Source: a virus. From it: a stretch of 35,519 nucleotides of DNA. The notes beneath the pieces were generated by a model. That model had not been told where the DNA came from and did no database searches. It was given only the letters and a program-made list of their open reading frames with translations. The translations under genes and the position numbers were made by a program. Numbering within the stretch: the first letter of the stretch is position 1; the number at the start of each line of letters is the position of its first letter. The stretch is taken from positions 1 through 35,519 of IMG/VR virus record IMGVR_UViG_3300038360_000191; one strand, given 5' to 3'. This document shows positions 1 through 35,519 of this stretch, piece after piece.

Positions 1-1692
1 ATATATTGGTATCTCATAATTGGTTTTAATTATTGTTTCGAGGGTAGGATGAGCTGTGAGGTCAGTCATTACATCATCATATATTGTCAGCTGAACATCA
101 TTGGTGCCTGCTATTCCTTTCCAGATATAGAAGTCACTCAAGTATGATTTAATGTTTGTCCCCTGGATAGCTGCCGGAGGGATATTATCTAATCGTAATG
201 CCTGTGTAGTGTTGCCTTCAATTCTAAATATCTGTGAGTCTGATCCATTGTTCCCGTCTGCATTGGTCCCCAGGATAACCCTGGAATACTTTTTGTCATC
301 ATCTCCAAGGTCCCAATCTTCGGACATTATGATATTATCGCCACCCATACCATTGAATCCATCTGATATGAATGTAGCTTTAGTCATTATATGATTATCA
401 AAATAAAACTGTGAGTGACTTATAAGGTTGAAGGTTTTCCTTTGTAGGCTGACCCTTACAACAGCCGTAGCCGGGAAATCTGCTAAATTCGTTGTGAAGT
501 ATCCAGAGACTTTAACAACCTCACCAGTAGGAATATCCCACCCGTCTTGTGTCTCAGTTGCTCCCGTGGGAGTGAGATACATAGTATAAGCCCCTGCCAC
601 TATTCTTATTTGCCCTCTCCAAGTCTCATCAGGGTTAGATGGATCTGAATAATGAGCTGCGTATATGAATATTTCAAAATAGTATGTAGTCGAAGCCTCA
701 AGAGCATAACTCTTAACTATTGACGTACTTTGCTCTGAAGCCTGGTATATTCTTGTCTGCAAGATATATTCATAAGATGTGCCATCAACTTCTGAGGGGC
801 CTCCAAATGCAGCGAGATCTAAACTTTCTCTATCCTCTACCGTTTTTCTTTTTATGTGTGTGAAAAAAGCCCCATCACCAATACCAACAGACCATCCATT
901 ATTATCCCCAAGGAATCCCCCGTGATCCACTGGCTCTGCGGTATCATTGGTTATAACATAATGCTCACCATTATAGCCTATTGTCGGGAAGGCATCACTA
1001 TCCCCTATTTCTTCAAGAGTCAATATCTTATTGGTTGTTGCAATGAGGATCCTGTGCTTTGTCCCTCCGATAATAACCCAATAGTTTACTGCCAGGGTTT
1101 GAACATTCGCACCAGCACAGAATAAAGAAGCCTGTCCTACCAGGGTATTCTCGGCCAGGGTCAGGTTTGCATCATCTTCGCCAAGACATGAAATTTCAAT
1201 CTGTTTGTAATAAGCCCCATTGAATCCTGTTGCCCGGTAAAGATTAAATCCTGTAATCCTTTTATTCCAGTTGACCGTAATATCTGAGAATAGGGCTGTT
1301 ATGATATTAGTCGCATCACCCAATCCCGGCCTTACAATAACAGTCACTGCATCTTTTAGGGATACTTCCTGGTTACCATCGTATATCGGCACCAGTTTAT
1401 AGAGGTATGAGGTTAAAGCGAGTTTATCGCCACCCTTATCTATTTCTGTTGTTTTGGAATATGATATGGAAAGGATATCCCCACTGATAGCACAAATATC
1501 CGCATGAATATCATCATAGGATAAAATATTGCTGTTCCAGAAGTATTCACGTTCTATCTTCTGGATAACCAGTGGATCAATAGATAATGGGCTAACCGTG
1601 GATCCTGCATCGGAGAAAGACATTCTGAGCCTATCTCCGATCACAAGAAATTTTGCCTCCACCATCTTATCAATGAGAGAGGGTAAAGACAT
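1..1692 (-). CDS. Large virion protein, probably tail or receptor-binding related (partial)
   Basis: Open from an ATG at 1692 through 564 codons to the left edge, so the C-terminus is missing. The start lies 1 nt past the stop of the upstream gene and has no strong Shine-Dalgarno site. The protein is rich in G, T, D, N and Y with many short beta-like stretches, and has no signal peptide, membrane segment or cysteine motif I recognise. It follows the capsid genes at the distal end of the late operon, where phages usually encode neck, tail or fibre proteins. The middle portion (roughly residues 310-400, with YYFEIFIYAA and YTMYLTPTGA) reads like a carbohydrate-binding beta-sandwich, but this is an impression. 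Virion role is inferred from position. Confidence 0.75.
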   Translation of the reverse strand, partial: MSLPSLIDKMVEAKFLVIGDRLRMSFSDAGSTVSPLSIDPLVIQKIEREYFWNSNILSYDDIHADICAISGDILSISYSKTTEIDKGGDKLALTSYLYKLVPIYDGNQEVSLKDAVTVIVRPGLGDATNIITALFSDITVNWNKRITGFNLYRATGFNGAYYKQIEISCLGEDDANLTLAENTLVGQASLFCAGANVQTLAVNYWVIIGGTKHRILIATTNKILTLEEIGDSDAFPTIGYNGEHYVITNDTAEPVDHGGFLGDNNGWSVGIGDGAFFTHIKRKTVEDRESLDLAAFGGPSEVDGTSYEYILQTRIYQASEQSTSIVKSYALEASTTYYFEIFIYAAHYSDPSNPDETWRGQIRIVAGAYTMYLTPTGATETQDGWDIPTGEVVKVSGYFTTNLADFPATAVVRVSLQRKTFNLISHSQFYFDNHIMTKATFISDGFNGMGGDNIIMSEDWDLGDDDKKYSRVILGTNADGNNGSDSQIFRIEGNTTQALRLDNIPPAAIQGTNIKSYLSDFYIWKGIAGTNDVQLTIYDDVMTDLTAHPTLETIIKTNYEIPIY

Positions 1693-1693
1693 A

Positions 1694-2101
1694 TTAGGTT
1701 AAGCTGAGTATCCCTGAAACTGCATTGAGTAATATTGTTAGGGTCCCGGCTGTAACTGTCTGGGCCCCACCAAGATCAATGCTGCATATCAAACAATCAT
1801 AAGTGATGTCATAGACAACCGCATGATAAGCTGTAAATGTTGCAGCCAGCCATTCAGGATCATCCGCACCCCAATAGGTAGTAGCAGCCTTTGTTACGGC
1901 CTTTGTAGTAAGAGTATCACCACCAGTTGTATAATTCCCTGCTGCTGCTAATTCATTGGCAATTACATCAGCCAGAACATTATGAGTAGCGGTGAAAGCA
2001 TGAACATTGTCCATCAGCATACATTTGATACTATCTGCCTCAAGATCAATTTCTTTGTTCATTATTGACGCTTTGAAATTATTATATATTCCAGATGCCA
2101 T
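1694..2101 (-). CDS. Small conserved phage structural protein
   Basis: A 135-residue protein beginning MASGIYNNFK. The pattern of an N-terminal helix, an ITVD-like stretch (IDLEADSIKCMLMD), a central GGDTL...KAVT block, then WGADDPEW, HAVVYD and a C-terminal LTILLNAVSGILSLT resembles a small protein found beside structural genes in many tailed phages. The exact virion role of that family is not known to me. An AAAGG sequence lies about 11 nt upstream of the ATG. It sits between two other late genes with short gaps, so it is probably cotranscribed with the head genes. Confidence 0.8.
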   Translation of the reverse strand: MASGIYNNFKASIMNKEIDLEADSIKCMLMDNVHAFTATHNVLADVIANELAAAGNYTTGGDTLTTKAVTKAATTYWGADDPEWLAATFTAYHAVVYDITYDCLICSIDLGGAQTVTAGTLTILLNAVSGILSLT

Positions 2102-2113
2102 AATTAATAACCT

Positions 2114-2848
2114 TTATGTGATTTGAACCGTTACAGGATTGAGCGTAAATGCTCCCCCTTGTGTTGCTGGCTCGTCTTGTATTTTAATGGTAGATGTTTC
2201 CACATCCCCTGCAATTTCTTCTGTATCCGGTGATACAGCTACATTTGGGACCGATGCAGGCACCGCCCCCGACATTGTTATCGTTGTCACTGTAAGAGCC
2301 TTTCCTACACTTAGTTTTACATAATTAAGTGTACCTATCATCTCTATTGTTTTAACTGTAACTCCAACCGCACCATCTATCTTCACTGCTACAGGATTGA
2401 CTTTCATTGTCCCGGCTACAGTGTCCGGGCTCGTGCTAATTTTTATCTTCACATAATTAAGATTGAATACACCACTGACTACCGCTATAACTGTTTCAAG
2501 GCCAAGACCCTCTTCAGAGCTTTGCCCCATTCGTATTGTCCTGGTTTCACCAGGTAGTGTGAGAACTGTCCAGGTATCGTTTACATCATCGTAATACTCA
2601 ATCTGTGTGTAAGTCGAATAATTAATCAGTGCCACCCATATAGCACCATTGGGAAGGTTTTCGTTTATAAATCTAAAGATGGACCGGATGAGTCCGGTAG
2701 GGTGAGAAAAGGCTTTCGCCCTGGGGTCCCTCTTCCTGGCTACACCAATCTTGTCAAGCAGAATATTCTCTGCCTTTTGAAGATGTCCCTTACGGATATC
2801 CTCGTGATCGGCATTAGTAAAGAGGCCCTGTATGTTTATATCAGCCAT
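2114..2848 (-). CDS. Hypothetical virion-associated protein
   Basis: I place the start at the ATG at 2848 (MADINIQGLF), which has AGGGG about 8 nt upstream. The frame extends to a TTG at 2869, but that has no ribosome site. The 244-residue product has an N-terminal segment with charged helices (residues about 10-45) and then a long beta-rich part. That part contains three similar strand-turn units built on T(V/I)xVNPVxVxI or LNYVKxxI phrases, suggesting repeated beta modules. No catalytic motif is visible. Position between capsid genes and the long distal gene suggests a neck, tail or decoration protein. Function is not assigned. Confidence 0.75.
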   Translation of the reverse strand: MADINIQGLFTNADHEDIRKGHLQKAENILLDKIGVARKRDPRAKAFSHPTGLIRSIFRFINENLPNGAIWVALINYSTYTQIEYYDDVNDTWTVLTLPGETRTIRMGQSSEEGLGLETVIAVVSGVFNLNYVKIKISTSPDTVAGTMKVNPVAVKIDGAVGVTVKTIEMIGTLNYVKLSVGKALTVTTITMSGAVPASVPNVAVSPDTEEIAGDVETSTIKIQDEPATQGGAFTLNPVTVQIT

Positions 2849-2928
2849 AGCTTTACCCCTGCTTACCAAGCTAATCTCTCGTTAAAAAGATTGGCACGAT
2901 AACACCCGGCAAGCAGGGATATAGTTTA

Positions 2929-3492
2929 TTAGACTACAGCGATAACGCTTGGGCTAAAGTTAGTGATGTCAATATAAACGATATAAACATCAATAACGAG
3001 ATCATCGAAATCAGCACCAACAGGAGTAATAGATAAAACAGACCCACCCGAAGTGTAATCCCATTTTTTCTTTAAATACCCTGTGTTGCCTGCAACATCT
3101 GCCCCTTCTTGATATTCTCTTAGAAGAGCTCCAAGAGTAGCACCAGAGAGGTAATGTTCATTGCTTCCCTCAGTAATAACGCCTCCTCCTGATTTTAGAC
3201 CAGTAGTAGAAGTATCAATACCATCTAAAAACCCATCAGGATCATCAGATCCAGCATCAGTACCAATATCAACCAATTCAGATGAAGCAGTAGCTTCGGC
3301 CACTCTTACGTCAGCGAAAACTTCCAATACGACGCATTTTGCAGGAAGGGCCCAGGTTGATTTGACCTCCGAACCCGAACCCAATACGTCTGGAGTCCAC
3401 TTCTTGAACTGAATCAATCCACCAGTTTCATGGTAATTGTCACCTAACAGCTTATGTAGGAATTTATTTGCAAGGAGTATATTCATACCCAT
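2929..3492 (-). CDS. Hypothetical late structural protein
   Basis: The start chosen is the ATG at 3492 (MGMNILLANK), with GGAG seven bases upstream. A GTG at 3519 in the same frame would lie inside a very stable hairpin and lacks a ribosome site. The 187-residue protein is acidic, with a beta-rich pattern and phrases such as WALPAKCVVLEVFADVRV and DFDDLVIDVYIVYIDI. This resembles phage proteins with a jelly-roll-like fold that decorate heads or necks, but I cannot name a family. It follows the capsid decoration candidate, separated by the hairpin at 3511-3534. Confidence 0.75.
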   Translation of the reverse strand: MGMNILLANKFLHKLLGDNYHETGGLIQFKKWTPDVLGSGSEVKSTWALPAKCVVLEVFADVRVAEATASSELVDIGTDAGSDDPDGFLDGIDTSTTGLKSGGGVITEGSNEHYLSGATLGALLREYQEGADVAGNTGYLKKKWDYTSGGSVLSITPVGADFDDLVIDVYIVYIDITNFSPSVIAVV

Positions 3493-3510
3493 TTTATTTC
3501 TCCATTTCTC

Positions 3511-3534
3511 ATCCCCCACCCGAAGGCAGGGGAT
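3511..3534 (-). other. Very stable UUCG-capped hairpin between two late genes
   Basis: On the minus-strand RNA the arms ATCCCCTGCC and GGTGGGGGAT form ten consecutive pairs (two G-U) closed by a C(UUCG)G tetraloop. It lies in the gap between the genes ending at 3546 and starting at 3492. No run of T follows, so it is not a classic terminator. It could block 3'-to-5' exonucleases, pause polymerase or set the expression ratio of capsid-side genes; that is inference. Confidence 0.7.
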
Positions 3535-3545
3535 AAATTAAGCGG

Positions 3546-4019
3546 TTAAGATGCAGCTATTAAGGTGCCTTCACCGATCATCTGAACGTCTGTTAAAACG
3601 CTCCCTGCTGCGGCTTGGGCCTCTTTAGCAATCGCCACACAGTTGATGGTTCGTGAAGTACCTGTTTCCACTAACTGATCGGCAGCATTGACTACTTCAA
3701 GGAAGTCACCAGCAGCGATAGCAGTCCCAGCCAATAAAGCCTGGCAATCACCACTAAGCTGGAAATATCCTATTTCTTCATCAGGAACAGCCTCAAGAGC
3801 GACAACTACATGTTGCAAGAAGGTTGTGTTCGTTGCAGGAGCAGCGATTTTCACCTCTTGCCCTTCTGTGCCACCGTAGGTAAGCAAGTACGCTTTACCG
3901 ATAACCAGGGCTGCCCCTGTACCGTTATAAGCTGTTATACCTAACCCACCGTTTTTATAATCGGTAGGAAAGACTATCCCTGCACGGGCTTTGCTTCTTA
4001 TGTTTTCTTGTTTAAACAT
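3546..4019 (-). CDS. Probable capsid decoration protein (DUF2190-like)
   Basis: A 157-residue protein directly downstream of the major capsid gene, with an AGGAG ribosome site. It has a small-residue-rich beta pattern with GAALVIGKAYLLTYGG, LLAGTAIAAGDFLEVV and a terminal VQMIGEGTLIAAS. These features recall DUF2190-type proteins, known or suspected capsid cement proteins that bind the outer head surface. Gene order (scaffold, coat, this gene) matches where such proteins are encoded. The family call is from motif style only; a head fibre base would be the main alternative. Confidence 0.65.
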   Translation of the reverse strand: MFKQENIRSKARAGIVFPTDYKNGGLGITAYNGTGAALVIGKAYLLTYGGTEGQEVKIAAPATNTTFLQHVVVALEAVPDEEIGYFQLSGDCQALLAGTAIAAGDFLEVVNAADQLVETGTSRTINCVAIAKEAQAAAGSVLTDVQMIGEGTLIAAS

Positions 4020-4028
4020 CAGTATCTC

Positions 4029-5099
4029 CTAACTTGTGTGTTCTGAAGGTAATCCGATGATTGAACCATGCACGTCACGCCTGGTAGGAGCGATCCCACC
4101 AAAGTGTCTCATCATTGTACGATAGACATACTGCGTTTCCATCTGTTCCCAAGGAATCCACTTGTGATTCAGCTTTGGAGCATGGAATAATTGCAGGAAG
4201 TTTTCGTTAATGATATAACATGTTGCAGTAGCACCGGGCTGTTGGAATCCACCTTCTACCCAGGAATCAGCTACAATGTCCACTCCACGGAGTTTTATGA
4301 TATCATATCCACCATCATACCGTTTTTCGGCATGTGTCGCTATTTGTCGGTCGGTAAGGACCTCATCATAGGCATCCCATACATGGGCTGTGCATATAAT
4401 AAGCGTCGGTTTGTGGCCGGTCTTTTCACCAATATTACTGATCGCTTTCTTTAACATGCGTTCAATAAAGTAGGTTGAGGTCGGATCGGTAAGATTTGCA
4501 TAAGTAGGTGCAGCAGTCGTGTGATCGTACACTTCTGGTAACCAATCAAATGCGTATTCGCCTGTTGATCCTATTTCAAGATCGTCAGGAGCTATTTCAC
4601 AGATCTCTTGACTTGTGGTGAGAGTTGTGAACATATCTTTGAATGAAGGGTACCTGGATACATCGGATCCAGATGAACGAAAGAGCATTTCAGAATGTTT
4701 CTTCTTGAAATCATCTCTCATTGTTTCCACTTTTTCAAGTGTGAGGTTGAGGAATTGCATCCTCGATGTGTTGAACACATCTACGTCAAGTCCGTTGATT
4801 CCGTAAGCAGCTTCAAGATACTGCCCACCGATATAGCCTTTTTCAAAGCTATCGAAGATCTGTACTACAATCTCTTCGTAACCAGTGGTTTTCTCTTTAA
4901 CTTCTCCAGCACCATATTTCAGGTTGAAGGAGATCCGCTTACCATCAGACCATGGGCGTGATCTTTTGTGAAGTCTTTTCATGATGATATTGGAATTCAA
5001 TATCTGATTGACTGCAACGGGGATTAAATGTTCCTTGGTTGCAATCTCCACGTCGCTCATCATGCGTGTAACTTCTGTTTTGGTATGTGCAGCAGGCAT
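4029..5099 (-). CDS. Major capsid protein
   Basis: A 356-residue protein encoded right after the scaffold gene with a GGAGG site 4 nt before the ATG. The N-terminal part is helical (residues 1-45). Then come FNLKYGAGEV, a long loop region, a central segment with GHKPTLIICTAHVWDAY (about residues 225-245) typical of a coat-protein A domain, and a C-terminal stretch ending in PTRRDVHGSIIG. Size, position between scaffold and decoration genes, and the lack of any enzyme motif support a coat protein with the HK97/P22 fold, which builds the icosahedral head. The fold assignment is inferred and no protease gene is visible nearby. Confidence 0.85.
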   Translation of the reverse strand: MPAAHTKTEVTRMMSDVEIATKEHLIPVAVNQILNSNIIMKRLHKRSRPWSDGKRISFNLKYGAGEVKEKTTGYEEIVVQIFDSFEKGYIGGQYLEAAYGINGLDVDVFNTSRMQFLNLTLEKVETMRDDFKKKHSEMLFRSSGSDVSRYPSFKDMFTTLTTSQEICEIAPDDLEIGSTGEYAFDWLPEVYDHTTAAPTYANLTDPTSTYFIERMLKKAISNIGEKTGHKPTLIICTAHVWDAYDEVLTDRQIATHAEKRYDGGYDIIKLRGVDIVADSWVEGGFQQPGATATCYIINENFLQLFHAPKLNHKWIPWEQMETQYVYRTMMRHFGGIAPTRRDVHGSIIGLPSEHTS

Positions 5100-5117
5100 A
5101 AAGCCTCCAATTTGCGT

Positions 5118-6182
5118 TCATACCTCATCCTCTTCAAATCCCATAGCAGCTTTAGCATTATCTATAGCTGTTTCCATGGAGTTATCGTCGTTTGCAGGTA
5201 TGACTTTTGATACCCCTTCGCCATTGGCATAGGGGGCAGATTTACGCAAAGGGTTAGCTTTGAGGTCCGATATTTCTTTATTGGCCTTCTTTAATTCAGC
5301 CTTTAAATTCGTTACTTCATCGATCTTGGCAGGAAGGACATGGTTCAGCTTGTATGCTGACATGATAGGTTCCTTCGCATTGATATCATTAACCGTTTGA
5401 ATGGTTTCATCTACCAATGTGTTGAATACCGTATCATCAGAAAACTTGCTGTCCATAGCTACAAGTAGCTTTCTCTCTTCGGCCAGTCCCTTGGTAGTAG
5501 CTTCCGTTCTCTCGGTAGTAGATACGGTTTCCCTCTCTCCTACCTTCTCAAACGCCTCTTTCAAGGCTTTGAATGGATTACCACCATCAACATCAGAGAA
5601 ATAATCTTTAAGCTGTTCCATAAAATCTTCATCTTTTAGAGCAGTTATAACATTATTCCTGACTTCGGGACTAAACTTGCCAACAAAAGAATCATAATCC
5701 TCTCGTTCCTTGGCTAACACCTTTGTCTTTTCGGTAAGGGATGCACGGAGTTTGTTTCTATTGTTTAAATCTGATAACAATAAAGCTCTATCAGGCTCAG
5801 ACATATCTGCATACGCTTCGCTTTCAAACAATTCCACTAAACTCTTAGTGAATTCCTTCTTTCCGTTGAGGGCACCATCCTCATTGTCTTTGGTTTCAGT
5901 GTCGGGTTTATCCTTACTTGGGGGCTTATCGGTTTTAGCCGAAGAGGACTCTTCTGGTTTTTCCTTGCCTGCTTCATCTTTGGAATCATCGGGGCTTTTT
6001 CCCTTTTCGTCGGTACTTGAGTCGATTTCTTCCTCAGATGGAATCTCTTTGCCTTCTCCATCAACATGTTTGATAGGTTCATCACCGTCAAACTGGTCCA
6101 TCACTCCCTGGGGAAATGATAGCGAATCGTCAGGAGAGGTCAATTTTTGATCTAATTCTTTTTGATGGTTTTTATCTGACAT
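5118..6182 (-). CDS. Scaffolding protein
   Basis: A 354-residue, strongly charged, cysteine-free protein. The first 120 residues are a low-complexity acidic and serine-rich region (many E, D, S, K, P), followed by helical segments with coiled-coil character around residues 150-290 (ERETVSTTERTEATTKGLAEE and NLKAELKKANKEISDLKA). It sits immediately upstream of the major capsid gene, the usual place for an assembly scaffold that guides procapsid formation and then leaves or is reused. The start ATG at 6182 overlaps the upstream stop as TAATG, pointing to translational coupling. Confidence 0.85.
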   Translation of the reverse strand: MSDKNHQKELDQKLTSPDDSLSFPQGVMDQFDGDEPIKHVDGEGKEIPSEEEIDSSTDEKGKSPDDSKDEAGKEKPEESSSAKTDKPPSKDKPDTETKDNEDGALNGKKEFTKSLVELFESEAYADMSEPDRALLLSDLNNRNKLRASLTEKTKVLAKEREDYDSFVGKFSPEVRNNVITALKDEDFMEQLKDYFSDVDGGNPFKALKEAFEKVGERETVSTTERTEATTKGLAEERKLLVAMDSKFSDDTVFNTLVDETIQTVNDINAKEPIMSAYKLNHVLPAKIDEVTNLKAELKKANKEISDLKANPLRKSAPYANGEGVSKVIPANDDNSMETAIDNAKAAMGFEEDEV

Positions 6183-6640
6183 TATCTGTCACTCGCATTC
6201 TTGTTTACGATTGCAAAGCCAATGTCAGGGTTACGGCTGTCTAAATATTTCAGCTTCATATTTGCTAATTGCTCAGTATTCACAGCCATGACTTTCTCAT
6301 CTTGTATAGTGGTTATCTTTAGAATAACTCCGTATGCTGCTGCTGATTGTCCTGGTTTGTTTGCCATTACTTCAGTTACAGTGGTTATCCCGTGCCGGTT
6401 GGTTTGGATAGAATACAGTTTCCATTTAATATTCTCATGGCCATAGTCAGGGATATCTCCCATGTCTCCAGCCACAAACTCTAATTCTTCTGTTTCATCT
6501 GTATTATCCAGACCTTTGGGCTCATCCTTCTCATCAGTGGGATTGTTTTGAGGAAACACATGATCTTCACCAGGATCCTCATTATCCTTGAGGGTTTGCC
6601 CCATATTTTCTGCTATATTATTTAAATCGTTTTTCGACAT
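6182..6640 (-). CDS. Hypothetical head-region protein
   Basis: A 152-residue protein with an acidic, disordered N-terminal half (to about residue 60, rich in D, E, N and P). The C-terminal half is more ordered, with WKLYSIQTNRHGITTVTEVM and AAYGVILKITTIQDEKVMAVN, which look like beta strands. It has an AAGGA site about 10 nt before the ATG and its stop overlaps the scaffold start. Position between GroES and scaffold suggests a head-assembly role, possibly a partner of the scaffold. No family recognised. Confidence 0.75.
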   Translation of the reverse strand: MSKNDLNNIAENMGQTLKDNEDPGEDHVFPQNNPTDEKDEPKGLDNTDETEELEFVAGDMGDIPDYGHENIKWKLYSIQTNRHGITTVTEVMANKPGQSAAAYGVILKITTIQDEKVMAVNTEQLANMKLKYLDSRNPDIGFAIVNKNASDR

Positions 6641-6674
6641 AATACTTTGTCCTTGTGTGTTATCGTTTTGAAAT

Positions 6675-6731
6675 TGCTGTAAACAGCAGCTATAACTTAA
6701 TATATTTGGAGAAATAAATTAATAGCTACTG
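6675..6731 (-). promoter_or_regulatory. Two mutually exclusive hairpins in the groES-scaffold intergenic gap
   Basis: In the 100-nt gap the minus strand can form a long hairpin. Its outer arms are 6723-6731 with 6684-6692 (nine pairs, one G-U). Its inner arms are 6712-6722 with 6697-6707 (ten of eleven pairs) around the loop CTCC. The lower arm bases 6684-6688 can instead pair with 6675-6679 (TGCTG/CAGCA around TTTA). The two folds exclude each other, as in attenuators. The outer G-U would be an A-C mismatch on the plus strand, favouring a minus-strand RNA. The role is inferred. Confidence 0.5.
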
Positions 6732-6740
6732 ATATATTTT

Positions 6741-7100
6741 TTATCCCACTAACGGGGGAAGTGTTGCAAGAATAGACATTTCGTTCATCACAAGGTACTT
6801 AACACCCTTGATTTCAACCTCTGTGCCTGCTAATCGCTCAAAGCATATATCATCACCAGGTTTGACCTCTACCGGATGAAGAACATTGGTTGAGTCGCTT
6901 CTGTGCCCTGGTCCTACTGCTATAACAGTGCCCTTGCGGTTCTTTTCCCGTTCCTTCTCCTTCATACTATCAGGGAGGATGATACCGCTGTCAGTCTTGT
7001 CAGCTATATCCCAGGGGGCTACCAGGACCTTATCATCTATCATTTTGAAAGTTTCCCCTAAATCCATCTCGTAGGGGCTGTCTTGTTTCATTGTTTCCAT
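6741..7100 (-). CDS. groES: Phage-encoded GroES-type co-chaperonin (Cpn10)
   Basis: A 119-residue protein with the full Cpn10 pattern. It has a core strand FKMIDDKVLVAP (residues 18-29), a mobile-loop segment SGIILPDSMKEK (38-49) that would contact GroEL, GTVIAVGPG (57-65), VKPGDDICFERLAG (79-92) and the C-terminal YLVMNEMSILATL (102-114). About 20 extra residues precede the core relative to bacterial GroES. Cpn10 caps the host GroEL chamber, and phage versions such as T4 gp31 (a structural analogue) or true Cpn10 homologues help fold coat protein. Here it lies just upstream of the scaffold and coat genes, fitting that job. The start overlaps the upstream stop as TAATG. Confidence 0.92.
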   Translation of the reverse strand: METMKQDSPYEMDLGETFKMIDDKVLVAPWDIADKTDSGIILPDSMKEKEREKNRKGTVIAVGPGHRSDSTNVLHPVEVKPGDDICFERLAGTEVEIKGVKYLVMNEMSILATLPPLVG

Positions 7101-7387
7101 TATCGTGTCCTTTGTTTATTTTCGATTATCTTAAAATCTGTTACTTTGAATGGCCTGGAGAATACCCTCCATTTCACCAGGAGTTTATCAATAACTCCCT
7201 GTGCCTCCTCTACTGACCTGTATCTCTTCCAGGTTCGCCACTTTTTAGTATATTTGCACAAGTATAGAAGCCGTATAGGCTTCTTCTTCTTTGATCTGTT
7301 GATCCCCTGGCATATCTCACTTTTAGGGAGTGATTGCCTCCGGTTCTTGTATGCAGAGGCTTCCTCTTTCATGCAGGAGTCTGACAT
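7100..7387 (-). CDS. Hypothetical basic protein
   Basis: A 95-residue, strongly basic protein (many K and R) with an aromatic cluster YLCKYTKKWRTWKRY around residues 43-57 and a helical segment VEEAQGVIDKLLVKWRV after it. No catalytic motif or membrane segment is visible. Its start abuts the stop of the zinc-ribbon gene upstream and its stop overlaps the groES start, so the three are translationally coupled. A nucleic-acid-binding role is possible from charge alone. Confidence 0.65.
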   Translation of the reverse strand: MSDSCMKEEASAYKNRRQSLPKSEICQGINRSKKKKPIRLLYLCKYTKKWRTWKRYRSVEEAQGVIDKLLVKWRVFSRPFKVTDFKIIENKQRTR

Positions 7388-7638
7388 TATTCGATTACCT
7401 CATATTCTGTTGCGAAGTAGGATCCACATTCTCCGCATGTGTGACCCCATTCCTTGATATTCTCTGTTGGTGAGGCAATATTATAGATGTTCCCATCTGT
7501 GTTGCCACAATTCGAGCACTCTTCTTTTGGGACTATGACATAATCATTTATCCTGACAAAATCAGTGAAAGACATCTGCTCCTGGTCTTTCATATTATCT
7601 AACATTTTAGTCATGTCTTTTCCTATGTCCTTGACCAT
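7387..7638 (-). CDS. Small zinc-ribbon protein
   Basis: An 83-residue protein with two CxxC knuckles, CSNCG at residues about 41-45 and CGECG at about 72-76, preceded by VIVPKEE. This is a classic four-cysteine zinc-ribbon layout. The N-terminal 30 residues are helical and methionine-rich. It overlaps the upstream membrane-protein gene by 16 nt. The partner or target is unknown; it lies in the late operon between portal and groES. Confidence 0.7.
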   Translation of the reverse strand: MVKDIGKDMTKMLDNMKDQEQMSFTDFVRINDYVIVPKEECSNCGNTDGNIYNIASPTENIKEWGHTCGECGSYFATEYEVIE

Positions 7639-7817
7639 TCCTTTGCCCTCATGTGTAGTCTTGCGGATCCGTACAGTAATGCCATCGATATAGCCGGGTA
7701 GTACCAGGAATTATCCCCTATTTTGAGATTCCATAGAGATACAGCTGTTACCCAAATGAATATCAGCATTATGATGGCTGTGAGATAGTCCAGGATGAAT
7801 TTAAGGAGGTCTATCAC
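7623..7817 (-). CDS. Small membrane protein
   Basis: A 64-residue protein with a clear hydrophobic segment at residues about 8-30 (ILDYLTAIIMLIFIWVTAVS) and a weaker one around 38-52 (WYYPAISMALLYGSA). It ends in a basic tail. Its start overlaps the portal stop by 4 nt. It could be an inner-membrane protein of unknown purpose. A holin is conceivable, but the lysis genes lie elsewhere. Confidence 0.65.
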   Translation of the reverse strand: MIDLLKFILDYLTAIIMLIFIWVTAVSLWNLKIGDNSWYYPAISMALLYGSARLHMRAKEWSRT

Positions 7818-9859
7818 TGTGCTGGTTGTGCCTGCTGTTGCTGCATCTGTTCTGCAAGTGCCTGGAGTTCCTGGGCATGGTTCTGGACAAATGCTTTGAC
7901 TGCTCTATCTTCCGGGGCTGCTTCTGCCAGCATGTTCAATACCATGAATGTAGCTTCGGGATTCTCGGCCCACATCTGTTCAAGAGCCTGCATCTTCTCA
8001 TCTTCATCCTCTATCTGCATTATCTCTTCTGCCCTGGCCTGTACTTCTTCCTGGATCCGGGCTTCTTCTTCGGGATCGCCCTGCTGTTCCTGTGCCTGTC
8101 GCTGTTTGGCAACATATTCCTTCGCTCGTTTCTTATCTTCGAGTGTTGGAGCCAGGTCAATAAGATGTTCAATAGAAATCCCACCCCGTTGAAATAATGC
8201 TACTGCCTCTTCAAATAACGCTTGTTTATCTACCGGGAGCATTGATGCTTGTTTAACAGTGATGTTAAATCGCATATTTCTCCCCTCCTGGGGATTGAAT
8301 GGCTGGAATTGTTCGTTTCCACCCTCATCATCTTCTACTTGCTGTAGGATTGGATCGTCTGAGTACAGATGTTGGACTATATCGGCACAGTGCTTATAGA
8401 AATCTTCCACGAATGTCACAATGTCCTCAACCTTCGGCTGTACTCTGCCACCGGATTGGACAATAAGAGCCTTCTCCTTTTCTCCACTGGATTGGCTGGA
8501 TGATTGGAGCCCTCTGAATGAATCCGTGGTTCCCTGGACTAAATCAGCATCATCTTTGAGTAATCCTATCATGTTGTAAACAAATGCTGCAATGGGATCC
8601 GGGGTATGCAGTTGGATGCCCCCTATTTTATTTACCGGAATTCTTTCTCCTGGTCCTGGTGCATAGGCATTGGCTGGATCAGACAGGAAAGCCTCAATGA
8701 CTTCCATAAATGGATTCCCGAAATACTCAGTGTTATCAAGTGCATTGGATATCAGCTGATTGATCGCTTTCATGTGCGGTTCTATCGCTTTGCCCTCTGA
8801 TCTACCAAATAGCTTTCCTGTTTGTGGGAGCCCGGATACAACAAACTCCGGCCCATCTATATACGGACATGGATAATCCTGGATAATCCAATCTTTGTGA
8901 CCTTTGACTATCGTGAGGACTCGGCCATTTTCAAATTTCGGTCTTGTTTTCGTAACCATCTCCGGCTCGTCGTTCTCATCCTTGATCTTCTGCCCCTCTT
9001 TATCAAGTTTATAATCTTCGTATTCTTCCAGGGTATAGTCTGTTGTGTGATACTCTAATACCAGGGATCCACCATTGACATCATCCTCCGTATCTCCTAC
9101 TGCTCCCTCTGCATCTTTGATAGGGGTGTTATCAGTTTGCTGTGTCTCTCTGAATTGCTTGAGGTTGTTAACTGATCCCATGGACTTAACTTTGATTCCA
9201 TAAGTATTGAATATTTGATCCACGGTCATTACCACACAGCGGAAATATGACAGCTTTTTATTCACATCCCTGGGTGACAATAGATTTGGGTCAGGGAGAA
9301 AGCCATAAATATCATCAGGTTCCGGTTCTATCTCTTGGGTGTCGGGGTTAAATGGGACATGGTAACAGGTTGTACCCTTTATGCCATATTCAAGGATCCC
9401 CTGGCGTAGCTTGCTCTTCATCTTGGTTTCTTCCCATACCCTGACAAGTTCACGCTTTAAGCCTTTCGCATATTCAACCGCTGCCTCCATCTCTTCCCGT
9501 TTTGTGTATCGTGGGTCCGGTTTTATCTCTGGCCGTGGTGTTCCTGTTGTCATTGCTGCTGCAAGGGTCTGAGTTACTTCAAATAACATGTTCGATTGAA
9601 ACTCTGCCATCCTGGTAGCCACTCCATGCCTTCCATCCCAGGCATCTGTATTCTCATAAGCTACCCATTTATTCCAATCTGCGATAACTTTGCTGTCATT
9701 GAGGTGCTTGCGGAATGAATCATGTGTTGCCAGGACCCAATTATATAAAGTTTGGTCCTCGTATGGTTTCCCATCTACCGGCCTTTTCTTTCTGTCTTTC
9801 TCATCTAATTTTATCGTGCCACTATTAACTTTGAGGGCTTCCATTGCATTGGCTACCAT
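7814..9859 (-). CDS. Portal protein
   Basis: A 681-residue protein directly downstream of the large terminase. It shows the layout of large P22/T7-type portals: a helical N-terminal region (VANAMEALK to RMAEFQSN), a central beta-rich wing and stem with FGRSEGKAIEPHMKAINQL (about residues 345-363), and PGPGERIPVN and GGIQLHTPDP in the clip/stem part. A long helical, glutamine-rich C-terminal tail (from about 590: KRQAQEQQGDPEEEARIQEE) resembles the barrel of P22-type portals. The portal is the dodecameric DNA gate at one capsid vertex where terminase docks. The start overlaps the upstream gene by 7 nt. Confidence 0.88.
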   Translation of the reverse strand: MVANAMEALKVNSGTIKLDEKDRKKRPVDGKPYEDQTLYNWVLATHDSFRKHLNDSKVIADWNKWVAYENTDAWDGRHGVATRMAEFQSNMLFEVTQTLAAAMTTGTPRPEIKPDPRYTKREEMEAAVEYAKGLKRELVRVWEETKMKSKLRQGILEYGIKGTTCYHVPFNPDTQEIEPEPDDIYGFLPDPNLLSPRDVNKKLSYFRCVVMTVDQIFNTYGIKVKSMGSVNNLKQFRETQQTDNTPIKDAEGAVGDTEDDVNGGSLVLEYHTTDYTLEEYEDYKLDKEGQKIKDENDEPEMVTKTRPKFENGRVLTIVKGHKDWIIQDYPCPYIDGPEFVVSGLPQTGKLFGRSEGKAIEPHMKAINQLISNALDNTEYFGNPFMEVIEAFLSDPANAYAPGPGERIPVNKIGGIQLHTPDPIAAFVYNMIGLLKDDADLVQGTTDSFRGLQSSSQSSGEKEKALIVQSGGRVQPKVEDIVTFVEDFYKHCADIVQHLYSDDPILQQVEDDEGGNEQFQPFNPQEGRNMRFNITVKQASMLPVDKQALFEEAVALFQRGGISIEHLIDLAPTLEDKKRAKEYVAKQRQAQEQQGDPEEEARIQEEVQARAEEIMQIEDEDEKMQALEQMWAENPEATFMVLNMLAEAAPEDRAVKAFVQNHAQELQALAEQMQQQQAQPAQ

Positions 9860-10059
9860 TGTTGTTTAACCTTCTCATCTTTCTTCTTCACCGTGGGTTT
9901 CAGGGGGATATTCTCCACCTTTTTAATGACGTTTCCGGCAAAGCTGTTGTGTTTTATATACCTATCCATAGTTACATTGATAGCTTTGGCTACTATGATG
10001 CCTGAAGCTACTATAGCTATAGAGATAGGTATGCTTATCATCAATACGTTTATTACCAT
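9853..10059 (-). CDS. Small membrane-anchored protein
   Basis: A 68-residue protein with one N-terminal hydrophobic stretch (MVINVLMISIPISIAIVASG, residues 1-20) and a lysine-rich C-terminal half. It is wedged between terL and the portal gene with 7-nt overlaps on both sides; both junctions use an ATGGTAA or ATGGTAG arrangement. Such tight placement argues that it is translated. Function unknown; a membrane tether for head assembly would be speculation. Confidence 0.6.
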   Translation of the reverse strand: MVINVLMISIPISIAIVASGIIVAKAINVTMDRYIKHNSFAGNVIKKVENIPLKPTVKKKDEKVKQQW

Positions 10060-11678
10060 CGTGCCACTTTCTTTTTAGTGTTGAAAACTTCATCCAATAC
10101 TCTTTCCTGCTCCCTCTGCTGGAATGTCTGCCTGGGAGGAGGTGTACTGGTGCATACTCCATATCTTATTACATCCGGGAAATCCTTATACTTCTCTACT
10201 ATAATCCCGGTGCCTACTGCTTTATCTGCTGCTGCCTTGGTTACTTCCATCTTCCTGATATAATGCGATAGCCCGTTCCAGGTGTGATAACAGGTGTTCC
10301 ATATTATTAATCCTGGCTCAATATTGGGATCATTGGGTACCGGCATGTCCCTGAAAGCCTCCCTAACCATCCTGTGCCCATACTGAATCTCTGTCTCTGC
10401 ACCTGATATGCTGTAGGATTCTTTGAAATTGAATGGATAGTCTGCCTTTTTACCGGCTTTTGCGTACAGTGTTGCGAAATTTGTGTCTCCCCTGGTCTGC
10501 CATCCAAACCTTTTGTCCAGGACTCTGCCTACATTCCGGCCTTTAGGTTGAATAAATGGGTGTAGATTCTCCATTGCGATCCAATCCCGGACCTCTTCGC
10601 TGGTAGTTCGCTTCCCGTGCATCTTCCAGAATGGGGACTTTTTGCTCCTGGGGTATTCATCAAATATTATTCTTCGACCATCTGGATTAATCGCCATCCA
10701 TATGCTTGCTGAATATCTGCCATCGTGGGGATCCACAATCTGTAATAGCTTGGCTTCGGGATGTATCGGGAATTCATCAGGATCCCGGAAGTGCCTCGCT
10801 TTGCTTATATTACTGCCATAAATCGACCTGGAGAAGTACATAAACTTTCCCTTGGCCCTGGCTGCGTACTCATCATCGTCATAATCTGCAACCATAGAAT
10901 CAATAATGCCAGCCTCTAAGTGTCCCCTTATCCCTCTCTTTTGGCAAGCATCATATACCTCTGCATCTAAATGATGGTATCCACCTCTGTCATTTTCTGC
11001 TCCCTCGGCAACTTCATCGATTATATATGGATCACAATACAGCGGAGTCATAGGTAATAAGATGATACAGCCCATTCTACGACGTGATTTAATAGCCTTC
11101 CATATATTTTCCGGGCATGGTTCATCGAGGATAACAATACCCACGTCAGCTGATTCAAATGTCTTGGGATCCTGGTCGAATGTCTTGAGGTGTACTAAAA
11201 ACTCATCATTAAACTTAAATTCGCTCGTATAAGGCTTTCCACCCTTGTTCCCGACATAAGTGCCCATCTTGGCAAGTTTCTCGATCTCAGGCACCACTTT
11301 GTTCTTGAGTGCGTCTGCTGTGCAACAGTACCATGCATGTTTTGGATATGGGAAGTTTTTGAATAATGGTTGGTCAAACCATCCGTTTTGAGGCCCATAG
11401 ATGAAATTCATTAAAATTTGGATGGAGGTTGTGGTCTTGCCTACACCATTGGCATAAGTTACCAGGATCACCGGGGTATCTACATCCTGGTTGCATGTAG
11501 CCACTGTGTTGATAAATTCTTCTTGTTTGCCGTTGGGACAGTAAAATTCAAGTGGTTTGCTTTTATAGGAATGTACAAAGGCAATGAATTCCTTCTCTGT
11601 ATATACTCCCTTGGCCACCAGGTCAGCCATCATATAAGGGTGAAGTTTGTTTTTAGTTAGCTGGCTCGATTGCAGCAT
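10053..11678 (-). CDS. terL: Terminase large subunit
   Basis: A 541-residue packaging motor and nuclease. The ATPase half holds a Walker A site YANGVGKTT at residues 75-83, a Walker B IVILDEP at 181-187, and a likely coupling motif MTPLYCD near 210. The nuclease half begins with LLQIVDPHDGRYSASIW (D317) and IIFDEYPR (D340), the acidic positions expected of an RNase H-like headful nuclease. TerL pumps DNA through the portal and cuts the concatemer. It follows the small terminase with a 26-nt overlap and precedes the portal region. Length is normal for the family. Confidence 0.93.
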   Translation of the reverse strand: MLQSSQLTKNKLHPYMMADLVAKGVYTEKEFIAFVHSYKSKPLEFYCPNGKQEEFINTVATCNQDVDTPVILVTYANGVGKTTTSIQILMNFIYGPQNGWFDQPLFKNFPYPKHAWYCCTADALKNKVVPEIEKLAKMGTYVGNKGGKPYTSEFKFNDEFLVHLKTFDQDPKTFESADVGIVILDEPCPENIWKAIKSRRRMGCIILLPMTPLYCDPYIIDEVAEGAENDRGGYHHLDAEVYDACQKRGIRGHLEAGIIDSMVADYDDDEYAARAKGKFMYFSRSIYGSNISKARHFRDPDEFPIHPEAKLLQIVDPHDGRYSASIWMAINPDGRRIIFDEYPRSKKSPFWKMHGKRTTSEEVRDWIAMENLHPFIQPKGRNVGRVLDKRFGWQTRGDTNFATLYAKAGKKADYPFNFKESYSISGAETEIQYGHRMVREAFRDMPVPNDPNIEPGLIIWNTCYHTWNGLSHYIRKMEVTKAAADKAVGTGIIVEKYKDFPDVIRYGVCTSTPPPRQTFQQREQERVLDEVFNTKKKVARW

Positions 11679-12276
11679 CGGATACTGTAAGTTCCTCTGT
11701 TTTGTTATACTTCTCTAACATGGCTCTTGCTGTTTCTGCCTGCTGTTCGTGGTACGCTTCTTCCATAACTTCCCTGGGAGTTAGGTCCAGGACCTTATCA
11801 GTGAACATTGCCAGGTATCGGCCCAATAGTTCCAGGCCCTTCAGCTTGTCATTGGTCTTGATCTTCTTGAGATATTCATATTCGTCTGCGGATCCCTCTT
11901 TACCATTCACAATCTTGGAGAGAGTGACTTCCATACTTGCAACTGCTGCTGCGGTGTCCCTGGGGAGTAGGTGAATAGGGATAAGTTCCCCTTTATCATC
12001 AAATAAATCCTGAGTATTTAGAAAAGCAATCTTCATTATCTCCCGGATCACATCTTCTACGGTTACGTCATGCTTATCCATAGCCCTCTGTCTTAGCTCT
12101 TCAAGTCTTGTTGTAATCTTGCTGTTGTTTGACAACTCAAAGGCGTTCCTGTTGATCGTTGTATCTTTCATTTTTTTTGTGTTATATGCTATGCGGTACG
12201 CATCGGAAAGAGATTTACCCTCAACTACCTTCTGACAGAATATCTCTTGTTTGTCGGTCAGTCTATTTTTTGCCAT
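11653..12276 (-). CDS. terS: Terminase small subunit
   Basis: A 207-residue protein with the N-terminal pattern of the Terminase_2 family: LTDKQEIFCQKVVEGKSLSDAYRIAY (residues about 6-31), a helix-turn-helix that recognises the packaging site. KITTRLEELRQRAMDKHDVTVEDVI and a helical oligomerisation region with a charged tail follow. It lies immediately upstream of terL, as usual. The ATG is preceded by an AGG site and overlaps the upstream gene by 14 nt. Confidence 0.9.
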   Translation of the reverse strand: MAKNRLTDKQEIFCQKVVEGKSLSDAYRIAYNTKKMKDTTINRNAFELSNNSKITTRLEELRQRAMDKHDVTVEDVIREIMKIAFLNTQDLFDDKGELIPIHLLPRDTAAAVASMEVTLSKIVNGKEGSADEYEYLKKIKTNDKLKGLELLGRYLAMFTDKVLDLTPREVMEEAYHEQQAETARAMLEKYNKTEELTVSDAAIEPAN

Positions 12277-12568
12277 ATTTCCTGCCTTCTATCCCTCTAA
12301 TAACAGTCTCCCTGGGAATATTTAGGTGCTGCTCTATTATCGTGTGCTTTTGTTTTAATGTCAGGTCAGTGTATTCAAGTGCTACGGCCATTCCCTGTAT
12401 AGTTGGGAACAGAAGGTTATAGGCACATGCCGGGCATATTTCCCTGGGTTTTCCAAAGGTCGGCATATATCCCGGAGGGTAATAATCCGTCTTGCCTCCG
12501 CTTATACCCGTCTGCCAGCCCCATCCACATCCTACGGTATTATTGCAGATTGATACCGATTCTGACAT
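12263..12568 (-). CDS. Cysteine-containing small protein at head of late operon
   Basis: A 101-residue protein from the ATG at 12568; a GTG at 12586 in frame is the alternative, and neither has an ideal ribosome site. The N-terminal half has CNN...GCGWGW and CPACAYN, a possible four-cysteine zinc site. The C-terminal half has KQKHTIIEQHLNIPRETVIRGIEGRKYG, which looks like a helix-turn-helix. A DNA-binding role at the start of the late operon is plausible but inferred. It overlaps terS by 14 nt. Confidence 0.65.
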   Translation of the reverse strand: MSESVSICNNTVGCGWGWQTGISGGKTDYYPPGYMPTFGKPREICPACAYNLLFPTIQGMAVALEYTDLTLKQKHTIIEQHLNIPRETVIRGIEGRKYGKK

Positions 12569-12663
12569 GCCATAATTTAATACCACCTAATAATTTATTT
12601 TTTAATAATAAAAGATATGCTATATTTCACCGTCGGGAAATACATGAATAAATACTACATTAA
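12569..12663. promoter_or_regulatory. AT-rich divergent promoter region
   Basis: This 95-bp gap separates the minus-strand late operon from the single plus-strand gene. It is very AT-rich (TTTATTTTTTAATAATAAAA). For the minus strand, TTGTAA (12670-12675 on the complement) lies 17 nt from TATTCA. For the plus strand only weak boxes such as TATGCT near 12616 are visible. The divergent arrangement makes at least one promoter likely, but no box is strong. Confidence 0.45.
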
Positions 12664-12855
12664 ATGTTTACAAAAGAGAAAACTTCTGCTGATATCAGAA
12701 ACTATCGCAAGGAATACCTTGATAAATCTACCGAAGATTACATGCGATCTTGTTGCATGTCACGAGAAGAAGCGAGTCGAAGGGCTTTAGCGGATTGGAA
12801 GAGGTATCAGGAACCTCTTATGGAGAGGGCAAGGGGATTGTCTCAAGAAATGTAA
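12664..12855 (+). CDS. Lone plus-strand small protein
   Basis: A 63-residue, charged, mainly helical protein (YRKEYLDKSTEDYMR, SREEASRRALADWKRYQE) with two adjacent cysteines at residues 30-31. It is the only convincing plus-strand gene in the window. Its stop codon runs straight into a perfect 10-bp terminator hairpin, which supports expression. The ATG directly follows a TAA in the same frame and I see no Shine-Dalgarno site, so translation may be leaderless or weak. Being divergent from the late operon, it could be a regulator, but no DNA-binding motif is certain. Confidence 0.6.
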   Translation: MFTKEKTSADIRNYRKEYLDKSTEDYMRSCCMSREEASRRALADWKRYQEPLMERARGLSQEM

Positions 12856-12880
12856 AAAGCCGGTTGTTACACCGGCTTTT
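12855..12880. terminator. Bidirectional rho-independent terminator
   Basis: Perfect 10-bp arms AAAAGCCGGT (12855-12864) and ACCGGCTTTT (12871-12880) around a 6-nt loop, with T runs on both strands. It ends the plus-strand gene and also the long minus-strand early operon that converges on it. Confidence 0.9.
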
Positions 12881-12936
12881 CTGTTTTCAGGTTAGTTTCA
12901 TGATAACCTCCTCTGAATAAATTTTGCAATGGGAAT

Positions 12937-12953
12937 TTTAGGTGTGACCTAAA
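12937..12953. repeat. Perfect 7-bp palindrome downstream of RHH gene
   Basis: TTTAGGT and ACCTAAA are separated by 3 nt. It lies 2 nt beyond the stop of the ribbon-helix-helix gene. It may be a weak terminator hairpin for the early operon or a binding site for that protein. Confidence 0.45.
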
Positions 12954-12954
12954 G

Positions 12955-13089
12955 TTATTTTACATACTCCTTTATCAGTTGGATCATTACTTCCCTCATG
13001 GTCTTGCCCTTGGAAGCACACTTGGTTTTGAATTTCTCCCATAACTTTACATCCATGCCGTTAATTTGATATTTTTTAGACTTGGCCAT
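12955..13089 (-). CDS. Ribbon-helix-helix small DNA-binding protein
   Basis: A 44-residue protein (MAKSKKYQINGMDVKLWE at the start) with a short strand KYQINGMD, then helix VKLWEKFKTKCASKG and helix MREVMIQLIKEYV. This matches the minimal Arc/CopG ribbon-helix-helix fold, which binds operators as dimers. The ATG overlaps the upstream stop as TAATG. It is the last gene of the early operon and has a palindrome just beyond its stop. Regulation of nearby promoters is inferred. Confidence 0.75.
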   Translation of the reverse strand: MAKSKKYQINGMDVKLWEKFKTKCASKGKTMREVMIQLIKEYVK

Positions 13090-13364
13090 TAATAATCCTC
13101 CTCATCCATTGTTTCCCCACAGTAAGCAGTATCAAAATACTCATCCTTGCGATAAGGATAATTCCCTGATACTCCATTGTAGCAATCATCACAGTAGATG
13201 CCGGTATATATGCCGTAAATGTCTGCTCTTGCCCAATGGTGATACTTAATCTCCCCTGCCTTAAAACCTTCGTCACATTCCTCACCACATCCCCTGCAAA
13301 CGGCTGGAATAGGGTCCTCCAGCCGTTCATTGAATCTATCATCCATATTGTTGAAATTACTCAT
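13089..13364 (-). CDS. Small cysteine-rich zinc-binding candidate
   Basis: A 91-residue acidic protein with CRGCGEEC (residues about 23-30) and CDDC (about 58-61), plus a later single cysteine. The two pairs could hold a zinc ion. Aromatic residues are abundant (Y and W). It overlaps its neighbours by 1-4 nt at both ends. No family recognised. Confidence 0.7.
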   Translation of the reverse strand: MSNFNNMDDRFNERLEDPIPAVCRGCGEECDEGFKAGEIKYHHWARADIYGIYTGIYCDDCYNGVSGNYPYRKDEYFDTAYCGETMDEEDY

Positions 13365-13906
13365 GACTTCTTCCCAAACATGGATTCACAGCTTAACCGC
13401 ATAACTTCCCTTTCACTGAGGCCAAGTTTTCTATTTAGAGCATCTACACACTCTTTAGCATGGTTATAGTCAGTACCATACCTATAATCGGTTTTATAGT
13501 ATCCCTTCTCCCCATCCTTGACGATACAGGGGATATACTCCCCGTTATCATCCTTCTCTGTCTCAATAATGACATAAGCCACTAATTGAGGTTTTTGATA
13601 ATTGGGATTGATCTTTCCGGTGATGTGATTAGATACATCATCAGCCAATCTTATCAGCCCTACTCCAACAAAGCCATTCATATCAATAACCACGTCTATC
13701 AGGTCCACAAGCGTGAGCCCTCTATTCTCTATCAGGGTTTTGATTTCTTCCTTGGTGATGGGTATTTTCTTTTCTATTTCGGCCTTGGTCGCTATTGCAT
13801 CATCTTTATCATCAGTGTAGTATGTTTTTACCTCGTCAACTACACCATTCTCTATCCATTGAACAGCATACTCTTCATCTTTTTTTACGATTTTAATTTC
13901 TACCAT
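13361..13906 (-). CDS. Hypothetical protein
   Basis: A 181-residue protein from the ATG at 13906, which has GAGGG 4 nt upstream; an upstream start at 13951 lacks a site and would overlap the preceding gene. It starts with a beta hairpin (MVEIKIVKKDEEYAVQWIENG). A helical middle (ITKEEIKTLIENRGLTLVDLIDVV) and another beta region (PQLVAYVIIETEKDDNGEYIPCIV) follow. No catalytic motif seen. It is cotranscribed with the two small downstream genes. Confidence 0.75.
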   Translation of the reverse strand: MVEIKIVKKDEEYAVQWIENGVVDEVKTYYTDDKDDAIATKAEIEKKIPITKEEIKTLIENRGLTLVDLIDVVIDMNGFVGVGLIRLADDVSNHITGKINPNYQKPQLVAYVIIETEKDDNGEYIPCIVKDGEKGYYKTDYRYGTDYNHAKECVDALNRKLGLSEREVMRLSCESMFGKKS

Positions 13907-13913
13907 GATTCCC

Positions 13914-14420
13914 TCAAAAATTAAGATTAGTGTTGAATATCTGTTCCCCATCTTTCAATTCAGCTTTTATCTCATTCATAGCTTTCCCTAATGCTCCTTG
14001 CCCTCTTGGATGTTTTAAAAGCTGTGCTATTGTGAATCCTTTCCATGTCATTGTATTGTAATTATAGCAGTTGACTCCGTAAACAATCCCTTTCTCACAA
14101 TCCTTCATCATGGCCTTTTGGAACTTATTCTTTCGGTGCTCTTCGATTAGATCATCAACAACACTATCTAAAGTAGATTTAATTTCAAAAGGCTCTCCAA
14201 AGTCGGTGCAGATTCTACTTCTCATCAGGAAACATGCCTCTTCAGCTTCTCGCATTAATTCCTTACAGCCATCATAGTGGTGAATATAAGAGCATCCACC
14301 ACGGCCATCATTCTTGGCGTGAGCAAACTTTTTATTGTCTGCATATACATCAGCCATAAACATTGTTGTTTCCTCGCTGAAAGTTTCGTTGATTTTGACG
14401 TTCTTTAAAGTTATTTGCAT
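13914..14420 (-). CDS. Hypothetical protein
   Basis: A 168-residue protein with a good ACGAGG ribosome site. It begins with a beta segment (MQITLKNVKINETFSEETTMFMADVYADN), then GRGGCSYIHHYDGCKELMREAEEAC, an area with four cysteines and two histidines, and ends in helices. It resembles small phage proteins of unknown role. Downstream genes follow within 8 nt. Confidence 0.75.
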   Translation of the reverse strand: MQITLKNVKINETFSEETTMFMADVYADNKKFAHAKNDGRGGCSYIHHYDGCKELMREAEEACFLMRSRICTDFGEPFEIKSTLDSVVDDLIEEHRKNKFQKAMMKDCEKGIVYGVNCYNYNTMTWKGFTIAQLLKHPRGQGALGKAMNEIKAELKDGEQIFNTNLNF

Positions 14421-14621
14421 TTTTTCCTCGTGTTATTTATTGTTCAAATTTCCCTACCCATATTTTAAGAGCAAAGAAATGACACTTGCAACACATAAAT
14501 ATGTTATCTCCCACCTGGCTGTCTTATTTTGTTTTCTACTGATTGCGGATCCGTGATGGTGTCCTTTTACTAAATTGTTGTTTTTATTGACTTGTTGATT
14601 TTGGGTTATTTGTGGACATGG
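14421..14621. other. Noncoding gap
   Basis: About 200 bp with no convincing gene. On the minus strand a 19-codon frame (14437-14496) begins behind AGGTGGGAG and contains CCKCH, but its length gives no confidence. The region is AT-rich near 14560-14620 and may hold a promoter for the 14420 gene; no clear -35/-10 pair or hairpin stands out. Confidence 0.4.
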
Positions 14622-15116
14622 TTATCCTGGAAAGTAAAAACTTATCCCTATGGGCCCATTGTATCCCTTGGAAAAGTGAACCGCCCCTATTGCGTTACCC
14701 ATAGGAAACTTTAATACTGAGCCAGTACCGTAATACCGGATGTGCTTAATTCCACCATACTCTTTTATCTCCAGGAGCAGCCCATAAGCATTGAATATTT
14801 TATGAACAGGGACAATATAAACAATCTCATCCGCAATTTTTAAGCTGTGCTTCATCCAATCCCTTAATATCGTGTATGGGGGATTGCTTATTATCCAATC
14901 AACCGGAGTAGTCCATTCGAAAAAATCTTTGCCCTCCCGGATCTCGCACCATTCGGATCCCGGCATTAGATTATGAAAGGCTCCCTCACCTTTACATGGA
15001 TCGAGCATCTTCCCTGTTGGTTTGAACCACTCTACTGTATCCTTTGCACACCATTCCGGTGTGAGTACAACATCACTTGGGTTATGGTCTATGCCAAAAA
15101 GATTTTGTTGCACCAT
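14622..15116 (-). CDS. N6-adenine-type DNA methyltransferase (small)
   Basis: A 164-residue SAM-dependent DNA methyltransferase candidate. The SAM-binding motif I is DPCKGEGAF (residues 39-47) and the catalytic motif IV is NPPY (78-81), the form used by N6-adenine and N4-cytosine enzymes. A target-recognition domain is too small to be obvious, as in minimal phage methylases. It lies just downstream of a second, beta-class methyltransferase gene, so the pair may protect phage DNA from host restriction. Recognition sites cannot be read from sequence. Confidence 0.85.
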   Translation of the reverse strand: MVQQNLFGIDHNPSDVVLTPEWCAKDTVEWFKPTGKMLDPCKGEGAFHNLMPGSEWCEIREGKDFFEWTTPVDWIISNPPYTILRDWMKHSLKIADEIVYIVPVHKIFNAYGLLLEIKEYGGIKHIRYYGTGSVLKFPMGNAIGAVHFSKGYNGPIGISFYFPG

Positions 15117-15132
15117 TGTTTACTTTGAGGTT

Positions 15133-15903
15133 TTACGTGTTACCATTAAATCCGTTTATTATTAATTGATGGGTGTTAGTTCTTCTTACTGCAGTATCGA
15201 AATGTTCCTTCATTAATTCAATCCCAATAAAATTACGGTTTAGGTTATTACATGCTACGCCAGTGGTCCCTGACCCCATAGTAAAGTCTAATACTGTCTC
15301 ACCCGGTTTTGTGTATGTCTTGATTAGGTATTCCATTAATGCTACGGGTTTTTGGGTGCTATGTACGCATTTTGATGAAGCAACTTTTTGAATAACTATT
15401 GACAGTGTGTTAGGATACTTTAATGTATTCCCTTTATTGTCATGATATTTACATGATTGATTTTTATAAACTTCGCTGTTCTTGATCTCTCTATTTACTC
15501 CCTCTGAATGTAGTGGTGCCCCTTGCTCCATTATAGGATAATAATTAATCTTTTTACCAAAAATGGATATTACTTCATGCCTGCCCATGGGTTTTCTTTC
15601 TGCATTTAAATGTCCGGTCTTTAATACTTTGTCCCATATCCAATCATATTTGTAGTTCTTAATATTACTCATCCTCAAGGTGCTGCTGAATGGTTCGCTA
15701 CCAAACAGAGCAATCGCACCATTTGGCTTAATAAGTCTGTTTAAATGCCTCCACATTGGTTTGAATGGTATCACGATATCCCACTTGCAAGCAGTAGTAC
15801 CATAAGGAATATCAGCAAGGACCATATCAACACTACTATCATGGAGGTGATCCATGGCTACCAGGCAATCACCATGAATGAGTCTTAATTCATTTACTTC
15901 CAT
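15133..15903 (-). CDS. Beta-class DNA methyltransferase
   Basis: A 256-residue enzyme from the ATG at 15903, which overlaps the upstream stop as TAATG; a GTG 24 nt upstream lacks a ribosome site. Motif IV DIPYG is at residues 31-35, ahead of HSTQKP (181-186) and the SAM motif I DFTMGSGTTG (206-215). This circular order (IV before I) marks the beta class, which includes many N6-adenine and N4-cytosine phage methylases. DIPY in place of the common DPPY is a known variant. It probably modifies phage DNA. Confidence 0.9.
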   Translation of the reverse strand: MEVNELRLIHGDCLVAMDHLHDSSVDMVLADIPYGTTACKWDIVIPFKPMWRHLNRLIKPNGAIALFGSEPFSSTLRMSNIKNYKYDWIWDKVLKTGHLNAERKPMGRHEVISIFGKKINYYPIMEQGAPLHSEGVNREIKNSEVYKNQSCKYHDNKGNTLKYPNTLSIVIQKVASSKCVHSTQKPVALMEYLIKTYTKPGETVLDFTMGSGTTGVACNNLNRNFIGIELMKEHFDTAVRRTNTHQLIINGFNGNT

Positions 15904-16250
15904 TAGGTATTCTTTGACGCTTTCCACAGCTTAATGAATTCATCCCGTGGCATTACTTCTCCGCTAACTTTATAAACATCTCCATAGTCAAATGTTATTT
16001 GGTAGTCACCATCCATATTATATGCACAGCTTACCACTACAACTTTACAAAAATCGAATGTGCCAATGCCTGATATATTCAGAATACTCTCAACCTCCTC
16101 CCTGGTAGAATACAGCTCTATTGCAGCTTTGAATAGCTCTGTGAATTCTTTAGCTATTTGCCGTACATCCCATATCCCTGTCACGCCCTTATAACAGACT
16201 ATTTTATCTATTGCTTGTACAACTACCTCGTCGAATTCTTTCTCGTTCAT
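15903..16250 (-). CDS. Hypothetical protein
   Basis: A 115-residue protein beginning MNEKEFDEVV with a helical N-terminal half and a beta C-terminal half (CKVVVVSCAYNMDGDYQITFDYG). A GAGGT site precedes the ATG. Its stop overlaps the methyltransferase start. No family recognised. Confidence 0.7.
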   Translation of the reverse strand: MNEKEFDEVVVQAIDKIVCYKGVTGIWDVRQIAKEFTELFKAAIELYSTREEVESILNISGIGTFDFCKVVVVSCAYNMDGDYQITFDYGDVYKVSGEVMPRDEFIKLWKASKNT

Positions 16251-16258
16251 GTTACCTC

Positions 16259-16423
16259 TTATAATCGATTAAATAAAAATGCTTCTATCCACTTGTAATA
16301 ACACTTATCAGAGCACCACTGCCCCTTCAGAATTCTCTTCCCACAGGAACAGTGGTGTATTTTCTTTTTCCTTCTCTTAACTTCCTTCCGAACAGTGCCA
16401 TCAGGTGATACTATGAATCTCAC
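16259..16423 (-). CDS. Tiny zinc-finger protein
   Basis: A 54-residue protein starting at a GTG (16423) just beyond the stop of the upstream gene. The centre reads RRKKKIHHCSCGKRILKG, then WCSDKCYYKW, giving CxC and CxxxC pairs that can bind zinc, next to a very basic stretch. No ATG exists in the frame and no Shine-Dalgarno site is seen, so expression probably depends on reinitiation after the upstream gene. The cysteine pattern and codon-phase sense make it credible. Confidence 0.6.
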   Translation of the reverse strand: MRFIVSPDGTVRKEVKRRKKKIHHCSCGKRILKGQWCSDKCYYKWIEAFLFNRL

Positions 16424-16424
16424 A

Positions 16425-16664
16425 TCACAGCCGGGCTAAAGCGATACACCCGTCTTTATTCTCAATTATCCCTACTTTAACTCCCTGCCTGGCGAATCTC
16501 TTTATTTCACTGGCAAACCATACCTTCACACCTGAAGGTTTAGGAATTCTCGTTGGCTTGGGGATCCTGGGTAGGTCTTTATAAATTCCCATTATTGGTC
16601 CATTCTCAAATTTGGCGTTTTTTGTGAACCACTTTGTTATTCTGATATTTACTGGTGTTTTCAT
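16425..16664 (-). CDS. Hypothetical basic protein
   Basis: A 79-residue basic protein rich in K, R, I and P (LPRIPKPTRIPKPSGVKVW contains a doubled RIPKP unit). A GGAG site precedes the ATG. No known domain. It lies between a small HTH gene and a tiny zinc-finger gene. Confidence 0.65.
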   Translation of the reverse strand: MKTPVNIRITKWFTKNAKFENGPIMGIYKDLPRIPKPTRIPKPSGVKVWFASEIKRFARQGVKVGIIENKDGCIALARL

Positions 16665-16681
16665 TATTTCTCCGTTTTTTG

Positions 16682-16855
16682 TTATTCGTAGTATTTCTCT
16701 AAAAACTTTATGTCCCTGGCTGTTATGGGGTCCTTGCCGTTTTCTTTCCGGTTGATAGTCTCACGATTCTTATATCCCATCTTCTTGGCCATCTCCTCCT
16801 GAGTGATCCCTAACCACTTCCTGATTTTCTTCATGCTCTTGCCGGTGATAGTCAT
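16682..16855 (-). CDS. Small XRE-family helix-turn-helix protein
   Basis: A 57-residue protein with a helix-turn-helix: MKKIRKWLGITQEEMAKKMG (residues 8-27) then YKNRETINRKENGKDPI. The spacing and the LGITQEEMAKKMGY and TINRKENG phrases match Cro/CI-type repressor heads. The ATG overlaps the upstream stop as ATGA. It could regulate phage promoters, for example the operator-bearing promoter at 21912-21941. That pairing is inference. Confidence 0.85.
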   Translation of the reverse strand: MTITGKSMKKIRKWLGITQEEMAKKMGYKNRETINRKENGKDPITARDIKFLEKYYE

Positions 16856-17055
16856 GTACTCTCCACTATTTGATTTATTGCAGCATCCAGGATATTTCTC
16901 AACTTTATGACTCTTTTTAACTCCAGGTCAGATATAATGACAACCTTAACTTTGGCTGTTCCAGGGAGACTTGATTCTATCTGCATCCTTACAACTCCGC
17001 TTTCAGGCTTTGATAGGAAATTCATATTCGCCCATGGTGTGTTCATGCCACCCAT
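16852..17055 (-). CDS. Hypothetical small protein
   Basis: A 67-residue protein from the ATG at 17055, which overlaps the upstream stop as TAATG like many genes here. The frame continues upstream to 17157, but that start would overlap the preceding gene by over 100 nt. It has a beta stretch (TAKVKVVIISDLELKRVIKL) followed by a helix. No domain recognised. Confidence 0.65.
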   Translation of the reverse strand: MGGMNTPWANMNFLSKPESGVVRMQIESSLPGTAKVKVVIISDLELKRVIKLRNILDAAINQIVEST

Positions 17056-17516
17056 TATTGAAACCACCCTATTATCTGCTCGGTTACTGATATACAGCCC
17101 ATAACACATATCCATATACACACACCAAGGATAAGACTCACCTTTGTAGTTTCCCATCGTGTCCAGGGATCCGCTGGCTTGTAGCCAGTAGGTGTTTCAT
17201 AAGGAAAATAGTAAAGTGGTTTGGTAGGATCCGGCCCCATAGTCTCATGTTCATCCGGGATAGGGTATTCCATGTCCCAGGATAGATTTTTATTGGATTC
17301 TTCCTGGCTGGCTTTGCCGTGGACATCCATCAATATCATTTTTTTGATTAATAATTCTATAGCATCATAACCACTTAATATGTCAGCATTGTCACAGGAT
17401 ATACTTAAATCCCCGTGCTCTTCGTGTGTTGCATAGAAGGTGTTTATATTTTCACCTGAATCACATGTCCATGTCCATCCTTTGAGGGCCGGTAGATGTT
17501 TAGATGCAATATTCAT
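17055..17516 (-). CDS. Protein with C-terminal membrane anchor
   Basis: A 153-residue protein whose last 25 residues hold a hydrophobic span (VSLILGVCIWICVMGCISV) and end in IIGWFQ, a likely tail anchor. The N-terminal part begins MNIASKHLPALKGWTWTCDSGENINTFYATHEEHGDL, reminiscent of small proteins that bind a ligand, but no motif is certain. The start is 4 nt inside the upstream gene (ATGA). Confidence 0.7.
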   Translation of the reverse strand: MNIASKHLPALKGWTWTCDSGENINTFYATHEEHGDLSISCDNADILSGYDAIELLIKKMILMDVHGKASQEESNKNLSWDMEYPIPDEHETMGPDPTKPLYYFPYETPTGYKPADPWTRWETTKVSLILGVCIWICVMGCISVTEQIIGWFQ

Positions 17517-17740
17517 GGTTTCTCCTGCCTGTTTACAAAATGCTTTGATTTAGTGGAATCCAGTTTGTTTTCCTCTGTTTCTACACCCTCACACATAGGG
17601 CAATCACATCCCTGTGCCGGAGTTGGTTCGTGAGGCTCCGTTTCATCTAATATCGCCTGGACCTTCTCAACTGCTCCCGTTATTGATGCGGAGGCATATA
17701 GTTCGCCCATCATGTTTACAATTCTCTCTGCTTTATTCAT
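17513..17740 (-). CDS. Hypothetical small protein with CxCxxC motif
   Basis: A 75-residue protein with a helical N-terminus (NKAERIVNMMGELYASASI) and a CDCPMC cluster at residues about 45-50. It overlaps both neighbours by 1-4 nt. Function unknown. Confidence 0.65.
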   Translation of the reverse strand: MNKAERIVNMMGELYASASITGAVEKVQAILDETEPHEPTPAQGCDCPMCEGVETEENKLDSTKSKHFVNRQEKP

Positions 17741-17922
17741 TACAATTCCCCCAATTCTTTTACTAAATCGTCTAACTTTGCAGCTTCACCTTGGAAGTCA
17801 ACATCTGTGTACTCCGGGGGGCCTTTGTGCCATTTCCGTAGTTCATTAGCTGATTTCATCCCCTCTATCCTTGTCTGAATGACCTGGAACCGGATGTATA
17901 TTTTTAGTCTCTCAGGATCCAT
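17740..17922 (-). CDS. Hypothetical small helical protein
   Basis: A 60-residue charged protein with two helices (ERLKIYIRFQVIQTRIEGMK and EAAKLDDLVKELGEL). Start and stop each overlap a neighbour by 1 nt, which supports translation as part of the coupled array. No domain recognised. Confidence 0.65.
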   Translation of the reverse strand: MDPERLKIYIRFQVIQTRIEGMKSANELRKWHKGPPEYTDVDFQGEAAKLDDLVKELGEL

Positions 17923-18161
17923 TATATCTTCCCCTCGTAAGCGTTAACACAATCAGGGCATACCCATTGGCCCTTCTTTTTATCGCTACTAAACTTGTCA
18001 GTGAATAACCATCCGGCTTTTCGGGCCTCCGTCGCACCGTGGTATTCCTCTATTGAATTAAATTTGTCAACAATACAGTCACTACCAGGGCATGTTTTTA
18101 ATTTATTCTTACCATTTTGCCGTAATATCATCTGCCTGGTGAGATAGAGAGGTTTACCCAT
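17922..18161 (-). CDS. Small zinc-binding candidate
   Basis: A 79-residue protein with CPGSDC (residues about 24-29) and CPDC (about 68-71), two cysteine pairs about 40 residues apart around a GATEARKAGWLF segment. This recalls small phage proteins that bind zinc. Overlaps neighbours by 1 nt at both ends. Confidence 0.7.
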   Translation of the reverse strand: MGKPLYLTRQMILRQNGKNKLKTCPGSDCIVDKFNSIEEYHGATEARKAGWLFTDKFSSDKKKGQWVCPDCVNAYEGKI

Positions 18162-18352
18162 TACTCCTCCAGCTTTTTAAAATTATCGATCCATTCATCA
18201 CTAATAGAATGTCTATCCCCAAGCTCATCAATGAGCTCATATCCCACACCCTCATCAAATTCCTTGGTACAATCATATACTTTCCCCTCTGCAAAGCATA
18301 CCTGTTTAGTCTGCCTCATCTTCAATGTTTTAAGACATTTGAATTTTGTCAT
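18161..18352 (-). CDS. Hypothetical small protein
   Basis: A 63-residue protein that reads as a small beta barrel (FAEGKVYDC, GVGYELIDELGDRHSISDEWIDNF). The pattern suggests an SH3-like or KOW-like fold, seen in several small phage proteins. Coupled to neighbours. No named family. Confidence 0.65.
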   Translation of the reverse strand: MTKFKCLKTLKMRQTKQVCFAEGKVYDCTKEFDEGVGYELIDELGDRHSISDEWIDNFKKLEE

Positions 18353-18556
18353 TTAACTCTCCTTGCAAATTATATATAATTCCCACAGCTGTTCATCGGT
18401 TAAATCTTCTAAACCTGGCCCCCATCTCCATTCATCTGCGAAACCACCTACATGGGCTCCACCCTTTTTGACAAGGGAATTCTTATATACATCATAACTT
18501 GGAGCAGTCCCCCTTACAAGTGACAATAAATCTTTTGTTGTTAATTCTACTATCAT
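18353..18556 (-). CDS. Hypothetical small protein
   Basis: A 67-residue acidic protein beginning MIVELTTKDLLSLVRG, with a glycine-rich middle (GGAHVGGFADEWRWGPG) and a C-terminal helix LTDEQLWELYIICKES. Its start overlaps the upstream gene by 4 nt. Function unknown. Confidence 0.65.
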   Translation of the reverse strand: MIVELTTKDLLSLVRGTAPSYDVYKNSLVKKGGAHVGGFADEWRWGPGLEDLTDEQLWELYIICKES

Positions 18557-18801
18557 GTTCCCTCTATCTTTAGTTGGTTCTCGTCAATGAAAAAGTCTTG
18601 CTTGCATAGTTCATACATTGTGCAAGTGCCATCGTTTTTAACAAGATTGTCTAATATTGCCGTGGCTGTCTTATTATTGCAGGCATCATAATTATAAGTC
18701 ATTTGTACAAGTGCTATCGGACAAGGTGATTGTCCATATTTACATTTGCTACATTGATAATCAAACCCTGATCCGTCTGAACTATTTGAAAAATATGCCA
18801 T
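18553..18801 (-). CDS. Cysteine-rich small protein
   Basis: An 82-residue protein with an N-terminal cluster CSKCKYGQSPC and further cysteines at ACNNK, GTCTMYELC. The six cysteines suggest a metal site. The clustered part (YQCSKCKYG) resembles short zinc- or cluster-binding proteins of phages. Overlaps neighbours by 1-4 nt. Confidence 0.68.
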   Translation of the reverse strand: MAYFSNSSDGSGFDYQCSKCKYGQSPCPIALVQMTYNYDACNNKTATAILDNLVKNDGTCTMYELCKQDFFIDENQLKIEGT

Positions 18802-19073
18802 TATGCCACCTTATTCCGTTTAGCTTGAATAGCCTTATGATACACTTCCATAACCACATCATTGTATGACCTATCATCGGACTCATCATAATCATATTGC
18901 CCGTGAGGATACTTGCCATGGAAACTATGCTTATATCCCCTTACCTGGATAGCTGTCAGCATTATTACCCCGGTCCCACACATGCACGGGAGATTGTTGA
19001 TCCTGGGCATGTTCTCAAATTCTATCAGCTCTAATACCCATCCGATATTATCACACCAGGTACACTGATACAT
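18801..19073 (-). CDS. Small zinc-finger protein
   Basis: A 90-residue protein from the ATG at 19073, which overlaps the upstream stop as TAATG; an earlier in-frame start at 19097 is less likely. CTWC at residues 4-7 and CMCG near residue 30 form a DnaJ-like cysteine pair arrangement. The tail is charged and histidine-rich. Function unknown. Confidence 0.68.
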   Translation of the reverse strand: MYQCTWCDNIGWVLELIEFENMPRINNLPCMCGTGVIMLTAIQVRGYKHSFHGKYPHGQYDYDESDDRSYNDVVMEVYHKAIQAKRNKVA

Positions 19074-19327
19074 TATCTCTTCTTCCCAATGTCGCATAAC
19101 TGGTGTTGATACACTACAGCCAGTTCATATTCACTATTCTCTATTAAATAATCATGCCTGCCAATTTCATCTATCGTTACTTCCTGCCCCACCTTGAATC
19201 CACAGGGAGAGTCCTGGAGGGAGCTGATTAGGACCTTATCTCCAACTTTGTACCTCTTTTGGATTGAGGTAGAGTATCCCCAATTATCATCAAATATCTC
19301 TAATAACCACCATAATAATTTTATCAT
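19073..19327 (-). CDS. Small protein with N-terminal hydrophobic segment
   Basis: An 84-residue protein from the ATG at 19327, which has AGGGG upstream and overlaps the preceding stop as ATGA. It begins MIKLLWWLLEIFDDNW, a short amphipathic or membrane-associated helix. The rest is a small beta-rich domain (RYKVGDKVLISSLQD, GFKVGQEVTIDEIG) resembling an SH3-like barrel. Function unknown. Confidence 0.68.
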   Translation of the reverse strand: MIKLLWWLLEIFDDNWGYSTSIQKRYKVGDKVLISSLQDSPCGFKVGQEVTIDEIGRHDYLIENSEYELAVVYQHQLCDIGKKR

Positions 19328-19497
19328 AAGGCCCCTTTCGCCATGAATTTTAATGCCTCGAAAAACTTCTCTACCATCCACTCAATGAATACCTGATCCC
19401 ATACCCATTCCTGGTTGATCCACTTCCGGGCCTTCCTCTTCTCCTCTTTCTCATACTTCTCTACAAGGATTGTAAGTTCAGGTGATAGCTTCTTCAT
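19324..19497 (-). CDS. Small helical protein
   Basis: A 57-residue protein beginning MKKLSPELTILVEKYEK with a strongly charged helix (KEEKRKARKWINQEWVWDQ) and an aromatic C-terminal helix. It overlaps both neighbours as ATGA, which together with the good codon sense supports it. Function unknown. Confidence 0.65.
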   Translation of the reverse strand: MKKLSPELTILVEKYEKEEKRKARKWINQEWVWDQVFIEWMVEKFFEALKFMAKGAL

Positions 19498-19721
19498 TTA
19501 TAAATCTCTCCCCATCCTATCTTTTTGCTCATTTCAGGGGTAAAACCACCGAAACTGTCAAACCTTGCCTTGAAAAACTTCCAATATTCTCCCGTTTTAT
19601 CAAAATAAGGATGTCCAGAGGGAGCAAATCGCCATAACCGGCAACATTGTTCGTGGTTCAGTTTATTGATATACTTAATATTGGCCACTATTTCTCTCCC
19701 TATAGGTGTTTGAGCCTTCAT
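19494..19721 (-). CDS. Conserved-looking small phage protein
   Basis: A 75-residue protein containing LWRFAPSGHPYFDKTG and a following FGGFTPEMSKKIGW. I recall closely similar phrases (FRFAPSGHPYF..., GGFTPE.SK.IGW) from many tailed-phage genomes, where the product is annotated as hypothetical. It overlaps neighbours by 4 nt on both sides. Function unknown. Confidence 0.75.
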   Translation of the reverse strand: MKAQTPIGREIVANIKYINKLNHEQCCRLWRFAPSGHPYFDKTGEYWKFFKARFDSFGGFTPEMSKKIGWGEIYK

Positions 19722-20239
19722 TCGTTCTTCCCAGGGTTACTTGAGGGGGTATCATCTTTGATAATATCTGCTGCGGTGTTTTCATCAAACTCCTGGTCAA
19801 AAACCTTCTCCTCCGGTTCAAGCAATCGATTAACCATCTTAATAACCTTCATGTCCCCTTCATAGGTCCCTGTCCCGTACATTGTTGGGTCAAGTTTCAT
19901 CTCTGTTTTCTTCGCCCAATCAGGTATCAGGCTGTATAGGATCGTTTTATCAAGGTTGGTCAGTAGTTTCTTTATTAAAAACTGGACAAAATGATCCGTG
20001 TAAAAATCTCTATACCAAGCATCTTTCCCTGAATTCTCTATCGCATACTCCTCGGTTAGTATTTCAACTATATTGGGATATGCACACAGCCAGCACACTA
20101 CTCGCCTTTTATGCCCCAGGAACATTTTATCACAGATACAGCAACTACATACATACTCCCCGTTCTCATGGGGAAAATCCTCTTGCCAATTTTTTATATC
20201 ATCCTGCTTTGGTATTGGGGCTTTTTCAGGTGTTTTCAT
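19718..20239 (-). CDS. Phage protein with N-terminal zinc-binding domain
   Basis: A 173-residue protein. Near the N-terminus, WQEDFPHENGEYVCSCC and ICDKMFLGHKRRVVCWLC hold two cysteine pairs and one histidine. This motif (HENG.Y...C..C...F.GHKRR..C) is a zinc-binding head I recognise from many phage hypothetical proteins. The remainder is helical with an acidic tail. It is coupled to the genes on both sides by 4-nt overlaps. Confidence 0.75.
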   Translation of the reverse strand: MKTPEKAPIPKQDDIKNWQEDFPHENGEYVCSCCICDKMFLGHKRRVVCWLCAYPNIVEILTEEYAIENSGKDAWYRDFYTDHFVQFLIKKLLTNLDKTILYSLIPDWAKKTEMKLDPTMYGTGTYEGDMKVIKMVNRLLEPEEKVFDQEFDENTAADIIKDDTPSSNPGKNE

Positions 20240-20442
20240 TCATCCTCCCCATCATCAAAATTTGAATATTTAGCATTATACTTGAATACACCGACCCCGG
20301 ACCCTTCTGTCTTGTCCAGGTTAGGACCCTTCGGTGTTTCCCTCCCACCGGAAGGGGCTCGTTCTTTACAACACTTACAGCCTCCATCTTCCTTCGTCGT
20401 ATTAATATCCAGTTTGCACCGGCTACATCTGTTAATCTTCAT
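20236..20442 (-). CDS. Small cysteine-rich protein
   Basis: A 68-residue protein from the ATG at 20442, chosen because AAGGAG lies seven bases upstream; a GTG six bases earlier would be too close. CSRC and CKCC pairs (residues about 6-9 and 22-25) form a probable zinc knuckle, followed by a glycine- and lysine-rich disordered tail. Overlaps its neighbours. Confidence 0.7.
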   Translation of the reverse strand: MKINRCSRCKLDINTTKEDGGCKCCKERAPSGGRETPKGPNLDKTEGSGVGVFKYNAKYSNFDDGEDE

Positions 20443-20710
20443 CAACACACTCCTTTATACCCCGAACCTCGCACTCTCTTTCTTGTTGGTAAGTAGGAAA
20501 ATCCGGGGGATACACTAAGACCTTCTTATGTTTGGTAGAATCTACTTCCGTGTACCAAACTCTATCGCACAGTGGACAAATAAAAATAGATGCCTGTTGG
20601 CCCGTATTATCCTTGTTTGGCTGCTTTCTCTTCCTCTCCACTATCTCATTGAATAATGATGGAGGTAATGGTGTCCCGGCCTGTTTTTGAATCATTTGTT
20701 GTGTTAGCAT
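20432..20710 (-). CDS. Hypothetical protein with CPLC motif
   Basis: A 92-residue protein with a helical N-terminal half and ICPLCDRVWY (residues about 44-53); a second cysteine pair is less clear (ECEVRGIKEC). It overlaps the HNH gene upstream by 7 nt and the next gene by 11 nt. Function unknown. Confidence 0.68.
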   Translation of the reverse strand: MLTQQMIQKQAGTPLPPSLFNEIVERKRKQPNKDNTGQQASIFICPLCDRVWYTEVDSTKHKKVLVYPPDFPTYQQERECEVRGIKECVDED

Positions 20711-21066
20711 TTGAATTCCTCGATTTTATCTTCAAACCATGAATGGGGAATCCTCCCCTTACTTAAATTAGCGATCCTCTCTCGCTCTATATGTTCCCAT
20801 CTCTCCGGGAATAGTTCCTGGAACCACTTCTGCCCGGCCACTGTATCTGCTCCCCACTTCTCATGACAAGTACCACATAACACTTTGATATTTAGTGGAT
20901 CATGAGCTAAACGGCCATCCCTGGCCACACTCACCACATGAGATGCCTGACAGTTATTATGGGATACAGTCTTTTCACACCACTGACAGGTATATTCATC
21001 CCTCTCCTTCACAAAGGTATAAACAAGGTCCTTGAGCCGGGTTTTAAGTCTCTGCCGTTTATTCAT
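20704..21066 (-). CDS. HNH-type nuclease (NinG/HNH-like)
   Basis: A 120-residue protein with the layout of a compact HNH endonuclease. It has a basic N-terminus, a zinc pair CQWC (residues about 27-30), NNCQASHVVSVARDGRLAHDPLN with the active-site-like H, then KVLCGTCHEKWGAD holding the second CxxC and the terminal H. In phages such proteins (including lambda NinG-like ones) act in recombination or DNA processing. It sits in the early small-gene array. The exact substrate is not clear. Confidence 0.82.
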   Translation of the reverse strand: MNKRQRLKTRLKDLVYTFVKERDEYTCQWCEKTVSHNNCQASHVVSVARDGRLAHDPLNIKVLCGTCHEKWGADTVAGQKWFQELFPERWEHIERERIANLSKGRIPHSWFEDKIEEFKC

Positions 21067-21509
21067 CAGTTATTCCGGTTCTTCCCGAATTTATTAATAT
21101 CTCCGGCCCCTGGTTTAACTATCCTGCTCTGCTGTTGCTGTTGTTTCTTCTGCTCTATTAAAACCTTTTGAACCATATCAACACTGTGAGTAATGAAGTT
21201 CATGCTTATGATCTGCATTAATCCCAAGTACCGCTTTTCCTTCCCTTCCATGAGGTGTATCATTGCCTTGGCTGTGATATAGGATACGGTCATAATATCC
21301 ATGTTAGCTGTGAATAACTGATAGCCTCCTTCGATTATGACATTAGCTGTTGCTTCATCCCATTTCTTTGGCTTGCGAAGAGGAAAGATTGTCTTTTTCT
21401 TATCATAAGTATCCACTGCTCCCCTGACCCACTTTAGAACAGATTCAGCGAATTCGTCATAAGATAATCGTGCCGGTTGTTGTGGTGTTTTATTGTTGAT
21501 TTGACTCAT
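21066..21509 (-). CDS. Hypothetical protein
   Basis: A 147-residue protein with TAGGAG 9 nt before the ATG. The middle is helical with alternating hydrophobic residues (GGYQLFTANMDIMTVSYITA, KAMIHLMEGK) and the C-terminus carries a glutamine run (KKQQQQQSR). No cysteine or catalytic motif. It overlaps the HNH gene by 1 nt. Confidence 0.75.
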   Translation of the reverse strand: MSQINNKTPQQPARLSYDEFAESVLKWVRGAVDTYDKKKTIFPLRKPKKWDEATANVIIEGGYQLFTANMDIMTVSYITAKAMIHLMEGKEKRYLGLMQIISMNFITHSVDMVQKVLIEQKKQQQQQSRIVKPGAGDINKFGKNRNN

Positions 21510-21521
21510 GCGGTAAGGCTC

Positions 21522-21701
21522 CTATTTTGTTTTGTTTGCCATCATCCAGGCTTTCCTTGCATTATGGCCAAGGGTTACTGAATAATAATAAAAATTCCGG
21601 TGTTTAAGTTTCTTCGCTGTTTTGTTTGCAGCTTTGAGAATGTTTTTGGCTGGCATGTGAATATCTCCACCGCCCCTGACTGAGAAATGGTAGGTGTTCA
21701 T
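21522..21701 (-). CDS. Small basic protein
   Basis: A 59-residue protein starting MNTYHFSVRGGGDIHM, with a helical, lysine-rich middle (AKNILKAANKTAKKLKHRN) and a terminal KAWMMANKTK. The ATG overlaps the preceding stop as ATGA. Codon phase and overlap support it. Function unknown. Confidence 0.65.
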   Translation of the reverse strand: MNTYHFSVRGGGDIHMPAKNILKAANKTAKKLKHRNFYYYSVTLGHNARKAWMMANKTK

Positions 21702-21874
21702 GGTAGGTACTTCCGGGTGTGTTTGTTTTTGAATAAATCTTTCCCCTGGTGTGTGTACATGTACATATACAGGCCAGCGAAATTCTTATCTTTGTCGTTT
21801 TCGGAAAGTCTGCCCGACTGTATAGCCTCGTTGAAAGCTACCTGGGCATCACGGAAAGTTATGGTGTTTTGCAT
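21698..21874 (-). CDS. Small protein, first gene after internal promoter
   Basis: A 58-residue protein starting MQNTITFRDAQVAFNEAI with an ACGAGG ribosome site. DAQVAFNEAIQSGRLSEND and the FAGLYMYMYTHQGKD phrase resemble small phage proteins found upstream of recombination genes. It is the first gene downstream of the operator-bearing promoter at 21912-21941. Function unknown. Confidence 0.68.
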   Translation of the reverse strand: MQNTITFRDAQVAFNEAIQSGRLSENDKDKNFAGLYMYMYTHQGKDLFKNKHTRKYLP

Positions 21875-21911
21875 TTTTAACCTCGTTTATTGATTAGATA
21901 TTCCTCCCTCA

Positions 21912-21941
21912 ATAATAGTGATTAATAATCACATAGGTCAA
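21912..21941 (-). promoter_or_regulatory. Promoter with a perfect operator palindrome in its spacer
   Basis: On the minus strand, TTGACC (21936-21941) and TATTAT (21912-21917) form a sigma70-like pair with an 18-nt spacer. Within the spacer lies GTGATTA-T-TAATCAC (21918-21932), a perfect 7-1-7 inverted repeat. A repressor bound there would occlude polymerase. The start of transcription would be near 21905, about 30 nt ahead of the gene at 21874. The -35 box overlaps the stop of the preceding gene. Confidence 0.7.
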
Positions 21942-22471
21942 GGGAAATATGGATCATCGAAAACAGATGGTAAATTTTTCCCCTCCACTAATTTAAATTC
22001 TCTTCTGGAACAGTGTAATACCCGGAGGATGAATTCCGGTTTGGTCATTGGGGTGGTCCACGGTTGGGGTTTGAGATCCTGGTACTCAAATATCCAGGGC
22101 TTTATCTTTTCTGGAATTAGACCAAAGTCTTTACACCACTCATCCGGTGTATGTATAATATCGTGAGGGTATTTTAACTTGCCCTTTTCGGACCCCTGGT
22201 TTATATTGATAAACTCGTGGATCTTCTTTAGGACATCCTTTATAGCCTTGGCGTAACCATCAGTATAGGCAAAACCAGCATTCACCTTATCTGTTAGCTC
22301 TGTAATTCCTGATAGCATGTCCATTGTGATAATAGGTTGTGCTTGCATGGCATCTATAGCAGCTTTGACCCTTTTGGCGATATCATCAGCTATAGAGGCA
22401 TCTACTTCCAGGTATAAACATTTGAGTGCTTTATTACATTCTTCTATTAATTCTTCTGTTGGTTTCTTCAT
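21938..22471 (-). CDS. Hypothetical protein
   Basis: A 177-residue helical protein (TEELIEECNKALKCLYLE, DIAKRVKAAIDAMQA) with an aromatic C-terminal part (PWIFEYQDLKPQPWTTPM). It overlaps the upstream gene by 4 nt. Its stop codon lies within the -35 box of the internal promoter. No family recognised. Confidence 0.72.
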   Translation of the reverse strand: MKKPTEELIEECNKALKCLYLEVDASIADDIAKRVKAAIDAMQAQPIITMDMLSGITELTDKVNAGFAYTDGYAKAIKDVLKKIHEFININQGSEKGKLKYPHDIIHTPDEWCKDFGLIPEKIKPWIFEYQDLKPQPWTTPMTKPEFILRVLHCSRREFKLVEGKNLPSVFDDPYFP

Positions 22472-22773
22472 CCTATATCCTCCTGGGCTTCTTTTGCATC
22501 ACTTACTATTTTATTAAGATCAATACCGATACTCGCCATTTTTCCCCTGGCTATGCGGTATCTTTCCCCATTCTCTTTCCCATACAACATGGCTTCCCGG
22601 AGATGATTCCACAGGGCATCATACAATGACTTGTAATCAATAGCCCCCTGGTTTAGTGCTAACTTAACTCTTGCACGACAATAAGGACATTCGCCCTCTG
22701 CAAACTGTTCATAAGCCCCTTCATTTTTCAGGAACACATCATGGAAGCCACCAAGCTCTGTATTAATCTTCAT
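22468..22773 (-). CDS. Hypothetical protein with CPYC motif
   Basis: A 101-residue protein with GECPYCRARVKL (residues about 27-38), a single CxxC, and a helical C-terminal part (YKSLYDALWNHLREAML). The lone CxxC gives no clear metal site. It overlaps neighbours by 4 nt at both ends. Confidence 0.7.
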   Translation of the reverse strand: MKINTELGGFHDVFLKNEGAYEQFAEGECPYCRARVKLALNQGAIDYKSLYDALWNHLREAMLYGKENGERYRIARGKMASIGIDLNKIVSDAKEAQEDIG

Positions 22774-23222
22774 GTCAGATATGGGGCCATCAACTCTATT
22801 GGCCGTGTTTTATAATTGAGCCTAAGTGCCCATACAATAATCTGCCCCTCAAAGGAAGGTTTGTTGAACCAGTGCTGCCAATCACAGAATAACAGCCCAT
22901 CGTTCCAGGCTACCGATATCATTTCATTTAATGACAGCTTTTTCCCGTTGATCCAAACAATGAATTCGCCATGGTGATTATTTATTTCAATCTTGTAGGT
23001 TTTTGCTACTCTTCGATCAGGGCCTATAATCTTCTGTTTAGTTTTGTATGGTACCCCTGTCCATGACCGGGGACTGAACATATCCCCGGTTTTCCATCTG
23101 CTCCCGGCCCGGATAGTGTGCTTCTTAATTCCAGAGAGGTAATGCTCCTCGAAATTAGTTTCTTCACCGGCCCTGGGATGAGTCTTTAGAAAGTGTGATG
23201 ATAAGATTATTACTTTAGCCAT
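22770..23222 (-). CDS. ASCH-like domain phage protein
   Basis: A 150-residue protein from the ATG at 23222 (MAKVIILSSHFLKTHP), 8 nt inside the upstream gene; earlier in-frame starts would overlap it by about 100 nt. The segment KKHTIRAGSRWKTGDMFSPR with WTGVPYKTKQ is a phrase I associate with ASCH-type RNA-binding folds in phage proteins (KHTIR...RW..G......W.G.PY..KQ). The biochemical role of phage versions is uncertain. Confidence 0.72.
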   Translation of the reverse strand: MAKVIILSSHFLKTHPRAGEETNFEEHYLSGIKKHTIRAGSRWKTGDMFSPRSWTGVPYKTKQKIIGPDRRVAKTYKIEINNHHGEFIVWINGKKLSLNEMISVAWNDGLLFCDWQHWFNKPSFEGQIIVWALRLNYKTRPIELMAPYLT

Positions 23223-23811
23223 CGTAGTGGATCCCGTCGCTCGGAGTTTCGGGTCCATCTCCAATGTCTGCTTTTTCTGTGAAATGTGATTCGAGCTTAA
23301 CTCCATGCCATTCATCACGTCTGTTTACAGTTTTATCGTATAGGTGCAGGGATTCTCCAAGGTATTCAGCCAAGATAAAATCAGGGGTATTACTCCCGTT
23401 CTCCATGCTGTGACAGTTAATGAGGTTCTTTAATTCCTTGCGGAAATTAGTATTCCTGGTTGGCTCATCATCTGCTGCATCATCCACTTTATCACTGAGA
23501 GGTTCTTCGGGTATTAAAAGAGTATAACCCTTCTCAAATACTCCTGCTGGACTAAATGATACATACCCATCCTCATACACCACAAAATAACCACCCTTTT
23601 TTGCCTGTTTCTCATTTACCCACTTTTCACCCATGTCTTGAGCCATATAGTGAGGATCATCGAATATGATTAACCCTCTTGGCATATCAATCTGTTTGAT
23701 CTTGAGAGCCCCTACAATCTTGTGGGATCTGAATAAGGGTAATGATATCCCATTGATAGTTATACAAAGACAACTATTTTTGATCCCTATTGTTTCTTTT
23801 ACTTCGTTCAT
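23215..23811 (-). CDS. Conserved phage protein
   Basis: A 198-residue protein from the ATG at 23811, which has a strong AGGAGG site; the frame is open further upstream without a site. The C-terminal part, LINCHSMENGSNTPDFILAE followed by YLGESLHLYDKTVNRRDEWHG, closely resembles a region I recall in many phage hypothetical proteins (a helix with SNTPDFILAEYL). The N-terminal half is beta-rich (SLPLFRSHKIVGALKIKQI). Function unknown. Confidence 0.78.
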   Translation of the reverse strand: MNEVKETIGIKNSCLCITINGISLPLFRSHKIVGALKIKQIDMPRGLIIFDDPHYMAQDMGEKWVNEKQAKKGGYFVVYEDGYVSFSPAGVFEKGYTLLIPEEPLSDKVDDAADDEPTRNTNFRKELKNLINCHSMENGSNTPDFILAEYLGESLHLYDKTVNRRDEWHGVKLESHFTEKADIGDGPETPSDGIHYDG

Positions 23812-23900
23812 TTTGCCTCCTGGTTGTGATATTGCAGAAATGAGAGGAATAAACAAAAACTCACCCCACAATATCTGAATTTATAATTTTAAACATCCTT

Positions 23901-24164
23901 TTAGTGACGCAAAATAGATAGATCAGGACTCCGGCACCTGATATCCAACACTCGTGCCTGGTGCTGTGTTTGTTTCCAGGTTTCCCTCGGTAGGCACTTG
24001 CGTCTTATGCCATCCATAATGAGGGACTTGTAAAAATATAGAAAATCTTGATATGAGTCCTCGTACTCATCATAAATATCAATATGAGCAGTATATGTTA
24101 ATATAATAGAAGTGGCTATCGGCTGAGTAACAATTCCAGCAGTAGAACCACATTCATTATTCAT
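23901..24164 (-). CDS. Possible small protein, doubtful
   Basis: An 87-residue frame from the ATG at 24164 (MNNECGSTAG), with a TTG at 24179 as an alternative. The N-terminal half reads well (VTQPIATSIILTYTAHIDIYDEYEDSYQDFL would be beta then helix), whereas the C-terminal 35 residues are basic and less protein-like. No good ribosome site. It lies between two real genes and is not overlapped by anything else, so I keep it with caution. Confidence 0.45.
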   Translation of the reverse strand: MNNECGSTAGIVTQPIATSIILTYTAHIDIYDEYEDSYQDFLYFYKSLIMDGIRRKCLPRETWKQTQHQARVLDIRCRSPDLSILRH

Positions 24165-24309
24165 AAGAGAAATATCCAAATTATTTTGATTCCATTGAGT
24201 TATTACCCACTATTACCACTGTTACAATATTTTTGTTGTATGATAAGGAGGACCAGGAATAACCCAACTAATAACTTTTGTGTTAATTGCCCCGGTCCCT
24301 TCTGCCTTA

Positions 24310-24660
24310 TCAAAATGGGATATCATCATCAAAGGCTGAATCATCCACCGGAGGGGCATTATTCTCAGGGGGATGATCCCCTCCAGTAGTGCTTTTTGAA
24401 GGGTCATATCCTCCCGTGGTTATGTCTCCACCGTAATATTTCATGGCCACCTCGTTCACCCGTTCCTTCAGCTCTTTGTCTGCGTAGATAGTATCATAAT
24501 ACACATCATCTTGGCCTTTCTGACTTGGGAAGCCTACGAACATACCATTAGTCCCGTTTATCAGTTTGAATCCCTTGAGGATAAAACCTTCATCTGTTTT
24601 TAGGTCGAAAAAGGCTCTGATCTTGCCCCATTCACCTTTGTTCATTCTTTCAATTTCCAT
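24310..24660 (-). CDS. SpoVG-domain protein with SSB-like acidic tip
   Basis: A 116-residue protein. Residues about 8-77 match the SpoVG fold: GKIRAFFDLKTDEGFILKGF, KLINGTNGMFVGFPSQKG, DTIYADKELKERVNEVA. SpoVG proteins bind nucleic acid. A flexible linker (GGYDPSKSTTGGDHPPENN) leads to a terminal DDSAFDDDIPF. The DDDIPF tip is the signature by which bacterial single-strand DNA-binding proteins recruit partners. Since no OB-fold SSB is visible, this may be the phage's SSB. It lies next to a RuvC-like gene and replication genes, which fits. The role is inferred. Confidence 0.85.
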   Translation of the reverse strand: MEIERMNKGEWGKIRAFFDLKTDEGFILKGFKLINGTNGMFVGFPSQKGQDDVYYDTIYADKELKERVNEVAMKYYGGDITTGGYDPSKSTTGGDHPPENNAPPVDDSAFDDDIPF

Positions 24661-24668
24661 GATTATTA

Positions 24669-24791
24669 TTAAGCTCCATTTTGTTTCTGTTTTTCAAATA
24701 CATTGGTGTCTTGAACGAGGCATTTACTCACTCCCAATTCATCCATCACGCTTACCATACTCTCTATTGTTGATACACTGAATAATTTCAT
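24669..24791 (-). CDS. Very small protein (40 residues)
   Basis: A 40-residue frame starting MKLFSVSTIESMVSVMDELG just after the RuvC stop. It ends 9 nt before the SpoVG gene and fills the gap exactly. Composition is ordinary (helical first half). No ribosome site is strong; translation may be coupled to the RuvC gene. Support is limited to position. Confidence 0.5.
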   Translation of the reverse strand: MKLFSVSTIESMVSVMDELGVSKCLVQDTNVFEKQKQNGA

Positions 24792-24792
24792 A

Positions 24793-25260
24793 TCATCTTC
24801 CCCACACCAACATACAAGCATCCCTGGCATGTTCGCTGGTCTGCCCACTGTATCCGGTTATCATCTTGAATCTTTCGGCATCTAATTTGGTCATGGTCCT
24901 TGATGATGGTTTTACCGGGTGTACCGGGATATTATTGTTTTTACAGAATTCGATAAGCAGCTGTGCATCCCTTTTGTTCTTGCCTACATCCTGGGATATT
25001 TTCCTCATCACTACTTCAGAGACATTACGGGGAAATGTAGGTTTAATGAGATCCGGGTTTTCAATATACACCGTGGCCTTGTAGTCCTGGTGATGATTAT
25101 ATTTGTCAAGTTCCGATAATCTCTTAATCCCTCCCCAAAAGTCCGTAGTCTCTATCTCGTGCAACTGGCCTTTCATTTGGATTTCTTTATACTTCCCGGT
25201 GATCGTAACACACCAGCCAAGATGAATACCAGGATCTATGCCTATCTTGAGATGGATCAT
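24793..25260 (-). CDS. RuvC-like Holliday junction resolvase
   Basis: A 155-residue protein with the RNase H-like RuvC core. IGIDPGIHLGW (D9) is the first acidic motif, VYIENPD (E67) the second, DVGKNKRDAQLLIEF the helix, and SEHARDACMLV at the C-terminus (H144, D147) the last. This is the catalytic set of compact phage RuvC-type resolvases, which cut branched DNA before packaging. It lies beside the SpoVG/SSB-like gene and downstream of replication genes. Confidence 0.88.
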   Translation of the reverse strand: MIHLKIGIDPGIHLGWCVTITGKYKEIQMKGQLHEIETTDFWGGIKRLSELDKYNHHQDYKATVYIENPDLIKPTFPRNVSEVVMRKISQDVGKNKRDAQLLIEFCKNNNIPVHPVKPSSRTMTKLDAERFKMITGYSGQTSEHARDACMLVWGR

Positions 25261-25439
25261 TGTGACTCCTCTTTTTCATTATCTTCCGGGGCAATCGTTA
25301 TGGCCTCTCTCATAGCTTTCCATATTTCCGGCTCATGCTCTTTGAGGCATTTCATTATTTTGACTGCTGTGTGTCCGTCAATAGTCATATTCTTAATTGT
25401 GATGTCTATATTTCCGGGTTCATGCGTTACTGCTTTCAT
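25257..25439 (-). CDS. Small protein
   Basis: A 60-residue acidic protein (MKAVTHEPGNIDITIKNMTI) with a central helix (AVKIMKCLKEHEPEIWKAMREAI). It overlaps both neighbours by 4 nt, consistent with coupling. Function unknown. Confidence 0.65.
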   Translation of the reverse strand: MKAVTHEPGNIDITIKNMTIDGHTAVKIMKCLKEHEPEIWKAMREAITIAPEDNEKEESQ

Positions 25440-25936
25440 CCGGCTAAATTCTTCTTCTCCCGGAAGGCTATCGATAATTGAGCCCTCTCGCCCTTGAGAT
25501 ACATCTTTGCAGCAGTTACCAGGTTATCCAGTTTGTTTGCGATATCAGAGGGCATACATGGTCCTTCCTCTGAATAAGGCTCATCCGGGATATTGGGTGT
25601 ATTGATACATAATGGGGCTGGATTCTTTTCAAGGTCCAGTAACGCTGTGATAACGGTCCCCCTTACCCCACTCTTGTAGTTAAAGGATACTCCCCTCACT
25701 CTTATTTTATCAGCTATAAGAGGGATAGAATCTATCTCGCATATCTGTGCTACTCCAATGGCCAGGGCTGCTAAACATATCGGGAGATCCGGGGAAGGTG
25801 TCTCTGTCTCTTCAAATTCATACCCTCCTGTCCCGTTTTCCGTATCATCTGTGAAGCGAAGCAATACCTTCTCACCGTCATATTTGATCTTGGTGAAATG
25901 GATATAGTCTGTGTTACTAATTAATACTCTTGACAT
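25436..25936 (-). CDS. Conserved phage protein of unknown role
   Basis: A 166-residue protein. GVSFNYKSGVRGTVITALLD, followed by LEKNPAPLCINTPNIPDEPY and ending KMYLKGERAQ, corresponds to a pattern I recall from phage hypothetical proteins encoded near recombination genes (GV.ITA...L....APL..NTP..P....E; YL.GERAQ). N-terminal beta strands precede it. Function unknown. Confidence 0.78.
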   Translation of the reverse strand: MSRVLISNTDYIHFTKIKYDGEKVLLRFTDDTENGTGGYEFEETETPSPDLPICLAALAIGVAQICEIDSIPLIADKIRVRGVSFNYKSGVRGTVITALLDLEKNPAPLCINTPNIPDEPYSEEGPCMPSDIANKLDNLVTAAKMYLKGERAQLSIAFREKKNLAG

Positions 25937-26829
25937 TATTCCCTATCCCCTTTAGTGCTATCGGTTATTAGAATGGCCTTGGGTACGTTGGGGCTGGAAG
26001 GATCTAAAGTCATTAGTTCATTATTGTTTTCCAATTCTCTCAATTTTAAAAACATGCCTTGTACTAATTCCTTGTTGTCTCTCCTAACAAAGATAACATC
26101 ATACATTTTATTTTTCTGTTTTTTTTGATGTATCTCGAAAAGGCTACCAAATTGAGACTCATACGGATAACCGTCAAGTTTTAACTGCCCATTAGCCCTC
26201 ATTAGCTTCAGGATGTTTTTTGCCCTTGGTTTGTATTCAGGATCAGTTTGATTACATAGGTTCGTTATAGTTATCAACTCATCCTTGTTTTCTATGAATT
26301 CGACATGTTCCTGCCACAAGTGAGCCATGACCTTTGTTTCAAGCATATCGTCTTTCATTTCCTCTAAATCCCTGGCGTATCGGAATTCCATAGCATCCAC
26401 TTCTCTCCAAATCTTGCAGAGTCTATCACTTAAACTTCCCCTGGGGGCCCCTTTGTTGGATCCATCCTGTGCTTTAATATCTCCCTTGACGGCTTCTGTT
26501 TTTGCTCCTGGTTGCTCCGGCACCAATCCTGCGTAAGATATTAACATTATGTGGAGGTGGCCTGACTTACTCGATGCTGCACGGGTTATGATTAGTGCTG
26601 CTGGAATAATAAATAAGTGCCCCACTGTAGCATTGAAGTAATGTTGGTCCTTAATTAATCCATGTCTGTCGATATATCCCTCGACCCAGGGCTTATAATC
26701 TGATTTCTCTGTTTTGTGGAAATAATAAATATTAAGTGCATTTATTACATACATACATACCCCGTTATGGGTGTGGATAATTATATCTCCTTTGTCTATT
26801 GGATGAATCTCTTCTTGTGTTGTGTTCAT
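25936..26829 (-). CDS. Hypothetical protein
   Basis: A 297-residue protein with an ACGAGG ribosome site. The N-terminal part is beta-rich with histidines (GDIIIHTHNGVCMYV). A disordered linker with KGAPRGSLSDRLCK follows near residue 130. The C-terminal half is helical with SRT-free, charged segments (NILKLMRANGQLKLDG resembles a winged-helix turn). It is encoded between replication-loader genes and RuvC, so a replication or repair role is plausible but unproven. Confidence 0.72.
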   Translation of the reverse strand: MNTTQEEIHPIDKGDIIIHTHNGVCMYVINALNIYYFHKTEKSDYKPWVEGYIDRHGLIKDQHYFNATVGHLFIIPAALIITRAASSKSGHLHIMLISYAGLVPEQPGAKTEAVKGDIKAQDGSNKGAPRGSLSDRLCKIWREVDAMEFRYARDLEEMKDDMLETKVMAHLWQEHVEFIENKDELITITNLCNQTDPEYKPRAKNILKLMRANGQLKLDGYPYESQFGSLFEIHQKKQKNKMYDVIFVRRDNKELVQGMFLKLRELENNNELMTLDPSSPNVPKAILITDSTKGDRE

Positions 26830-26854
26830 TTTTACCTCGTTTTTTGGTTATCTA

Positions 26855-27025
26855 TCACATGCCACCGCCACCGGCTGCTATTTCTGATAGTTTATCGTTA
26901 GTTAATTTTTCCCCACATATTTCACAATACTCACAGTGCTCATCTCCTCCTGGTCCGTTATCAATATCAAAGTAATGCTCAAAACCACACAGAGGACATA
27001 CAAATAGATTCAGGTAATTACTCAT
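26855..27025 (-). CDS. Tiny zinc-ribbon protein
   Basis: A 56-residue protein from the ATG at 27025, overlapping the upstream stop as ATGA. CPLCGFEH (residues about 10-17) and CEYCEICGEK (about 31-40) give a compact zinc ribbon, followed by a glycine tail (AAGGGGM). It sits directly after the helicase-loader-like gene. Function unknown; nucleic acid binding is the usual guess. Confidence 0.75.
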   Translation of the reverse strand: MSNYLNLFVCPLCGFEHYFDIDNGPGGDEHCEYCEICGEKLTNDKLSEIAAGGGGM

Positions 27026-27441
27026 AGTGTCCTCCTGCATACTTTTTCATGCTCTTCTTGTTTTGATTCATATATCAGCTCGTAACAATCACCACATTTA
27101 ATTTGTCGGCCTTTACTCCTCAACCTTTCAGATATCCCCTTAACCAACTTCCTTACCTCTTCATGAGGCATTATCTCGTTATCCGGTGTATCTGGAGGAG
27201 GGGCCTGATCCTTCGCTAAATTCCTTATCCTGTACACACAGGCAATCATTTCCTTTGGTGATGGGAAAAATTTCTGCTCTATCAGTGGATCAAAATAGTA
27301 ATTAACCATATAGATGAATTCTTCCTCATCCATTTTACTAACCACTTGTTTATAGGCTTCCAGGATATTTTTATCACTGATTTGCTGTTTACCGTAGTAC
27401 GCTGCAAGCCTACTCATTAATATTTGCTGTTCTTTATTCAT
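27022..27441 (-). CDS. Helicase loader-like protein (G39P-type) with C-terminal zinc site
   Basis: A 139-residue protein. The N-terminal half (SRLAAYYGKQQISDKNILEA, then MNYYFD-like helices and KFFPSPKEMIACVYRI) matches the small helical domain of SPP1 G39P-type helicase loaders, which hand the replicative helicase to the origin. The C-terminal end has CGDCYELIYESK and a later H and C, a likely zinc finger. It follows the DnaD-like initiator with a 4-nt overlap, the same order as in phages such as SPP1. No helicase gene is visible here, so it probably loads the host helicase. Confidence 0.72.
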   Translation of the reverse strand: MNKEQQILMSRLAAYYGKQQISDKNILEAYKQVVSKMDEEEFIYMVNYYFDPLIEQKFFPSPKEMIACVYRIRNLAKDQAPPPDTPDNEIMPHEEVRKLVKGISERLRSKGRQIKCGDCYELIYESKQEEHEKVCRRTL

Positions 27442-28151
27442 TCTTCAAATATCCCCCCACTATTTTTTTCAATATATCTCCGATACCCACCAGCGGTAAA
27501 AAATTTATGAGGTCCTGCCTGAAATTTAGGATCATCTGCAAGCCTTCTATCGCAATACACTTTCCACCACAGTGGATCAGGGTTAATCTCCATACCCTCT
27601 GCAATATACCTTTTGATTGTTGGGGTCATTCCCTGCATCATATCTTTTTCACCTATATAATATCCCCATATTTCTGCAATCGGAGATGGGGGTATCTTGT
27701 TATTTTCGGTATGTTGATTATCTATTGTTTCTTTGTTTAATTGTTCTCCTTGTTCTATTGTGGTACGATCAGTGACAAGATCAGTGGTACGATTCCGTTG
27801 CGTTGGATTGTTGTCTGGTTGGTTACTGGTGTTTTCTTTCTTCTGGTAATCGTCATATTTACATACAGTTATACATGTATAATGGTTGGTTGCTGTGATG
27901 GTTATTTCATTACTGCTCTCTAATTTGATAAATGAGGACCTTATTGCCTGTCTTGATATGCCCAGGATCCCGGATAATTTGCTGACACTGGTAATATGCT
28001 GGCCCCTTAAAACAGGGATCCCTTTCCACTTACCTTTCCTGTAATTGGCTTTTAACAACAAATGAATAAATAGCCTAAAGGTGTTTGCATCATCGTACCA
28101 TTCCCAATCTAATATCTTTCTGTGTAGGGTTATCCAGTTGTTACTTTTCAT
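27438..28151 (-). CDS. DnaD-like phage replication initiator
   Basis: A 237-residue protein. The N-terminal winged helix (ITLHRKILDWEWYDDANTFR, LFIHLLLKANYRKGKW, then LRGQHITSVSKLSGILGISR) is the standard head of phage replisome organisers that bind the origin. A variable N-, Q- and T-rich linker (SNQPDNNPTQRNRTT) follows. The C-terminal part carries MTPTIKRYIAEGMEI and WKVYCDRRLADD. The next gene is a loader-like protein. Unlike most genes here it has no good ribosome site; a structured element lies 17 nt before the ATG. Confidence 0.88.
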   Translation of the reverse strand: MKSNNWITLHRKILDWEWYDDANTFRLFIHLLLKANYRKGKWKGIPVLRGQHITSVSKLSGILGISRQAIRSSFIKLESSNEITITATNHYTCITVCKYDDYQKKENTSNQPDNNPTQRNRTTDLVTDRTTIEQGEQLNKETIDNQHTENNKIPPSPIAEIWGYYIGEKDMMQGMTPTIKRYIAEGMEINPDPLWWKVYCDRRLADDPKFQAGPHKFFTAGGYRRYIEKNSGGIFEE

Positions 28152-28168
28152 GTGTGTAATAAATAAAT

Positions 28169-28248
28169 AACCCCCTGCATAAGATCAGATATAGGTGACG
28201 AACCTGTATAGTGACCCCTGAAGGGCCACAAATCTTAATTAGGGGGTT
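28169..28248 (-). ncRNA. Three-way-junction structured element upstream of the replication initiator
   Basis: The 80 bp fold as a closing stem AACCCCCT/AGGGGGTT (28169-28176 with 28241-28248), continued by TAAGAT/ATCTTA (28180-28185 with 28232-28237). Two hairpins lie inside, 28189-28209 (8-bp stem, 5-nt loop) and 28211-28229 (7-bp stem, 5-nt loop). Each strand has one G-U and one A-C position, so the active strand is not decided. If transcribed on the minus strand it ends 17 nt before the ATG. It could be a riboswitch-like leader or part of the replication origin. It matches no riboswitch I know. Confidence 0.6.
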
Positions 28249-28291
28249 CAATAATGGGTATGTTATAAAATCGTCTTTCATATCTATTGAA

Positions 28292-28321
28292 AATATAGGG
28301 AGCATGTATTCAGACTACCAA
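28292..28321 (-). promoter_or_regulatory. Candidate promoter for the replication genes
   Basis: On the minus strand, TTGGTA (28316-28321) and TATATT (28292-28297) are separated by 18 nt. A start near 28285 would give a leader of about 130 nt that contains the three-way-junction element. The boxes match the consensus only moderately. Confidence 0.4.
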
Positions 28322-28328
28322 AATTATG

Positions 28329-29099
28329 TCATTTCTTCGTGTTTAAACCATTCAGCGTAGAGTCTTTTTTTTTCTCTCCCAATGGCCCTGTTTTATAAGG
28401 GATGAGAGCCTCTTTCATTTCACCACCCTTATATATGGCTACCTCGGCAAGTAGTTCTCGTATCTCATGTTGAAGCTCCCAACAGGCTTTATCAATTTCC
28501 TTCGTTCTATTTCTACTGATCTTGAGAGCCCGGTTAAGGAATGTGACCCTGGCCTTCTTCTTCTGATACATACTGTCAATCAGTACAATGCCACTATTTA
28601 GATTATTATTTTCATCTACAAGCATTTTGTTTTTATCAAGAATAACTTCTATTTTCTGCTTATACCACTCTTTAGAATTCCCATCCTCAAGCATACCACT
28701 GGCCAACTGTGCTGCATATTTTGTGAATTCCTTTTCTTCCGGGAGGGTTTTTAATCCCTCCCCCAAATAAAAGGCTACAGCGGATGTTAGTTGGGTGTTA
28801 TCCTTTTGGTATCTTCCTAACTTTTCTTTTAATAGGGTCATTTCCTTGTTGTGGGTAGCTTTCTCTTTAAGATGTTTTATAAGAGCTTTTTTTGCCTCAT
28901 CTGAAATATTATTTATGGTCGAAGCAAATTGTTTCACTTCATTATTATAACATATATCCAAATTTTCTTTCTGATTGATAAGTTTATCTATATCAAACTT
29001 TTTGTTAGTAATCTCCCACCGATAACTCAATGCAAGATGAAGCACACAGAAAGCGATAACCAGGACCAGGATTATTATTGTATAATCAAATATATTCAT
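28329..29099 (-). CDS. Membrane-anchored coiled-coil protein
   Basis: A 256-residue protein from the ATG at 29099, which overlaps the upstream stop as TGATG and has AAAGG upstream. The first 25 residues form one membrane span (MNIFDYTIIILVLVIAFCVL). The rest is a long charged helix with coiled-coil character and several asparagines. The topology (single N-terminal anchor, long soluble coil) is seen in spanins and in membrane-attached exclusion proteins, but nothing identifies it as either. It lies among three membrane-protein genes in the early region. Function unknown. Confidence 0.7.
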   Translation of the reverse strand: MNIFDYTIIILVLVIAFCVLHLALSYRWEITNKKFDIDKLINQKENLDICYNNEVKQFASTINNISDEAKKALIKHLKEKATHNKEMTLLKEKLGRYQKDNTQLTSAVAFYLGEGLKTLPEEKEFTKYAAQLASGMLEDGNSKEWYKQKIEVILDKNKMLVDENNNLNSGIVLIDSMYQKKKARVTFLNRALKISRNRTKEIDKACWELQHEIRELLAEVAIYKGGEMKEALIPYKTGPLGEKKKDSTLNGLNTKK

Positions 29100-29206
29100 C
29101 ACCAAACCTTTCTTACTTTTATCATGTAATGGGTGAATATACACCCAAGCACAAATCCACCCGAAAACATCCCGACGATTAAGGATACTATATGGAACAA
29201 TTCCAT
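29099..29206 (-). CDS. 35-residue membrane protein
   Basis: A tiny protein starting MELFHIVSLIVGMFSGGFVL with one hydrophobic span and a basic end (KVRKVW). An AGGGGG site lies 6 nt upstream and both ends overlap neighbours as TGATG. Despite its size, these features make translation likely. Function unknown. Confidence 0.65.
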   Translation of the reverse strand: MELFHIVSLIVGMFSGGFVLGCIFTHYMIKVRKVW

Positions 29207-29523
29207 CACCACCCCCTGTAACCAGGCATAGGATCCCCAATATTTAACATCCGGGTAATACCATACTGATCCGGGATCGGTTCAAAGGCAAATCTATTAC
29301 TATCACAATCACATGCGACATATAGCCTTTTTAGCTGCGAATTGGTATATCGAGGCTTTAATACCTTTATGATGAGAGCTGGGCATAATCGCTCGGCTTC
29401 TACCTCCTGGATGGCTTCAGTACGCATATCATCAGCAACCTTTACCGCAAACATACAAATACAGACCACCACGAATCCTAAAAACACATATCCGATTAAT
29501 TTAATAAAACTATTTGTATCCAT
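29206..29523 (-). CDS. Small membrane protein with short soluble tail
   Basis: A 105-residue protein with an N-terminal hydrophobic span (FIKLIGYVFLGFVVVCICMF, residues 6-25) and an 80-residue soluble part containing two close cysteines (ACDCDSN). The ATG has an AGAGG site. It is the first of three coupled membrane-protein genes and sits just downstream of a structured leader (29550-29670). Function unknown. Confidence 0.7.
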   Translation of the reverse strand: MDTNSFIKLIGYVFLGFVVVCICMFAVKVADDMRTEAIQEVEAERLCPALIIKVLKPRYTNSQLKRLYVACDCDSNRFAFEPIPDQYGITRMLNIGDPMPGYRGW

Positions 29524-29549
29524 TTTTTACCTCTTTTTATGTTGATTCC

Positions 29550-29670
29550 CCAGGGTAGAAAAGGAGTTACCCGGTAAAAGCGGAGAAAGCCACTCTATAC
29601 CCTCCTTAACTACCCTGGATCTGCAATACATACCCCGATAGAAATTCAGGGCTCGTGTCCGATGTATCGC
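29550..29670 (-). ncRNA. Structured leader or noncoding RNA ahead of membrane-protein genes
   Basis: Two folds lie back to back. The first (29623-29670) pairs 29662-29670 with 29623-29631 over nine positions and holds an inner CCCTG/CGGGG stem; both contain a G-U that would be A-C on the plus strand, so a minus-strand RNA is favoured. The second (29550-29618) has 9-bp arms CCAGGGTAG/CTACCCTGG, a symmetrical AA/AA internal loop and AAGGAG/CTCCTT. It lies entirely within the 150-nt gap before the gene at 29523 and could be its leader or a separate RNA. No ORF is present. Confidence 0.55.
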
Positions 29671-29673
29671 TAA

Positions 29674-29928
29674 TTATAGTGCTGTAAAGTCAGCCTCAAG
29701 TTTTACTATTTTATTCAATAGCACCTTTTTGTGTCCCCTCAATGCAGCCTTTGTAGAGGCCATTAATTCAGGATGATAATACAGGTCGATCTTGGTATCC
29801 ACTGTATTGGTAAGTTCTAATACATCGGCTTCATCATCCGCTAATTTATTAATAGAATTAATCTCTCCCTTTACGGCCTCGATAGCACTCTTAATTACCT
29901 CTGCTTGTTTCCACTGTTCTGGAGTCAT
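29674..29928 (-). CDS. Small coiled-coil protein
   Basis: An 84-residue protein with an AAAGGAGAG site. Helices cover most of it (MTPEQWKQAEVIKSAIEAVK, AALRGHKKVLLNKIVKLEAD). The only gene between two structured noncoding segments. No domain recognised. Confidence 0.72.
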   Translation of the reverse strand: MTPEQWKQAEVIKSAIEAVKGEINSINKLADDEADVLELTNTVDTKIDLYYHPELMASTKAALRGHKKVLLNKIVKLEADFTAL

Positions 29929-29954
29929 AATTTCTCTCTCCTTTGGTTAATTAT

Positions 29955-30180
29955 TCAGGGACCGGGAAAGCATCCAACAACCCGGCCCCCTTATTATGGG
30001 TGCAATGAAAAGACAACACCCTGACACAACTAAAAGCTGTGCCCTTAATGGTTTGGGGCAGGCAGTTGGTCTGCATTGTCCTGGATGTTGCATTGCGTTA
30101 TCAGTCAACAACAGGCTACCACGCCACTACCCCTTCATGTTTTCTACTACGCCAGTAATATATACACATGAATTATTTCA
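29955..30180 (-). ncRNA. Structured noncoding region, candidate minus-strand RNA
   Basis: This roughly 225-bp gap carries no gene. On the minus strand it forms several stems: TTCATGT/ACATGAA (30134-30140 with 30166-30172); a 9-bp stem with loop TTT (30023-30031 with 30035-30043, two G-U); GGGTGT/GCACCC (29998-30003 with 30016-30021, one G-U); and GGGGCCGGG/CCCGGTCCC (29958-29966 with 29981-29989, one G-U). Each G-U would be an A-C mismatch on the plus strand. A 14-bp near-repeat (30116-30129 and 30144-30157, two mismatches) lies inside. It may be a long leader of the gene at 29928 or an independent RNA of unknown class. Confidence 0.55.
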
Positions 30181-30189
30181 AAAAGCATT

Positions 30190-30213
30190 GGGCCGGGATC
30201 TCACCCCCGACCC
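30190..30213 (-). terminator. GC-rich terminator hairpin
   Basis: Minus-strand arms GGGTCGGG and CCCGGCCC pair over eight positions (one G-U) with an 8-nt loop, followed after five bases by TTTTTG. A second 8-bp hairpin with a 6-nt loop (30214-30235) lies directly upstream and covers the stop codon of the preceding gene. Together they should end the recombination-gene transcript and separate it from the structured region. Confidence 0.75.
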
Positions 30214-30231
30214 TTGACCTGGGCTAACAAG

Positions 30232-30477
30232 TCAAACTGGTATCATATACCCTTGTTCGATATAAGCAAAGGGAGTGTACCACCAGGAATAAACTTCTCC
30301 CACCTTGAATACATGCCGTTCCTGGCCTTTTATCCCGTGAGGGCTCACGAATTCTTTTATAACTTTGTACTTTCCCTTAACCCTATCAGGCCACTGACAT
30401 TTTAATAAATGCGAAGATAGACCCTTATAAGAGCTATCTTCATCACGGGGAAGATTTTTGGGCATATAAAGTGGCAT
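30232..30477 (-). CDS. Hypothetical small protein
   Basis: An 81-residue protein whose ATG overlaps the upstream stop as TAATG. The middle (KGKYKVIKEFVSPHGIKGQE followed by RHVFKVGEVYSWW) reads like a small beta-rich fold. No motif recognised. Its stop lies inside the hairpin at 30214-30235. Confidence 0.65.
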   Translation of the reverse strand: MPLYMPKNLPRDEDSSYKGLSSHLLKCQWPDRVKGKYKVIKEFVSPHGIKGQERHVFKVGEVYSWWYTPFAYIEQGYMIPV

Positions 30478-30935
30478 TACGCTACTTCCGGGATTGTTAC
30501 ACCCCTATATCCAGCTCTCGGAGATGCTCTCGGAGATCCTTCTGGAAATCCTATGTGTTTGGGATTCCTGCATTGCCAGGCTTCATTCTTAATGACGGTT
30601 TTCCACTTATTCCACCCACACTGACAAGGAGGATGATCCCTTGTCCCGGTCATTTCCCGGTGATTGTGGACCTTGTTTACTCTCCCTGGTCTGCTGGAAG
30701 TTGGAATAAACTTGGATGATTTATCAGGATGTTGGCTGTTACGGTATGCTCGTTTTGCTTCTTTGAGCCTTTGCCGGTAGGATCCATAAGTATGCACTAT
30801 ATTTTGAGGGAGAAACTTTTTAACTCCATGCACCAGGACATCCTTTCCCTTCCGGGTATATCGTTTACTTTCGTCACGCTGCGAAGTTAATTCATCAGCC
30901 ATTTTTTTCAAAACTTTCAATACCCTCTTATTCAT
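30477..30935 (-). CDS. Basic protein with CxC motif
   Basis: A 152-residue protein from the ATG at 30935, which has GGAAGGG upstream and overlaps the ATPase stop by 8 nt. It is rich in K and R with helical segments (VLKVLKKMADEL, SYRQRLKEAKRAYRNS) and a CQCGWNKWK...WQC cysteine group that may bind zinc. A DNA-binding role beside recombination genes is plausible only. Confidence 0.7.
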   Translation of the reverse strand: MNKRVLKVLKKMADELTSQRDESKRYTRKGKDVLVHGVKKFLPQNIVHTYGSYRQRLKEAKRAYRNSQHPDKSSKFIPTSSRPGRVNKVHNHREMTGTRDHPPCQCGWNKWKTVIKNEAWQCRNPKHIGFPEGSPRASPRAGYRGVTIPEVA

Positions 30936-32166
30936 CGATAACCCTTCCTGATTTAATTTCAATAACATTCCCTGATAATGGTTTGTTGACTCTCTCAACT
31001 ATCACTGGAATTTTAGCCTTTTTAGCTTCTTTTATGAGGACATTCATATTATCCTCATCCAGCATATCACCACCCTCACCAACCATAACACAGCCAAATT
31101 CCATACCCTTTGCAATATGGAAGGCTATACCAATGGCTATTTTCCAGCGTTTAGAGGTTGCTTTCTCGCTTACTGGCACGTTTCCATTCATTAGTACATT
31201 GTTCTCCACTGTGACCCCACCAGGGAGTCCAGATTCATTGATCTGAGTAGATAGGCCAGTGTCTAAATTGGTGACAACGGCTACCTCATCTTTCCTGGCA
31301 TCTTGATTTATTTTGATAAGATCCAGCTTTTCCAGGTGATCTGTGTAAGTTTTTGCCTTATCGTTGATCTCCGTAGCGTTTTTAAGCTGGAGGGTGTACC
31401 TGTCTATACTGTCATAATCAGGCCGTATCCTCACCAGGGTTTTATCCAGACCGTCAATTTTATCATCATCCGTATCAATGTCGGCCTCAAGCTGCTGTAT
31501 AGCTTCTTTGTGCTCTGCAATTTTTCTATTTTTTTCAGCTATACCATCCTGGAGGGTTTCCTTGTCTTTCTGAGCCTTATCGTGAATAACTTTCCTCTCA
31601 TTGAGCAGTACCAGCTTTGCAGATATATCCTTGGTGTCAACCTTCTCCATGAATACCGGAGTCTCTTTCGTTTCTGCTTCCAGGTTCCTGATATCCCTAT
31701 CTATGATCTTTATATCATCCAGGGCCTCTCTTCGCTTCTTGAGGTATTTAGAAATATCTATACCAGCAGCTCCACACAGGTAGGCCAGCTGTTCCGGTCC
31801 GGTGCCTTTGTAGAATTTTGTGGGATCCAGGGCAGCAGGATTAAGAAAACCCTTGAGAGCTGATTTAGGAATAACTTTGCCGGTGTCCTTATCTGTGATC
31901 TTGAGAGTATAACCTTTCTTGTCCCGTAATAAAGTCCTGGTGACAGTGTAATTATCAGACTCTACGGTCAGCACAGAGACTTCACCCTTCTCGTGAATAA
32001 ACTCCCATGCCTTATCTTTCCCAACCAGGCATGTTGCTATCCCCTCCATAGATGATGATTTACCTGACTCATTTGGACCGTATATAAATGTTACCTCACC
32101 ATCAGCACAGGTTATAGTAATGAGCTCTGCGTTCTTATACTGTTCTATGATTGCTTTTTTTAACAT
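30928..32166 (-). CDS. RecF/SMC-like ATPase, degenerate Walker B
   Basis: A 412-residue protein. The Walker A site GPNESGKSS is at residues 30-38, in the IYGPNESGKSSSMEGI context typical of RecF, SbcC and SMC heads. Residues about 140-290 form coiled coils. The C-terminal head region contains SEKATSKRWKIAIGIAF, but no LSGGQ-type signature. The Walker B position reads CVMVGEGGDMLDEDN, with G where D is expected but E kept. Such proteins often accompany phage annealing proteins; here it follows ERF by a few bases. Whether it hydrolyses ATP is uncertain. Confidence 0.85.
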   Translation of the reverse strand: MLKKAIIEQYKNAELITITCADGEVTFIYGPNESGKSSSMEGIATCLVGKDKAWEFIHEKGEVSVLTVESDNYTVTRTLLRDKKGYTLKITDKDTGKVIPKSALKGFLNPAALDPTKFYKGTGPEQLAYLCGAAGIDISKYLKKRREALDDIKIIDRDIRNLEAETKETPVFMEKVDTKDISAKLVLLNERKVIHDKAQKDKETLQDGIAEKNRKIAEHKEAIQQLEADIDTDDDKIDGLDKTLVRIRPDYDSIDRYTLQLKNATEINDKAKTYTDHLEKLDLIKINQDARKDEVAVVTNLDTGLSTQINESGLPGGVTVENNVLMNGNVPVSEKATSKRWKIAIGIAFHIAKGMEFGCVMVGEGGDMLDEDNMNVLIKEAKKAKIPVIVERVNKPLSGNVIEIKSGRVIDE

Positions 32167-32173
32167 GTTTCTC

Positions 32174-33322
32174 CTAAGTTTTGTCGTTTAGTAATGCGAA
32201 TTCTTTTTTCTTTATACAGTTGATGATTCTTTCAAATTCTTCCAGGTCCATCTCTTGTATCCTGGCACTGAAATGACCGGCTACTATTGAGTTGAGGAAT
32301 TTCTTCGGCTGTTTGACTTCTTTGCCGTAAGCCTTTTTGACAATAGCTATAACCTTGTCCTCAATAGTTTTCTTGAATACGGACATCTGAGTAGTAGCCT
32401 CGGATTGCGATAACTTTGCACCACCACTCCCTTTAATAAATTCATCCACCTCTTTTGTATCAATAATAAGCTGTGCGTTATTAGCTATATGTTCCATTGC
32501 TGCTATATGAGTGAATTGCCATTCAGGAGGTCCCTGGATGTCTGAGTCTTGTTGGGGTTCAGATATGTTATTGACAGATTCCAGGTCTTTTGAGTCTGCG
32601 AGGCTTTTATTAAAAATTTCCTTTAATACATTGAGAGTAGCCTCTATCTCCTTGGTGCTGTGTACGCCATCATTTAACCATGCTTTAGCCTCATCCTGGG
32701 TTTCTTTAGGAATATGCTTGGATTTAAAACATTTTTCAAAGGCTATCTCTTGCTCCGGTGTCATATTCTTTGTTCGGGGCTGATTCTTGTTTTCAGGTTG
32801 TGGGGCTCTCCTGTTTTCATCATCTGGATTATAAGATTCATCAACAAGAGCGATTGAAAGAGATAGGACAAAAAACGCTCTCCAGGCATAGGTATAAGCC
32901 ATTCGGGTGCAGGCATTTTTATAATCTGCTGCTGAACCATCAACAATATATTCCTCTGTTTCTGATCCATCCCTTCCTCTATATCGAAAAGCTATTCTTA
33001 TATCACACTGATATTGAGTTTTCCTATCCCCACCGTGCGTAATCACTTCTTTTTCAGACAAGGCCCTGTTTATAGTGCGGAATAGAACACACACCTCATG
33101 TTCACAAATAACCTCTCTCACCCGGCTTACTACCTCTTCAGCTTTTGCATGTTTAAAATTTCCCCCCCCTCCTTTGAAAGAGTGAGTTTTAGCGATAGCC
33201 CCTACGGCCTTCGTCATTTTAATTACTGTGTCGTAGATGCCCCCAGGGTTAGGGTTTTCGTTTGTGTCCTTTATAGGGCTCTCGCTCCAATCCAGAAGAT
33301 AGGTTATTGGTTTGTCAGTCAT
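32174..33322 (-). CDS. erf: ERF-family single-strand annealing protein
   Basis: A 382-residue protein. The ERF domain covers residues about 30-165, with GGGGNFKHAKAEEVVSRVRE (51-70) and VDGSAADYKNACTRMAYTY (127-145), both signature regions of the family first known from P22 Erf. These proteins bind single-stranded DNA and promote annealing during phage recombination. The rest is a charged, partly disordered tail with a helical C-terminus. An ACGAGG site precedes the ATG. The gene follows a Cro-like regulator and precedes an SMC-like ATPase. Confidence 0.9.
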   Translation of the reverse strand: MTDKPITYLLDWSESPIKDTNENPNPGGIYDTVIKMTKAVGAIAKTHSFKGGGGNFKHAKAEEVVSRVREVICEHEVCVLFRTINRALSEKEVITHGGDRKTQYQCDIRIAFRYRGRDGSETEEYIVDGSAADYKNACTRMAYTYAWRAFFVLSLSIALVDESYNPDDENRRAPQPENKNQPRTKNMTPEQEIAFEKCFKSKHIPKETQDEAKAWLNDGVHSTKEIEATLNVLKEIFNKSLADSKDLESVNNISEPQQDSDIQGPPEWQFTHIAAMEHIANNAQLIIDTKEVDEFIKGSGGAKLSQSEATTQMSVFKKTIEDKVIAIVKKAYGKEVKQPKKFLNSIVAGHFSARIQEMDLEEFERIINCIKKKEFALLNDKT

Positions 33323-33516
33323 TTTTTCCTCGTTATTGTTATTTGTGTGTTGAGAAGTGTGTTTAACTTTTCCAGGTGTTTGGGGGTAGGTGTGTTGCGA
33401 CCATTCATCCAGTAAATGACAGCAGCAGGAGTTACTTTTAACTTCTTGGCAATAAAAGTAGCGGTTATCCCACTTGACTTTATTATCCTGCCTATCTGTG
33501 TCATTTTCTTTTGCAT
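33319..33516 (-). CDS. Cro-like XRE-family HTH protein
   Basis: A 65-residue protein with a helix-turn-helix typical of small Cro-type proteins: IGRIIKSSGITATFIAKKLK (residues 7-26), then VTPAAVIYWMNGRNTPTPKH. The start at 33516 has GAGGG 5 nt upstream. It is the first gene of the early operon, behind a promoter with a palindrome, so it may control its own promoter and early genes. The 4-nt overlap with ERF suggests cotranscription. Confidence 0.85.
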   Translation of the reverse strand: MQKKMTQIGRIIKSSGITATFIAKKLKVTPAAVIYWMNGRNTPTPKHLEKLNTLLNTQITITRKK

Positions 33517-33554
33517 TTTTCCCTCGTAACAGTTAAAATAATTAAACTAATCGT

Positions 33555-33585
33555 GGCATAAGTTAAGGAAGATGTATTGACAATA
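33555..33585 (-). promoter_or_regulatory. Early promoter with operator palindrome
   Basis: On the minus strand TTGTCA (33578-33583) and TATGCC (33555-33560) are 17 nt apart, and transcription would start about 30 nt ahead of the HTH gene. The -35 box lies inside TATTG-A-CAATA (33575-33585), a perfect 5-1-5 palindrome and a plausible repressor site. The -10 box is only a fair match. Confidence 0.5.
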
Positions 33586-33594
33586 AAAAATAAA

Positions 33595-33624
33595 GGGCCA
33601 GGAAAATGCAAATAAACCTGGCCC
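33595..33624 (-). terminator. Terminator hairpin between lysis and early modules
   Basis: Perfect 8-bp arms GGGCCAGG and CCTGGCCC around a 14-nt loop, followed on the minus strand by TTTATTTTTTATT. It would stop read-through from the lysis side just ahead of the early promoter. Confidence 0.65.
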
Positions 33625-33723
33625 ACGAGGTAGAGCTGAACGAGGAAACAACTCTTATAGTGATACGTTTTAATGGGTATCGAAGGCTAAATATATACCT
33701 GTTGACTCATTTCAAGCAAAAAG

Positions 33724-33751
33724 AAAAGCCGGGGATAGATGCCCGGCTTTT
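33724..33751. terminator. Bidirectional terminator after lysis genes
   Basis: Perfect 10-bp arms AAAAGCCGGG and CCCGGCTTTT around an 8-nt loop, with T-rich sequence on both sides. It ends the minus-strand lysis transcript. Its plus-strand flank is nearly the same as that of the terminator at 12855-12880. No credible gene lies between it and the HTH promoter; the remaining 97 bp to the gene at 33849 show nothing clear. Confidence 0.85.
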
Positions 33752-33848
33752 CTGCTTTTCAACCATTTTTGAAATCGAGAGAGTAAAGAATCGGAGTCAA
33801 TGGAGGGATCCATTGAAGCGGTGCGGGACAGGGATGCCCCTGGGAAGT

Positions 33849-34121
33849 TTATGGATTGACTTTTTTGAAAGTCCTTGCCAATGAGATTATCAGAGACAAA
33901 AATGCAGGGCCAAGACCCTTTTTATCCTCAATCCTGGATAATAGTGCAGAACCGGCAAAAGTTCCCATGAATAAGAGTATCTTTGTATATACTCCGGCTG
34001 TCAGCCACGCCATAAAGGGTATGGGGGCTATAAATAATATCGTGAGTATGAATGCCACTAAAAACGTGAATTCCGTTTTACCTCCGATATACTTTCTGAT
34101 TAGTGTCAATACAAGTAACAT
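33849..34121 (-). CDS. Small membrane protein, holin candidate
   Basis: A 90-residue protein from the ATG at 34121, which has AAAGGAAC 4 nt upstream; earlier in-frame codons would run into the upstream gene. Two hydrophobic spans (TEFTFLVAFILTILFIAPIP and YTKILLFMGTFAGSALLS) and a basic C-terminus give a holin-like layout. It is the last gene of the cassette that begins with the endolysin, where holins are common. Called from topology and position only. Confidence 0.62.
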   Translation of the reverse strand: MLLVLTLIRKYIGGKTEFTFLVAFILTILFIAPIPFMAWLTAGVYTKILLFMGTFAGSALLSRIEDKKGLGPAFLSLIISLARTFKKVNP

Positions 34122-34152
34122 AATGTTCCTTTCGTTTATCGTGTGCAGTAAT

Positions 34153-34506
34153 TTAGCCCCACCAGAGCCATTTTCCAAAGGCAGCCAATAAACTACCTAT
34201 AATTATTAAAATAGCCCACTTGAGAAATGCAAATATTCTCAAAAAGCTGAATATCTTGTTTTTCAACAAGTCTTTCCTGAAGGCATGTACTTCCTTCACT
34301 TTCTCAATTAGCTTGAGTTCTTCTAATTCTATCCGAAATTCGGTGTTCTTAGCTGACTCACCCAAGATGCCGGTATCATCTCTGTTCCGTTCATCTCCGA
34401 AGAGGTTAAATCTTATTGTCTCTAGTTCATCTTGGAGCTTTTCATAGTTATTTACAATATCATCCAGGAGTTTTACTGGTATTGAGACTGAATCTTCGCC
34501 TGTCAT
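34153..34506 (-). CDS. Coiled-coil protein with C-terminal membrane span
   Basis: A 117-residue protein with a charged helical N-terminus (SIPVKLLDDIVNNYEKLQDE), a central KNTEFRIELEELKLIEKVKE coil and a C-terminal membrane span (FAFLKWAILIIIGSLLAAFG). It has AGGAAGG upstream. Phage holins and spanin-like or tail-tip accessory proteins can look like this; its place beside endolysin suggests lysis. It overlaps the receiver-domain gene by 47 nt. Confidence 0.62.
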   Translation of the reverse strand: MTGEDSVSIPVKLLDDIVNNYEKLQDELETIRFNLFGDERNRDDTGILGESAKNTEFRIELEELKLIEKVKEVHAFRKDLLKNKIFSFLRIFAFLKWAILIIIGSLLAAFGKWLWWG

Positions 34507-34951
34507 TTTGTATCCTTCCTACTTCCAGATTTATGAATTCAAGCGTTTTGGTCATCCTCCTTATACCCGTGGTAGCTATTTTGTTAAATCGAAGCGATAA
34601 GGATATAATTGCGATAAGTTTTTTACTTGATAAAGGCTTATCCAGCACCGGGATCCCTTCAAATTCATCCTCATCCGTGTTATACGCTGTTATGATGTAG
34701 TAATATGTTGGGAGGGTGCCTTTACCGGCCATGACCTCTATCATAGTTACCCCATCCATGGTATCCCCAAGGTTCTGATCTGCGAATAACATATCATACT
34801 TGTTATCCCTGGATAGCTGGATCCCTTCTTCTGCTGATTCAGCCCATTCTACTTTAACCCGTGGAAAATTTTCATCTAATATTTTTTTTATGATACCCAT
34901 GCTAAACTTATCATCTTCGACAATGAGGATATATCCCCTGGTGTTACACAT
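34460..34951 (-). CDS. Receiver-domain (CheY-like) response regulator protein
   Basis: A 163-residue protein whose first 120 residues are a complete receiver domain. It has the acidic pair D13, D14 in ILIVEDDKF, the phosphoacceptor D58 in KYDMLFADQNLGD, T88 in YYYIITAYN and K105 in VLDKPLSSKK. The last 45 residues are a basic helix (TTGIRRMTKTLEFINLEVGR) with no output domain I recognise. Receiver domains accept a phosphate from a histidine kinase. A phage-encoded one is rare and its place next to endolysin is unusual. It may respond to a host kinase, but that is inference. Confidence 0.88.
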   Translation of the reverse strand: MCNTRGYILIVEDDKFSMGIIKKILDENFPRVKVEWAESAEEGIQLSRDNKYDMLFADQNLGDTMDGVTMIEVMAGKGTLPTYYYIITAYNTDEDEFEGIPVLDKPLSSKKLIAIISLSLRFNKIATTGIRRMTKTLEFINLEVGRIQNDRRRFSLNTSKTPG

Positions 34952-35394
34952 TATGTTATTTTCCTTAATTCGAGGTGATACAGGTCATTAAAATTCTGAT
35001 CTGTTATTATCTCCATATCGCCATCCCAATTACCGCCCCATACCAGTTCCAGGCCCATATCTTCAAGGTGAAAGGATTCTGCTGCCATAATGAACATACC
35101 AGCCATGTGACTGCAATCACTGTAATCCTCTGACGTTCTGCCGTTGATCCACGGCCCTGCATCTATTGCATCACTGACATTGGGGAGTCCAAGTAGGAGG
35201 GATCGATTGTGTTTACTGAAGGGGAATAATACTTTGGAGTTTCCTTCGTTGTAGGCTTCAAGCTGTTTGGCTTCGGATCTCCAACCGCACAATATAGAGA
35301 AGTCATATACCCTTATTACCCTATGGCATAATACCTGGATAATAGGATGTAGAGTTGCTTTTCTTCTTAGGGATGATTTTCCAAATTCAAACAT
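34951..35394 (-). CDS. Endolysin, M15-type peptidase
   Basis: A 147-residue protein. FGKSSLRRKATLHPIIQVLC (residues 4-23), then ILCGWRSEAKQLEAYNEG, SKHNRS (H62), AIDAGPW (D78), ELVWGGNWDGD (117-127) and DLYHLEL (H140) form the zinc-binding and catalytic set of CwlK/VanY-like L-Ala-D-Glu or D,D-peptidases. Phage enzymes of this type cut the peptide stems of peptidoglycan at lysis. No signal peptide, so a holin should release it. A strong hairpin covers the ribosome site (35400-35424). Confidence 0.9.
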   Translation of the reverse strand: MFEFGKSSLRRKATLHPIIQVLCHRVIRVYDFSILCGWRSEAKQLEAYNEGNSKVLFPFSKHNRSLLLGLPNVSDAIDAGPWINGRTSEDYSDCSHMAGMFIMAAESFHLEDMGLELVWGGNWDGDMEIITDQNFNDLYHLELRKIT

Positions 35395-35399
35395 AATAA

Positions 35400-35424
35400 G
35401 GACCCCCCGAATTACCAGGGGGCC
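35400..35424 (-). terminator. Hairpin over endolysin ribosome site
   Basis: A GC-rich hairpin with arms around GGCCCCC and GGGGGGTCC (one mismatch) ends 5 nt before the endolysin ATG and includes the GGGGGG that would act as its Shine-Dalgarno. It may be a terminator for the upstream gene, a brake on endolysin translation, or both. Confidence 0.55.
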
Positions 35425-35434
35425 TCATTTAGTG

Positions 35435-35519
35435 TTATTTCTTCTTAGTTGTTGGTGCGTCAGCCGGGGCACTCACAATAACCATATCGCTTTTACTCGT
35501 AATGGTTAGTCTCTGGCCA
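35435..35519 (-). CDS. C-terminal end of an unidentified gene (partial)
   Basis: The final 27 codons of a gene that enters from the right edge, ending in APADAPTTKKK then TAA. The preceding residues (RLTITSKSDMVIVSAP) read as beta strands. The proline-alanine-threonine-lysine tail resembles C-terminal tails of virion or tail-associated proteins. Too short to assign. Confidence 0.55.
   Translation of the reverse strand, partial: GQRLTITSKSDMVIVSAPADAPTTKKK

Follow-up and report, generated by a model that had tools for sequence, protein, structure and literature searches.

The DNA that we analyzed (hereafter the window) is IMG/VR record IMGVR_UViG_3300038360_000191, 35,519 bases long. Its main genes lie on the minus strand, and matches to phage families were obtained for the portal and head genes. 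Near a gap of 303 nt (29929-30231), which is flanked by ORFs of 84 and 81 amino acids, both on the minus strand, the window encodes a DnaD-like helicase loader, an SMC/SbcC-like ATPase, an Erf-like annealing protein and a small HTH protein. The codon usage of the flanking and neighboring ORFs is gene-like (z of 3.7 for the 84-aa, 2.4 for the 81-aa and 2.9 for a 105-aa ORF); a search for a family match to the 84-aa ORF found none. A preliminary description of this DNA had called the region between the genes at 29928 and 30232 gene-free, and this was borne out: two small ORFs inside the gap (73 aa on the plus strand, 48 aa on the minus strand) score like shuffled sequence in codon usage, and the 73-aa ORF had no match in a phage search. 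Read along the minus strand, the parts of the gap and the gene that follows are:

30190 to 30213, minus strand: the upstream operon's intrinsic terminator, with a 9-bp stem and a 6-nt loop, followed by AATGCTTTTT
30157 to 30181, minus strand: promoter-like motif TTGAAAT-N9-GTATATATT, with a near-identical motif at 33715-33690
30134 to 30172, minus strand: stem TTCATGT/ACATGAA, overlapping the promoter-like motif
30157 to 30144 and 30129 to 30116, minus strand: two 14-nt direct repeats TASTGGCGTRGTAG, a possible operator
30055 to 30133, minus strand: H1, a long imperfect hairpin in a stretch whose stability is at chance level
30023 to 30043, minus strand: H2, a 9-bp hairpin with a UUU loop
29998 to 30021, minus strand: H3, a 6-bp hairpin with a pyrimidine-rich loop, like a hairpin of the 33.6-kb leader
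29957 to 29990, minus strand: H4, a 10-bp hairpin with a 14-nt loop and a counterpart at 33624-33595
29674 to 29928, minus strand: the 84-aa ORF, downstream of the putative leader, with the Shine-Dalgarno sequence GGAGAG at 29941-29936

The stems described earlier were confirmed on the minus strand: there are six, and one or two G-U pairs occur in five (terminator 2, the 30172/30134 stem 0, H1 1, H2 2, H3 1, H4 2). The one-sided G-U bias had been taken as the mark of an RNA selected on one strand. That argument fails, because shuffled sequences of the same composition give an equal G-U share: 15/87 (0.172) in the best minus-strand fold of the gap, compared with 0.166 +/- 0.031 in dinucleotide shuffles. 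The minus strand of the gap is G+T-rich (163 G+T versus 140 A+C), and the bias is what DNA composition alone yields. A strand-neutral stem count gave 10 G-U versus 3 A-C, which is borderline against shuffles (p = 0.053), and the number of stems does not exceed chance (p = 0.26). More generally, a G-U bias on one strand of a single sequence needs to be compared with strand composition before RNA selection is inferred from it.

The minus strand of the whole gap folds with a z of -2.63 (1 of 100 shuffles reaches it; a repeat estimate gave -2.69), whereas the plus strand is at chance level (about -1.0 to -1.34), and the difference between the strands has p = 0.027. The terminator, found on the minus strand where it had been described, supplies much of this excess. 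The stems of the folded stretch said to follow it are present, with mean pair probabilities of 0.94-0.99 for H2, H3 and H4, but the putative leader alone, without the terminator and promoter motif, does not exceed chance (z = -0.9). The 135 nt from the terminator to H2, which hold H1, have a z of -0.46, and the 132 nt preceding the 84-aa gene a z of -1.99. The minus-strand fold of the gap is thus modestly above chance, and other gaps in the window beat it against shuffles (29524-29673, z about -5; 33517-33848, z about -4.9).

The first of these, on the minus strand, is a more striking structure than the gap at 29929-30231, with 0 of 200 shuffles as good. It folds into a three-way junction and, after it, a long hairpin; within the hairpin are a Shine-Dalgarno-like AAGGAG and a mini-ORF (GTG GCT TTC TCC GCT TTT ACC GGG TAA). 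Rfam and phage searches gave no match to this structure. Another three-way-junction fold, closed by AACCCCCT/AGGGGGTT, lies at 28160-28250, precedes the DnaD-like gene and is stable on both strands (z of -4.2 and -5.1).

ARAGORN found no tRNA or tmRNA in the gap, and the window as a whole is without tRNA; Rfam returned no known RNA family, in keeping with the earlier remark that the region could not be fitted to tRNA, tmRNA, RNase P RNA, group I intron or a familiar riboswitch class. In Rfam, isrK and SPRY4-IT1_2 scored weakly (E of 1-1.8), which was taken as chance. No sequence covering the gap was found in phage and plasmid records, IMG/VR or GTDB genomes, and our reading therefore draws on a single genome and on the similar second gap inside it. 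A 16-mer of the H1 loop matched 17 contigs, but the match stops at 16-21 nt. Peptide patterns for the 84-, 81-, 173-, 382- and 412-aa proteins found no relatives in IMG/VR, in a search that requires exact 8-residue matches and that moderately diverged relatives may escape. GTDB held no relative of the 84-aa protein and one terminase relative, on a 4.5-kb MAG contig. In two distant phages, whose terminases are 44-52% identical, nothing corresponds to the early region. Three contigs match part of the window at 99-100% identity, with coverage limited to positions 1-17117. One near-identical contig (L021:5842-15148) extends the phage about 14.8 kb beyond base 1 of the window and, as read by eye, seems to carry a single reading frame of great length, part of which is helicase-like.

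The whole-gap fold that beats shuffles (z = -2.6), the several discrete hairpins and the gap ORFs without coding signal would all suit an independent phage noncoding RNA that is transcribed from the minus strand and acts in trans, the 84-aa gene being simply its neighbor. We consider this unlikely: no terminator was found between the hairpins and the 84-aa gene, the G-U bias sits at the level of composition, and neither Rfam nor the phage, plasmid, IMG/VR and GTDB searches gave a match or homologue. The preliminary description had offered a long leader or a new noncoding RNA. A leader after the terminator fits the anatomy of the gap, while a new RNA marked by its G-U pairs is unsupported.

The best clue to the nature of the gap comes from elsewhere in the window, where the same order of parts recurs:

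33517 to 33848, minus strand: second gap, with a terminator (33753-33722), the motif (33715-33690) and a hairpin (33624-33595), followed by the HTH/ERF/SMC-like operon

The features common to both gaps were picked post hoc, after inspection. In each gap a strong terminator is directly followed by TTGAAAT-N9/10-GTATATATT. This motif, also when sought as TTGAAAT-N(8-14)-TATATATT, has exactly two sites in the window (0 of 100 shuffles); the two are minus-strand sites, and a strong terminator immediately precedes each of them. The observed level of words common to both gaps was reached in 2 of 400 shuffles. Both gaps also hold a GGGCCRGG stem with a loop of exactly 14 nt, for which an equally good match arose in 2 of 3000 shuffles; at one pair G-C in one copy stands against A-U in the other, a double change, and at another pair G-U stands against G-C, with pairing kept at both. 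A smaller hairpin with a pyrimidine-rich loop precedes this stem in both leaders. Aligned with each other, the leaders reach p = 0.024 under loose local scoring and p = 0.115, not significant, under strict scoring.

Because the second gap has the same layout, we interpret the first as an operon junction at which the 84-aa gene has a structured 5' leader. In our assessment the gap is probably an ordinary phage operon boundary, made up of a terminator, a promoter-like motif and a folded RNA leader, and the same-strand order of terminator, promoter-like motif, hairpins, Shine-Dalgarno sequence and ATG is consistent with this. Two operon junctions of one design would be the simplest account of both gaps, and the phage probably employs a single junction type at two places, since a related layout precedes the HTH operon at 33.5 kb.

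Under this operon-junction reading, the terminator at 30213-30190 would end the transcript of the upstream HTH/ERF/SMC-like operon, and the motif at 30181-30157 would start a new minus-strand transcript, with a putative start site. The two halves of the motif lie too close together for a sigma-70 promoter, and a search for a standard sigma-70 match between the terminator and the 84-aa gene found none. A leader of roughly 220 nt may then form as many as four hairpins ahead of the Shine-Dalgarno sequence and the start codon (ATG, 29928) of the 84-aa gene. Of these hairpins, the last two would be a cis-acting part of this gene's mRNA, and would most likely set mRNA stability, elongation or translation. 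Simple translational blocking is not indicated, because the hairpins do not mask the Shine-Dalgarno sequence: anti-Shine-Dalgarno pairing makes up 5% of sampled leader structures, and the sequence instead forms 4 bp with the beginning of the ORF. We rejected a riboswitch-like leader that sequesters the ribosome site on the same 5% figure.

Direct repeats at the promoter-like motif and replication genes nearby raise the thought that the gap works as DNA, as a control or replication region of protein-bound palindromes and repeats. With the repeats borderline against shuffles (p = 0.05), and with G-U pairs in most stems, each a mismatch on the opposite strand, we regard this as improbable.

The hairpin at 33595-33624 in the HTH-operon leader (14-nt loop) is followed by TTTATTTTTTATT and is possibly an attenuator. 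It is conceivable, though improbable, that the two leaders carry a cis-acting phage RNA element of a new kind: two hairpins in tandem, with no relative in known families, that the polymerase or a phage protein would read. If the leaders do share a working RNA element, one leader module would control two replication-region operons.

Known systems offer three points of comparison. GOLLD and ROOL are structured phage RNAs of unknown function that are large, defined by covariation and often near tRNA islands (PMC12286853). The leader described here differs from them in its length of about 220 nt, in a window without tRNA, and has no Rfam match.

HK022 put and lambda nut make the polymerase ignore terminators. 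By layout the two gaps resemble them, with related hairpin elements after the putative promoters of two operons; here, unlike in those phages, both operons lie on one strand. A cis-acting antitermination element of this kind, in which a hairpin pair after the promoter alters the polymerase, would account for two promoter-leader units that are related and contain hairpins in succession. We consider it unlikely, as there are two copies only, in a single genome, and the T-rich stretch after the hairpin of the 33.5-kb copy means that this hairpin could itself be a terminator.

Phage operon junctions with an intrinsic terminator, a promoter and a structured 5' leader are known. Although the leader sequence of the gap is without a known relative and its candidate promoter gave no standard sigma-70 match, on the coding strand the parts of the gap come in the order seen in these junctions.
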